DNA from: Sphaerolaimus hirsutus
Lineage: Eukaryota; Nematoda; Chromadorea; Monhysterida; Sphaerolaimidae
NCBI GenBank assembly: GCA_964036195.1
Contig: OZ038455.1
Coordinates: forward strand, 8,449,855 to 8,513,854
Direction of reading: 5' to 3'
Length of the DNA stretch: 64,000 nucleotides
Positions 1-64,000 of the stretch are shown piece by piece (position 1 is the first letter of the stretch; each line of letters starts with the position of its first letter). A program made the translations under genes and the position numbers. The notes below the pieces were generated by a model. It had not been told where the DNA came from. It made no database searches and saw nothing but the letters and a program-made list of their open reading frames with translations.

Positions 1-8
1 TTCTCGAA

Positions 9-1276
9 ATGGATGAATTTGGAGAAGAAAGTGATAGCGATTTTGATGAAGATTTCCCTGTTGAACATGAACAGATTGACACAGAAGATGCTTTTGAGGT
101 TGGCGACAATAATAATAATAATAATAATATTAACAATGTAAACATTACTTTGTCATAGCAACAACAAATTCATTTGTTTTCCATTTTCAGAACAATGATG
201 ATGATGAAACCAAGATGGCGACTGCGAACAACAAGTCTCGATTGCAAAGATCAAAGCGAGATCTGAAGGCTAGAGCAATGTACACAATTCAGAAACGACA
301 AACTTTCAACAGGCCAATAGAGATTAATACAGATTTGAATGAAGAAAAACTGAATGAAGGCCTTTTCAAAGTCAAACGAATTCTCACAAACAATGCATAC
401 AAGTTGCCAAGTGGATGGATAACACATGTCACCACCTCCCAACTTGATTATTGGCTATTGAAAAAGCTAAAAGAGACATTGATTTTACATGGAAAAATGT
501 CCACGACAGATGCAGCAGTTGTAGTTGCGGATATGATATTGGAGAATGAATCACCAATAGCTGGAGATGGGGGACGTACAAATGCACTACTATTTGAATC
601 AAGTGTTGAAACACCATCTCTGATTGGTGTGCGACGCTTTGCAATCAAGAATCCAGATCCCAATCTTGTGACTAGAATGTATTTAAGTGAAAACTTAGCG
701 GCTGAGCTCGGCTTTGTTACTGTAACATCTGGTGGCAACGTTCCAGCCAATCAGATTGATTGGCAAGATGCCGATAAAGTTCAGTACGGTTTCAGCAGTA
801 GGACAAGACGTATCTATGCAACAGTACCACATCAATTGAATCTGCGTCGACGTGTTCAAGTGCGCTGTGATAGTATAGAGCCCATGTGTTCAGTGTTTCA
901 ATCAGAGGAAAAACCGCTATTGGCTGTTTTCACATGGAAGCCAGCATTGCATACACCAGATAGTGGTTCTAATGCCTGGCTAGGCTCACGTCGAACATAT
1001 GTCTATGAACCACAAATACCACATTTTGTTCAGTTAAAACAGGTATGTTGATTTTTTCATTGCTTTTTATTATTATTATTATTATATTCAATGTATAATT
1101 ATAGATATTTATTTATTTATTTATTACAGACACCTACCAGTGGTTGTGAAAAAGGTCTCAAATTAACACTGCATAATCATTGGGGAAAACCATTCCGTGT
1201 TAATGGAATCGTTTTTGCAAGATGTGCCCTAACTGGTTCAGATGCAAGTGGCATGGCAGATACAAATTGGATTTGA
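9..1276 (+). CDS. Virus-like structural protein (partner of F54H12.2-type gene), 3 exons
   Basis: Exons 9-137, 191-1042 and 1130-1276 join in phase 0 through introns of 53 and 87 bp with GT-AG ends, giving about 375 aa. The N-terminus is acidic and Asn-rich (MDEFGEESDSDFDEDF, then a run of Asn encoded by an AAT microsatellite), followed by a basic segment and a long beta-rich region. The C-terminal pattern (GLKLTLHNHWGKPF then a short hydrophobic strand) recalls, from memory of the family, the companion protein encoded next to F54H12.2-type genes in virus-like animal elements, possibly a minor capsid protein. The frame is open upstream of the first ATG to the window edge, so the start could lie further left. 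Function is inferred from one weak resemblance and from the neighbouring gene at 2412. Codons are AT-rich, unlike the DMXL exons in the same window. Confidence 0.55.
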
Positions 1277-1463
1277 TCATTAGTCATTTTACTACATTTC
1301 TTCTTACTATTATTATGATTATTATTGTTATTGTTATTGTTATTGTTGTTGTTGTTATTGTTGGTCATTGTTTGTTGTAACTCACATAGGTGTTTTTTCT
1401 TTCATATATGCACATACATGCATACATGCATGCATAAATACATCATACATATACAATTTGCAG

Positions 1464-2055
1464 TAATCTAATACTACAATTTAACATTAAACTGGCTACA
1501 AGAAAACGACATTGTGGTCGACCTTCAAACTTTCTATCATCAACAGGTCACCAGACTACTAGCTGTAATTCATATTTACATTTTGCACCTTACGGTACAC
1601 ATTGGTTTGATAATATGGCCAATGTTCCAGATGGTGTTTTCACCAAGGAATATTGGGCTCAACAATTTGATGAAAATCGTGGCGATTTAGAATCTACAAA
1701 TAGAGATAAATGGTCTAGTGCTATGCTCGCTGAATTATCCTCTCAAAGATTGATAACACCAAGTAATTTGGATAAATCTGATGTGAACCTTCAACAACAA
1801 CAAGAACAATTTCAACGAGAAACAGGTGAACCTGCAGCTCCCGCTGGTGATTTACACTCACAAAAGCCACCAATTAATGGTACAAAAACAGAACGGCAGA
1901 CAGGTATAAAGAAAAATATCAGTAAAATTAATAATAATAAGCAACAAAAACAAGAGTCAATTCCATTAGTACAACCACCAAATCGTAATACTTGTAACAA
2001 TAAGCCTACGACTGCAAATACTGCTGGAATAACAGTTTCTACTGATTGGCTGTAA
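1464..2055 (+). CDS. Small hypothetical protein, probable exon with unresolved 5' end
   Basis: A frame is open from a possible acceptor (TTTGCAG ending at 1463) to the TAA at 2053-2055. The first in-frame ATG is at 1615, giving 146 aa. About 50 extra codons upstream are also open and include a basic stretch (LATRKRHCGRPSNFL), which suggests either a spliced upstream exon that I could not find or translation from 1615 only. The C-terminal half is Gln/Asn/Lys-rich and looks disordered. It sits between two virus-like structural genes on the same strand, 187 bp after the stop of the first if counted from the acceptor. I recognise no family. Confidence 0.45.
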
Positions 2056-2411
2056 TATTTAATAATAATATAATAAAACACAATGGTGATATTGATGTTT
2101 TTAATTATGATGCTTAAATTCATGTTTTTATGTTTATTAGTAAAAAGTTGTCTTGTAACGTTTTTTTATTGTTTCTGTTTTGTTTTACTATTTCTATTTC
2201 ATCGTTTGTTTTGTTATCAATGACTTAGTGAAATAAATTAATAAAAATAATAATAATTTGATTTGTTCACTTGTGCATACATGCAATGATTGTAATGAAG
2301 GTATTACATTCACATAATATTTAAGAAGTGATGATTTTCTATGTTTGTTATTTTCACTCATATGGAGTGAATAGTGATATAATCAACATAAAACAATAAA
2401 GCTATGCTATA

Positions 2412-4540
2412 ATGGCGTCAAATCAACCTGCACGAATTCTTAGTCCAAGAAAACAATTATTGGACAGTGGATCGCATTTATTGCCATGTCCACCAGAGTT
2501 TCGTCCAGGTGAGCGAAGTGATGTCTACTTATTTAACGATGTTTTCATACATTCATACATATATGCATATCAACAGATGCATTGCCTCCAACCCAAGCAT
2601 ATGTAAGTCACTGTGAACGAGAACAGCTCTTACAAATCAGCGAAGGAAGCGAAACATCTCCATGTGAGTGGAAAATTTTTATTTTTTGCTTGTTTTATTA
2701 TATTTATGTAAGTACAGTCTCAATATTGCAGATGTATTCACAACTGTTGCATCCAGCACTGGATTATTGGATTTTTCATCTTTAAATTTGCATGTGGTCA
2801 TGCGTGTCAAAACAAAAGATGGTCATCCCTTAAAAGAAAGTTATGAAGCAAACAATGTTTTTTCCACAGAAGCATTAACATTAAGAGACCAAATTGCATA
2901 TGTACCAAACCCATTGGAAAGTCTTTGGGATGGCATTGAGATTTTTCATAATTCATTACTCCTCAGTAGAGAATCACTTTATGGCAAGAAAGCGTATATA
3001 AAGAAATTATTACAAACAAGTGGTGTCTACCGAAGGACACAATTAGCAGCTAGTGGGTATGTAATTTTATCTCTTACTTAATAAAAAAATAAAAAACTTT
3101 TTTTAAATACATAGCTGGGTTGAAATGAACGATGAAGATGCCCCCATGGTGGAAACAAATTTATCGGAGTTTTATAAAAATAGATGTAAACCAGTATTTA
3201 AAACTCAAGAATTCTATGGCCGCTTGGCATTAGACTTTGGTGAACAGGCTAAGCCTTGGTTGGTTGTTTACTAAATATACATACTAATATTTTATATAGT
3301 CTTATTTTTTATTATAATTATAGGCATGCAGGGATGCAATTGACTATAGTTCTTAGAAGAGTCCCAGATATGTTAATGTTTGAGTCGTTTACAAGACCAA
3401 GTGATGACATAGCTAAACTACAGATTGAATTTGACACTTTGGAATTATCCGTGCGTAAAATACATCCAGTATGTTTCTTTTTTAGTTTTCATTCCTTATT
3501 GAACTGAAACAATTGAATGCGCATGCATACAGGTAACATCACTATCTATCGCACTGGCAGATCGTGTCAAAACACATGGCATTTATCACTCATTTCGCCA
3601 GTATAATGTGGGACAAATGTTTCTAACAGAAGGTGGGGGAAAGGGAAAAAAATATTTTTTTTTTAAATTTAAAAAACTTTTTTTTAAACTTTTTAAATTA
3701 TAGACAGAAAAGCAACATCTTCTGTAGTATGGCAAAAAAAATTTAAAAAAATTTTTTTAAAATTTTTTTTAAATTTTTTTTAAAATTACAGGCGCAAGAG
3801 CAGCACCTCCCATAGCTCTTGGGACTCAGGTTGGCAGGCTTCCAAGGGGGATAATAATCTGTATGAGTGCAATAGATTCAACCACCCCACAAGCTACAAA
3901 TAGAGCAAGACATAATTTTGTTCCTATGAGTATATCTGATCTTGCTGTTCAAATCGGCTCACGACTTTGTCCAAATCGCCCCTTACGATTTCAATGGGGA
4001 AAAATGGGTAGTTCAGATATATTCCGAGAGTGTTATGCACTAATGCAGGAGTGGACAAGTATTCAAAATGAGATTACAATGGAAAAGTTTGTAAACTGTC
4101 AGTTTTTTGTTTGTATAAGTCTATGCAATGACAAAGTTACAAGGTATGTTTTTTTCAATCTTTTTTGTATTTTTCAATTTTTAAAAACAACATGTTTAAT
4201 CTCATTATTTTGTTCAGCAATTCCTGGGAGGCATTAACGACTGGGGATGCATTTCTTAATTTAACTTTTTCAAGAGCTGTACCTCGAGGAGGGGTTATTT
4301 TGTTTATTATCTTAATTTTTTCAGATTATATTTATATATTTTAATTTTATTTTTTTATTCACAGGTGATCTTGTACACAATTATGGTCAATGATGCGTTT
4401 CTAAAAATAGGTAAAAAAAATAAAAAAATAAAAAAAAAAATTATTTTTTTTATTTTTTATTTTTTATTGTGTAAATATACTTATCTCATATCTTTTCAGA
4501 TGCAACAAATACAATTCACACTCAACAAGTACATTCATGA
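2412..4540 (+). CDS. F54H12.2-like capsid-type protein of a virus-like element, 10 exons
   Basis: Exons 2412-2508, 2577-2663, 2732-3056, 3115-3258, 3324-3468, 3533-3632, 3792-4143, 4218-4293, 4365-4410 and 4500-4540 all have GT-AG borders and compatible phases, giving 470 aa and a TGA at 4538-4540. The order of features matches the F54H12.2-like family as I know it: an N-terminal 'LPPTQ' segment, a strand block with 'HVVMRVKTKDG', a 'WDGIEIFHNSLLLS' block, an 'FYGRLALDFG' block, then a 'PNRPLRFQW...ECYALMQEW' block near the C-terminus. In nematodes F54H12.2 lies beside a Maverick integrase gene, so a capsid role is likely but inferred. Introns are 59-159 bp and extremely T- or A-rich. Nine introns in a virus-type gene suggest host adaptation or an element that replicates in the nucleus as DNA. 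Confidence 0.65.
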
Positions 4541-5236
4541 TTGTTATTGTGATTTTATTTTTAAATTGTTATTGTTTTTTATTATGATTTTAATTACTCA
4601 AACAAAGTTTTTTTTTATTTTAATTTTATTTGAATATCACCATGTCACCATAAAAAAGGCTGTCATCATGCTTAATAGTCTTGCAACAGATGTTATGAGC
4701 TGTAAGAACTGAGGGCGGTAGTGAAATGACTAATAGTTCATGTTTCGTTTCTGTTGTTGTGTATTTCCTTTTGTTTGTTAAGTATTTTGTTTTGTAGGAA
4801 CCCCAACTAGTGAATAAAAAAATAAGTGATTAAAAGTGAAAAATGCAGTGTAAAAATATAAATAAGTGAAGCCCCTCTGGGGTGAACATGTAAGAATACA
4901 AGCCTACAACTACATGTTTACAATGTGGACACTGTAGTACATGAAATGTATTTTGCTTGTACCATTATATATGATTATTGATGATAAAAAAATTGTATGC
5001 ATATAAAAAACACATAAATCATTTGTATATCACATGGTTATTATGTATATCACATGATTTTGCAGTTTTCCATGCATTGTTCCTGTCATTGTATCACATA
5101 GTTTTGCAATTTTCCATGCATTGCTCCTGTTTTACTACCATATGGCCTTCACAATCACAGTGAGCACACCGAATGAAGAAATGATGTGTTGCTCCCTTCG
5201 TATTGCAGAAGCTGTAATAATGTAATACATTTACAA
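4541..5236. other. Convergent intergenic region with AT-rich 3' ends
   Basis: This stretch lies between the stop of the plus-strand gene ending at 4540 and the stop of the minus-strand gene at 5237. It holds several AATAAA-like signals, T-runs, and two partly similar segments around 5030-5060 and 5090-5120 (TATCACATGATTTTGCAGTTTTCCATGC and its near copy). I see no coding potential beyond short AT-rich frames. Confidence 0.5.
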
Positions 5237-8200
5237 TTAATAATCAAAAATATCAAATAAATATAATAATAATAATAATAATAATAATAGAACTAGCCGA
5301 CAGTCTCGCCAAAACTCAAAGCCATTTGTATATGATGTGTCTGTTACATTTTCAGGTTCCCATTGAACATGACCAGTCATATTGGGATCAGTTGACCCAA
5401 TTCCCCTGGCATATGCAGAGCGCAATGGATACCTGGGTTCTTGATTTGGGTTAAAATGAAACTGTAACACTTCCACTATTTTTTTCTCAACTCTTTTCCA
5501 TTGTCTAATTTTTGCCATGATCAATCCATCCATATTCACATATTGAGACTCAGGCTTTCTCCAAAATGGCATTTCTGTTGGTGGTGGCATTAATGCTCTG
5601 TCATTGATCTTCTGTGCATCAGTCTGCTCAGATACTGATGGACAATGTGTTGCATTGATGTGTCTGTGGTGCATTTTTTGTACTACAATCATTCCAGCAA
5701 AAAGCTTGTGCAATTCAGCCATTGTTGTATCTCGTGGAATCTGTAAAAATACAATAAAAGTTATGATTTATGAGAGATAAATCACACATGAAACATACAT
5801 GTCCCGATGCCTGGATTTTGATTTGCTGTGTCTTTTGATCAATTACTGCTTGTATGATTGGAAGCTTATATACTGGATATGGTGGTTCTCCATGACCTCT
5901 CTTTGTAGCAACATACATTCTGAAATCATTCATTTTTCCTCCCCTTTCCTTGGTCAGACTTGACATTGATGATTGATCATTGACTGTTGGCGGAAGATCT
6001 ATAATCTGTCCATTTTCTGTTAAAAAACTTCTGTCCAGGTCAACTCCATTTAAATCTCGATTTCTTCTCAATGTCAATATAATTGGACTGTTGAAATTCA
6101 CTCTGTGTGTTGTTCCTGATATCGGACGTTGCAACCTTACTGGACAACCTGACCTCAAATGATCCGCGAAAAGTTTGGCCACAATATCTATATCTTCAAT
6201 TGTATCCTGTTGCATGTGCACTCTGCCCATGTTTCCTGGCAACTCCCATTGTACTCTCCATTGAAAAATTGGCAAATTCAAATTCTGGTCTTTATTCATT
6301 TCTGCCAAATTGAATTCTACTGCATATGAATTTTGCATCACTTGATGTTTGATACTTGCCAAAGTAAGTGCCATAAAGATATTTTCAGCTTTTTCTGACA
6401 GTATTGCCACATTTTGTTCTGCTCTACCAATGGCAACTTCACATTCAATTCTCCAGCGAGTGAATTCATAAAGTTGATCAGCATTTCGTCCCTTTTGTTG
6501 TGGCCTAGTAGCTTTCTTTTTATTCTGTGTTGATGTATCCTGAGCATTTGCAGTTGTTGATACCACTTTCTCAGCTGTGTACATTGGTGGAGTACTGATC
6601 ACTTCTACTGATGTCTCCATTGATGATGATGATGATGATGCTTGCATTTTATCCTTGACCGTTGTCTCTGTTTGTGCTGGCTGTAGTGTTGCTGATGATA
6701 TAACTGAAAACTTGCCTGTATTCAAGCCCCACTTTAAAAATGCATTTATATTCTTCTTGACAAACTCATGTTCTATTTCTGCTGAACTGCTTCTGGCCAT
6801 CCAAGCTTCTTTCTCGCCACCTGACGCAGCTGGTCGGTCATTTTCGGCAAAACACCTGCGATTGGGTCCAACTGAAGCAGATCGCAAATTGCACTTTCCT
6901 CTGCTCCTCGAACAAGAGAACTCATGTCCGATTCCGGGCATAGCCCTCGTGTTGAATGACTCGATGCTTTCACGCTCATTACTGACAGGGCATCCAGTTC
7001 TGTCATTGCCTGGTATTCCTTCATTGATGGATCGTTTCTGATCATTTCTGATAGTTTTCTCAGTGCTGGCAGATTCAAGCGCCGGCGTGCAATCTGTCTC
7101 AGGCGTGCACACATCTCTAATGGTGTATCTGGATCCATTTGCAGCATTTCCTTTATTTTTGCTGTTTCCACTGGTAGATTTTCCATATCCAGAAGAAAGT
7201 TGTTGTCTGCTAGAGCTTCTTGTCGTACTTTCTGTGTCATGTTTATTGGACTGCACATCACCACCACATCCTCCATATTTTGTTGATTTGTCTCTTCCAT
7301 CTTTGAGCTCTTTGAGGATTCTTTGCATGTTTTCTCGTCGTCTTGCTGCAAGCAGTTCATTGCATTGTTTTTCTCTACCTGTCTTAATTCTGCACTCATC
7401 TTCGTACTTCTTAGCATCATTGTCTGTGGGGATGGTGATTGTGATGTGCTGCTGTTGAGATTCCTGTCGCTTTCGTTCTTGCACTCTCTTTTCCCATGCT
7501 TCTTTAGCCTCATGTCCCTGTTTACTGCTGAACGATTCCTGTCTATCTGTCTCACTGGCGAAAACAACCGTCGCTGGGCGAATGTTTTCGAGCTGTTGCT
7601 TTGAAAGTGTTGTCCTCCTTGCTGTTCTGGTGCTTTGATTGCATTTGTCACATTTCCTTCTACCATTGAGCTGTTGACTGTCATCTCTGGTGTTGTTTTG
7701 ACTGATTCTTTCAGCTGTTTCTGTTTCTGTTTCTGTTCTTGCTCCACATTCTGTGCATTGATCTTCTGTAGTAGCTGTTCTGACCTCTCTATGCCTTCCA
7801 ATGCTTTCTGACGAATCTTCTTCATCTCGTTTTCTGCTTCCTCCATTGATTGTTGTTGTTGCTGTTGTTGTTGTTGTTGTTCTTGGTCTTGTTCGTGCTG
7901 CTGTTGTTGTTGTTGTTGTTGTTGTTGTTCTTGGTCTTGTTCGTGCTGCGCTTCCATCTCTTCCCACATCTCCTCTATGCTTGACAACTCGTCCAATTCC
8001 GATACTGTCTCTACTGTTTCTGGTCTCTTTTGACACTGGTTCTCTGATGCCTGTATTGCTTCCTCTACCTTCTGTAGAGCAGCTTCTGCTTGCTGACGTA
8101 GCTGTTCGGCCTGCTCCGAAATTTTGTCTAGTAGAATATCTCTTGCTTCTATCTGACTCTGTGCATACGCCATTGGTGTCATTTCTTGTAGTACTGGACT

Positions 8201-10107
8201 GTGATGAGTTGGTGTCAGTAGATACTCTACCGCTGACCTCTGAAAAACAACAGTACAATTTAGATATACATATGCATTCATAATCAAAAACATTCCAGAC
8301 AATTAATATCACTATAATCAAATTATTATTATTATTATTTAATTAACAAACCCTGTCGATCCTGGTTACTGATTCTGGAATTGTGGACTGACTGCATTCC
8401 ACTTGTGTTGACATCATACCATTCATTGCATGATCTTTGTCCTGGGTAACTTTCATCTGATCTTGCATCTCTGTGTCCTTGGCATTTGGAATATCCATCT
8501 GAGAAAAAATAATTAAATAAATAAATAAATGAATAAGTAAATAAAAAGTTTAAAGCTTAAACTATCATCTTGAACTCACCAGTGACATTTTTGGCTGATT
8601 CTGTTGATGTGGTGCTGCTAGACAATCGTTCCACTTTCTTTTCTGAGGACACATTTTTGTCATTGTTGTTGTTGTAGTTGTCTGCACTTGTCCAGGTTCT
8701 AGTGATGTAGAAGTCTCTTGATGACTCTTTACAATGCTCATAAGCTCTTTTCTCCCCTATATCAGTAATTGCCACAATATAATTCAGTAATGGAATAGTA
8801 TAATCAACACTAAATCAATTAATTCTAACCAGATATGGCGACACTGAACGGGTCCTTTGAAACCTTTGCATGCTTCCTTGACTGTTTTGATTCATCTGAT
8901 TCACTATAATTGACATTTCTGGACCTGCGGCGTAAGTGTTGATATGGTGCAGTGCCATATTTTGTTTTAGATTCAATAGTTGATCCAGTGCGACTGTGGT
9001 CAGTAGTGATATTGGTATTGATGCTGCTATCTGTGATGATCGGAAATGTGTCTTCACTTGAAATGCTGTAGTTGATGCCAATGTTGGTACTGTTGCCGTC
9101 GTCAAATCTGCAGACAAAAATAAATATATGAATGAATTACTCAAATTGGAAAGTATGAAATAATTAAGAACCAACTTTGCTGCCTGTGATGAGTTTCTCT
9201 TGTTTGATGTTTCATCCACCACACAAATTTGAAGCTCTTGATCCAAAAATGAAGGCTTCTTAGGTGCTTCTAATTTTCTTTCTGCTTCTTCTTGATTTTT
9301 CTTTTGTTGAGCACGAGCACGAGCACGGCCACGACCACAGCCTCCTATACGCTTCTCAGAACAGCTGGAATCCACTTTTACTGTCTCCTCTCTATCTCTA
9401 GACACAGTGCTGACCAGCGACTTGACAATTGACGATGGAGTGCAGGATTCACCTGTAAACATATAATATTTATTTGTTTCCAGATATCCCATCCTAAAGA
9501 GAATTTCATGTACTCAAAAAAGAAAACAAAATTCATGGACAAACCAGATTTGCAGAATGTAGACTTGAATCCTGATCCGGCTGTGTCACTGTCAATAAGT
9601 GAATCAATTGAACAAGTAGTAGCTGTCGAATCACTGACTTTGTTGTGGGCGGTACTGTCGGCTCTTCTAGAGATGTTGTTGTCAGTGCTGAGGGTGTTCT
9701 GCTCTCTACTGGTACAGTCACTGGTGTCTCGTTCACTATATTGTTCTGCCTGGCTAGCCTAAAAAATACAATGACAATTTCTTTATATAACACCAGAAAA
9801 TAAATAAAAAAGTTCTGAAACATGTAGTAAAGCATACCTTTTTTGAGCTGCCTGCTTCTTTAGCTGTCTTTGTTTTTTGTTTGCCAGTTTGAATAGCTGT
9901 AACTGTGCCAAATAGTAAATTCTGTTGCTCGAATGACTCTTTAAACTGTTGAATTATATGCTTAGCATTGATATCTCCCTCAAAATGTAGAAAATCAAAA
10001 TTTGGTCCCTTTTCTGAACTGTTGTTTGAATTCTGTCGATTTTCCAGGCTGACCAGACATGCAGACAGACAAATAAAAGTGAATAGAGTGGCTGTAGAGC
10101 ACTTCAT
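5237..10107 (-). CDS. Giant secreted Ser/Thr/Asn-rich protein, 8 exons (frame A)
   Basis: Reading down the minus strand, exons 10107-9838, 9758-9545, 9452-9176, 9107-8830, 8756-8580, 8498-8352, 8239-5799 and 5740-5237 join with GT-AG borders and matching phases (0,1,2,1,1,1,0), about 1,435 aa. The start is MKCSTATLFTFICLSACLVS, a clear signal peptide. Exons 1-5 are Ser/Thr/Asn-rich with many NxS/T sites. Exon 7 contains an Arg/Thr repeat, a basic helical stretch (KEAWEKRVQERKRQ) and, after about position 6770, a folded-looking domain with conserved-type patterns (FQWRVQWELPGNMGRVHMQQ). The last exon ends in a hydrophobic Leu run coded by a TTA microsatellite, which may be a membrane tail or simply read-through. 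A 1.6-kb part overlaps frame B (next entry). I recognise no family. An alternative model ends exons 1-5 as a separate gene. Confidence 0.55.
6773..8498 (-). CDS. Overlapping coiled-coil protein in a second frame (frame B), 2 exons
   Basis: Exon 8498-8352 starts exactly with ATG at its first base after the acceptor and reads MDIPNAKDTEMQDQMK. It joins 8239-6773 in phase 0, giving about 537 aa ending in TAG. The product has a charged helical N-terminal half (ISEQAEQLRQQAEAALQKVE), two Gln-rich repeats beginning HEQDQEQQQ, and two C-terminal copies of a short helical motif (CARLRQIARRRLNLP and TDQLRQVARKKLGWP) separated by about 90 residues. All of this DNA is also open in frame A. Frame B may be expressed from its own promoter or by alternative splicing. 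A 47-bp GT-AG intron near 6780-6830 could instead join frame B to the C-terminal domain of frame A. No family recognised. Confidence 0.5.
8323..8338. repeat. (ATT)n microsatellite in intron
   Basis: Short trinucleotide run in the 112-bp intron between the two exons shared by frames A and B. Similar AAT/ATT runs lie at about 109-130, 1069-1085 and 5265-5290, so this microsatellite class is common in the cluster. Confidence 0.7.
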
Positions 10108-10364
10108 GTGATAGCTTTTATTTCTTCTGAAAAAATAAATGTTTGATATAAAAAGATTGTCATGATAAAACACAGAGTTAAATCTAGGACAATCACTATT
10201 TAGTGGACTTGAGTATATTGGACACAGGAAGATAGTAAGAGCATAATACTCATGGTTTCAACATGGACTTCTTACCAGCTTCTAGTGTCTTGTATACAAC
10301 TCTAAGCCCTTCCAAACTGTAGTAGAGATTGAGTATAATTTAGAAGAATTTTAGTTGAATTATA

Positions 10365-10800
10365 ATAGTCAAACCAAACCGAAGGTATGAAGTGAACCCT
10401 GCTAGTAGTACCCTTTTCAATATAAAAAATACTAAACAACCGAACTGAAGGTGTATAGTTAACTCTGCTAGTAACACTCTTTTTCAAAATGCAAAACATC
10501 GTAAAATCAAACCGAAGGTGTGAAGTGAATCCTGCTAGTAGTACCCTTTTCAATATATAGATTATTATACAACTGAGCTGAACTGAAGGTGTGTAGCTAA
10601 CTCTGCTAGTAGTACCATTTTTCAAGATATTTAATACTAAAAAGACCGAACTGAAGGTGTGAGATAAACCCTGCTAGTAACACCCTTGTTTTCAGATTGA
10701 AAAAATACTGTAAAATCGAACTGAAGATGTGAAGTGATCCCTGCCAATAGAGTCATTTTCAAGATATGAAATGCAGCAAAGCCAAACTGAAGGTGTGGAG
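10365..10800. repeat. Tandem repeat, about 62-66 bp unit, ~7 copies
   Basis: Units share a core reading 'GAACTGAAGGTGTG' then 'CTGCTAGTAGTACCC' then 'TTTTCAATAT'. They vary by small indels and substitutions, so this is an old array. It lies just upstream of the start of the giant minus-strand gene, on its 5' side. Confidence 0.75.
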
Positions 10801-10803
10801 TGT

Positions 10804-11035
10804 GTGAAATTTTTCGGTGAGGGGGGAGGGGGGTTCAAACCCCATGAGCTGGATGTTTAATTTTTTCGGTGGGGGGGTTCTGACCCCATGAGCCGGAGTT
10901 TGAAATTGTTTTCGATGGGTCACAAAGTCCGACTCATCGAAAACAATTTCAAACTCCGACTCATGGGGTCAGAACCCCCCCCCATCGAAAAAAATTAAAC
11001 GTCCAGCTCATGGGGTTTGAACCCCCCTCCCCCCA
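10804..11035. repeat. Foldback with arms of about 100 bp
   Basis: The left arm (ATTTTTCGGTGAGGGGGGAG, CCCCATGAGCTGGA, TTTGAAATTGTTTTCGATG) is repeated in reverse complement after a spacer near 10920-10935. The transcript would form a long hairpin. G-runs on one arm pair with C-runs on the other. Confidence 0.8.
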
Positions 11036-11639
11036 CCCACACTTAAAAATTGATATGAAATTGTTGAAATAAATAAATAGTGAATAAATACACCCCCCCA
11101 TATCATACGTCTAAAAAACGTCCAACTGAAGCATAAAAAAATGCGCTGGAATGTGAATAAATATGGTCCCCTTATTATACATTTAAAAAACGTTCAACTG
11201 AAACATAAATAAAATGCTGGAATGTTTGCCGGAAAGCCCGCTAAAATGTCTCAACTAGTCAACACAAAGTGGGGGAAAAAGGTTAAAAATGTCATACCAA
11301 AGTGTATCCAAAACAATTTTTTGGCATTCGATCTTTCATATAACGAAAATTAAAAAAACAGCGACAGTCTAATTTCGATTTTCACATTCTATTAAAGTCC
11401 TATTTATCGTTAATCTACTATTTACATGCAGGTGGATCAAAATGAAAATCTGGGCTTATACGCTGGCATTTTACCTCGTTTTTGGCTAGTTTTATTGTAT
11501 AATATTTTGAAATTTGATTTGAGGAAAGTGACCTTGAATTTAAGAAAAAAACTTCGAATGCCAAAAAATTGTTCTGAGAATATCCGGAAAATAACAGTTG
11601 ACACATTACAACACGTATTTAGTTGTATCATTTCAACGG

Positions 11640-11869
11640 ACATGATACTCTGCCATTACACTAACTTAGGTCTCACGTTGGAAGCGTGCCAATGGTGATA
11701 AAGTGTGTGTACAAAAGGTGAAAAAATCATTGTTGTAATTAAGTGAACGTCTAGTGTGAAAACCGATGACTTTTTTCAATTTTTTTATGGAAATCGCACA
11801 TGTAAAAAAATCATTGGCACGCTTCCAGCGGGGGACCACGCGTGCAGGGTGTAAAGTGACTGGAGTATA
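11640..11869. mobile_element. TATACTC-type miniature element, copy 1 (left end degenerate)
   Basis: Contains GATACTCTGCC at the left, the internal pair 'GGAAGCGTGCCAATG' and 'CATTGGCACGCTTCCAG', and ends GGGTGTAAAGTGACTGGAGTATA. Other copies are at 13393, 26338, 61124 and 62319. The TA at the termini suggests a TA target site of Tc1/mariner type, which is an inference. Confidence 0.7.
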
Positions 11870-11997
11870 CTAATGACTTGTCAGATGTCAATCAAGATCA
11901 AACAAAAATGAAACTTTAGCATTGAATTAAGTTAAATGTAGATGACAGACAAAAAATGTAAATGTAAAATCAAAATACCCATTACGCAGCCTACCAT

Positions 11998-14900
11998 GCT
12001 AGCGCCCTACAGAGCATTTGCTTCTGGTGCCAGTGCCCTGGTGTCAACTCCGTAAATTGAGAAATAAGAGATAAAACAGTAAAAAAAACTGAAGTATTCA
12101 GTTTTTTTACTGTTTTATCTCTTATTTCTCAATTTACGGAGTTGACCCCTGGAAATTCCTCTGGCACAATTGACTGCAGCCTACAAGATTTTGACAAAAT
12201 TCGAGTGGAAAACGTGAAATTTACATGGAACCGCGGAAAGAAGGTGATTTTGCCGGCCAAAGATTGTCATGTTGGAAAACAATTAGCGCCAAGGTGAGAA
12301 ACGTTTTTTGATGTCAAAACTTATGAATTTTCGGCGAATATCATACTTAGCTTGGAAATCCATACTTTATCAGTAAAAAATTTTCGATAAATCTTGTATT
12401 TACCATATTTCCTTGAATCGCCCCCTCTTGAATTAACCCCCTCAAATTTTCCACTCTGAAACCCCTGGGGATATTTCGAGGAAATATGGTAATATACTTG
12501 ATTCAATTTACATGCTACATGTGTGCAACTTAACATAGACAAATTATCTTAGCTAGTTATGAAAAAAAAGTGCGCAACAATCAAAAAATGTCAAAACTTT
12601 GACGTCAAGTGCCAAAAAACATCATGGCATTTCTGACACTATTTTGCCATTGCGTTTTTGTCATTTAGCACCGTGATTGAAACTGTTTTGCTTAGATGGC
12701 ATTTTAGTATTTGGCACATGTCCAGAAATCTGAAAAAAACAAATAAATTATCTTAAGCAGACAATGATCGAAAAACGTCAAAACTTTGGCGTCAAGTGCC
12801 AAAAACATCATGAAGCTATTCTGGACCAGTGCCAAGCACTAAAAATGGCACCTAAGCAAAACAGTGTCAATCATGACGTTAAATGACAAATAACTTAAAC
12901 AGACAATGATCGAAAAATGTCAAAACTTTGGCGTCAAGTGCCAAAAAACATCATGAAGCTTTTCTGGACTAGTGCCAAACACTAAAATGGCACTTAAGTA
13001 AAACAGTTTCAATTACGGTGCTAAATGACAAAAACACAATGGCAAAATAGTGTCAGAAGTGTCATGATGCTTTTTATTTATTTGACATCGGTGTCAAGTG
13101 CGAAAACTTGTCTATAAACGTTTTTCAGGCTTGGACCGAACATCGAAATTGAATGTAAAACGACAGAAAACGGCGCAAAATACAAGGCAGAAATTGATGT
13201 CTACACTATTGCTAGCACCATTGACACCACACTCACAGCCAAATCTACTTCAAGTGTCGGCACCACTGCCAATCCAAGCACCACAAATCTGAACTTGGAC
13301 GTTTTTAGAACCCAGCCCGCACCCACAGTGACCATGTCAAAATCAGTGAGTTTGAATTTAAGGTTTTGAGTTTTTTTATTTTTTCTCTTCTGTATACTCG
13401 GCGTACGTGATACTCTGCCCTCGCACTGATTTATGTCTCGGTTTGGAAGCGTGCCAATGATTGTCAAATCATGCAATTTCCGTAAAAAGATGAAAAAAAA
13501 ATTCATCGATGTGAATATATTAATGAATAATAGTATAACAACAATCATTTTTGGCATCTTTTTATGAAACTAGCACACATTAACCATCATTGGCACACTT
13601 CCAGCGGGAACCACGCGTGCAAGGTGTAAAGTAATCGGAGTATATTATATTTAAAATACAGGAAGTTGCAAGTGACAAATATGTAAAGTGCCACATACAT
13701 GAGAGCAATATTGAATCATTACAAAATGCAATTGTGGCATCTGAGAGCAAACTTTTGAAAAAAGGTGAAACACAAAGCATGAATATGCTGAAAGCCTTTG
13801 AACAGCTTCTCAAACTACAAAATCTCACATGCCCAAGTATCAATTCAAACAGTGAAAGTGGCACATGCCGAATCAGTGATCTTGATTTCCAAAAAGTGCA
13901 AAACATTGTCAGTGAATGTGGTGAAAAATCAATGAAAGAGAGTAGTGCTCAATGGTCAACCATGCTGGAAAGTGCCAAAGCAAACTTCAAAATGCCAAAA
14001 ATAACATGCCCAACTGTGAATTCATCAGTGATCTTGGAAAGTTTAAAAGGAATGATTGAAATGAAAAATAATCAGTGCTCCACTGTGGATATTGACACTG
14101 TGGTATGTACTTACAAATAGTATTTTTTTATCTATTTTCACACTTTTCTAAATTATTTACATTCAAAACTGCAATGTAGAACAAAGTTTTTGGCTCCTTG
14201 GTGAAAAATGCCACAGAAAAAATGGCAAATGGCATCAAAATTGATTTCCAAAAAATGCAAAACATTGCCAGTGAATGTGGTGAAAAATCAATGAAAGAGA
14301 ACAGTGCTCAATGGTCAGCCATGCTGGAAAGTGCCAAAGCAAACTTTAAAATGCCAAAAATTACATGTCCAACTGTGAACTCATCAGTGATTTTGGAAGG
14401 TTTAAAAGGAATGATTGAAATGAAAAATAATCAATGTTCCACTGTGGATTTTGGCACTGTGGTATGTGCTTACAAATGGTATTTTTTTATCTATTTTTAC
14501 ACTTTTCTGAATTATTTACATTCAATACTGCAATGTAGAACAAAGCTTTTGGCCTACTGGTGAAAAATGTCACAGAAAAAATGGCAAATGGCATCAAAAT
14601 CAATACAACTGAGGGAATGACAAATCTGAGCATGCAAATGGCACTGAACAATAAAAACATGAGAAGTACAATGACAGACTTTCATGTAAATGCAATTTTC
14701 ACATTTTTCTACTTGAAAAAATAAATTTGATTGTAACACTCAATTACAGATCTCATTATTAAATGGCATTGTGGATGTGAATCACACAGTTATCTGCATT
14801 TATTCTGGCATGATGGGTGGATTTTCACTGTTGAATAATAGTATGGCAAAAATTGAGGTTTGTGGTTTGTACAGCATGGACATGTAAACATGAAAACACT

Positions 14901-16136
14901 TTCTTTTTTCACCTCTCAGATGGATAGTGGTGAGCAGAAAGAAATGTGGGAAAAAATGAAGGCAGACAATAAGAAACTCATATCTCAAGTGAATATGCTA
15001 ATGAATCTGATTAAAAAAAAATCTCTGGCTGGGAATGTTGAGCCTAGCAGTGCACCTACAACTAGCCAAACTTCCAATTTTGCAAGCACAACATCCACCA
15101 CAAAAAAACCTTTGAATCTGAATGTGCAAAAAAATCAAATGATGAATGATGGGCCTAATTTGTGTAACTTGAATTTACAAAGTTGGACTGCTTCACTACA
15201 AACCAAAAATGCTGGTGAAATTGAAAAACTATTGAAGCCATTCACTGCACAATTGAAAGCACTTGAAGATCGGATGGATTTCATGTATATGGTACATATT
15301 TGTCACTTGCAAATATTTTCTACAAATTTTTTAACTCTTACATGTGATATATGTATTCAGATGGAAATGGGCATGCTGTCAACCATTGTGGCATTGGGAT
15401 GCCTCAGTACAATTGTGTCCGCCATACTGGGAATGATTATATGCAGCAAATGGAGCAAAAAAAGGCGCAATAGTGATACTGACGCAATGATTCTGTGAGT
15501 GAAAGCTATCAATACTTTAAATCCAGGAAATCTTAAAATAAGCTGTACTTAAAACTTTTCAGCCAGGAAACAGGTCTCACATCCCTCACTGAACACAGCA
15601 ATGCCGCATTTAATGAAGAAAGTCGCCCAAAAGTAACGGTAAATTGAACTATTTCCTAAGTAACATTCACCTTTTTCATATATGTTGGACATTGAATCTA
15701 AACTTCAAAATTTTGACAATTCATGATTTTTCATAAATTTTTCCATGGGTGAAATGCATTCTAGGAAAATAGTTATGTCAGTTATAGAGTCATTATAACC
15801 TACTTTCAGTTAATCAATGACAGTGGCTATGTGCAATTCATACCAGACAAAACGCAGATTGCAAGTCAACTGCGCACAGCGATTCAAAATAGACAAACGG
15901 CGATTGCAGAAATTCACAACGAGGATGAACCATGTTCCTCTGGTGGTGGGTCGTTCCATATAAATAGATTGAATAGTTATTGTAGTTCGTTATCGACAGT
16001 GCGATATAGTAGCCAAGATTTTTATACTTTTAATAATGCCACAGCACTATTTGATCCCGTGGAACTGGACGAGAGCGAGCACGATTTATATGTGCAGCAA
16101 ACCGAATGCCGATTGGGCAAGCCAGCGAAACATTAA
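11998..16136 (+). CDS. Type I membrane glycoprotein-like gene, about 11 exons, one exon interrupted
   Basis: Supported exons are 11998-12293 (interrupted by a foldback at 12042-12146), 13129-13345, 13662-14102, 14180-14461, 14539-14685, 14750-14857, 14920-15291, 15361-15494, 15563-15638 and 15810-16136, all GT-AG and in phase after the first. They give roughly 700 aa downstream of 13129. The product has a cysteine-rich N-terminal exon with a CxxCxC pattern, a Thr/Ser-rich stretch, tandem repeat modules each with ITCPTVNSS, a helical region, one transmembrane segment (TIVALGCLSTIVSAILGMII), then a basic and a cytoplasmic tail of about 150 aa. A possible signal-peptide exon starts at ATG 11442 (MKIWAYTLAFYLVF), but its phase does not fit the next exon directly. 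Layout resembles a cell-surface or envelope-type glycoprotein; no homologue was recognised, and because of the insertion this copy may be non-functional. Confidence 0.55.
12042..12146. mobile_element. Near-perfect foldback inserted in an exon
   Basis: The arms read GTCAACTCCGTAAATTGAGA and its reverse complement, with almost no loop. The flanks repeat CCCTGG (12036-12041 and 12147-12152), consistent with a target duplication. The insertion brings an in-frame TGA into the surrounding exon. Confidence 0.8.
12403..12492. mobile_element. CCGTATTTCCTCGAAATAC-type miniature element, short diverged copy
   Basis: Termini TACCATATTTCCTTGAAT and ATTTCGAGGAAATATGGTA are imperfect inverted repeats around a C-rich/T-rich core. 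It sits in the 835-bp intron of the glycoprotein-like gene. Confidence 0.65.
12545..13090. repeat. Complex inverted and direct repeat in intron
   Basis: The segment GTCAAAACTTTGRCGTCAAG followed by TGCCAAAAA and CATCATG occurs three times in direct orientation near 12585, 12775 and 12917, and TGACACTATTTTGCCATTG pairs with an inverted copy near 13040. The whole intron therefore can fold on itself. Confidence 0.65.
13393..13644. mobile_element. TATACTC-type miniature element, copy 2
   Basis: Runs from TATACTCGGCGTACGTGATA to GTGTAAAGTAATCGGAGTATA, with GGAAGCGTGCCAATGA and ATTGGCACACTTCCAG inside. It fills most of the intron 13346-13661 of the glycoprotein-like gene and ends 18 bp before the next exon. 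Confidence 0.75.
13884..14602 (+). repeat. Tandem duplication of exon plus intron, 359-bp unit
   Basis: The interval 13884-14242 and the next 359 bp are nearly identical across exon, donor, intron and acceptor; for example GATTTCCAAAA occurs at 13884 and 14243 and the exon starts AACAAAG at 14180 and 14539. Few differences exist even in the intron, so the duplication is recent. It adds one repeat module to the ectodomain. Confidence 0.9.
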
Positions 16137-16299
16137 ATACTACTTTTAATTACTTTCTCCAGACATAATTTAGATTTTTACCAAGATTGTAGTATTTTTT
16201 GTTTCATGAAAAATCGGCATTTTACAGACATTTTGTGATGAATTAGTCAAAAATAGTTTTCTATTTAGCATGGCCCCCATTTTCTCATTATCTTCAGGT

Positions 16300-16500
16300 G
16301 CCGGTTCCGCAAGTGGAAAAGTTAAGAGTTAAAAGTTACGAGTTGAGTAAAATGATAAATGATAATTTAAGAGTAAAGTTAAAAGTTAAGAGTTGAGTAA
16401 AATCCAACTCTTAACTTTTAACTTTACATTTAACTTATCATTTATCATTTTACTCAACTCTTAACTTTTAATTCTTAACTTTTCCACTTGCGGAACCGGC
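16300..16500. mobile_element. Foldback with GCCGGTTCCGCAAGTGGAAA ends
   Basis: Left arm and right arm (TTTCCACTTGCGGAACCGGC) are perfect inverted termini around AGTTAAGAGTT-type repeats. Relatives occur near 27176-27328 and 53562-53797. It lies 164 bp after the stop of the glycoprotein-like gene. Confidence 0.8.
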
Positions 16501-16774
16501 CCCTGAAAATGCCTTTTATTATTCAGCGCTGCTTTTTTATTTTCCCCACGCATATTTACGTCTTGCGCGTATTTATTAAGCAAATCCCAGATACCGTAAA
16601 CCCTTTAATCTAAGCATTCTTTTCGATACATTTTTGAAATTATTATGTGAACTGTCAGTAATTCAATTGACCACAAATTATGAAGTAAAAAACAAAAAAA
16701 TGTCGACAAAATATAGGGTTTACGGTATGCAAGAAAATGCTCCATTCCTTTGTAGTATTTATTTTTTGGCTGTA

Positions 16775-17065
16775 TTTTTGGCCGTACGTTTTGGTCGTAA
16801 TTTTGGCTGTAGTTCCGTATTTTTCGAGTAAATGTAAATACACCTTTTTTTGCTGCAATATTGGATTTATGTAGTGCCATTCACTTAAGATTCACATTTA
16901 TCCATTTATCTAAGTTGATATTTTTGGCCGTATTTTTGGTCGTAATTTTTGGCCGTAATTTTGGCTGTAGGTGCATATTTTTCGAGTAAACGTAAATACA
17001 CTATGCTGCAATATTGGATTTGTTTAACGCCATTCACTTAAGATTCAAATTTATCCATTTTTTTG
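16775..17065. repeat. Two direct copies of about 145 bp
   Basis: Each copy has several TTTTTGGCCGTA units, then ATTTTTCGAGTAAA, then GCTGCAATATTGGATTT and GCCATTCACTTAAGATTC. The copies start near 16775 and 16918. No gene is seen between 16501 and 17634; this direct repeat is the main structure there. Confidence 0.7.
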
Positions 17066-17634
17066 CAATTTAAGTTGCTATTTAGTATGTGATTTTGTGT
17101 GTGCAATTAAGACGTGCGCGTTTTATCTTCTGCTGCTGCAATTAAGACAGTCATTTTTTCGTTCGTATTTGCATATAATTTCATCCCCAAATTTATTTTG
17201 GTTTAATAAATATTTATTTTTTACATTTCAATTTTCAACTTATATTCAGATTTATATGATTTTACAGTCAACAAGTAAGTATATTCAAACATATTTAGGT
17301 AGATAAAATGCGACAATATCTTATCAGCATTAGACATCTTCACGGCAATTCACAAAGACAATTCACAAAAATAACACAATTAAGGATTTTCACGCCCTCT
17401 CGCAACTGTCTATCCCCGCCAGACATCTTTACGGACATTTATAATTATTCAGTGACATTTCATGATCGGATTTTTTGTTAAAGAGATTTTTTGTCGAAAA
17501 ACAATATGATAATCTTCATAGTATTATCTTTGATAGACAATCTTAATAGTTGATGTCAAAACATTTAGCAGAATACAAGAGCCTAGATACCTATTTAAGA
17601 ACAATATTTTCACTTGTCACTTCTCACTAACAAA

Positions 17635-19090
17635 ATGACTTCCATGGAAATTCACTTAAGTACAAAAACCAATAAACTATTGGAAGCCATGCCCTCAAAA
17701 AGACTAAAATTCACCAATTTCTCACTCAAATATGCAGTCTATAGTTTGGCAACTATTGTGGCATCTGTATGCCCTGAAACTGGCTTTTTGAATCTTGAAT
17801 ACAACGGATTCAAAACTCAAATACAGGTGAACATAATTTGGGGCATTTTTTTATCTTATAAAACACCATGTACTCATATACGTAGGCCTATGTCGTTGAC
17901 TGGTGTGTACTCAAACCTGAAATACATGTACGTGTGCCAGAAGGTTTCATGAGACACCTTTACGTGGCTTTGGATGAGAGACAGGCTGATTGCATGCTTG
18001 TAAACATCTTGAAAAAATTCTTTCATGATCAAATCAGTTAGTATTTAGACTATACTTTTTTGATTATCACTCATATTAAAATAACTGAAAAAATTCATCC
18101 ACAGAAATTCACTATATACCTATTGCCTATTTTCCAAATCACAATGTAGTGAAAATGCCAACTCCTCTGAATGAAATCATAATTCCGATGTTCATGGATT
18201 TTTCACTACTCCATCCAGTATGTAGGGCAGATCCTGCCTATGATAAGGAAAGCACTGTGAACATGGCAAAAAGATGTCATGCATATCGAGAGCATGATCT
18301 TCTCACACGTTAATTCATTGAGAACTAATTTTTTATTATTTATATTATGATGTCATATTTGAACATGTGCAGGAGCAACACCTGATCACATCACTGGATG
18401 GGCAGAAAAAGCATTTCTTGAACTTACTCATTCACAATTGTTTCGTCATAAAAAACAATCTGAAAATTTGGAAACCTTTCTACACTTTTCACTCAAAGAG
18501 CACTGTATAATTACTAAAAAAGGAAACATTTTGCACAAATGTATATACTGCAAGGACGCCAAACAAAACAGATTCATGCTTCATGTGCCATATCTTGTCT
18601 GCACTGGCTGCTTTTCACATGAACCACTAAATATACCACATGACATGCTCCAATGTGTCAGTTTCAAATGGCGTGTTCCTGATGTTGTCAGTCAGGCATA
18701 CAATGAAAAACAGAATGCTCAAAAATTCAATGCAAAAAATGATACACATTCATGCTGTAAAAGACAACGAAAAGGTGCAATTGTACCGACAGAATGTCAT
18801 ACACAAAGCTCTCTTCAGAAAAGGTTTTCATTTAGAGTTACTTATTCATGAAAAATAATCTGAAACATTCTAATTTTTTCCCAAACAGGATCTCCAAATC
18901 AGCCATGGATGCCTTTCTCAGAAAAACTGTTGTGAATGCAGGCACACAAACAGATTTGTGTCTTCTGATTGAAAGAAATCAAAGTTCAAGTGATTCTGAT
19001 AGTGATCAAACTGTAGAAGGAGAATTGAGAAAACTGTACAAACACAGACATCGTTTGGCTGTTAATAGATTGATGACAACAAAAGACTGA
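17635..19090 (+). CDS. Unknown protein with CxxC-CxxC cluster, 5 exons
   Basis: Exons 17635-17826, 17886-18036, 18105-18308, 18373-18823 and 18889-19090 join in phase with GT-AG borders, giving about 399 aa. The N-terminal 190 residues look globular with several Trp/Cys/Tyr positions. The fourth exon has CIYC and CTGC separated by 18 residues, which could bind one zinc ion. The tail carries an acidic Ser run (SSSDSDSD) and ends with basic residues. Codon usage and short T-rich introns match the virus-like genes to the left rather than the DMXL exons to the right. I recognise no family; a role in DNA binding or virion assembly would be a guess. Confidence 0.6.
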
Positions 19091-19195
19091 TTTGGATTTC
19101 ATATTTCTATTTTTTTGTTAATATTCATCACATAAATTCAGATTATTTGACTGAATAAACTCTAAATTGAAATTAGACATTATTTTCACCTTATA

Positions 19196-19424
19196 AGAGC
19201 CTTTTAACTTACAAACGGATACTTATGGCTCAGAAAACTTATGTCCCACTTTTGTGGACATTTTCCGGACAGTTATGACCTCACTCGTTACTTCACTACC
19301 GTAACCCACTTCGGTTATCACCTCACTTGTTCTCATTCACTCCATAACTGTCCGGAATATGTCCACAAAACTGGGACATAACTTTCACGGCCATAAGTAT
19401 CCGTTTGTAAGTTAAAAGGCTCTT
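19196..19424. mobile_element. Foldback with AGAGCCTTTTAACTTACAAA ends
   Basis: Left end AGAGCCTTTTAACTTACAAACGG... is repeated inverted at the right (GTTAAAAGGCTCT). Inner parts (GTCCCA, GTGGACATTTTCCGGACAG) also pair. It marks the right-hand edge of the virus-like gene cluster. Confidence 0.75.
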
Positions 19425-20133
19425 GTATACTGCTAGTCTCCCTTTGCAGTAACATTCAATCTGCATGATTTTGATTTAGCAACAAAGAAAATTTCGGTTC
19501 CACGTCAATCACATGGTAATTAATAACATTCTGCATCACAAATCACAGTAATTAAAACAACGAGAATTACACAAGTAGCATAAGTGTATAACGTCGGAAG
19601 CATTCCAACCCCCTAGCGCAAAAATACCGTATTTCCTTGAAAAAGGCATTGAAATAGACTGCAGCTACAGAACAAATAGCACAATCAATATTTAAACCCT
19701 GTAAAACTCTCCAGTCAAAATTCTCGTTCAACTAATGAGACTACGGTAAAATGTATTTCCAATGAAATACGGCAATCATACTTTTTTGCTATGTCAAAGA
19801 CTGTTCTGAACGTGGCACCAGCTGTTGCTCGATAGTTACAAGTGCTATCAATTTGAGTAACTCCAACGCAACATTTTTATTATATTTGATCATCTACATT
19901 TCTAACAACTTCGAGTCCACATTTCTAACAATGTTTAGAAATAGTATTTAATTTTAGTATCATTTCAGTAGTATTCATATTAAACGTAAAAAATTGGTAA
20001 AATTAGCTTTGTCTAAAGTTATCGGACTTACAGCAAAGAGGTGCCACGTCCAGATTAACCCAGTATTATACAATAAAATAATCGTGTATGTGTAGGCGCA
20101 CCATTTTGTCAATGACTAATGTGACTTTACCTA

Positions 20134-20275
20134 CACACTAGTTTACCACCGAAATTCGGAATTCACCTTCGATCACCATCAAAAATATTTAGTTGACGGA
20201 TTTCATTCAAGTAAACTGAAATGTATCCAAAGCTAATGTAAAAGTTTCCGAAATTTCGGCACTAAACTAGTGTGC
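20134..20275. repeat. Small inverted repeat, CACACTAGTTTA ends
   Basis: CACACTAGTTTACCACCGAA pairs with GGCACTAAACTAGTGTG. The interval 19425-20817 otherwise holds only this and the next foldback; I see no gene. Confidence 0.55.
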
Positions 20276-20541
20276 CATTGCCATATTCCCAAGTCCAATA
20301 GTTGGGCGATCATAAAAAGCTAGATACAGTTTTACTTAGTTAATTTACAAGCTTCAACACCTCAATTTGGGTTTACTCGCTAGCTGCGAAACAATAACAC
20401 TGGGATATACACATTAACTATGGCATTCACAATCACAGAAACAATAATGGAATATTCCGACCGTAAATATTTTATTGCGAACTGACTATGTAATTTTTAG
20501 CCCCATTTTTCAGCGAAGCTCCACAATCCACCGATGGCCCT

Positions 20542-20728
20542 GCACACGAAATTTCGAAAACTCATAAATGAGTCTTGAACGTGTTTGAGTTTTTTTCCAC
20601 AATGAATAATTCCGTCCATATAGAATCTCCGTCAACTGTAGTTGACGGCCACCTCATCGTAGAAAACTCAAATGCGCTCTAAGCTAATTCGTGAGTTTTC
20701 GAAAATTCCTGTGAAAACTAGTGTGCGC
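20542..20728. repeat. Foldback with GAAAACTCATAAATGAGT segment
   Basis: GCACACGAAATTTCGAAAAC at the left pairs with GAATTCGTGAGTTTTCGAAAATT and GTGTGCGC at the right. A related foldback lies at about 62980-63185 in the neuropeptide gene intron. Confidence 0.6.
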
Positions 20729-20817
20729 AGGCACAATAGATAAATTACACGCGCATAAACACGCCAATATCAAACCACACTTAAATATTTCCACAACCCC
20801 AAAAAAACCTCCAAAAA

Positions 20818-23800
20818 TCACAACCCATCCAAAACACTAGGCAGACTCCTAATCTTGAAACTACAATCCCCGCCGCAACTGTACAACCGCCTGGCGCCGT
20901 CCACGTACAACTGCTGGACGCCGCCGGCGCTGTGGGCGCCCTGGCGCAGGGAGAACGTGGACTTGCCCGCGTGCTCGCCCGACAACGAGTAGAGCAGACG
21001 CGGCTCGCCCGACAACGACCAGATCTGCGGTGGGATAAGTGAACCACTCGAGCAGTCCTTTCTTAGATCAAACGACCACTAGATCCCAGATAGGGTACAA
21101 ACGGGATCCCGATCCCGATCCCGGATCCCGTGAAATTCCGGGATTTAGCAGTCCCGATCCCGATCCCGACACCGAAACTTTTCAAATCCCGATCCCGATC
21201 CCGAGAAACTCCAAAGTCCGGGATCCCGATCCCGGAAAAATTAGTGGAAATTATCAAAAGTGAACAAACGACGTTTTTGCATACAAAAATGTGAACGCAA
21301 ACCCCCAGCGTTCATTTTATGCCACGTTTCTGGCATCCAACCGTGTTTTTAGACCTCTATGAACAACTGTGGATGCCAAAACATTGGCTAAAATCTCTAT
21401 CCCAAGACCCCAATCCCGATCCCGAAAAAATGCCAATCCCGATCCCGATCCCGTGACCCCAATCCCGGCCAATCCCGATCCCGATCCCGAAATCTCAAAA
21501 AACCAATCCCGATCCCGATCCCGATCCCAAAAAGTCAATCCCGTTTGAACCCTATCCCCAGATCCCGTAAAGTGCCCTGTGAAATGGCAAAGTGCCAAAT
21601 GTCGTGTAAAATGCCGTGTAAATATTGCAATTTTACAGGGCATTTTACATTTATTTTGACAGTTTGCTTTTACTGACATTAAATATTTGACCAGGCGCAA
21701 CGCCCGGGCCCTGTGCCCATGTGTTAAATGTGTAAAATATGTTAAAAAATGTGACATCTGCAGTAACAAAATAAAACAAAATTGAACATTTTAACATTAA
21801 TTTGCAGTATTCAACTTGACTTTTGACACTTGCATGACATTTGATATTTCACACTACATTCTGCAGGGTCTGTGAACGCCCCCCCCCTCTCCACAACAAC
21901 ACCCCCCAACCACACCTTAATATCCCCATCCGCACTGCCCGCCGCAAAGAACTCCCCCATTGGATCCACAGCCAGTGCGCGCACAGTGGCATCATCAAAG
22001 GCCTTCACGGTGTGCTTCAACTGCCTCTGGCGGACGTCCCACACGCACAGTTCCCCAGATCGGCCGCCCGACAACAGTGAGCATTGCGTGGGCACGTACA
22101 GGACGCAAGACGCGCCCTCCGAGTGGCACGGGAAGCCTGGAGGGGGGGGGGGGGTGAGTATGAGCAAGGATGTAGCCAGGGGGCTGGGGGGGGGGGCTGG
22201 AGCCCCCCCCCAGTTCCCGGGTGAGACCAGAAAAATGAAGGGAAATGCAATTGTCGCTATAAATTTACAAGGTGTATACTCGGCGGACATCACACTTAGT
22301 AAGGAAACTTACCATAACCCATCTGAATAATGAACTAAAATTATACAGTTTTCATCGTAATATTTTGTTTTTACTATGTAATAATTAATTACAAAATTTA
22401 TCAAAAGGTTTTATTCAGTAAATTATGGTAGGATTCTACGCATACTTTGCGGTCCGCCGAGTATACGTAGAAACTACGCGCATTTTCGCACCACGTATAA
22501 TACAGTGTACATATTATCATAGATTGCGCCCTGTCGCAAATCACATTTTTTCACCTCGTTTTTGTGCGTGTCGCTGTATTTGTATGTACATTTACATACA
22601 ACGTTTCATGGCGTTAGCGCCAACGCCAATGGCGCCATGCGTGTGGCGCCTAGCGTCACTGTGTTATAAGTAAAACCACCCGCTCAAAAATCCTGGATAC
22701 GTCCATGAGTGTATGAACCCGCAAAGTTCCTGTTTCAACACTTTTATGTTGCTTTCTCGCCGAAAATTTCGTCGCGTCAGGCACAACCCCAAAAACCGGA
22801 TCTTTATCCGAGGGGAGGCCTCATGAATCAAAGGAGATTTTGCAGCCCGATGAATAAAAGTTGGGTGCATCAGTACTTGTACCTTTGTTGCGTATACGAT
22901 GGTTGTAATAAGGCATGGTGTAATTTTACAACCTGCCTGAGAATACTGGACAATAAATATGATTATTGCTTGCATTCCCACGTTCGATCACATAATTCAG
23001 CACGTGAAAATACTGCTCAATAACAAGCACGCGACTCAAATGCCATGACCCGCGAAATTCATGTTTCAAACACGATTACAGGCAATCATAGAAACAATAC
23101 GGGTCGCGTCAGGGTCAACCCCAAGTACCAAATCTAATTTCAGGGGAGGCGTCCCTAAATCAACCATGTTTTTGGCTTCCAACGAGAGTTGGATATTTTG
23201 ACCTTTTGGTTTTCTCACGAAATTATTAGATTTGTGATGACGGATGTGCAGATTGACGCGTGAAAAGTTTATCAATCGGTTTTCGCTTTCACTCTGGTGA
23301 AATGGTCGATATTTTCATTTTAATTGTAGTTTGCATTTTCAGCCATTGGGCCAGTTATTGAATGGGGGATGGAAAAAATTTCCTGGGGCCGGGACCAGTG
23401 ACCACGATTTTGGGTATGCTTTTTTACGGTTAAATACAATTTCACGTTTTTGTCAAGTCAACACTGGGTTTGATTGCATAAAATTGGGGACAGCTGCTTA
23501 AATGTAATTTGTTTGCCATTTTACATGGAATTTTACATGATTTTTACCACTTTGCATGACATTTGACATTTTACAGAGTCTGGGTGTGGCACCTGAACGT
23601 ACACATTATAACGGGCCACAATTCGCACGCTCTTATATGCAAATCACACATGCCCCTCTCAATTTAAATAGGTAGGTAAGTAAGTATAAAGAGTACATAC
23701 ATATGGATGAAGATGTTTCTTCGGACCGGGACCAGAAAATTCGACACTTCACTGAACACGGACCAGCGCCGTTCGAACATCCAATAAAGGTATAAAAGGT

Positions 23801-25703
23801 GGTCTTAAATAAATTAAATAAAATGCTCCCAAAACGAAACCGGTGAAATTCATGTTTCAACAGACAAATGTACATTTCATTTAGCCCAGCGTTGACAGTC
23901 ATGGCTCATGGCCACCATGAAATCTACGTGAATTTCGGAAACTGGCTAACTGGACATAGTCCAGTCATGGTTTATTTTTGAAGTCCAGCAAACATGCTGG
24001 CTAGGTACCGAATGCTAAGAAGCCAAAAACCAGGATTCAATTCTGCTAGTTGTCTAGTGAAAGTAAAGTAATAAGTGAAAAGTTACTTGGTGAATAAGTC
24101 CCAAGCGACAAATGGTGACATATACAAATTTTACTATCACTTTTCATGCCACTTGACAACTCGCGCAATTGGCACAAGGCCCTCTTTTCGGGTTGACCCG
24201 ACCAAACAACGGGCGTTGACAAATCCAACCACAAATCAAAAGCATCCCGCCAACTCACTATGCACCAGTGCCCTGTTCGGCGGCAGGAGCGTGTCCCAAA
24301 TGGCCACATTATGCTCGGCGGCAGAATATCCAGCCGTGGCTACGAGCGAACTGCTCTCTGCGACAAATCTCACATCAGCCGATGATTTCGAATGGCACTG
24401 GCACGAGAAAAAGGGGCGTTTCAATTGCGCCTGCGAGCCCTGGGAGCCGATCTGCCACAGGTTGAGTACGCCGTCGCCGTCGCTCACGGCGAACTGCGGC
24501 GGAGGGTCACAGGGGATGTTAGCAGGAGAACTAGTACACAGCTGGCAACTCATAAACTGTTTTTAACACAATTGTGTTTAGCAGAATCAGTTACTTTTAG
24601 TTGACAGCGTCCTCGTTCTGGTGAACTCGAATGTGATCAAAACAGAATTAAGAGTTGCCCAAATTTCGGTGGTGTGGAGAGCTCGAATGAATATAATAAT
24701 TAATGATTTTCAGATCTGGCCCACCGTTTGGACATGCCGGATTGCTACCATAAAATGAAAATGAAATCCGAGACGTCAAGGCGATAAATTTAGGTTTTAA
24801 CTATCCACAGTAACCGGTTGCACAAGAGACAAGCGAGGTTACTAAGCGATAAGAACAGCTGCAAATGGCAACGAACAGTTGTAGGTGGATGTTTTTCATC
24901 AGGTTTACAGAAAAACTTCAGGTTTCTCTTTGCAACTTTTCCGGTCATTTCTAAGTGTCACTCCAAATCACTCTAACGATCCCAACCACCATTCAACCAG
25001 AGTTCTTAGACTGAGCTTTGTTTTAAAGTATATGTAAATGAAAGCACATATTTGTAAATGTAAGTATTTGTCTACTCACCACAAAGTATAGAAAATGTAA
25101 AATACTTTTTTACTCGTACTCACGCGTCAATGTGAGTAAAATACTTTCTTCCAATGAAAATGTATAAGCGAGTACTTTTCCCCTGGAAACGTAAAAGCTA
25201 CTACTTTTTACATGTGAGAGTGAGTTTTACACTGAAAGACATAATAGATGTCGTTTTTTTAGTGATTATTAAGTATTTTTTAGAAAATTGTATGATTTCT
25301 TCAAAATTTTCTTATTTTAGCAACAGAAAATTGTGATTTTAGCAACAAAAAAGACATTTACTCTGTACGCGTGTAGTTTTAAAATATGTATTTAAAATGT
25401 TACATACAAGTATGTAAAAGTGAGTACATTACTTTTTAAAAGTATATGTAAATGTATTTACCGCGTACTCGCGTACGCGTTTTTTTCCGAGTAAATGTGA
25501 ACATTTTAACAACTGTGCATTCAACTCCCCACATAGAAATCCCACCCCCCTCCCCCCCTCAAAAACACCGACCTTAGCTCCATTGGAAGAGAACCTGACG
25601 CAGGTGACCTTGGCGAACTGGCCGGCGGCCCTAGGCGTGTAGGGCGGCTGGCCCACGCCCCACTCCCACAAACGCACCGACCCGTCAGAGGCGCCCGACA
25701 AGT
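20818..25703 (-). CDS. DMXL: DMXL segment: C-terminal WD40 repeats, 4 exons
   Basis: WD repeats run LSGASDGSVRLWEW, VSDGDGVLNLWQ, SSLVATAGYSAAEHNVAIWD, LSGGRSGELCVWDVRQRQLK and FAAGSADGDIKV, ending with LYSCGGDCSFKIRSLPSVLD and a TGA at 20818-20820. This agrees with the end of known DMXL proteins (SCGADGT...RxLP). The stop was chosen because the family ends a few residues after this block. Confidence 0.92.
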
Positions 25704-28700
25704 CTGTCGGGGGAGGGGGGGGGGTAATTAGGTCGTTTTGCGCGAAACAGTGGAGTTTGGTGTACTCGGATCGGAGGAACGAATGCTAGAAGGTTTTGTG
25801 ACGTAAATTTCTGACGGCATCATTAATCAAATTAAAATTGTTCCAAAAAGAGAAAAATGACTTTAGGCAGGAAATATACGTTGATCGTACTCGGCTCCGC
25901 CTTTTTATTTTTCAAATAGGTATTTTTCTTTTTTTGTGTGAACGTGCAAGTGTGGTGCCTTATCGACTAAGACATAAGTAATTTCGGGCGCATACTTGCG
26001 GCCCGCCAATAAATGTGTTCAACCACTTACAGTAGGGGAGATTGGGGTGTGCTTCCATTCGACGTATTCCGTTCACGGCCCGTTTACACAGCTGGAAATG
26101 GAAGAAATGTAGTTGCATATTTTGCGTGTGCCCAAATCAAACATGCAAATTCTTCAAATTTCGATGATATTTTGATGTGAAGAGTGAAAATACTGAAAAT
26201 ACGACACGTTTACTGCACGAAACTAAGAAATAAGGAAGGTGTCTATTATACTATACAACATCAATTTACCTTCTGAAGCGCGTGTCTGCTTCGGTCAACC
26301 ACAAATACATTCACCACCTAAATTTCAATTGTTGCTATTTATAGTCCAGTGACTTTACAGCATACATGCGTGGTTCACGCTGGAAGCGTGTCAACGATTT
26401 ATAACGTGTGCGATTTTGATAGAAAGTGATAAAAATTCACTGCTGTTTAAACGTTTTAAATTAACGTATACACAACAACAATTTTTTTAAATTTTACATA
26501 AAAATCCCAGGCTTTTATAATCATTGGCACGCTTCCAACGCGAGACATAAATAACTGCGGGAGCAGAGTGTCACGTCTCTGGTGTATACCACTTGTCATG
26601 TAAAACTCTGAAAACTCACAAAGTTGGCGGCGTTGTCCTTGCGATCTGACGCATCAAACAGCAAATAGTCGTCGTTATTTCTCATCATGCTGTCCCTGCA
26701 GGCGTAATTATGGCAAGTGATAAATCGTATGTTTAGACACGAATGACAAGTAAAATCGTTGCAAAAACACACTTGGGATGTTTGGCCAATTCGACGTCCA
26801 ATTCAGCCTGATCGTGCATCCAAGGGGTGGCGCTCGCCTCGGATATCGAAGACAGATCCATTTCTTGCATTTCCCGTCCCGTAGACACCACGACCCAGCC
26901 AGGTTTCGACTGTGAGTGGTTATACGCGATTGAATTTGAGATTTTTTCGATTTTAATTTCCAAACTGACCGAGCACACGGCAAAAGCGGCAATGGGGTCA
27001 TTTTCCCTCTGGACAATTTTCAACGGTTCTGGCAGATTGCCAAGCGCGCCGCATGTAGCTCCGCCCCATTGGCGAAGTGAAGTGTCGATTATCTCAGATT
27101 GAATGGTCACGTTGGGAACATGCTGAGAGGCAGGGCGTTTGTGTAATAAGATTAAAAATTGTATTCTGGGGCCAGTCCCGCAAATTGACAAGTGCTTTAC
27201 TCTAGTCTCTTGGCTTGACTCTAGAATTGCTATTGACTTTTAACTGGCGGAACCGGCAAATGACAAAGTCGAGAGACAAGTTAAAAGTCAAGAGTAAAGC
27301 ACTTGTCATTTTGCGGAACTGGCCCCAGGATGACGTAAATGATGACATGTTATGAATATACTGATACGCAACGGTTTCTAAAAATCCTCAGCCATTTTCA
27401 AACTTATTTTTACGATAAATACAATCGATAATCGAGCGACAGACTATCAAACAATGATTTCTTACAATATCGCACAGACAATTGGCAATATGCCAACCTG
27501 AAAGACTTGTAAGTTGTTCGAACACATAAATAGTCATTTAAAAAAACTGTATACTCTGCAGACACGATACTCTACAAACAGATAGGAGTTGTGTTGGGCT
27601 GGCAGACGGCCAGCCGAGAACTTATGGAAGACGTGATGACGACGAAGTGATGACGTCATGAAGACGACGTGATGGCGAGAGATGATGATGGCGACGAAAG
27701 TGATCACGTCATGATGGAGTGTTTCCTCCGGAAAAACGTATACGGCGTAATGTCATCCGAGTATACCAACCAGTCCATCAGTAAGTTCCTTGTTATCGGT
27801 GCCCGCCTGTGCGCTGGCGGCGGCCGACCGGAAAATGTAGCGCACGAACGTGTCCATCAAGTGCTCCTGTCGAATTAAATACGCCCATAGACGGTGCACG
27901 GGTAGAGCCGTTTTGTCGTGCAAATCGAACGGAGTGTTGTGCGGCTCCAGCATGCATCTGGGCAGAAATGAATGTAAATATTTATATGAGTAATGTAAAA
28001 TGACCAGTTAGGTGTATACCGTGATAGGTCGATGAGGTAGAGCAGTTGATAGCCTCGCACTTTGTTAAGTGTCAAGTCAGTTGTGAAATGTCAGGCTAAG
28101 TGTCAAAAAAAGATTTTTTACTGAATTTTGACATTTTGCATGAAACTTGACATATTTGAGTGACATTTTTTGCATGACATTTGACACTTTACTTTACACT
28201 TTACGGGACGCGGGAATGCACGAGGAATCAAAGCTCTACAAACGCCTACGTTACCAGTTATCTACCGTATTTCCTCGAAATACCCCCCCCCTTGAAATAC
28301 CCCCCCCCTCGTTTGACCCCCCCCCTCTCGAGACCACTATGAAACAATCACCCCCCCCCTCGAAATACCCCCCCCCAAATTGAGTGTAAAGGGAACGTAC
28401 ATTACAATAACTGTAGTTTGTGTTCTGTGTACTGCAGAACACACGTTAAAACAATGTCGGTGTCACGTTAGAACAGTGTACATACCATCTACATACTAAT
28501 ATTAGTCTACAGAACCTTATAAATGACGGTTTTTGTTGCATTTTTCGACGTCTGCGTACGTTTCAGACGACAATTTCGTACTTGGTTTTCAAAAATTTTC
28601 TTGTGAAACAATAACCCCCCCCCTCGAAATACCCCCCCCCCTCGTTTAACCCCCCCCCTCTCGGGACCACTATGAAACAATCACCCCCCGGGGGGTATTT

Positions 28701-31700
28701 CGAGGAAATACGGTATTTACATTTTTATGTCCGTCGTTATGTACGGAAAAATACATGGCGAATATTTTCGACGCTTTCAAAAATCTATCTCAACGCCACC
28801 ACCAAATAAACTTATTTTTGTGAGTTTTGTTTTAATGGTGTGTTCGATTTTCGGTAACATTTTACACTTAATTTCCTGTTATAAATTACAATGCCAATTG
28901 GCTTAGCGGCCAGACAACCACAAAAACCTTGCGTCGTCCTGAACTCAAAACCCACCAAACAACCCACCTATACTTCAAAAGACTGGGCGCGGACAAGACG
29001 CCATCGGCGCCAGTGCCGTCGACGGGGGCGGCGGTGCCGATCAAGTGCGGCATGAAGCCCACGGGGCAGCCGTCCTGGTGCGTGTCCAAGTCGTACTGCA
29101 GCGCGACCGTCCACGACTCGAGCGTGCGGAATGCGCAGTGCACCAGCGGTAGAGATTGGGCGATGTCTACGCGGGCGGGGACGGTTTTCTGTTGATATAC
29201 TCGGCGGAAATCACAGTTTGCGTGGAAATCTACCACGATCCATCTGAATAATGAACCGGAATTATACAGTTTTTTCATCATAATATTCCGTTTTTACTAT
29301 TGGATGATTAATAACAAATTTATCGCGATTTTTTCATTAGATTATGGTAGGATTCTGCGCAAAAATGGGGAATTGAATGGATTTTCTGGGGAGGGGCATT
29401 TTCTTGGAATGGTACATAATTCATCCGTACGCCAAATTTTTTTCATCATTTCTGATCATGATATTTATTAGAATTTCATTATTATCTGCATTTGGCGATG
29501 GCAATGAAAATCGATGATTTTTTTGTGATTATAAAATTTCCAAAATTACCAGTTTCCTGCAAGCCGCACATGTTGACAAACTGTATCAATTTGAATTGAA
29601 CGGTCTTTGCCAGCGCCAGCCGCAGCAACTTCCACGCGTATCCTTTGGCGTTCATGTGCTCCTTGATGAGTTTCTCTCTGTCAGCCTTATTTGCCTTTGA
29701 ATCGGACCGTTTGTCAGCGAAAACATCGGCCTGGGGGACACTCACAGACACTGTAAAATGCCCGGTAAAATGTCAAACGTCATGCAAAGTGTCAAATTTC
29801 TAAAAACCTTTTCCAGACAAATGTCACCCGTTGGGCGACTGTTACACCCTCTCCAGTCTTATTGGCCCCACACACACTAGTTGACATCGACACCAAATTT
29901 TAACTGGGTCCGTTCCTAATTCAAAGATTGCATTTGAACGTCTTTCGTTCACTGATCAGCAAGCTTTGAATCGGGATCGGCACCAGTTGACATTTGGTGT
30001 CGATGTCAACTAGCGTGTGCTGACCCATTGAGGGAACTGGCAAGGTTCCAAAAGTCGTGTAAAATGGCAAACTCCAGGAAAATTGCAATTCTCCAGTGCA
30101 TTTTACATGACTCTTGACACTTTACATGTCATTTCACATTCTACATGTCATTTCACAAGGTCCGGGAGTGTCACCGGGTCGACGATGCTGTCCGTGTCCG
30201 AGTCGGAGTAGGCGTCCGCGTCGGAGTCGATGCTCGCGTCGCTGTCGTAGTCCACGCCGAGCTCGTGTTCCGCGTCCACGCCCGGCTGGGATAAAGGGTT
30301 AAATGGATGGATAGTGGGCGGTGGAATGGGGCAATCTAATTGGGTATCCACCTATTTCCTGTTTAATTGGCAGGAAAGTTTTTAGGTGTAGTTGTTGATT
30401 GGACTTACTATCTACAATTACAATTTTAATTGGACATTTACATTAACTAAGATAGTTACATACTACACCAGGATTGAAAGAATATGGATGTAAGAAGATT
30501 TGACGTATTTATACTTTCAAATATCAATGTATTTGCCTGAATACCGAAAAAAATTGAAAAATAATTTCGGAATGTTTTGCGGACCGAATTGAATACGAAT
30601 TTGATTTGAATGTCGTATTTATACAAAAAATCATAGCATAAAATTCCGAAATCCTCCCATTTTTCAAGTTACGATTTCTGAAATATTTACTCCAATTGCA
30701 TCGTCACTTAACGATGTGCGACATAAAGACCCCTTAAAAGTGACCTCGTAACAACCTGAACCGCCAACCCACCTTGTCTCTAAAATACATGAGTATCGAC
30801 CGCTTGGGCGGTACCCATCTGAGTACCGTTTGAGCAGACTGCCCCACGCCACCAGCCGAAGATACAGAACTGCCGGACGGTGCGGCGCCGCGATCTGATT
30901 AGACAACTAGGTCAACTCAAGGAGACAAACAGAAAACCACAAAAAAATGAATAACGTATTTCCTCGAAATACACCCAGGGGGTTTATTTTTCCACCAGCA
31001 AATTCGGAGGGGGTCTATTATTTCGCAATAAATTTTATGTATAAAGCCCCGTCCTAACGTTACTGAGTCATTGGTTTTAACTGTGTTCTGTACTACCCAC
31101 ACCCAGATCACAAACTGCGGTACGTATCCGTCATGTACATACTCTTTACATTCAATTTTGGTAGGGGTCTTTTGAGGGAGGGGGTTATTACTTCACCATC
31201 TCGCTCAGACCTGGAGGTATGTCGAGGGGTGGGGGGTAATTCAAGGGACGTAAATTCGTGGAAATACATGGTGCGGCAATTTAGACCTGCGCTCTAGATT
31301 TCGAATAACTTGTCACTGGGTGGTCGGATTAACATCAAATGTTAATCAACATAAACAACTTAATAGGAAAGGATCGCTGAAAATATGGCTGCAATAGCTC
31401 CACTCGTTCTGAAGTTATTCATTCAAACGCGTAATTGTCACTTTACCACCATCCCGTGATAGGTTTCAAAACGGATCCACTTTTTGGGACCCGGATCGGG
31501 ATTGGGATTGTTTTTATACAGTTTTTATCTCTCTTTATTTTCGCAGCGGCATGCCAAAATGCGTGCGCGCGCGCCACTAATCCGTCGTACCGATAAGAAA
31601 ATCGGGCAGACGCTTGCGTAATTGGTTGTAAAGCAAGGTGGTAGTAAAGCGACAATTATTGGTGTTCGCATGAATAACTTGAGAACGAGTGTAGCTATCG

Positions 31701-34700
31701 CAGCCACATTTCCAGGCATCCTTTCCTATTCAGCTGTAAATGTCGACCTAAAATTTGACGTTAATCCTACCACCCAGTGACAAGTTATTCGAAATCTAGA
31801 GCGTACGTCTAAATTGCCGCACCCTGTACAGTACAACAAAAATAACTCACTGCCGGCATGCAGCAGCCTCGCATTATACCTGGCCCTGACTGCCTGCGGA
31901 TCTGCGGCCACGCTCTGCTTAGGGCCGCGGTTTGCGGGTGATGTTTCGCGCTGCGCCGCCGCGCCGCCTAAATGCGTAGTTTGCGTGAGTAGCTGAATTG
32001 TGACCAGTGTGATAAGGGATCGATTCTGTGCCTTGAACGGGCCCACGCACACTAGTTGACATGAAAATTCGTGTCAACTAAATTTTTGTTAATTATGTGA
32101 TTTCAACTTTCTTGTGTGATAGAGCATCGTTGATTTTATATCGTGGCACATAGCTTTCATTTGATATTTGTGTGGTTATTTTGTTACATGCAGTTTACAT
32201 TTACTTACGATGTCAACTAGTCTGTGTGGGCCGACAGTGACTAGAAAATGGATTTTTTTGTTGCGAAAACACGAAAAAGTTTTGTAACTCGTTCATCTCA
32301 TACCTTTCTGTAAATATGTATACAAGTCACGACATTTCCTATCACCTATCAAATTGTGCAATCGCAACCGAATTTTGAGATAAATACAGGAGAGAAAAAA
32401 GAAATAAAAAGTGCTCACCGAAGTGATCAAAGAAATAAAACGCACCCGTGCTGCCGGCGGTGGCTGCGCGCAGACGCACCTGGCCGCCGCCGCCGAACAC
32501 CGCCGCGAACATGTCCATGTTGGTCGAGTGCGCCACCAGGCGGTACAGCCACCTGCGTATGCAAAGAGTATCAGCGGGTGTTAAATGCACAAGATGTTAG
32601 ATGACACGGACGGCTGTGGGTAGTAAGAGTATTTGAGTGTGATGTAACCGCGAGAGGCACATATAAACATCGCATATTGTCGCATAAATATCAGTTCACC
32701 CCTGCACACAATTTTGCAACATTTCTTGTCTACTCGCAGAATTGAAATGTAAAAATAGCCGCGTAAAAAGCGTCACCTGGAATCGTAGGCAGTGAAGGCG
32801 TAGAAGAATAGACTGAGGTAGACGGCGGTGAAGCAGCGCACGAGCAGGTGCAGCAGGTTGGGGCTGTCCTCGTCCCGCTCGCGGCACATCACCGCGATCA
32901 ACGTGTCCACGCCTGAAAGACCATCGAGTTTTTGATGTCTAGTTTAGCTTGAGAGTGAGCGATGTGTGATTATATGGTAGTTCATACTATACGAGTTTTG
33001 ATGTTTTTGGTGCCAAATCCAATAAACTTTTTACTTCTCTTTTCACTTCTCACTTCTCTGAGATGTCACTTCCCCACTTGAGAAACACTTCTCCACTGAA
33101 AGGCCAGGAACTGGACCATGCACATTCATTCAATATTCTGCCGAAATTTTCGGTGTCGGTATTCTATTGACAAGAAAAAAATTCTCAAGGGAATTCAAAA
33201 AATCCCGCCGTTAATCCTACCAGAAAACAAACACGGTCCAGCATCCAGAAAAATCAGCCATTAACCCAATTTGCAAAGGCCTTGTAAAATGTCATGTATC
33301 ATGTAAAAGGCCCTGCAAAGTACCCATTTTTTGTCTGTAGTAACGTAAGTTTTGGATACAAAAAAAACATAAAATTTGGATACCATAGAATAAGATAAGG
33401 ATACATTACAAGGTCTTTAAACTGCCACATCACAGGGTCCTTTACACTTTTACAATATCTGCAGCTGCCCCACGTGAACCGACCTGGCCATTTACTAGGC
33501 AACGTAGTAACCTCGTCACTGCCCACCCCCTCGCCAGCGTTGCTGAGCAACCGCTGTCTAGCGGTCAGGTGCACCAGTCCCTGGGTGGGCGTCACGTCTG
33601 CCAGCGACTCGTACACGCACGCAGACAGGCACTGGCCCAGGTTGTACAGGAGGTAGACCTGGGATGGGGGTGGGGGGGTTGTTTGAGGGAAGGGTTGAGA
33701 TGTCTGGCGGGGATTGCTGAGGGAGGGGTCAAGATGTCTAGCAGGGATGGTAGGATGGAATGGCTACCGTAATTCCTGGAATTACGCCCATGGATTGACC
33801 CCCCTCCCTCGAAATACCCCAGGTTGGGCGAGCTGAGTAAGAATTAAACACCCGTCGAAATAGCCCCGTCTTGAATGGTGTACATCGTGTATGCTATGTA
33901 CATGATGTATTAATTGCTGCCTAATTGAACCGCAGCTACAAATATACTAGTTTGTGTAGATATATAGCTAAATATGTTCAAGTGGGTTTCCGGTTTTGTC
34001 ACATTTATTACACATGTCTATTCCCCACTATGAACATCCACGAAAAATTCCTGACGAAATAATGACCCCCTCGAATTAACCCCCTCCAAATTTGCTAGTG
34101 AAAAAATCAACCCTCTGGGGGTATTTCGAGGAAATACGGTAGACATAAAAACCGACAGATAAAAAATGCCCCTCAACCGACAGAACAAACCTTGCTCAAA
34201 GAGGCCCTCATATCAGGCACGTCAGTAAAATCGGCCATGGCCGTGAGCAGGTCGTTCGCTTGACTTTGCAAGTACTTTATGGGATCCGATATGGCCGTCC
34301 GATGCGAGGCGATCGACGCGCCCAGCAGAGCGAAGGACGATTGCATCGGCAACGGCGCTGAGATAATTGAGGATTGCTCATAAATTGTCATACGTAGAAA
34401 CGATGGCAAACAAAAATTCCGAAGAAATTTTCGAATTTTTTCCACTACTAGAAAAACAATAAAATCGATGTTTTTCTGTCCATAATTTTGCATAAAATGA
34501 AAAACAATGCAAAACATTGATTTCACATAATTATATATTTTTTGTAGCGTCGGAATAAAAAATCTGCAGATGTGCCTGCGGCAACAGCTTGGAAGGCCGC
34601 AAAACGGAATAATGCATTCGAAATTCCGAAAAGTCTAAAATGTAATAATTCAGTAGTGAAAATTCGAGAATTTGAAAAGTATTTGAAAAGATTCGAAAAC

Positions 34701-37700
34701 TAAATTCAAAAATTAAAACTATATTTAAAAAAATCAGAAAATCTAAAGGTCATTCCAGAAAAAAACACATTAAAAACATTTCAACACTTCTTCCACAGGA
34801 TCTGCCATCCCTATCCCAATCTCCACCCAAAACTCCACCCCCAAAGTCCAAACGCACCCAACAAGGTCCTCCCGGTGCCCTGCGCCTGCGCCTGGTCCTG
34901 GTGCAGCTCCAACAGGAGCAGGAGCAGCTCCATGCGGGCGCTGGCCAGGCCGACGCCGTGCGACGAGTAGTGCAGCCCGCAGTAGCTGGTCAGCGTGCGC
35001 AGCAGGGGTTCGTTGCGCCACAGCCACGCGCGTCGCCGCCGTTGCAGGACTAGTCTGTGGGGGGGGGGGGTTGGGTCGCGTTTGTGATGCTTGTTCATGA
35101 AGGTAGTGTCTAAATTGCTAGTGTGAGTCGACTCCAGGACGTATCCAGGGGGGGCGGGGGGTGGGCTGCAGCCCCCTCCCCCCCGCTCCCGGGTGAGACA
35201 TAAAAAATCCCAGGAAATGCAACTTTTCCGATACATTTTTCACAGTAGGTGCAAAAATTTCGCGCGCTAAGGCGCGATCCTCCCTTCCAACACCTAATTA
35301 TCAGCGGATCGGTCGCCGGTGACACAAATCCATGAAATCGTGTGCCCGCCGCTGTATATGAACGTCTATTTACATACATATACAGCGGTTTCTGGCGCTG
35401 GCGCCAGGGCCAATGGCGTCACGGCGTGGCGCCTATTAATGGCGCCGTGCCATGGAATGGCGTTTATTAATGGCGCCAGCGCCTTGGCGCCATTCCGTCA
35501 CTACGTAGATGAAATTTCAAGGGGGGGGCCCCGTTCGCCGGGCTCCGTAAACAAGCAGCACCCCCCGCTCGAAAATCCTGGATACGTCCCTGAGTCGACT
35601 GATAAAACTGCCAGCAATGGGATGGGCCTAGTTCCAATGCGAGATCAAAAATATTGACATGTTCACAGATAATGAAAAAAATGTAAATACAAATATCGTA
35701 CCACAGATTGACATAAATGAGTTGTTTGCCGATGTTTATTTGCAATCTCTATGCTTCTTGTGCCTTTGTCCCAAACAACATACCCTATTTCTTCGGGTAA
35801 TAGAATAGCGCCGTTCTATTTTTTCGTCAACATTTTTACCTGCTATTCTATTTTTCATCAATCTTTTTCACAGATTTTTATCCGGACACAGTATTTTTCA
35901 TGAAACAGGAGCAACATTTTAACATCAGGAGCTGCCGCCGCCTTCTTCTTCTTCTTCTTCAGGAGCTGTCTTCTTTGGTGCTGCCGTTTTATTGGAGGGT
36001 GCCGTTCTACTCTTTTCGTGGGTGAAAAAGTGCCAAAACATGCCGTTCTATTCGACGAAATGCGGTAATCACATATCATCACACAACACCACACAAAACC
36101 ACCCACCTAGCAGTCAAATCGGCCCTATCAGACACCAATGCCTCGTGCAACAAGGACACGTGCCCCACAGTGGTACTACCCACGGCCGTGCCAGTCAAAC
36201 AGCCATCGCCCATTTCAAAGTCATCGTCGACCCCCTCAAAGGGGTCGTCTGCAGGGTCCAAAATGCTACCCCCGCGTTGGCGACCCCCCTGGTCAGGGTT
36301 TTGAATTTGGGCACGCTGCGCTGATGAGGGCCCGTTTGGCACGCCTGAAGTGGGTATTGTGCGGGAATGATGAGGGGGTTTTGGTTGCGTTTTAAGTGTG
36401 ATATTGTGGACAATTTTGTTGATCAAAGCCATGGTTTTATCAAGTTTTACGGTTTTAAAACTGTGACCTTTATGCGGTTGATCAATGCCTGATAAGGCTC
36501 GCACACACATGTAGGGTTCAAACGGGATTGACTTTCCGGGATCGGGATTCACTTTTTGAGATTTCGGGATCGGGATCAGGATTGGGGTTTCGGGATCGGG
36601 ATCGGGATTGGTTTTTTGAGATTTCGGGATCGGGATCGGGATCGGGATTGGCCGGGATTGGGGTCACGGGATCGGGATCGGGATTGGGATAGGCATTTTT
36701 CCGGGATCGGGATTGGGTTCTAGGGATAGAGATTTTGGCCATTTTTCTGGCATTCACAGTTGTTCATAAAGGTCTCAAAACCCTGTTGGATGCCAGAAAG
36801 GTGGCATAAAATTGACGCTGGGGGTTTGCATCCACTTATTTGCATGCAAAAACGTCATTATTTCACTTTTTATAATTTCCACTAATTTTTCCGGGATCGG
36901 GATCCCGGACTTGGGAGTTTCTCGGGATCGGGATCGGGATTTGAAAACTTTCGGGATCGGGATCGGGATCGGGATTGGTATTTTTGAGATTTCGGGATCG
37001 GGATCGGGATCGGGATTGGGGTTTCGGGATCGGGATCGGGACTGGTAAATCCCGGAAGTTCACGGGATCCGGGATCGGGATCGGGATCCCGTTTGAACCC
37101 TACACACATGTTGACGTCGCAAACAAATATCAACTGCATGTTAACTAAATAATACAAAAACAAACTTTTTTAAGCAACACGATTAACAGTTAAGTAACTA
37201 ACACTTAAGTGTGTCACGATATAAAATTCACTGCTCTATCACATTCCCATAGGAAATTTGAAATCACATTATTGACCAAATTTTAGTTGAATTTACTTGA
37301 CACTTGACATCAATTTTAATGTCAACCAGTGTGTGGGCCCTTAACAACTTACCATATTTCAAATCGAAACGTCACTCACCAGCACGAGGGTTGAGCGGCT
37401 GCAAATTATAATCGCATACCGTTCGCAGAACATCCACTTCTCGCTCCAGCCACTGGTACAATTGCGTCCGCAGTTTGCCAGACTCCACCTGAAAGGAAAC
37501 AAATCTGCTGTTCAAAGAATTGAGTTGAGAATGAGGTAACTAGTGGGGCGGAGTCTAGAGGAGAAATGATTGGACAAATGAAGAGGCTCGGTAGAGGTTC
37601 CCGGATTCAAAATAGAAGAGGTATTGGTGATATAAAAAAACATGTTCATAACTGCAGAAACACGATTACGACTGCAGCACGCGAGGGCCGACAAAAAAAA

Positions 37701-40700
37701 GGATGTCTACGTTCAAATATGATTACCGTATTTCCTCGAAATACTCCCAGGGGGTTCATTTTTCAGAGTGCAAATTTTGAGGGGGGTTAATCGAGGGAGG
37801 GGTTATTTCGAGGAAATACGGTACCAGAATTGCAGCAACGATGCACTGTTCATTTAAGGCTAACGTATTTACATATGCGTCTAATCACATTGTGCAGATT
37901 AGTGATACAAAAGCATTGCTTTTCAGAAATTTAAATATGTACACACTTGAAGCCCCAAACGCAGACGAGGAAGCGGTGCAAGGACAAAGTCGAATAGATG
38001 GAAAGACACAAAATAATTCACAGTAGGTAGTGTGTGGTTGTACCTAGTTATGTGCCTGTTCCACTGTCCTTTTTACGATAGATTAGCCAAATCTCGATAC
38101 TTAAGAATTTTTGAATACGACATTTTGTTGTTCCAAGTGTAAATGAGGCATCTAGTTCCGAATGTCGGTAAAGACCAAAGTGGAAAAAAATGGGTTAAGT
38201 GCGGATCTGTGATAAGTGCACTTATTTCTTCATGATAGAAAAAGAATTTTCTCAATATCTAATACCGTTCCCGAGATACAGATATGTCGATTTTGAGAAA
38301 AACAAAACAAAAAAAATCATCCGAAACAGGGTATCTCCACCCTCAAATTGGTAAATTTCACTCGAAACAGGGTATCTCCAAAAAGAGCCACCAAAAATTT
38401 CACTCGAAAGAGGGTATCTCCACCAGCGGAAAAAATCATCCGAATTACGGTATAGATTTGAAGGAATGTGTCCAAATTCCCATACAAAACAGAAAAAATC
38501 ATCCGAATTACGGTATAGAATTCCAAACCAGTTTTTGAAAAAAATCATCCGAAACAGGGTATCTCCACCCTCAAATTGGTAAAAATTCACTCGAAACAGG
38601 GTATCTCCAAAAAGAGCCACCAAAAATTTCACTCGAAAGAGGGTATCTCCACCAGCGGAAAAAATCATCCGAATTACGGTATAGATTTGAAGGAATGTGT
38701 CCAAATTCCCATACAAAACAGAAAAAATCATCCGAATTACGGTATAGAATTCCAAACCAGTTTTTGAAAAAAATCATCCGAAACAGGGTATCTCCACCCT
38801 CAAATTGGTAAAAATTCACTCGAAACAGGGTATCTCCAAAAAGAGCCACCAAAAATTTCACTCGAAACAGGGTATCTCCTAGGGTGTCAAAAAATTTTTT
38901 TTACGGAAAACGGAAAGGTAAAATTTTTTCACTTTACGGAAAATGGAAAGGTAAAAAAAAAATTTCTGCCGGAAAATGGAAAGGTAAAAAAATTTCACTC
39001 AGCGGAAAACGGAAAGGTAAAAAAAAGTTGTCGGCCAGAAAACGGAAAAAAGAAATGCCGGAAAACGGAAAACGGAAAGCAAAATTTTCACGGAAACGGA
39101 AAAAAATAAAGTGAAATTAGCACGGTACTAGACAAATTTGCAGAAGGAAAACCTGCATGCAGGTTTGCCTGTTTGGCTTTGATTGTGGTAGCTGTACATT
39201 CTGCAACTATGGATCATGCCTGTAACTTCACTTGTAGTTCAAGCTTAACTGAACCAACAAAAAATCAGCAAAAAGTAGCCATAGTGGCCATAGGAAAGGA
39301 AACACTATGACAATTTCACAGTCTAGAAGCAGTGGGAATCACTGATGACCCCTATGCAATTGATGACAACATTGCAGAGGAGATGATAATAAATAGCATA
39401 AAATTCAACGACAACAACAAACGATACTATATTGACTGGCCATATAAAGAGAGTATCAGTGACCTGCCCACGGGAAAAGCAGAAGCCTTGGTGCGGTTTA
39501 AATCACTGATAAGAAGATTCAACAAAGATCCAAACTTATTTGAACAATACCAGAAAGTTTTGGATGACCAGCTAGAAAAGGGAATAATTGAGATCTGTGA
39601 CGACAAAACAGACAACAAGGGGATTCATTACCTGCCACACCAGCCAGTAATCACGCCGGGCAAATCGACATCATGCAGAATTGTGTACGATGGGTCGGCA
39701 GGTAAGCCCAGTTTCAACAAGTGCCTTTTTAGAGGACCAATTACAACACCATTAGCACTGGGCCTACTCCTGAGGTTCAGGGCAGGCAATCTAGCATTAA
39801 TTGCTGATATTGAAAAGGCATTTTTGCAAATAGGATTGCATGACCAAGCTAGAGACTGCACACGATTTTTCTGGCTGAAAGATGCCTCAAAACCAGTAAC
39901 TGAAAATAACTTAATAGTACTTCGTTTTAAACGCGTACTGTTTGGACTTGTCTGCAGCCCAGCAATTTTGGGAGCAGTCATAAAATACCATTTAAATGTG
40001 ACAATAAACAACATGAATGAATATGAAGAAAATGAAGGGGAACGAAACCAGTTGGTGATGATAATAAACAACATTTATGTCGATAACTTCATCATGAGTG
40101 TCACGAATGAAGTTGAAGCTTTAGAACTATATTACAAAGTCAAAACTTTATTTAACCAATGTTCTATGAACATGAGGGAATGGTTGTCAAACTCCAGATC
40201 AGTCATGAATGAAATAGCAGAAAACGACAGGAGTCCAAAGGCGAATAAAATTGTTGCAGTAATGGGCATGAAATAAAATCACCGAACGGACATGCTGGCA
40301 ATATCAACACCAAAATTGCAAATTGACAGCATCACAACACCAACCAGACGAAACTTGAAACAATTATTGGTGTCAGCATATGACCCAATTGGGTTCACAG
40401 CACCTGTTTCACTGACCCTGAAATCCCAGTTGTCAATGCTGCTCCAAGAGACAAAAACAACACAATGGGATGAGCCAATTGAAGATAAATACAGATTGGA
40501 AAAACAATGGAAAAATGCCAGAAAACTGAAAATCAAGCCAGAAAATGGAAAAATGGCCTGGTAAAACGGAAACGGAAAGGTAAAAATTTATTAGCCGGAA
40601 AACGGAAAAATGGGCCGGAAAAACGGAAACGGAAAGGTAAAAAATTTTCAGCTGCCGGAAAACGGAAAACGGAAAGGTAAAAATTTGTCAGCTGCCGGAA

Positions 40701-43700
40701 AACGGAAAGGTAAAATTTTTTCGGCTGCCGGAAAACGGAAAACGGAAAGGTAAAAAATTTTCCTGCGGAAAGGCGGAAACGGAAATTTGACACCCTAGTA
40801 TCTCCACCAACGGAAAAAATCATCCGAATTACGATATAGAATTCCAAACCAGTTTTTGAAAAAAATTATCCGAAACAGGGTATCTCCAAAAAAATCTTTG
40901 TCCGAAACAGGGTATCTCCAAAAAGTCTTTGTCCGAAACAGGGTATCTCCAAAAAGTCTTTGTCCGAAACAGGGTATCTCCACTGCTCTCAGGGTAAGAA
41001 ATTTGCTCTCAAGTATGGCCATGGAGTGGCTCCAGCAGAATGGCAGCACCACCGCCCAGTTGATCCCATCGACTAAGTGAAAATGGATCCCATTTGAAAA
41101 AAATCTCTCGAAAGAGGGTATCTCCACTAGGGATGGGGAACCGAACCGACCCGAACCGAACCGAGAACCGAGCACTATTTTGGAACCGCGAACCGAGAAC
41201 CGGAACCGAGCTTGAGAACCGAACCGGAACCGAGAACCGGCACTTATACCCGGAACCGAAGTAAATACCCGAAAGAACCGAAATTTTTAGGAATCTTAAA
41301 GCTTTTAAACATCGTTTTTTCAACACCTACATCTAAGCAATTAAACAGCAGCTGAACATCTTGGTGCCTGTTCAGAATTGCAAAATTCATCTGTTTGCAA
41401 AATGATTGCGCGGGAGCGTGTAATTTCACATATACTCCAGCGACATTACACCTTACAATGAAATCTACCATATCCCACCTGAATAAAAGAACAAACATAA
41501 AAAAATTTCATCATATTTATCAAATTGCTTTTTAAATTATTTATGTATGTTCGTTTATTCAGATGGGATATGGTAGATTTCATTGTAAGGTGTAATGTCG
41601 CTGCAGTATACACATTATCACTGGTAGTAGTTTTCATTGGTTTTGTGGCAGTTTTAACCGTAGTTGGCAAAAGTTATTTATGTTTGTACTCAAAATAATA
41701 CGCGTACTCACTCGCGTACTACATAAATACATTTGTGTTTCCTCCAGAAAAAAATACCAGTACTCATTTACTCGTGTACTTTTTGAAAGTACGCGAGTAC
41801 AGAAAACGTATATGTTTGCTTTTACACTTTTTTGAATACATATTATTATAACAACTCTGATTTCTGCATTCTACCATGAAATAATAAGCTGTGATATGCT
41901 CCTGTAGTATGAAATATCCAACCAATGTACGTAAGTACATGTAAACTTGGGTACCATATTTCTTTGAAATACCCCCAGGGGGTTTATTTTGTCAGAGTGA
42001 GAATTTTGAGGGGGGGGTTAAACGAGGGGGGGATTTCGAGGGCGGGTTTAATATTTCGCCAGAAATTTTTTTAAAACCAAGTACTAAATTGTCGTCTGAA
42101 ACGTACGCAGATGTCGAAAATGCAACAAAAATCGCCATTTATAAGACTCTAAAGACTTGTATAAGTGTGTAGACGTATAATCACTGTTCTCACATAACAG
42201 AGTCATCGTTTTTAACGTGTGTTTTGCATTACCCAGATGACAAACCGCAGCCTTTGTCATTTACGTTCTCTATACACTAAATTTGGGGGGGGGTATTTCG
42301 AGGGGGGGTTTATAAGTTCATAGTGTCCATTTTGAGGGGGGGTATTTCGAGGGAATACGGTATATTGTTTTTCTGTTGTTCAGCCGTATATTACCCGATA
42401 CCCGGTTATTTTATTACCCGGAACCGGAATTTTGATCATTTTAGAACCGAAAGAACCGAACCGGAACCGAGTTTAAGAACCGAACCGAGAACCGGAACCG
42501 AAAATTTTCAGGAACCGAGAACCGATACCCGAACCGAAATCTTTTGGAACCGAGAACCGAGAACCGGAACCGAAAATTTTGAAATTCCCAACCCTAATCT
42601 CCACTGAGTCTGCTGACCTGCTGTCAATCAAATCATTATAACTCTAGCTATATACGCCGGCCACAGGGTTGTAAATATGGAAAATGTAGAGAAATTTTTA
42701 AGCTTTTCAAAAAGTTTTTGGCAAGGTTTCTCATTTGAAAATTGCCCGCTCGGGCCAACGTTGAAGTTTCAAATGCTATTTTGGAAAAACCTAAATTGAT
42801 GGAGATACCGACATTCGGAACTAGAAGCATTAAATAGTAGTCTGTTGCAAAAAAACAGGACACGAGCTCCACCGACAAAAAATTAGGGTGTCGGTCGGAA
42901 ATCGGAAAATTTTGCGCTTGCCAGAAATCAGAAATATGGAAAATGAAATACTGGAAAAGAGAAATTTGAAAAATTCAACCAGAAATTGCAAAAAATTGTG
43001 GAATTTTTACCGGAAATTGAATAAAATGCTGTAAGCAGATACGCCAGTTTCGTTCTGATTGTTGCAACTCCAATTTACAAACATTAATTCTGCCAATGTA
43101 ACTTTACTAATGAGTTGATTATATTTGAACCAACTTATAATGGCATCAAAATAATATGTATCACGAGGAAGAATTCCTGAAAACAGGAAATCTAGGCAGA
43201 AAACAGAAAAAAATTTGCTGTCGGAAATAAGAAGGGTAAAAATTTAGCTTTTGATAAAAGTCGGAAAACCAAAAGTTGACACCCTAGACAACATAAGGCA
43301 AGCACATAATGGTGCAGAATACACACAACTTGAAATTTGCAGTGCTTTGCTTTCATTTTCAAATCTTTGGTCCAAGATTGCAGTCCAATAAATATTTATG
43401 TAATACTAATAGTATCTAGGTATGTAGGGATTTTAGGCGTCGACTTCCAAAAATGCAAAAAAGCCGTATTTATAATGTGACAGATTTTTAACCTCTGCTC
43501 ACAATGTATTTATCTCTCAGGACGGACATAATTAGTTAAATACAAAAAGTTCAAGGGTTCGCATTCGACAGTACCCAGGTATCGAATTCTGATTTCAACA
43601 AAAAATGAAGTTTTGTCACCAAAATATTCAAAAATAAACAACGAAAAACAGTCTTTTTGCAAAATATTTCGTGAATGAGTACAAAGTTTTTCGCGTTGTT

Positions 43701-46700
43701 TGCAAAACACACACGTAAACACTGGCGTTTTAAAAACGTCTGCCACTCCTGATCATAAAAAAAAAGTTTTAAAAATGAAAGCAACCACAACACAATATTC
43801 AGCACGCCCGCCCATCACTACAACTCAATGCACAGGTGCAAAACATTCTACATATATACACACGGGTAGTGATGTAAAAGCGCCATGGCGCTAGCGCCAA
43901 GGTAAAAACCGCCATGGCGCTTTTGGCGCTTGGTGCCACTTCGCTGTGACGCTATTGTTTCTCTGCGTCATGCATAGTAAAAGCGCCATGTCGCTTGGCA
44001 CCATTTTTTGGTGGCGCTAGGAACAAACGAGCTTGGCGCTTGGCGCAAAGGGTTAGAGTAGCGCCATGGAGTATTGGCGCTTGGCGCCAAAGTGTTGGCG
44101 CTTTTCACATCATTACACACGGTAGCCCACAAACGGACAAAAGTCGGCACGTCGCCCGGGTGCACACCGAATGCCTTACACGATTCACAGCTATCGAATT
44201 TGGAAGGGGCGCCTTCAACGCGCCGCGTTTAAGGCGGCGTCTTTTTTTCCGCGGCGTAATTTTCCGCCCGCGCTGCCCGCCGGTCGCGCGGCCGTACAGC
44301 TTCGAAATGTTGTTGAATTTCAACTTTGCCGCAACTAGTGAACGATGCAAAAACCGCACGTGGATACTGTAGAATACGGTAATGGGCCCACACACGCTAG
44401 TTGACATCGACCCCAAATGTCAACTGGTGCCGATCCCGATTCAAAGCTTGCTGACGAGTCGACGAACGACGTTCAAACGCAATCTTTGAATTGGGAACGG
44501 AACCAGTTGACATTTGGTGTCGATGTCAACTAGCGTGTGTGGGGCCAATGAACGCGTGTGATGATGCGTGATTTCGTGCGCGAGTGCATGGCGACGCGGT
44601 GTTAAGACAAAAAGTTAATGGCCACGTGGTGATGGGAAAAGCACCATGTTGGTGATGTCGGACCAACGCTGTCAATTCGGTACGCACACCGGTTGTCCGA
44701 AAACTTCAAGGCATGCACAATTTATCACCGTGGAACGTAGTGAGACATCGGCGTTCAGTCAACTGAACCGTGGTTCAACCGTCAACTGAACTGTCAACTG
44801 AACTGTCAACTGTACAGTGAAACGTCAACACAAACTTTGGAGCTGACCGATGGTCAACTAGTGTGCGTTTTGTCGCTGTGTTGTGGCACCCGGGTGAGAA
44901 ATCACCAATATATGTTTGGCGGTGCAGCCATCACTAGTGGCCGGACATAAATTAGATTCTATGGTGATAATTATGATAATTCTACTATTATCGATATCTA
45001 TCGAAATATGTACCAGCTTCACGATGCCTTTGGTTCCATTTAAATTTTTATTTATATGAAATGTACAACTTATCATAGTTTAATTGACACCGTGAGATAA
45101 AAAAACAACTGCGCTAGGAAACGGTAAAACAGCATGGCTTAATCAGAAAAATTGCAAAGCGGGTTGCGGCGTGGAGGTGTGCAAGTGCCATAACAATAAA
45201 AAGGCGTGGCCGATTACGCCGACTACAAAAACCACACAAAAGCCATTCCATTTCGAGGAAGCGTTTCAAAGTTTTCAAGCTCTGTATTAAATAAGCGATT
45301 AAAAAGCGGACGCAAAACGCCGGTCCAGTGGCAAATATATTTATGGCAAAAAAAAATCGCTGAAAGACAAAAAATGCTGACAAACCTCTGCACCACTAGC
45401 CAAAGTGGCCAATTCTTCCATCATGATTTTCAAGCAGGCGACAAATTTAATCTGCTGAGCCAACAAATCCACTGGCAAGTTTTCTTCCTTGTCGCTCGCT
45501 TTACTCACATCTGTATTTTGCTTAATTTCCCCACTATGCGGAGGCGTGTGCAATCCATTTACAACCGCTTTATTTGGTTGATTGCCCTTGGATTTGATTA
45601 TTAGACCCTGATCTTCATCGGAATCGATATTCGAATTGTCCGATTGCTCGGAATCGGACCATTTCAGCTCCAAATCGCCCACGGTTCGGTCGGCTGTGGA
45701 AATCAAGAATTTAAAATGGTTTCTTGCATGGGCAGTTAAAAAATCTTTTTAAACATTGTTCTTCATTCGATGTGTACTGGTTGAGAAAATATGCCAAATG
45801 TCAATCGTCAAATGGCGTAATAAAACGACCACAAAAACAGCAGAACAAACCTAAAGAAAAATGCTAAAACGAAAAAAACCGGCCAGCAAATTAAAACTCA
45901 CGCTTAACATGGCCATTAGTCAGCGGGGTGGACCAATCAAACGCATCCGAACTGCTCTTCTCAGCCAATCCAAACTGGGCACCCCCATTCACTCCGGCAC
46001 CCCCGTGCACCTCGTCCTGAATCTTGATGGAAGGTCTCTGACTGGCCAAATGGGCGCTACTGGCTGCCGTGGACGAGTGCATGGTGCTGGAGCGGACGGG
46101 CGCGCCGATGCACAACCCCTTGGGCAGGCGGGACATCACGTCCAGACACAAGAGGGCGCACCCGTTCTGGGAGGGTGGGGGGGGGGGGTGGATAGGGGTT
46201 TAAACGGGGTCCATATTCCGAAATTTGTATATTTCAATCCCGATCCCGAAAACTTCCCCAATGCAGATCCCGATTCCGAAAACAATAGTGGAAATGGAAA
46301 AACGTGAAAAAATGACGAAAAAATTGTAGTGTCATCCAGTGTGTCTTTTAAGGCACTTATCTGCAATTGTTTTTAAGCCTTTTTTGTGAAAAATATAGAA
46401 AAACATGCAATACCAGAACTTTGCAAAAAATCTCGATCCCGACCCGAGACCCTAATCCCGATCATTAACCCGAAAACACAAAAAAAACCGAGCCCGAAAA
46501 TATAAAAAAAACCCCAATCTCAAAAAAATCAATCCCATCTGAACCCTCACTTAAATTCGCCCGAAAAAACTCGCCACCAACAACCCAACACAAACTCAAA
46601 CCTTCAAATGCGTAGTGGCCGTCTGAAAGTAGAGTCTCCTCTCCGCCAAGGTGATCCTCTTGGCAATCGTCCTGAGGGCAGTCCCAGACCCTGTAAAAAG

Positions 46701-49700
46701 CCCTGTAAAATTCAAATGTCATGCAAAGTGTCAAAAGTCATGTAAAATTCCCTGCAAAATGGCAAACGTACGTTTGCCATTTTGCAGGGCATTTTCCATG
46801 ACTTTTGACACTTTGCATGACATTTGACATTTCACAGATACCTTTCACAAGGTCTGGGATTTGCACCTGGCCGCGTGCAGATAGCTGTCCGTGCCGACCG
46901 CCTGAATGCCCTCGGCGGCGAGTCGCTGCCGCACCACCAGCGGGTGGGTGCGCAGATAGCTGTAGAAGTAGAACACCCGCGCCAGGTTCGATTCCGCCGG
47001 CGCCGTGTCGCAGGTGGGGGAGGAGGGGGAAGGCTGAGGGGGAGTTGACGAATTGAGTTGACGAAGTGTTTTTACAGTCGTTAAAAAATGTCTTTTTTGA
47101 AAGCACACAAGTATCGCAACCATTTTTTTTTGGTAAAAACATCAGCAATTTTTTTAGAACTCATGCACTTATGTATTATGCATACTTATGTATACTTATG
47201 CACTTTAGAACTTATGTATTATGCAATATTTTTTTCACGCAAGCGCACAATTTCACATACACAGTATTCACATTTCACATACACACACTATTGGTGGTTG
47301 TTTTCATCGGTTTTAAAGCATTCTTAGTGTAAAAACAAAAGTTCATCGTTCAAAAAACATTTTTCCATCTCTACACCCTACACACATTCAGACTATTTCA
47401 AAAGTATTTTTTTTTGGGAAAGGAAAAAATGCCGGGAGTATTTCGAAGAAAAATGATAATTGTTTCGGCATCAAAACTAGCTAAAGATCTGTGTTTATGA
47501 TATTTCGAAATTCCCACGCTGAAAAAACCATTCTCAACGCGTAAGATCGCCTTAATGTAGAACCCATCATTAGAACCCAGTAAATCCGACAACATCCGCC
47601 CACAGCCCAGCGATCTTTACCTCATCGGACAACGTAGCGGCAGCGTGCGCGTACTCGCCCATGATCCAGAACACGATGGAACGCAGGAACGGGTCTGCGT
47701 CGGCGTTGGGCGGCAGCGTGCCGCAGCCGGGCGCGTACAAGTCGCTCAGCTCGCACAGGTCGCAGCCCAAAACTCTGTGAATGGTCACGGTGTGAGTTGA
47801 CATCTTTTGCCAGATTGTTCTCATGGAAAATTTTATCGCTGTGCAACGCTTAGATCATACACAAGGAGATGTATGTACCGTATATACTCGAATAAGATCC
47901 CCCTTGAATACCCCCCCCTGTTGGCCGAGTAAGGAAAGGTGGAAAACTCCCCCTTGAAAAACTCTTGTGACAGGTGGAAAAAATGTTTGGTCAATTAAAA
48001 AGAATCAATGAAGTCAGACTGACCAAATAAAGCAACGCCCGGGCTGCAAATGCAGTGAAGTGTGAAATAGGGTTCAAACGGGACCGCGGTCCCGGTACCC
48101 GGTTCGGCAAAAAGTCGGGACTGGGGTGGTCCCGGTCCCGGTCCGGACACCCCAGTCCCGGTCCCGACATTCAAAAAATCCTGGTCCCGGTCCCGACATT
48201 CAAAAAATCCTGGTCCCGGTCCCGACCACCCAGTCCCGGTCCCGGTGCCGGAATTTTTCAGTGGTCCCGACTTCGATGATAAGTGATGGAAAAAATGTCG
48301 TTTTTTCCATCCCTTCTACAAAATTTTTTTCCAACACTCCGCAATATAGTTGCGAGTCAACAAATATGAGACAAGCGGTAGTAGTTTGTGATGTTATGTA
48401 TAGCATTATATTTAAGAGGTGATTTCTGCCAAAAAATACATTTCTAACGACCCAGTCCCAGTCCCGGTCACGACACCCCAGTCCCAGTCCCGGTCCCGGT
48501 CCCGACATTCAAAAATTCCTGGTTCCGGTCCCGGTCCCGACCACCCAGTCCCGGTCCCGGTCCCGACATTGGAAAATTTCTGGTCCCGGTCCCGAAAACT
48601 GGTCCCGTTTGAACCCTAGTGTGAAATTAAGAATACTTTAGTATAAAATAATATTAGCCTACGGCAGCGATATTAGCCGACTAGCTCACAGTGAACCAGA
48701 AGTGGCAAACCATTCAACCACCATAACACCAGAAACACCTCACCTCTGGCACAATAGTTCATTCAAATCCTTCTGCAGCGTGCCGCTGGGCGCGTCCGAC
48801 TTATACAAGCGCAAAATGACCACCGCCAGTTGAATGTCGTTCAAATTGACCAAACACGTTTGCATAGCGTCTTTGAGCGAGTCGCCGAGTAGGAAAAACG
48901 CGGCTGCGTGCTCAAATCGCTGCTTGGACATGAGAACGAACGCGTTTTTCAGCGCCGCCACGCGCCATTTTTCCTGGGTGAAGTCGTTGGCGAAAAAGCC
49001 GGCCATGCGCTGGTCGCGCACCGACCTGGAAAGACGAAATTGAAAGCACATTATGGGGAAGATTATCATCTAATGGGCAACTCGGTTGCCAATTTGTAGG
49101 GCATTTTCCATGACTTTTGACACTTTGCATGACATTTTACATTTTACAGGGTCCTCCTGGGTGATTTATCCTGTAATATGGAGATACCCTAGCTCAAAGA
49201 TTGTACCTTTCAACAGATCTAGTTTTATTGTTGCAGATTTCTTTCCCATTAAATTTTAGCTAGGTTGACTAGAAAAATTGTCATACCACTTCCTTCACAA
49301 ACTGTGCTATGATGAGCAGTCTGTCAAATCCCCAATTATCCCTGAATTCTCTCTCCCAGCGTATCGTTAACTACAGTTTTTGTTTGATAAAAATTTTTTA
49401 TTTAAAACAATTTCACGATTATAAATATTCCAATAGTTGTGTTGCATGCACGGGGCTCAGAGCAATGACAGTCTGTACCCAAGGTGCTGATCGACATGTG
49501 AGCCTCAGCAATGTGAAGCCAAGGTCACAGGATGCTGACGAGGGTGAGGAGTGGAGGCGTTTGTGGTGTGCTGTTAATTTATTATTTGGGCACCGTCGCC
49601 GTGCGACACGTCCTCAGATGTTTTAATGACTTTATTAGTCAAAATCAATGAGAACAGGTCAAAAGACTGAACTGATTTACATATCCAAGTAGCCACTTAT

Positions 49701-52700
49701 AAAGGTTTGGCTGAAACATAAAGTTTAGGGGTTCAGAAGTGAACCCAAAACTTACTCAACTGTAGAATAAATCCATGGGAATAAATACAATGTAGTGCCA
49801 CTACAACAGTCCCCCCCAAGTTCACCCTACTGGGGGGAACTGACAGAAAACAAACCATGAAAAGTAATAAAACCAATAAAAAACAATTTCACACAAAACA
49901 TCAATCATATCACAGAATCATGGAATCGTGGTGCCTTATCGCCCAGCCTTAGAGTTTCTCTTGCACTTCTTCTTGCGGTGACTCTCTCCATTGAATGGCA
50001 TAGTTGGCAAACCTGCTGGTGTCCCCAGAGTGGTGCCGCTGATCAGGACAGCCCGGTATGTGGTGATTTTGTGAGCTGGTTGCAGTTGGGATGGTGGAGT
50101 GTGAGGTCTTATGTTCTGGCGCCTCATTGTGGGGTGCTGTGCCAGCTGGATGCATTGAGTTTTGAAAGTTGCTGCTTGCAAAGCCATTTGCTGCTTGTCT
50201 CTGCTGCGAGGTCAGTCCCAACGACTGCATGCTACTGTTGTCCCTGTTGGCTGTGAGAATTGCCACCAACTTCTTCTCTTCTTGCTCCACTTGCAGTTTT
50301 GCTTCCAACACTTTGATCATCTGGCGTAATTGGTTGCATTCTTTCAATAGCCCAGTGACAGCACTGCTGGGTGTAGTGGGTTCTCCTTTGTGGTTACTGT
50401 CCTCTATCCCGACAGCCTGGGTGTGGTTGATGCAGCCAATTCCCGATCGGGGTGCACTTTCGTGGTCAGGTGGTTGAGTATGTGGACTGGAGTTGGTGTG
50501 ATTCCTGGGGCTGGGCACATTTGCTTTGGCTTGGGTCAGGGGACTCCTGCCATAGCTAACAGCCTTCACGGGTGCCACTTGGTTTGCCATTGTCTCCGTG
50601 TATTCATGTGACAGCCTCTCTAGCTCATGGTGGGCAGTGCGCACTATCTGCAGTGGTCCCCAAATTGCCACTCCTCCAATCAAGAGTGGGTGTCCTGCTG
50701 GGAGGAAATCCATGACTTTCACAATTGCTGGAAGCATGTCACTGTGCCACTGGCCATCTGGTGTTTGATGCTTGACTCTCATATCATATACACGTAAGCA
50801 ATCCTGCTCGATTCTGTGTCCCGAGGTGGAAATAGGGCCATTTGTGTATGGGCGGAATTTTGCACGTTCTTGTTCTGGGTCCACATTTGCTTTCTTCCAG
50901 ATCTTTTCCAGCGCTGAATCTTCAATGAACAAGCCAATGTTGCATCCCGTGTCGATGCACCCAATGATTGGAACTCCCATGAACATGATTGTGGCAATTG
51001 GGTTGGGGTTTGTTTTGGGTGTTTGGGTGGTACCTTCTCTGGCACTTGCCACTACTGGCATCCAATCCTCGAGACCTGGCCATTTGTCTTCTTCGTCATC
51101 TGACTTGTAGTCGCCCCATGACTCATTGTCTTCTTCAAAGTCTTCTTTTGTGCACCAACTGGCAGTTTGTTGCAATGGAATGCCAAGCTCTTTGCATTTC
51201 CGCTCCATGTTGCCCTTGGCATCGTTTTCAGTTTTCCCGCGGCGTGCCAGTGATTGCTTGATTCTTTCCGCCCTGTCTGGTTGGTACTCGGGGGATTCAC
51301 TGTTGATGTAGCACTTGTTTGGGGCATGTGGCATCGGCCCTTGGTGCATGTGGAAAGTGCACCAAGGACCTTTGTGGGATTTTGGATCGAATGCTGTTCT
51401 GATGCCCATGGTGTCATTACTCTTTGCACTTTGCACTTTTGGCTCAGACTGCCAGCTTCCACTGTATCGGGGTTGGCTTGGCTGGTCTTTCTGCCCTTCC
51501 CTGCGCTGTTTCTTGATTTGCTCGACATTCAGGTGTGCTGCATCCATTTTGGTGATGGCCATGTCGAGGGTGCAGCATTCCTCCTGCCAGCGTTGCTCCC
51601 ACATGTACCAGCAGGAGGCTGGGACTGCCAATTTTGAGACTTCTGTGAACAACTTCTTGCCAATCATGTGCTTGCGGTCACGGTCTGACATGGTCTCGCT
51701 GACGTGGTAGAAATTTTTGGATAATCGGGTGTGAAGCTCGGATACAGATTCCCCCAGGATGGCCTTTAGGTCGTACCAGGCCGTGGCAGAGTGCAGCTGC
51801 TGCTCCAGTCGATAAATCCCGGTTAATTTGTCTATCACATAGAGGACGTCATGCCTCCGATTGGGGCGGATCGCTCGGTATCTTTTCTTGGCCTCTCCTT
51901 CCAGGCATTGCATGAGTACTTTGTTCCAGAAGAATTGTTGCTGGCAATCGGGGACGCTGATTGCTTGCTGGGCTACCATGTGCAACCAATATTTGAATGG
52001 CCCAGTCTCACCATTTTTGTCTCCATCAAACTTCAGTTGTTTGCTGGCTGCTGTTGAGACATGTCCAACTCCCATTCTCTCTTTGGGTGGGGGGATTTTG
52101 CCAAACGGCTGCAAGCCATCTTCTGGGCAAGCTGCAAAGTTTTCGATGTATTCAATTACTCGTTGCAGCAGTGTTCCCTCTGAAATCATTTCCAACCGGT
52201 CCTCTGTCATCCAATTCCATGGATCATCACTGCGCTTTGGATCCTGTTGTTGACAGGGAGGTTGTGAGGAACTTGATGTCATGTGGTTGGCGATCATTTG
52301 GGTTATTTGTGTCATCTGCTGCTGTTGTTGGTTGAACATCTGCTGGAACATGGTTGCCATTGCGGCCAGATCGGATGTCTGCACTTTCTGTTCTGAGAAT
52401 GGGGTGGGGGACGCCACAGGGGAGGTTGACTGCCGTGGCTGGATCCTTGGCTGAATTAATGGGCCGTAGGCGAGGGAATCCTCATCGCTGCTGTGGGCAG
52501 TGTCTTCCCATTCTGGGTCTTCGATGGTGATTCTGTCCTCTGACACTGACTGGAAGTATTTTTCCAGCAATTTGAGGAGTCGACGGGCCAGTGTCTCTGT
52601 GCCGTCTTTGCTGGCGATTGCACCTTTCGGCCATCCTGGTTTCCGCCATTTGTTGATTGATTCGATCGCACTGACTAGTGCCGCCCTGTTGCGGGTGGCA

Positions 52701-55700
52701 TTCCAGTCGCTGGCTTTTTGGCTGAGCTCCCGCTCCGTGAATGTCACTGGGTGCTGGAAGCAGCTCGCGTTGGCCACAGATGAGCCCATTTTGTCTTGTC
52801 CCTCTGACATCTTTGTGTTGTGGACTCGCTCAGATGGCGCGCTCGCACTTGTTCCTTTGCCTGGACAGGTGCGCGGGCTGCGGGCCGTTGTTCAGCAACG
52901 CCGCAGGTTCGGGTTCGGGGGGTACCACCGGTGTCAATGTGAGACAGTCAGGGTGGCTGGGTTCACGTAGGCTCGAGAAGTTTCAAGCCAGTACGGTCAC
53001 CATGTTGCATGCACAGGGCTCAGAGCAATGACAGTCTGTACCCAAGGTGCTGATCGACATGTGAGCCTCAGCAATGTGAAGCCAAGGTCACAGGATGCTG
53101 ACGAGGGTTAGGAGTGGAGGCGTTTGTGGTGTGCTGTTAATTTATTATTTGGGCACCGTCGCCGTGTGACACGTCCTCAGATGTTTTAATGACTTTATTA
53201 GTCAAAATCAATGAGAACAGGTCAAAAGACTGAACTGATTTACATATCCTAGTAGCCACTTAAAAAGGTTTGGCTGAAACATAAAGTTTAGGGGTTCAGA
53301 AGTGAACCCAAAACTTACTCAACTGTAGAATAAATCCATGGGAATAAATACAATGTAGTGCCACTACAACAGTTGCAAAACCGACTTGAATAAGTGAGTA
53401 AGAACATTCTTTTTGCGCATGGCCAAATAAAACAGCGCCGCATCCAGCGGCTCGTTGTTCGCCTGGAACGCTGCCTTTGCCAACTGCGATTGAGGGGGGG
53501 GGGGGTTAAAGTCAAGCGTAATGCTTCTACGCGCATTCGATGACAACCGAAATTCGCAGAGCTGGTGCCAGTTTCGCAAGTGGAGAAGTGAAAGCGTAAA
53601 GTACGGCAAAAGCGAAGTGAAATGGCAGTAAATTGGCAAAAGTAAAGTAAAATGAGAAGTGACAAGTGAAATAAATAGATCATTTGTGTTTTTCAACTTG
53701 ACTTGCTATTTTACTTCGTTTTGGCCAATTTACTTGCCATTGCACTTCGCTTTTACCATTTGCGCTTTCAGTTCTCCACTTGCCGAACCGCCCCCAGATA
53801 AATTGTTTAAACACATTCTAGGGTTGGGAATTTCAAAATTTTCGGTTCCGGTTCTCGGTTCTAAAAATTTTCGGTTCGGTTCTCGGTTCTCGGTTCCAAA
53901 AAATTTTCGGTTCGGTTCTTAAGTTCGGTTCCGGTTCGGTTCTTTCGGTTCCAAAATTTAAAAAATTTCGGTTCCGGGTAATGAAAAAATCGGGTATCGG
54001 GTAATGAAAAAATCAGGTATTGGGCAATAATAAGCTGAATAAAGGAAAAACACCATACAGTTGTAGTGTAGCAAACATCATACATGAAACCATGTGCAAA
54101 TCCAAACAAAGCAGCTGTTTCAATCTCATTTCAAAGTGCCCTGGATATTCTGCCGCAGCTAACCCGCGACAAGGCAACCCATAAAATTTGAATTTGAACA
54201 AGTTTTTTTATTTTTTGTAACATGCAATCACCCGTACACAGGGACGTACGTATCCAGGATTTTGGAGCGGGGGCTGCTTGTTTACGGAGTCCGGCGAACG
54301 GGGGGGGGGGCTCAGCCCCCCCCCTAAAACTTTTCCTATGTGGTGGCGGAATGGCGTCATGGCGCTGACGCCATTCGAAGACGCCACGCCATGGCGCCAT
54401 TGGCATGGGCGCTGGCGCCAAAAATCGCTTATATCTATGTAAATATACATACATATTCATATAGTGACAACCCGGCCATTTCATCTATGTAAATATACAT
54501 ACATATTCATATAGTGACAACCCGGCCATTTCATCTATTTAAAAGAGTACAGGGCAGATTCTTTCAAAATACCCCTGTATGATGGACAAATGCGCGCTCG
54601 CGTGCAAATTTTTTTTCATTACACCTTCAAAAGTTGTACTAAAAGTTGCATTTTCAGCAACTTTTTTAGGTCTCGCCCGGGAAGGGGGGGGGGGGGACTG
54701 CAGCCCCCCCTGGATACGTCCTTGCCCCTACATCTGTGGGAGGAAAATGTCCAAAACGCAATGGTGCAAATGTTGCATTTTGATAGGATTATTGTAAAAA
54801 ATTTCGGTTCTTTCGGTTCTTTTGTTCGGTTCCGGGTCTAAGTGTCGGTTCTCGGTTCCGGTTCGGGTATTTTTTTCGGTTCCGGTTCTCGGTTCTCGGT
54901 TCCAAAATAGTGCTCGGTTCTCGGTTCGGTTCGGTTCGGTTCGGTTCCCCAACCCTAACACATTCCCGTCAACTCGAAAACAACCCACCTTCTCAGACAG
55001 TCCCCTCAAAGTCGCAGGAGTTCTCAACCACCAACCGACGCCCATCCTTCTGAGCTCGCCCCATTGCGGGGTTCCCTTCTGCACGCAGGACACTGAATTG
55101 AGCAATTCACTTTCCGTGTCGGAATGCAGCGCCCAGGCAATGTGCATCGTGTCCAAGCCGTGCGCGTACAATTGGCGGCGTTGATTGATTGGTAGACAGC
55201 TGTGAGGTTGGAAGGAATGAACTACTTTGGGTTGACACACACTAGTTGACATAGCGAATAAATGTCAACTGAATGTCAACTAAAAAAGACACATTTTTAA
55301 AGCATCATACTTCAGCATCAACAGATACAATGAAAATTAAGTGTCACAATAACAATAATTGCTCTATAACATCGGAAAGTTGAAATCACATAAAAAACCA
55401 AAATTTCGTTGACACTAATTTTGATGTCAACTAGTGCGTCAACTAAGACCCCGCTATAAATCAGAAAAAACCACTGGCTCACCGAATAAGGTACTGGTGT
55501 TGCTTCATGGCGACCAAGTACCTCAGGCCGCACTCGTCGACGCTCTCCACCCCGGTGGCCACGCTGCCGGCGTACCCGCCGCCGGCTGTTTTCACGGAGT
55601 TCTCCCTTTCCGTGGAGCCGTCTGGAGAATGGGTAGTTGGTCGCTTTATTCTTGGAAAAAATGCAAATACCGTATTTACTGGAAATAACCCCCCAGGGGA

Positions 55701-58700
55701 TTTATTAATTCCCTGGAAACTTTTGAGGGGGGGGGGGCGAATTCAAGGGGCCTATTCAAGGGGGTCCATTATTTCACCAGAAATTTTTATGAATTTTGTA
55801 ATACACTCGAACGCAATGAAATGTGCACATAGAAACAGAGATACATTTGTAAGCATCTATTTATATAAATCTATACACAAAAATATTTAGATTAGTAGAT
55901 AGACAGTGTTCTTTTAACAAGTGTTCTGCATTACACAGATCACAAACTGCAGCTTTTCAAGGGGGTATTATTTCACCAGCTCGCTCAGACCTGAGGGCAT
56001 TTCGATGGTAGCTTAAATTCAAGTATGGGGGTTTATTCAAGGAAAAAAGTCTAGACAGTTACACGTAACCAATACGCCCCCGTTCCACGCGGACACATGT
56101 AAACACATTCAACTGACCAGCATTAGCTAGGGCTAGCTTGTGCACGACCTGCGCAGAAAAGTGGCTCAACGTATCAGCCACAGCCAACAAGTGCATTTGG
56201 TCCACCGATGATAGACCTGCAAATATTTCTCTTAATTAAAGAACAATTAAAAAAGGGAAAAACCAACCAAAAGCAAAACAATCAACCCACCAGGTAAATG
56301 CAAGTGCGTCAAGTAACCACTTAGCTGCCTATAGTGCTTCGCTGTGAACTCGGTCACTTTAACCGTATTGAAATCATAGTCCCCATCCATGGAAGACGTG
56401 CTGGTGCGCGTGCGCCTGCGTCGAGCCGCCGCGTCGCCGGTGCGCTCGTTGCCCGGCTCGGAGTCCTCGTCGGACATGTCCAGGTCGAGCGGGTCGTCGG
56501 CGGGACCGTTGGAAAATAGCTGGTCGTACTGCGGATGGTATGGATGGATGTAGAGCGACTGCTGAACTTCACACATTTCCTATATTTTTAAATATACTCC
56601 GCTGACAGCACAGTATGCATCCGCAGATACTTATGTCTTCCGCGCAAACGCACTAGCGCGATACTTATACACGCACTTTCAAAAAAAGTTATTTAAAAAA
56701 TAAAAAGGCGGAGTCGAGTACAACCAACCAATCATGTTTTTATTTCTTTGGGACAATTTTTTTTATTAACGATGATATTATAACCTCAGAAAAATGCATA
56801 GCACGTGGTCTGCAGAACAAACCCACTAATCAAACAAAACCAAAACAGTCAAAACCCTCCACTCACCCCCGCGTCGGCGGGCAATCCCCGCTCAGCACCC
56901 TTATTGCCGCCCTGGGCCTTGTCCGCGTCGTCGGCGGCGAGTAGCGCGTACAGCGGCAGCGGCGGCACAGAGTCGATCTGCTCGTAGTCGCGCGCGGCCG
57001 CCGCCGAATCGTCGCCCGCTAGTGCGCCTGCAGTAGGTTGGGGTTAGGTGGGGTGGTGCGATTGAGTGCATTCTTGGAGGTGGGATTGAAAAGTCGGTGT
57101 TAGGATAATTTTTGCAACTCAATTTGACTAGTTCAGCAATTTTCAGTCAAAAAGCGATTTTTGATGCACTCATTTTTTATATTTTTTTTGCAAACTTACC
57201 CGGAAAACGTGTCGGCACCATTGCCGCAGAGCCATCGGATAGAATTTTTATGTGGTAATAACTAAACTCGGCGGACATGAAACGAATCAGTGATCCGGCC
57301 CTTGGTTACCAATGACGTATGTTTTTAAATTCGTATCGTGAACCGAATGGAATCCGTCCATTCAAGTTCATTTTTTTCAATCCGACTTTTATATGACCAC
57401 GATATGAATTTGATAGGCATATCGTTATAGAGAGTCGGATTGTAAGGCCTTAAGTCGGATCTTATCGTCGCAGCCCCGACAAATTCCTCCAAAAAAGTAC
57501 GTATGCATGAATTTGGCACACGTCCAAGTTCCTTGCGTTTCATACCAAAAACATTAAAGATGAACGATTTCTGTTCACGTCACCGATATTGGCCGCGGAA
57601 TGCGATTAAGTCCACTCAAGTTTCAACTAGTATGTGGGTCGCCATTTGCGGTCGCTTAATTGGATTTGAACGCGAACGCGAACGGTCATGCGAACATCGT
57701 GGGTCTTTAAACTTGTTTGCATGAAACGCAAGGAACTTGGATGTGTGCCAAGTTTAAGTATTCACACTCGTACAAAAATCGCGTAGAACATTGACTTCCA
57801 AAAAGTCCGCCGAGTTTACCCAAAAAAAGAATTTTTGGTCGACTAATTTTTATGTCACTTTCACGTATTTATATCGCCTTTAGTCGAATGTTCGTGACTT
57901 CAAGTGAATTTGGGTATGGAACAGTACTAAAAAAAGCTTAATTGTTTTCGGCTGCCGCTTAAATTTTTTTATAAAAAAATACATTTAGAAAACTGCGGCC
58001 ACACCAGCTAATCACACATGCCGGCCATTCTACACTATCCCAACCCAACCCCACCAGCGATGCTCTTCCTCCTTCCACTAGTAAGCTGGTCGTCGAGCGC
58101 GCGGTCGCCGTCGCCGTCGCCCGCCTTGGCGCCCTGCTGCGGCAGGCACGGCTGCGCGCTGACCACGTTCCTCTGGCGGAGACACCGCACCACGTGCAGC
58201 AGGATCGCGTTGACCCGCCTTGCCCTGCCGGCGTTCATCAGCTCGAACAGCTGCTTGGGGTGGTACTGCGGCAGCATCGGGTTCACCCAGCGGGCCGCCT
58301 GGGGGGGGGGGGGGGTTGGGGGTGATAAAAACCGACAGTAAGGTCGACAATTCAACACAAAATAACAGCATAATAATCAAATGTCAAAGCGTCAGAAGCC
58401 ACGCAGTGCTTACATGGCATTTTACATTTTACACTTCGCATGGCATTTTACATATTAAACTTCGCATGGCATTTGACTTTTCACCGGTCATTCTACCAGT
58501 CCCAAACCCTGTAAAGTGTAAAACCCCCTATAAAATGTCATTTTTGATATAAAAGACTCTGTAAAGTGCCATGTGTATTCAAATCTTATTGTATCGTATC
58601 CAAAGCATATATTTTTGTATCAAAATATTATGTCCAAAAGTAAAACTTGGAAATAAAAACATAAGATGTGGACACACATGACACACTACATCTTACAGGG

Positions 58701-59055
58701 GCTTTTACATGACACATGCCTTTTTGTAGAGTCTTTTACGTTACACATTCCATTTTACAATGTCTTTTACACGACACATGACATTTCACATGGTCTTTTA
58801 CACTTTACACAGTCCAAGACTGCCCCCAGGCAACAACCCCAAATACCCCAACCAAAAACCCACCTCAAACAACCCCTCCTCCGACACAATGTCAACCACA
58901 TCGTCGCAGCCCACACTCTCTTTCCCCGCAGCAGCCACAGGTTTCTCCTCGCTGCCGGTGCTAGCGTTCGTTTGATTGCTGGCGGCGGGCGGCCGCGTGC
59001 GCACGTTCTTGGCTACGTCCAGCATCGAGTGGGACGGGGAGATGTGAAGGGACAC
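20818..59055 (-). CDS. DMXL: DMXL / rabconnectin-3A, C-terminal two thirds, 34 exons
   Basis: A very large WD-repeat scaffold that, with WDR7/rabconnectin-3B, promotes V-ATPase assembly and vesicle acidification. Exons (minus strand): 59055-58864, 58298-58079, 57027-56867, 56528-56291, 56216-56118, 55621-55483, 55199-54989, 53483-53386, 49025-48744, 47774-47621, 47033-46867, 46671-46602, 46166-45902, 45693-45386, 37488-37380, 36344-36107, 35054-34858, 34357-34191, 33658-33484, 32912-32777, 32552-32419, 31967-31851, 30894-30773, 30285-30175, 29730-29550, 29166-28968, 27957-27771, 27122-26970, 26909-26773, 26695-26620, 25703-25573, 24493-24259, 22136-21916, 21024-20818. Phases agree at every junction except before 25703, where one short exon is missing. 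Total about 1,945 aa of an expected ~3,000. Identity is clear from blocks such as LPQYHPKQLFELMNAGRARR, IDSVPPLPLYALLAAD and SADGDIKV. Exons are GC-rich; acceptors often carry poly-C tracts. Confidence 0.92.
21091..21554. mobile_element. hAT-like element, TAGGGTTCAAACGGGAT family, copy 1
   Basis: Left end TAGGGTACAAACGGGATCCC, right end GGGATTGACTTTTTG-type core to GTTTGAACCCTA in reverse. Subterminal arrays of CCCGAT/ATCCCG fill both sides. Flanks ATCCCAGA and TCCCCAGA match at 6 of 8 positions. It lies in the last DMXL intron. Confidence 0.75.
21560..21870. repeat. TGACATTTTACA-type repeat beside a DMXL exon
   Basis: Runs of GTAAAATGCC/TTTGACAC/TGCATGACATTTGA units end in CTGCAGGGTCTG, 46 bp from the donor end of exon 22136-21916. 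This family recurs at exon borders; see findings. Confidence 0.55.
22166..22706. mobile_element. hAT-like element with GTATCCAGG ends, copy 1, with nested element
   Basis: Left end CAAGGATGTAGCCAGGGGG, right end CCTGGATACGTCCATG are imperfect versions of CAGGGACGTATCCAGG. A TATACTCGGCGGAC-type miniature element (22274-22466) is nested inside. A palindromic GGCGCCATGCG patch lies near the right end. Confidence 0.65.
22274..22466. mobile_element. TATACTCGGCGGAC-type miniature element, short family
   Basis: TATACTCGGCGGACATCACA at the left and GCGGTCCGCCGAGTATA at the right, with ACCATAACCCATCTGAATAA inside. Sister copies are near 29198-29345 and 41434-41612. Confidence 0.75.
23500..23590. repeat. 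TGACATTTTACA-type repeat in intron
   Basis: Contains TTTACATGATTTTTACCACT, TTGCATGACATTTGACATTT and ends TTTTACAGAGTCTG. The rest of the 2.1-kb intron 22137-24258 outside the hAT-like element shows no gene. Confidence 0.5.
26338..26589. mobile_element. TATACTC-type miniature element, copy 3 (inverted)
   Basis: Begins TATAGTCCAGTGACTTTACA and ends near TCTGGTGTATA, with CTGGAAGCGTGTCAACGA and ATTGGCACGCTTCCAACG inside. It sits 30 bp from the DMXL exon 26620-26695, in the intron where one WD exon should lie. Confidence 0.7.
26620..47033 (-). CDS. DMXL: DMXL segment: middle region, 20 exons
   Basis: Blocks matching the family include VFYFYSYLRTHPLVVRQRLA, RITLAERRLYFQTATTHLK, LLAQQIKFVACLKIMMEELA, KLRTQLYQWLEREVDVL, RTLTSYCGLHYSSHGVGLAS, FALLGASIASHRTAI, FAAVFGGGGQVRL, GVDYDSDASIDSDADAYSDS, YAWKLLRLALAKTV, MLEPHNTPFDLHDKTALPV and RLWAYLIRQEHLMDTFVRYI. 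The 7.9-kb intron 37489-45385 is the largest here and contains the nested transposon complex described below. Exon 31967-31851 is weakly conserved and was chosen by phase. Confidence 0.88.
27176..27328. mobile_element. Foldback related to the GGTTCCGCAAGTGG family
   Basis: GGCCAGTCCCGCAAATTGAC pairs with TGTCATTTTGCGGAACTGGCC, with AGTCAAGAGTAAAGCA repeats inside. It abuts exon 27122-26970 on its 5' side. Confidence 0.65.
28070..28210. repeat. TGACATTTTACA-type repeat in intron
   Basis: Short GTCAAGTCAGTTGTGAAATG, TTTGACATTTTGCATG and GACATTTTTTGCATGACATT units, ending TTTACGGGACGCGGG. It precedes a C-rich element. Confidence 0.5.
28264..28716. mobile_element. CCGTATTTCCTCGAAATAC-type element, full copy
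   Basis: Starts ACCGTATTTCCTCGAAATAC and ends GTATTTCGAGGAAATACGGT. C8-C10 runs separated by CTCGAAATAC and TTGAAATAC fill the sides. A unique AT-rich centre is shared in part with the copy at 41951 (GTTTCAGACGACAATTT and its complement). Confidence 0.85.
29198..29345. mobile_element. TATACTCGGCGGA-type miniature element, right end lost
   Basis: TATACTCGGCGGAAATCACA then CCATCTGAATAATGAACCGG. It begins 32 bp upstream of the DMXL exon 29166-28968 and supplies sequence close to that exon's acceptor. Confidence 0.65.
29746..29815. repeat. TGACATTTTACA-type repeat abutting a DMXL acceptor
   Basis: On the minus strand the repeat reads TTTGACACTTTGCATGACG then CATTTTACCGGGCATTTTAC, ending TTTTACAGTGTCTG about 15 bp before exon 29730-29550. 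Confidence 0.55.
29864..30026. mobile_element. GGCCCACACACACTAGTTGACAT-type miniature element, copy 1
   Basis: GGCCCCACACACACTAGTTG at the left; ATTTGGTGTCGATGTCAACT then AGCGTGTG at the right. TTCAAAGATTGCATTTGAAC lies inside. Closest relatives are the copies at 44384 and 61473. Confidence 0.75.
30045..30175. repeat. TGACATTTTACA-type repeat abutting a DMXL donor
   Basis: TTTACATGACTCTTGACACT and TTTACATGTCATTTCACATT repeats run up to CAAGGTCCGGGAGTGTCACC, which forms the donor of exon 30285-30175. Confidence 0.5.
30955..31264. mobile_element. CCGTATTTCCTCGAAATAC-type element, diverged
   Basis: CGTATTTCCTCGAAATACAC at the left and GGTATGTCGAGGGGTGGGGG near the right; the terminal inverted pair is degraded. 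GGGGGTCTATTATTTCGCAA occurs inside. Confidence 0.55.
31278..31830. repeat. Large foldback with arms of about 200 bp
   Basis: GGTGCGGCAATTTAGACCTG at 31270 pairs with the inverted segment around 31800-31825 (CGTCTAAATTGCCGCACC), and TAACTTGTCACTGGGTGGT pairs with ACCACCCAGTGACAAGTTA. The centre holds CGGGATTGGGATTG-like sequence at about 31470-31520, a trace of the GATCCC hAT-like family. Confidence 0.75.
32039..32232. mobile_element. GGCCCACACACACTAGTTGACAT-type element, copy 2
   Basis: GGGCCCACGCACACTAGTTG to CAACTAGTCTGTGTGGGCC. The interior differs from copy 1 (TGATTTCAACTTTCTTGTGT) and matches those at 37190, 55231 and 60334, so there are two subfamilies. Confidence 0.75.
33270..33440. 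repeat. TGACATTTTACA-type repeat, variant
   Basis: CCTTGTAAAATGTCATGTAT, ATGTAAAAGGCCCTGCAAAG and CATCACAGGGTCCTTTACAC lie within 45 bp of the donor of exon 33658-33484. Confidence 0.45.
33772..34140. mobile_element. CCGTATTTCCTCGAAATAC-type element, copy with long core
   Basis: Left end ACCGTAATTCCTGGAATTAC, right end GTATTTCGAGGAAATACGGT. CCCCCTCCCTCGAAATACCC follows the left end. Confidence 0.7.
35134..35592. mobile_element. hAT-like element with GACGTATCCAGG ends, copy 2
   Basis: The termini CCAGGACGTATCCAGGGG and CCTGGATACGTCCCTG are inverted repeats. The flanking 8-bp AGTCGACT occurs on both sides (35126-35133 and 35593-35600), the duplication length typical of hAT transposons. The core contains several GGCGCCA palindromes. 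Confidence 0.9.
36512..37102. mobile_element. hAT-like element, TAGGGTTCAAACGGGAT family, copy 2
   Basis: Starts TAGGGTTCAAACGGGATTGA and ends TCCCGTTTGAACCCTA. A perfect 8-bp duplication CACACATG flanks it (36504-36511 and 37103-37110). GATCGG repeats occupy most of both halves around a short unique centre shared with copy 1. Confidence 0.93.
37726..37823. mobile_element. CCGTATTTCCTCGAAATAC-type element, minimal copy
   Basis: About 98 bp with near-perfect ends (TACCGTATTTCCTCGAAATA and TATTTCGAGGAAATACGGTA) and only the CCCAGGGGG/GGGGTTA core. Confidence 0.85.
38310..38879. repeat. Tandem array, about 229-bp unit, left part
   Basis: Units contain GAAACAGGGTATCTCC motifs alternating with GAATTACGGTATAGAATTCC; the phrase CCGAAACAGGGTATCTCCAC recurs at about 38321, 38549 and 38778. 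The array continues at 40798-41120 after a transposon inserted into it. Confidence 0.9.
38880..40797. mobile_element. hAT-like element TAGGGTGTCAAA carrying BEL/Pao sequence
   Basis: Ends TAGGGTGTCAAA and TTTGACACCCTA are inverted. GTATCTCC flanks both sides (38872-38879 and 40798-40805). GGAAAACGGAAAGGTAAAA repeats fill the subterminal zones at 38890-39110 and 40540-40790. The 1.3 kb between them is a BEL/Pao reverse transcriptase region, not a transposase. Confidence 0.85.
39332..40564 (+). pseudogene. BEL/Pao retrotransposon reverse transcriptase fragment
   Basis: The frame shows BEL/Pao features: HYLPHQPVITPGK, RIVYDGSAGKPSFNKCLFRG, LLLRFRAGNLALIADIEKAF, FKRVLFGLVCSPAILGAVI. The expected YVDD box reads IYVDNFIMS, with the second catalytic Asp replaced by Asn. 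A TAA at 40274 falls where the family normally continues through a conserved Trp, and the frame resumes from 40277 to 40564 (LISAYDPIGFTAP-type block reads LVSAYDPIGFTAPVSL). There is no LTR, gag, RNase H or integrase alongside. It is therefore a decayed piece, enclosed between two blocks of GGAAAACGG repeats within a hAT-like element. Confidence 0.85.
40798..41120. repeat. Tandem array, right part
   Basis: Includes four copies of CCGAAACAGGGTATCTCCAA in a 40-bp sub-period (AAAGTCTTTGT spacer) plus a unique piece. It ends where the next hAT-like element starts. Confidence 0.8.
41434..41612. mobile_element. Nested TATACTCCAGCGAC miniature element
   Basis: TATACTCCAGCGACATTACA and TGTAATGTCGCTGCAGTATA are inverted ends; arms of about 55 bp match almost perfectly (TTACAATGAAATCTACCATA). 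Confidence 0.8.
41951..42362. mobile_element. Nested CCGTATTTCCTCGAAATAC-type element
   Basis: TACCATATTTCTTTGAAATA to GTATTTCGAGGGAATACGGT. Its centre shares AAACGTACGCAGATGTCGAA with the reverse complement of the copy at 28264. Confidence 0.8.
42884..43286. mobile_element. hAT-like element TAGGGTGTC family, short copy
   Basis: TAGGGTGTCGGTCGGAAATC at the left and AAAAGTTGACACCCTA at the right, with GGAAATCGGAAA/AGAAATTGCA repeats. The flanks match poorly (about 5 of 8 positions). Confidence 0.65.
43867..44115. mobile_element. hAT-like element TAGTGATGTAAAAGCGCCA, with GGCGC palindromes
   Basis: Ends TAGTGATGTAAAAGCGCCA and TGGCGCTTTTCACATCATTA. Flanks CACACGGG and CACACGGT match at 7 of 8 positions. 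Internal TTGGCGCTTGGCGCC units repeat many times. Confidence 0.85.
44384..44546. mobile_element. GGCCCACACACACTAGTTGACAT-type element, copy 3
   Basis: GGGCCCACACACGCTAGTTG to CAACTAGCGTGTGTGGGGCC with arms of about 70 bp (GACATCGACCCCAAATGTCA). Confidence 0.8.
46193..46549. mobile_element. hAT-like element, TAGGGTTCAAACGGGAT family, diverged copy
   Basis: TAGGGGTTTAAACGGGGTCC to AATCCCATCTGAACCCTC. GATCCCGAAAA units remain. Its core (AATGACGAAAAAATT, TGTTTTTAAGCC) differs from copies 1 and 2. It fills much of the intron between DMXL exons 46602 and 45902. Confidence 0.65.
46690..46866. repeat. Inverted TGACATTTTACA-type repeat filling a whole intron
   Basis: CCCTGTAAAATTCAAATGTC, ATGCAAAGTGTCAAAAGTCA and GCAAAATGGCAAACGTACG are followed by their reverse complements up to CACAAGGTCTGGGA. 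Nearly the entire 195-bp intron between exons 46867 and 46671 is this palindrome. Confidence 0.75.
47621..59055 (-). CDS. DMXL: DMXL segment: Rav1-like helical region (10 exons)
   Basis: The first ten exons seen correspond to the central helical (Rav1-like) part shared with yeast Rav1 of the RAVE complex. Diagnostic blocks in order: LPQYHPKQLFELMNAGRARR, DYEQIDSVPPLPLYALLAAD, GLSSVDQMHLLAVADT, GLRYLVAMKQHQY, GELRRMGVGWWLR, NNEPLDAALFYLAMRKKN, WRVAALKNAFVLMSKQRFEH and DPFLRSIVFWIMGEYAHA. Spacing of these blocks is as in animal DMXL proteins. An LTR retrotransposon lies in the 53386-49025 intron, starting 14 bp after the donor. Confidence 0.92.
47878..47965. mobile_element. Remnant of CCGTATATACTCGAATAAG-type element
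   Basis: ACCGTATATACTCGAATAAG then CCCCCTTGAATACCCCCCCC. The opposite end is not seen. Related ends are at 59572 and 63622. Confidence 0.5.
48068..48618. mobile_element. hAT-like element, TAGGGTTCAAACGGGA family, copy 4
   Basis: Ends TAGGGTTCAAACGGGACC and GGTCCCGTTTGAACCCTA with a perfect 8-bp duplication GTGTGAAA (48060-48067 and 48619-48626). Subterminal units are GGTCCCGGTCCCGACA rather than GATCCC, a clear subfamily shift. Confidence 0.93.
49089..49155. repeat. TGACATTTTACA-type repeat near DMXL acceptor
   Basis: CATGACTTTTGACACTTTGC, ATGACATTTTACATTTTACA, GGGTCCTCCTGG, 64 bp upstream of exon 49025-48744. Confidence 0.55.
49440..49808 (-). repeat. 3' LTR
   Basis: 369 bp with TG...CA ends. 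Contains an AATAAA on each strand, and a TTATAAGTGGCTACT segment (minus strand) that could serve as a TATA region. Confidence 0.93.
49809..49822 (-). other. Polypurine tract
   Basis: Minus-strand AACTTGGGGGGGAC abuts the 3' LTR, as expected for plus-strand priming. Confidence 0.65.
49949..52810 (-). CDS. Gag-protease polyprotein of the LTR element
   Basis: 953 aa, one intact ORF. An N-terminal Gln-rich part (MFQQMFNQQQQQMTQITQMI) is followed by a capsid-like helical region (about residues 230-450; FKYWLHMVAQQAISVP, LEGEAKKRYRAIRP), a CCHC-like knuckle near residue 485 (CTFHMHQGPMPHAPNKC), and an aspartic protease near residue 620 (IIGCIDTGCNIGLFI, the DTG active site, with VAIWG after it). 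The C-terminal 200 aa have a coiled-coil stretch (LRQMIKVLEAKLQVEQEEKK) and low-complexity tail. The organisation resembles Ty3/gypsy gag-pro. The frame has no stops, consistent with recent activity in trans. Confidence 0.92.
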   Translation of the reverse strand: MSEGQDKMGSSVANASCFQHPVTFTERELSQKASDWNATRNRAALVSAIESINKWRKPGWPKGAIASKDGTETLARRLLKLLEKYFQSVSEDRITIEDPEWEDTAHSSDEDSLAYGPLIQPRIQPRQSTSPVASPTPFSEQKVQTSDLAAMATMFQQMFNQQQQQMTQITQMIANHMTSSSSQPPCQQQDPKRSDDPWNWMTEDRLEMISEGTLLQRVIEYIENFAACPEDGLQPFGKIPPPKERMGVGHVSTAASKQLKFDGDKNGETGPFKYWLHMVAQQAISVPDCQQQFFWNKVLMQCLEGEAKKRYRAIRPNRRHDVLYVIDKLTGIYRLEQQLHSATAWYDLKAILGESVSELHTRLSKNFYHVSETMSDRDRKHMIGKKLFTEVSKLAVPASCWYMWEQRWQEECCTLDMAITKMDAAHLNVEQIKKQRREGQKDQPSQPRYSGSWQSEPKVQSAKSNDTMGIRTAFDPKSHKGPWCTFHMHQGPMPHAPNKCYINSESPEYQPDRAERIKQSLARRGKTENDAKGNMERKCKELGIPLQQTASWCTKEDFEEDNESWGDYKSDDEEDKWPGLEDWMPVVASAREGTTQTPKTNPNPIATIMFMGVPIIGCIDTGCNIGLFIEDSALEKIWKKANVDPEQERAKFRPYTNGPISTSGHRIEQDCLRVYDMRVKHQTPDGQWHSDMLPAIVKVMDFLPAGHPLLIGGVAIWGPLQIVRTAHHELERLSHEYTETMANQVAPVKAVSYGRSPLTQAKANVPSPRNHTNSSPHTQPPDHESAPRSGIGCINHTQAVGIEDSNHKGEPTTPSSAVTGLLKECNQLRQMIKVLEAKLQVEQEEKKLVAILTANRDNSSMQSLGLTSQQRQAANGFASSNFQNSMHPAGTAPHNEAPEHKTSHSTIPTATSSQNHHIPGCPDQRHHSGDTSRFANYAIQWRESPQEEVQEKL
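52985..53002 (-). other. Primer-binding site
   Basis: Reads TGGTGACCGTACTGGCTT directly next to the 5' LTR, complementary to the CCA end of a tRNA. The tRNA species was not identified. Confidence 0.75.
53003..53371 (-). repeat. 5' LTR
   Basis: Matches the 3' LTR with few substitutions. Its outer end lies 14 bp from the end of DMXL exon 53483-53386. Confidence 0.93.
53562..53797. mobile_element. Foldback related to GGTTCCGCAAGTGG family, copy 3
   Basis: GGTGCCAGTTTCGCAAGTGG pairs with CCACTTGCCGAACCGCCCCC; AAGTGAAA/TTTCACTT repeats in between. Confidence 0.7.
53819..54957. mobile_element. hAT-like element, TAGGGTTGGGGAA family, copy 2
   Basis: Ends TAGGGTTGGGAATTTC and GGTTCCCCAACCCTA. A perfect 8-bp duplication ACACATTC flanks it (53811-53818 and 54958-54965). 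TTCGGTTC/CTCGGTTC arrays lie subterminally. A second hAT-like element is nested at 54239-54724. Confidence 0.93.
54239..54724. mobile_element. Nested hAT-like element with GACGTATCCAGG ends, copy 3
   Basis: CAGGGACGTACGTATCCAGG to CCTGGATACGTCCTTG; flanks CCCGTACA and CCCCTACA match at 7 of 8 positions. Contains a direct 58-bp duplication (TCTATGTAAATATACATACA at about 54434 and 54483). Confidence 0.85.
55231..55450. mobile_element. GGCCCACACACACTAGTTGACAT-type element, copy 4, degraded ends
   Basis: GTTGACACACACTAGTTGAC to GATGTCAACTAGTGCGTC, with GAAATCACATAAAAAACCAA inside as in copies 2 and 5. Confidence 0.65.
55669..56046. mobile_element. CCGTATTTACTGGAAATAAC-type element
   Basis: Left end ACCGTATTTACTGGAAATAA with CCCCCAGGGGATTTATTAAT; right side ends in GGGGGTTTATTCAAGGAAAA. 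Lies between DMXL exons 55483 and 56118. Confidence 0.6.
57262..57828. mobile_element. Foldback with AAACTCGGCGGAC ends and an inner inverted pair
   Basis: AAACTCGGCGGACATG at the left and AAGTCCGCCGAGTTTA at the right. A second pair, CAAGTTCCTTGCGTTTCAT and ATGAAACGCAAGGAACTTG, lies at about 57527 and 57721. Confidence 0.75.
58385..58810. repeat. TGACATTTTACA-type repeat block
   Basis: Many GGCATTTTACAT, CTTCGCATGGCATTT, TCTTTTACACGACACATGAC units in both orientations fill most of the intron between DMXL exons 58864 and 58298. Confidence 0.6.
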
Positions 59056-59571
59056 CTGTGGGGGGGGGGGGGTTGTTTTGGGTGTCTTTTTAGATTTTAT
59101 TATTGTCGTGTTTGGTAGACGAATCACTTTTGAATATTATTTTTGTATTTAAGATGAATTGACAGTTTACTTTTCGCTGTTTGTTCTTAAACACGCAACA
59201 AAACTTTATTGCAAATTTATTCCATTCATGATATTCTCAGGGTTCGTTGACACCGTTGAACGGTGACCGTTCCCAATTTCACGCATCGGGTGGATAATTT
59301 TGTGTCATCGGCTTACTACATGTGCGATAAATGTCCCACAGGCGCGAAAGCATGGTGAGAATATGTAAATTCTGTGTTGAAGAAAGTTATCCGGTTGTAC
59401 CCAGTCTGTAAATCTTAAACTGCACGGACATCGTCAGAGTTTTCTTTGTAAATATTGAACAAGTGCAGTAACGATTTCCACATCTTAAATATAAAAATTG
59501 TGACTTGAATTTCAATTTCGCCCTCGACATGCTAATTCTAAATTATTTTACATAATTAAACATGCATATAT

Positions 59572-59960
59572 ACCCTAAATCCTCGAATAAGACCCTAGGG
59601 GAGTTATTTTTTCGTCAGACGTTTTGGAGGGGGGAGTTATTCAAGGGGGGAGTTATTCGAGGGGGGGGAGTTATTTTTTCCTCAGAATACTTGTTGCATG
59701 GGTGCAGTCTGTAAACTCATGTAATTCAGGTATTTAACTGTACAAGAACAAAAAAAGATGTGTATACACTGCATACACATCATGTATCTGCTGTCGCTGC
59801 TGTAGGCTAATATTATTTTGTGTTTTTGTATAGTATTATTTTCATCCAGAGGGGAAAGTTATTCAAGAGGGGGGAGTTATTCGAGGGGGGGGTTATTTTT
59901 TCCTCACCTCGCCAACAGGGGGGGAGTTATTCGAGGGGGGTCTTATTCGAGGATTTGCGT
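59572..59960. mobile_element. CCTCGAATAAGAC-type element
   Basis: ATACCCTAAATCCTCGAATA at the left and CTTATTCGAGGATTTGCGTAT at the right. GGGGGGAGTTATTCGAGGGG units recur five times. Confidence 0.75.
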
Positions 59961-60333
59961 ATGTACATTTTTAATTAAGTACATTTACCACAACATGAGT
60001 ACCAAAGTGAAGACAACCCATTTCTAGACCCACGGGCCCACCATTTAGAAAGTATCTAAGCGTTTGCCAAAATTACTTGAAAACGAAAGAACACCGTAAA
60101 CGACAGTGTTAAGCGGTAAATGCCGTCAATGCGGTCATAAATTTACAATGTCGAAAGTGTCGAGTTGACGCGATAACCAGTAATTACGTCGATAGCTTAA
60201 TATCACGCGATGCAATGCGTGATTTGCATCAAAAATTGGCAATTTTGATAAGTGGATTCAATAGCGGCCGTGCTTTATTAACATCTGATACGGACACAGG
60301 TCCCTTATGAATATTTATTTATTCATATTTATT

Positions 60334-60546
60334 GGGCCTACACGCTAGTTGACATGAAAATTCGTGTCACCTAAATTTTGGTTGATTATGGGATTTCAAC
60401 TTTCCTATGTTATATAGAGCATAGTTATTTTTATCATGACACTTAATTTTCATTGTATCTGTTAAGTGTAATGCTCAAAAATTGTATTTTTAGTTTGCAT
60501 TCAGTTGACTCGAATTTGCGATGTCAACTAGTGTATGTGGGGGCAG
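60334..60546. mobile_element. GGCCCACACACACTAGTTGACAT-type element, copy 5
   Basis: GGGCCTACACGCTAGTTGAC to GATGTCAACTAGTGTATGTG. GGGATTTCAACTTTCCTATG and TAAGTGTAATGC lie inside. Confidence 0.7.
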
Positions 60547-60547
60547 G

Positions 60548-60928
60548 CCTGATACGCACACGTGCCCGATACGCACATATGCCCGTTTTTTTCACTTGAC
60601 ACTTTTTCAAGTGATTTTCAGATATGAGTAAAGTGAAAAAAAGTTGTGCAATGACATTAGTGAACTTTTTTCACTTCACTCATATCTGAAAATCACTTGA
60701 AAATGTGTCAAGTGAAAAAAACAGTGAAAAATAGCAATTTTTCACTGTTTTTCATTTGACACATTTTCAAGTGATTTTCAGATATGAGTGAAGTGAAAAA
60801 AAGTTCACTAATGTCATTGCACAACTTTTTTTTACTTTACTCATATCTGAAAATCACTTGAAAAAGTGTCAAGTGAAAAAAACGGGCATATATGCGTATC
60901 GGGCACGTGTGCGTATCAGTGCACCCCC
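60548..60928. mobile_element. Very long near-perfect palindrome, arms about 190 bp
   Basis: GATACGCACACGTGCCCGAT at the left pairs with ATCGGGCACGTGTGCGTATC at the right. Each arm itself contains an inverted pair of TTTCACTTGACAC...AGATATGAGT, so the sequence can fold at two levels. No coding potential. Confidence 0.9.
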
Positions 60929-61123
60929 GTGTATGTGAGCCCATTGCAGCGGCACCTGAGGCTACAATGGCGCGGCGTCATTGCTGGCAAGGAACATAGT
61001 TCTACTGATGCACTCTAATGTGTGAATGATTTGGGATTGGAACTCAATTTACACATGAGGAATCGTGCACTTTATTTCAAACTTACTTTAATTTTTACCT
61101 GACACCAGACAAATGTTGTTTGA

Positions 61124-61370
61124 TATACTCGGCGGACATGATACTCTGCCCTCGCACTCATTTATGTTTCACATTGGAAGCGTGCCAATGATGATAAAGC
61201 ATGCAATTTTTGTATAAAAAATGAAAAATCATTGTTGTGAATCAGTTACCATATAGCGTTATAACAGAGATGACTTTTTTCAACTTTTTATGGAAGTCGC
61301 ATGCATAAAAAATCATTGGCACGCTTCCAGCGGGAACCATGCGTGCAGGGTGTAAAGCGACTGGAGTATA
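61124..61370. mobile_element. TATACTC-type miniature element, copy 4 (best preserved)
   Basis: TATACTCGGCGGACATGATA to GTGTAAAGCGACTGGAGTATA. It is the clearest reference copy for the family. Confidence 0.82.
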
Positions 61371-61472
61371 CTTTACTACTTTCGGATGAAAAACTTTTTT
61401 AGCGACTCAATTGAAAGAAAATCAAACCAAGCCAAAATCCCTCAAAAATGTCGAATAAATCCTTCCTCCATA

Positions 61473-61635
61473 GGGCCCACACACGCCAGTTGACATCGAC
61501 ACCAAATGTCAACTGGTGCCGATCCCGATTCAAAAATTGCTGACGAGCCGACGAATAACGTTCAAACGCAAGCTTTGAATTGGAAACAGAACCAGTTGAC
61601 ATTTGGTGTCGATGTCAACTAGCGTGTGCGGGGCC
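61473..61635. mobile_element. GGCCCACACACACTAGTTGACAT-type element, copy 6
   Basis: GGGCCCACACACGCCAGTTG to CAACTAGCGTGTGCGGGGCC. Closely matches the copy at 44384, including GACGAGCCGACGAATAACGT inside. Confidence 0.8.
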
Positions 61636-62318
61636 ATAGCCGCAGCTGTGGCAGATTTTTAAAAAATCTGCCAGATGCTGCACTTTGCCTGGACAACTAA
61701 AATCGCAAAAACACTTTTTATCTACCTAAGTATACTGCAGCCCACACTCAGGTGGGTGGCCTGCCCCTCACCCACATCCCCAACATTTCGAATTAACCCC
61801 CCCCCCCCCGCCCGAACAGCTGAAGATATATAGTCTGGCACTGAGTCAGAAAGTAGGTGCCGGACTTGGCTTGGAAGAACATCACAAGACGCAGTCAGAG
61901 TGACAAAAAACCCAGCCAATTCGAATTTACATAGCTAAGAGGTAGCGCTCCATCGCCTTTAAAGCTATCCAAATAAATATTCAAATATTATGCTGAATAG
62001 TAAACAGTACTACACTAGCACCATGATCAAATTTGCGCAATTTAGACGCCCGCGCGCGAATGAATATTAAATATTGCGATGGGATACACGGCCACACGAA
62101 ACGGGTTGATTACATGGACTTTGCACACGCAAAGTTCACTGGTTGTCGGCAAAAGGCACTTGCCAATAGGCACCGTGTATAAAAGTTGTCAACGCCTTAA
62201 TCTTTTGCCATTTCTACATAGCTGAGTCGGGATGGGAACTCTCTAGACCCACTGTAACTATATGATATATCCCGTTGACTAATGTTCCGACCGATAATTT
62301 ATAGAAAAAATAAATCGG

Positions 62319-62568
62319 TATACTCCAATTACTTTACACCCTGCCCGCGTGGTTCCCGCTGGAAGCGTGCCAACGATTTTTTTCCTGCATGCGATTTTCA
62401 GAAAAAGTTGAAAAAGTCATCGCTGTTATGATGCTTATACGTAAACATATTCACAACAATGATTTTTTAAATCATTATACAAAAATCGCATGCTTGATCA
62501 TCATTGGCGCGCTTCCAACACGAGACATGAATGAGTGCGAGGGCAGAGTATCATGTTCGCCGAGTATA
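62319..62568. mobile_element. TATACTC-type miniature element, copy 5 (inverted)
   Basis: TATACTCCAATTACTTTACA to TCATGTTCGCCGAGTATA, 275 bp upstream of the neuropeptide start codon, so it may lie in the promoter. Confidence 0.8.
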
Positions 62569-62842
62569 AGTACTTTTTCGTATCGAAAATCGAGATCGAA
62601 AATTTTGAAAAAAATGAAATGTCAATATGAAACATCGACATCGTAAAACATAAAAAACCTACTTGGGAATTTTTATAAATCCAAAATCGACATCGACTGT
62701 CCCGAACCATCATTATATATTTATTTATACGTACCTATCTCTAGTGTGTTTTGGTCATTTTCAGCATTTAAAATACGACAGTGGGAGACACGCAACCTCA
62801 AATATCCCCAAATTTCAAAAAATCTTTCACCAAGTAATCAAG

Positions 62843-64000
62843 ATGGACTTTCATGGCTATGCACTAATGATGGCCGTTCTAATTGGCGCAATTGTTCTAA
62901 GCTCCTATGCATCAGCTGACGATCCACTATCAAATTACGGTAGGTTTGAAAAAGTGATCGTTTTTCGGTATTCGGTTCTCGGTGCAAATAGAAAAGCTCC
63001 GGTTCGAAAACTCATAAATCAGCTTTAAATATATTTGAGTTCACCGGAATTTTATGTCCGTCAACTACAGTAGACAGAGATAAAAACTACCTACTCATTC
63101 CAGTGAACGCAAATGCGAGTTGCATGATTTTTCGAAATTTTATTGAAATTGAATTTTAGTAGTTGACTAGTATTTATGCGTGGGCACATGAAAACCGCCG
63201 GTAAAACTCGGCAACCCTCAGACCGGTCTCGGTGGCTGATGACGTCGCTGCGCTTCGCAGGCAAACGGTCCGACGAGGTGGGCGGCACCAGCCGCGGCAT
63301 GAGCACGCTGCGGTTCGGCAAGCGCGCCAGCAAGGGCATGGCCGCGCTGCGGTTCGGCAAGCGCGTCGCCACCGGCATGAACACGCTGCGCTTCGGCAAA
63401 CGGGCGCCCACCATGCAGGTACCGGGACCGTATTGCGATGCGCGGTGCCCTTTGAACGGTAGCAACTCGGTTGAATCGCTCGCAGCTGGACGACGTGGAC
63501 GAGGACATGATGAAGATGCTGTTGCGGCTGCGCGCGCTGCACCACGGCAAGCGCAGCGAGCAGTGAGTGGGCGGCCGCGCGCGCACCTCAGACACATTCA
63601 ATTGAACCGTCTAAATCAACTACCGTATTTACTCGAATAATTCCCCCACTTGAATAATTCACCCGTTAGACGAGTGATGAAAAATCACCCCCCCCCCCCC
63701 CGCTTATACCTATGAATATAAGCTTAAGGCATACGATAAATGTATCGTGTCCAATTTGAAAAAATGGTTTGTTATTTTGTCACATTTTGCAAAATGAATC
63801 GATAGAAACATGCTTAAATATTTTGACGAAAAAATAATTCCCCCACTTGAATACCCCCCCCCCCTCGAATAGTTTATTATTTGAGTAAATACGGTATTTA
63901 TATAAAGTAAACTGTCCAACCCGTGCTCGCCGCAGCTCGCCCTCCGAATACGACGCGCACATGCGCAAGCTGATGATGCACATGGCCAAGAAGGACATGG
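62843..64000 (+). CDS. LRFamide-type neuropeptide precursor, 5' part
   Basis: Exons 62843-62939, 63222-63418, 63486-63562 and 63936 to the window edge join in phase (1,0,2). The start MDFHGYALMMAVLIGAIVLSSYASA is a signal peptide. Exon 2 encodes four dibasic-bounded peptides: one ending LRFAGKR, then GMSTLRFGKR, GMAALRFGKR and GMNTLRFGKR. The Gly before KR provides C-terminal amidation, so mature products should end LRFamide. Exon 3 (DDVDEDMMKMLLRLRALHHGKR) may yield another amidated peptide or a spacer. The family is FMRFamide-like in a broad sense and could equally be grouped with myomodulin-type peptides. Exon 2 is GC-rich compared with the surrounding introns. The gene continues beyond 64000. 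Confidence 0.88.
63622..63897. mobile_element. CCGTATTTACTCGAATAATTC-type element in neuropeptide intron
   Basis: ACCGTATTTACTCGAATAAT at the left and TATTTGAGTAAATACGGT at the right with C10-C14 runs inside. It occupies most of the 373-bp intron 63563-63935. Confidence 0.82.

Follow-up and report, generated by a model that had tools for sequence, protein, structure and literature searches.

The region described here, on the minus strand of a window of 64,000 nucleotides (the whole stretch of DNA that was analysed), is likely a dual-coding gene of an intron-rich Polinton, in which the splicing of exon 3 would choose between protein A and protein B. Both frames very probably code, and within exons 4 to 7 the sequence places them one base apart over 2,069 nt. 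On balance, the gene is taken to represent a splice switch of ancient origin, carried by a Polinton of an animal. Here, one cassette exon would select between two unrelated proteins with about 690 dual-coded residues. Most of the roughly 100 copies would have retained this arrangement while the more constrained frame diverged to about 40% identity and while introns that both frames can cross were gained or lost within the overlap.

Exon structure and openness of both frames

The predicted parts of the gene, in positions of the window, are as follows.

9838..10107, minus: exon 1, frame A, single coding; ATG, signal-peptide-like N-terminus (by eye) and a conserved FLHFEGD..IIxQFKE segment
9545..9758, minus: exon 2, frame A; frame B open too, which is uninformative
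9176..9452, minus: exon 3, proposed frame-switching cassette of 277 nt (1 mod 3); codes A and has three stops in B
8830..9107, minus: exon 4, predicted to code both A and B; first B AUG of the exon preceded by a conserved B motif, (A)SIP
8580..8756, minus: exon 5, predicted dual coding
8352..8498, minus: exon 6, 147 nt, predicted dual coding by openness and similarity
6773..8239, minus: exon 7, predicted dual-coding part, 1,467 nt; B stop at 6775-6773, CAA/CAG repeat inside
5799..6772, minus: exon 7, A-only part, start of protein A's conserved downstream domain
5237..5740, minus: exon 8, last part of protein A; frame open as far as the stop at 5239-5237

Protein A comprises a signal-peptide-like start, a middle part rich in S/T/N/D/R and a conserved C-terminal domain; exon 3 contributes the basic stretch GRGRARAR. 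The end of exon 8 runs through an ATT repeat and the end of A is modelled only; with this end, A would comprise about 1,430 residues. By eye, protein B appears coiled-coil-like and ends in two related helical motifs. Pfam returned nothing for A or B and PHROGs nothing for the three proteins tried, and single-sequence structure models reached a mean pLDDT of 44 for the end of B and 31 for the A domain.

An earlier note on this DNA had described exons 8498-8352 and 8239-6773 as open in two frames, with frame A continuing in phase from five upstream exons and on into a downstream domain. This description holds, since the two exons contain no stop in A and no internal stop in B, in comparison to 46 stops in the third frame, and the phase of A is as described. 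The dual-open stretch is even longer than first noted: frame B stays open in exons 8756-8580 and 9107-8830 as well, and the common open stretch comprises 720 codons including the end of exon 3.

The expected number of stops was obtained by holding the amino acids of one frame and permuting the synonymous codons 5,000 times. For the full stretch, 30.3 stops in A are expected on average if B is held (permutation minimum 18) and 7.7 stops in B if A is held (minimum of the 5,000 permutations 2), whereas none is observed in either frame. For exons 8498-8352 and 8239-6773 only, the expectations are 23.1 stops in A (minimum 12) and 4.1 in B, the observed value of 0 in B being reached by 0.2% of the permutations. 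As a control, exon 3 has 3 stops in B vs. 3.5 expected, and in exon 2 the openness of B is uninformative with 0 to 0.7 stops expected. Thus, both frames are open over a long stretch beyond chance. The caution that CAG-rich DNA has fewer chance stops was justified, since composition does lower the expected B stops to 7.7 instead of about 30; B is partly open because A is poor in hydrophobic residues.

Copies in the genome and selection on each frame

Long dual coding is usually hard to test, homologues being few. Here, about 100 matches were found in the same genome, and all relatives compared are copies from this one genome; searches of 2.9 million viral contigs and 5.8 billion proteins yielded no relatives. 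Since the gene is chromosomal and multi-copy, selection on either frame becomes measurable from its paralogues, of which one genome offers about 100 with graded divergence; the single-coding exons of the gene serve as internal controls.

Homologues with stops in one frame, which had been named as evidence against dual coding, are in the main not what was found, since 24 of 28 other copies examined are stop-free in both frames as far as these match. In B, L021 and L022 each have a single stop; L031 and L032 are decayed copies, and in L020 six stops interrupt the A model and two the model that skips exon 3. Weak second A matches in L018, L019, L021 and L022, with one stop each, were left out of the stop count, that of L018 because it lies downstream of the overlap in a different frame (s4280-4651) and those of the other three because they cover the same query range as L018's. 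The frames stay stop-free even in copies with B only about 40% identical, and the third frame has 15-47 stops wherever the frames overlap in the copies read. Between distant groups, identity is 38-68% for B and 24-43% for A, and both proteins are recognisable at a DNA divergence of 46-48%. Splice dinucleotides and exon lengths modulo 3 are preserved between the window copy and L015-L017.

The position of substitutions within the codons separates the overlap from its surroundings. Pooled counts at A1=B3/A2=B1/A3=B2 are 362/259/256 in the overlap vs. 140/114/277 in the A-only part downstream (p 6e-17; p 1e-13 with one pair per lineage), so that substitutions peak at the third position of B inside the overlap and at the third position of A outside it. 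The difference is seen in 4/4 pairs from three lineages (p 5e-6 to 7e-4). In the comparison with L015, A3 is the most changed position in exon 1 (74% amino acid identity), and the A-only part of exon 7 (80% amino acid identity, 102 genome matches) is likewise dominated by A3 substitutions. Exon 6 alone, with counts of 7/10/13, does not display the dual pattern.

If synonymous codons of B are permuted for each pair, 3.7-19.3 stops in A are expected and none is observed in 10/10 pairs, L020 and L032 having entered this test with their open parts only; with the partner's codon also held, the expectation is 0.2-7.2. Conditional residue scores are less uniform. The score of B given A reaches p 0.06 for the window copy vs. 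L015 and is significant in 3 of 10 pairs, and that of A given B reaches p 0.03 and is non-significant in 3 of 10 pairs. Taken singly, the B-given-A tests are weak, in part for want of informative A-synonymous changes. Unless the partner's codon is held, identity lies above the null even in the third frame, and therefore only stop counts and conditional scores are counted as evidence. From the sequence, both frames are constrained and B more so than A; the signature of purifying selection is strong for the position pattern of B and the missing A stops, and weaker for the residues of A.

A candidate 47-bp intron near 6780-6830 had also been proposed in the earlier note. It is superfluous in the window copy, in which both frames read through, and was rejected there, the B tail LRQVAR(K/R)KLxWP being conserved across the site in seven copies from five groups. 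In three distant copies (L045-L047), an intron does lie there within the overlap, and both frames can be carried across it. Spliced, A joins its domain and B gains a short tail, which is window-like in L045 and L047. For these copies acceptors were listed only where A stays open, and the continuity of A is therefore by choice.

Entry into frame B

The start of B had been placed at the ATG at 8498. This assignment does not stand, since the codon is CTC in L015, L016 and L017 and B residues are conserved upstream, in exons 4 and 5. In 4/4 lineages, a conserved B motif of exon 4 even precedes that exon's first B AUG by at least 20 codons.

The simplest entry into B would be the skipping of exon 3, as judged from reading frames and exon phases. 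Inclusion of this exon (277 nt, 1 mod 3, with B stops) would yield protein A. With the exon skipped, translation would pass from exons 1 and 2, read in A, straight into the B frame of exon 4 and yield a product of about 850 residues, which would have the first ~161 residues of A in common and differ in the remainder. The length of exon 3 is not a multiple of three, and its removal brings the upstream frame into line with the second. Exon 3 measures 277/277/280/352 nt across four lineages with B stops at chance level, is 1 mod 3 in 22 of 23 copies, and the skip ORF is open in 18 of the 23; these ORFs join the signal-peptide exons to frame B over roughly 780-980 codons. A phase match of this type arises about one time in two by chance.

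Further observations concern exon 2 and the beginning of exon 3. The second half of exon 2 displays a weak sign of B constraint in some lineages and the first 75 nt of exon 3 look B-constrained in comparison to L015; such B-like constraint is present in some lineages and absent in L025 and L028. Exon-3 skipping leaves it unaccounted for.

A separate entry for B is a less probable reading; it would use either an alternative promoter or an alternative first exon that brings a start codon, or a non-AUG start in exon 4. B AUGs are present at codons 49, 50, 103 and 100 of exon 4 in four lineages and in exon 6 in the window copy, and the constraint in exon 2 and at the start of exon 3 would fit a separate transcript entering before exon 2. 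Nevertheless, the conserved B motif precedes the first B AUG of exon 4 in 4/4 lineages, exon 3 stops B, and the window copy has no B AUG in exon 2 or in the end of exon 1 past the last B stop.

The same constraint could also indicate that B is one longer frame that takes in exon 2 and the beginning of exon 3 and continues in exon 4, by way of an alternative exon-3 donor or of a frameshift close to the exon 1-2 junction. Between the window copy and L015, the first 75 nt of exon 3 differ at six sites, 6/6 of them third positions of B, and the B stop TAA is preserved, and LARQ-like and LLLxQL-like motifs of the exon-2 B frame recur in four lineages. Against this, no AUG or conserved shift site was found, the GT at exon-3 offset 31 that is common to the window copy, L015 and L025 lies in a poor donor context and is missing in L018, and L025 and L028 are without the early-exon-3 pattern; this reading is doubtful. 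That a single frame codes and the other is open through composition (hydrophobic-poor A, Q/E-rich B, CAA/CAG repeat) is very improbable: the reduced expectation of B stops, the weak constraint on A and single conditional tests of only p 0.03-0.06 between the window copy and L015 would fit, but not the stop-free copies, the codon-position pattern in all four pairs, the persistence of both proteins at high DNA divergence and an intron within the overlap that can respect both frames.

Other routes into B were rejected. Exon 1-4 and 1-3 joins run into stops within 17 and 33 codons, respectively, in four lineages. Alternative exon-4 acceptors upstream of the motif give B from exon 3 at 0 of 7 AGs in the window copy and 0 of 6 in L015; in L018, 1 of 8 does so and the acceptor route stands there. 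Retention of intron 3 leads into B in the window copy only and fails in L015, L018 and L025. A -1 frameshift at the terminal A AAA AAG of exon 1 leads into the third frame, which stops, and this site is absent from L018 and L025.

The Polinton setting and known systems

The dual gene sits in a complete 36.6-kb Polinton with terminal inverted repeats (TIRs), target site duplication, protein-primed family B DNA polymerase (pPolB) and integrase. The features of the element are the following.

19195..19434, minus: right TIR, 240 bp, 100% identical to the left TIR
C7:8432729-8432968 (= L038 2629-2868), outside the window: left TIR, 240 bp
19435..19440, no strand: target site duplication AGTCTC, 6 bp; the same six bases precede the left TIR
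2412..4400, plus: major-capsid-like gene, convergent with the dual gene and modelled in about 8 exons
191..1276, plus: second capsid-like gene, at least 2 exons

Long inverted repeats are thus present at the termini and AGTCTC flanks both ends. The polymerase, searched exon by exon and not at full length, matches PF03175 with E 2.6e-7 (L038:8762-9046, above the cut-off), and a second exon matches it with E 0.004. The retroviral-type integrase matches PF00665 in one exon (L033:6227-6616) with E 2.7e-7 and a score of 31.2 bits, just below the cut-off of 32.6. For a packaging ATPase, the candidate is L033:2668-3189, with an SGKTTL motif seen by eye and a Pox_A32 match at E 0.033 only.

By resemblance to Polinton capsid motifs, the gene at 2412..4400 may correspond to the major capsid protein (double jelly-roll), and that at 191..1276 may be penton-like. 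The capsid-like genes had no Pfam or protein-database match and no meaningful PDB match; they adjoin the dual gene in two other lineages too (L042, L043). The neighboring ORF at 13635-14120 gave only three weak Pfam matches, all below their cut-offs, and Rfam at gathering thresholds and a tRNA scan were empty. With low confidence, a role of both A and B in particle assembly or the virion core may be proposed, because the gene adjoins capsid-like genes and persists in about 100 places.

Among known systems, dual-coding isoforms from non-triplet alternative splicing in C. elegans and human are close in design (PMC13247117): a frame-shifting splice choice, an exon stretch in two frames and more conserved wobble positions are common to both. 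The 54 C. elegans events of this survey are mostly under 200 nt with a maximum of 829 nt and concern host genes with RNA evidence, in contrast to 2,069 nt (2,330 nt in L025) predicted from sequence in a mobile element. Polyomavirus middle T and ALTO over large T (PMC5852106) likewise involve a common first exon spliced to an out-of-frame second exon; virus and proteins are unrelated, and here a cassette exon would be skipped and the overlap spans four exons. Overprinted viral overlapping genes (PMC8227390) also hold two frames in one DNA, with product disorder being common there, whereas the present gene is spliced, chromosomal and multi-copy.

The earlier note had regarded long dual coding as rare in intron-bearing genes. 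The setting here is a virus-like Polinton and not an ordinary host gene, and therefore long dual coding is less out of place here. In a literature search mostly outside subscription papers, no case of dual coding in a Polinton or other transposable element was found among the papers listed. If the splice switch is true, a virus-like animal element would use host splicing to obtain two long proteins from one stretch. This stretch would exceed twice the length of the longest one in the C. elegans survey (PMC13247117), and among the cases that surfaced in the search no splice-selected dual-coding stretch of an animal genome would be longer. Vertebrate Polintons/Mavericks share the TIRs, the 6-bp target duplication, pPolB and the retroviral-type integrase; according to PMC8097293, their eight core genes are intronless in intact elements, in contrast to the intron-rich genes of this 36.6-kb element, with 8 modelled exons in the dual gene and about 8 in the capsid-like gene.

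Two open frames and their predicted proteins

Exons 8498-8352 and 8239-6773 on the minus strand had been described in the earlier note as open in two overlapping sense frames. This was borne out here, since frame A contains no stop and frame B no internal stop, with 46 stops in the third frame. Frame A, spliced from eight exons by GT/AG sites, is open from the ATG at 10107 onward, and frame B is open from within exon 3, across all of exons 4 to 7, as far as the stop at 6773, a total of 720 codons. By permutation of synonymous codons, 30.3 stops would be expected in A given B and 7.7 in B given A; none was observed in either frame, a value that no permutation out of 5,000 reached in either test. 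Because fewer stops are expected in B than in A, the openness of B is partly due to the composition of A. For C. elegans, PMC13247117 gives 54 dual-coding events, tending to be below 200 nt with a maximum of 829 nt.

Within the overlap a CAA/CAG repeat is present (7930-7850). The exon that holds it varies in length only by multiples of 3 in near-identical copies from the same genome (L012 -6, L013 +3, L014 -3); L011, unlike these, is disrupted in its downstream part.

In each of four lineages, protein A begins, by eye, with what resembles a signal peptide. A central region that looks disordered follows, and then a conserved C-terminal domain encoded downstream of the overlap, for which no relatives were found. 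Protein B has a coiled-coil look and two related helical motifs, again by eye. Disorder in the products of overlapping genes is described in PMC8227390. From position and conservation, a role in particle assembly might tentatively be guessed.

Selection on each frame

Because B codons begin at the second base of A codons, A1 equals B3, A2 equals B1 and A3 equals B2. In four pairs of copies, two of which share L018, pooled differences in the overlap peak at A1=B3 (362/259/256 at A1/A2/A3), whereas those in the downstream A-only exons peak at A3 (140/114/277). The two patterns differ at p 6e-17 when pooled, p 1e-13 with one pair per lineage and p 5e-6 to 7e-4 for each pair singly; exon 6 of the window copy and L015, taken singly, is without the dual pattern (7/10/13).

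Ten pairs were further analyzed with B residues held and synonymous codons permuted, L020 and L032 being represented by their open parts only. Here, 3.7-19.3 A stops were expected, or 0.2-7.2 with the partner's codon held as well, and none was observed in any pair. The similarity of A exceeded the conditional null in six of the ten pairs at p 0.02-0.04 and in one at 0.002, and did not exceed it in L018-L020, W-L032 and L025-L032 (W, the window copy). The weaker test of B given A reached p 0.004-0.03 for three distant pairs, was not significant for the other seven and gave p 0.06 in a separate conditional test; A-only control segments revealed no constraint on B (p 0.8). Both frames are under selection, and the dual coding is almost certainly real.

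Proposed entry into frame B

The ATG at 8498, taken in the earlier note as the start of frame B, is not kept, as the codon is CTC in L015, L016 and L017. Exons 4 and 5 show conserved B residues, and an aligned (A)SIP motif of exon 4 lies at least 20 codons upstream of that exon's first B AUG in all four lineages. Frame B is stopped by exon 3 in four lineages, the number of stops being about the chance level. Joining exon 2 to exon 4 continues the A-frame start into frame B, with predicted products of 850 (window), 893 (L015) and 803 (L018) residues, and of 993 in L025 with 17 codons before its ATG. Joins of exons 1-4 and 1-3 meet a stop within 17 and 33 codons of the join, respectively. Due to these observations taken together, skipping of exon 3, by which the A-frame start of exons 1-2 would be carried into B at exon 4, is the simplest entry and is somewhat favored as the one used. 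Exon 3 measures 277-355 nt. Of 23 copies, 22 have an exon 3 length of 1 mod 3, and 18 keep the skip frame open (the status of L009-L014, L016 and L017 being taken from stop positions). Among the remaining five, L020-L022 are stopped, L019 is without the upstream pattern and L030 is cut by the region fetched. According to PMC5852106, middle T arises when splicing leads into a reading frame that overlaps large T.

A B-like constraint further upstream fits poorly to exon-3 skipping; to account for it, either another B-frame product or some other route of entry would be required. Between the window copy and L015, it is seen in the second half of exon 2 (differences 8/6/3) and over the 75 nt at the start of exon 3 (9452-9378; 6/0/0, all six at B's third position, with the B stop kept). 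Exon 2 of the L018 pairs behaves likewise (4/3/0 and 1/3/0), and the constraint of both segments is absent in L025/L028. Within 9452-9378, about 24 nt are nearly identical between the window copy and L025, copies otherwise about half diverged.

In the distant copies L045, L046 and L047, an intron lies within the overlap, 3' of LRQ or LRK codons. A standard acceptor there would join A to its domain and give B a short stop-ended tail, recognizably related to that of the window in L045 and L047 and less so in L046. Since the listing of acceptors was confined to those that keep A open, the independent part of this result is the tail of B.

Copies, the Polinton and its surroundings

A DNA search of the genome gave 54 matches, part of them short repeat matches. 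In protein searches, the downstream domain of A had 102 matches and the end of B had 101, the window's own counted; 98 of the B matches are without internal stop. Homologues with stops in one frame, which by the earlier note would speak against dual coding, were looked for in 28 other copies, and both frames proved stop-free in 24. In the first set of 24 copies, 21 are stop-free by best match, counted as 20 since L032 has a TAG in its longer B match; in the second set all four are. L031 has stops in both frames. In L020, L021 and L022 one frame is stopped and the other intact or less damaged (L021 and L022 each with one B stop and no A stop), which makes them material for asking which frame decays first. 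The overlap is open over about 1.2-2.0 kb in most copies read, shorter in L021 and L032 and absent in L031, with 15-47 third-frame stops where it is open. The most different groups diverge by 46-48% in DNA, with identities of 38-41% for B and 24-28% for A.

The element carrying the dual gene is a Polinton of 36,560 bp, its right part being window 1-19434. A 240-bp inverted repeat, 100% identical, is present at both ends (C7:8432729 in contig coordinates and window position 19434), begins with 5'-AG and is flanked on both sides by AGTCTC. Left of the window, the same contig encodes a family B polymerase (PF03175, E 2.6e-7) and a retroviral-type integrase (PF00665, E 2.7e-7, slightly under the curated cut-off). 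Two further genes lie within the element:

191-1276, plus strand, penton-like gene with introns
2412-4400, plus strand, major-capsid-like gene with introns

Their likeness to penton and major capsid genes is presumed; it did not come out of the database searches. Two other lineages also have relatives of both adjoining the dual gene. A further plus-strand gene within the element (13635-15498) contains, by eye, a pair of near repeats (SSAQWSxMLESAKANF..), ends in a hydrophobic C-terminus and looks like one for a membrane or envelope-type protein. In PMC8097293, introns were not observed in intact vertebrate Mavericks and 6-bp duplications are described; 'intron' and 'splic' do not occur in the available text of PMC11071308.

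Elsewhere in the window, an ORF of 980 aa with a CIDTGC motif is present on the minus strand (49949-52891), which we take to be gag-like, the motif presumably being aspartic-protease-like. An ORF of 321 aa (39311-40276) presumably represents a BEL/Pao-type reverse transcriptase fragment. By eye, 62654-63640 reads as a neuropeptide precursor in which (S/A/N)xLRFGKR units recur, which points to an invertebrate animal as host. A WD40-repeat-like ORF (21811-22308, minus strand), again by eye, is probably a host gene exon.
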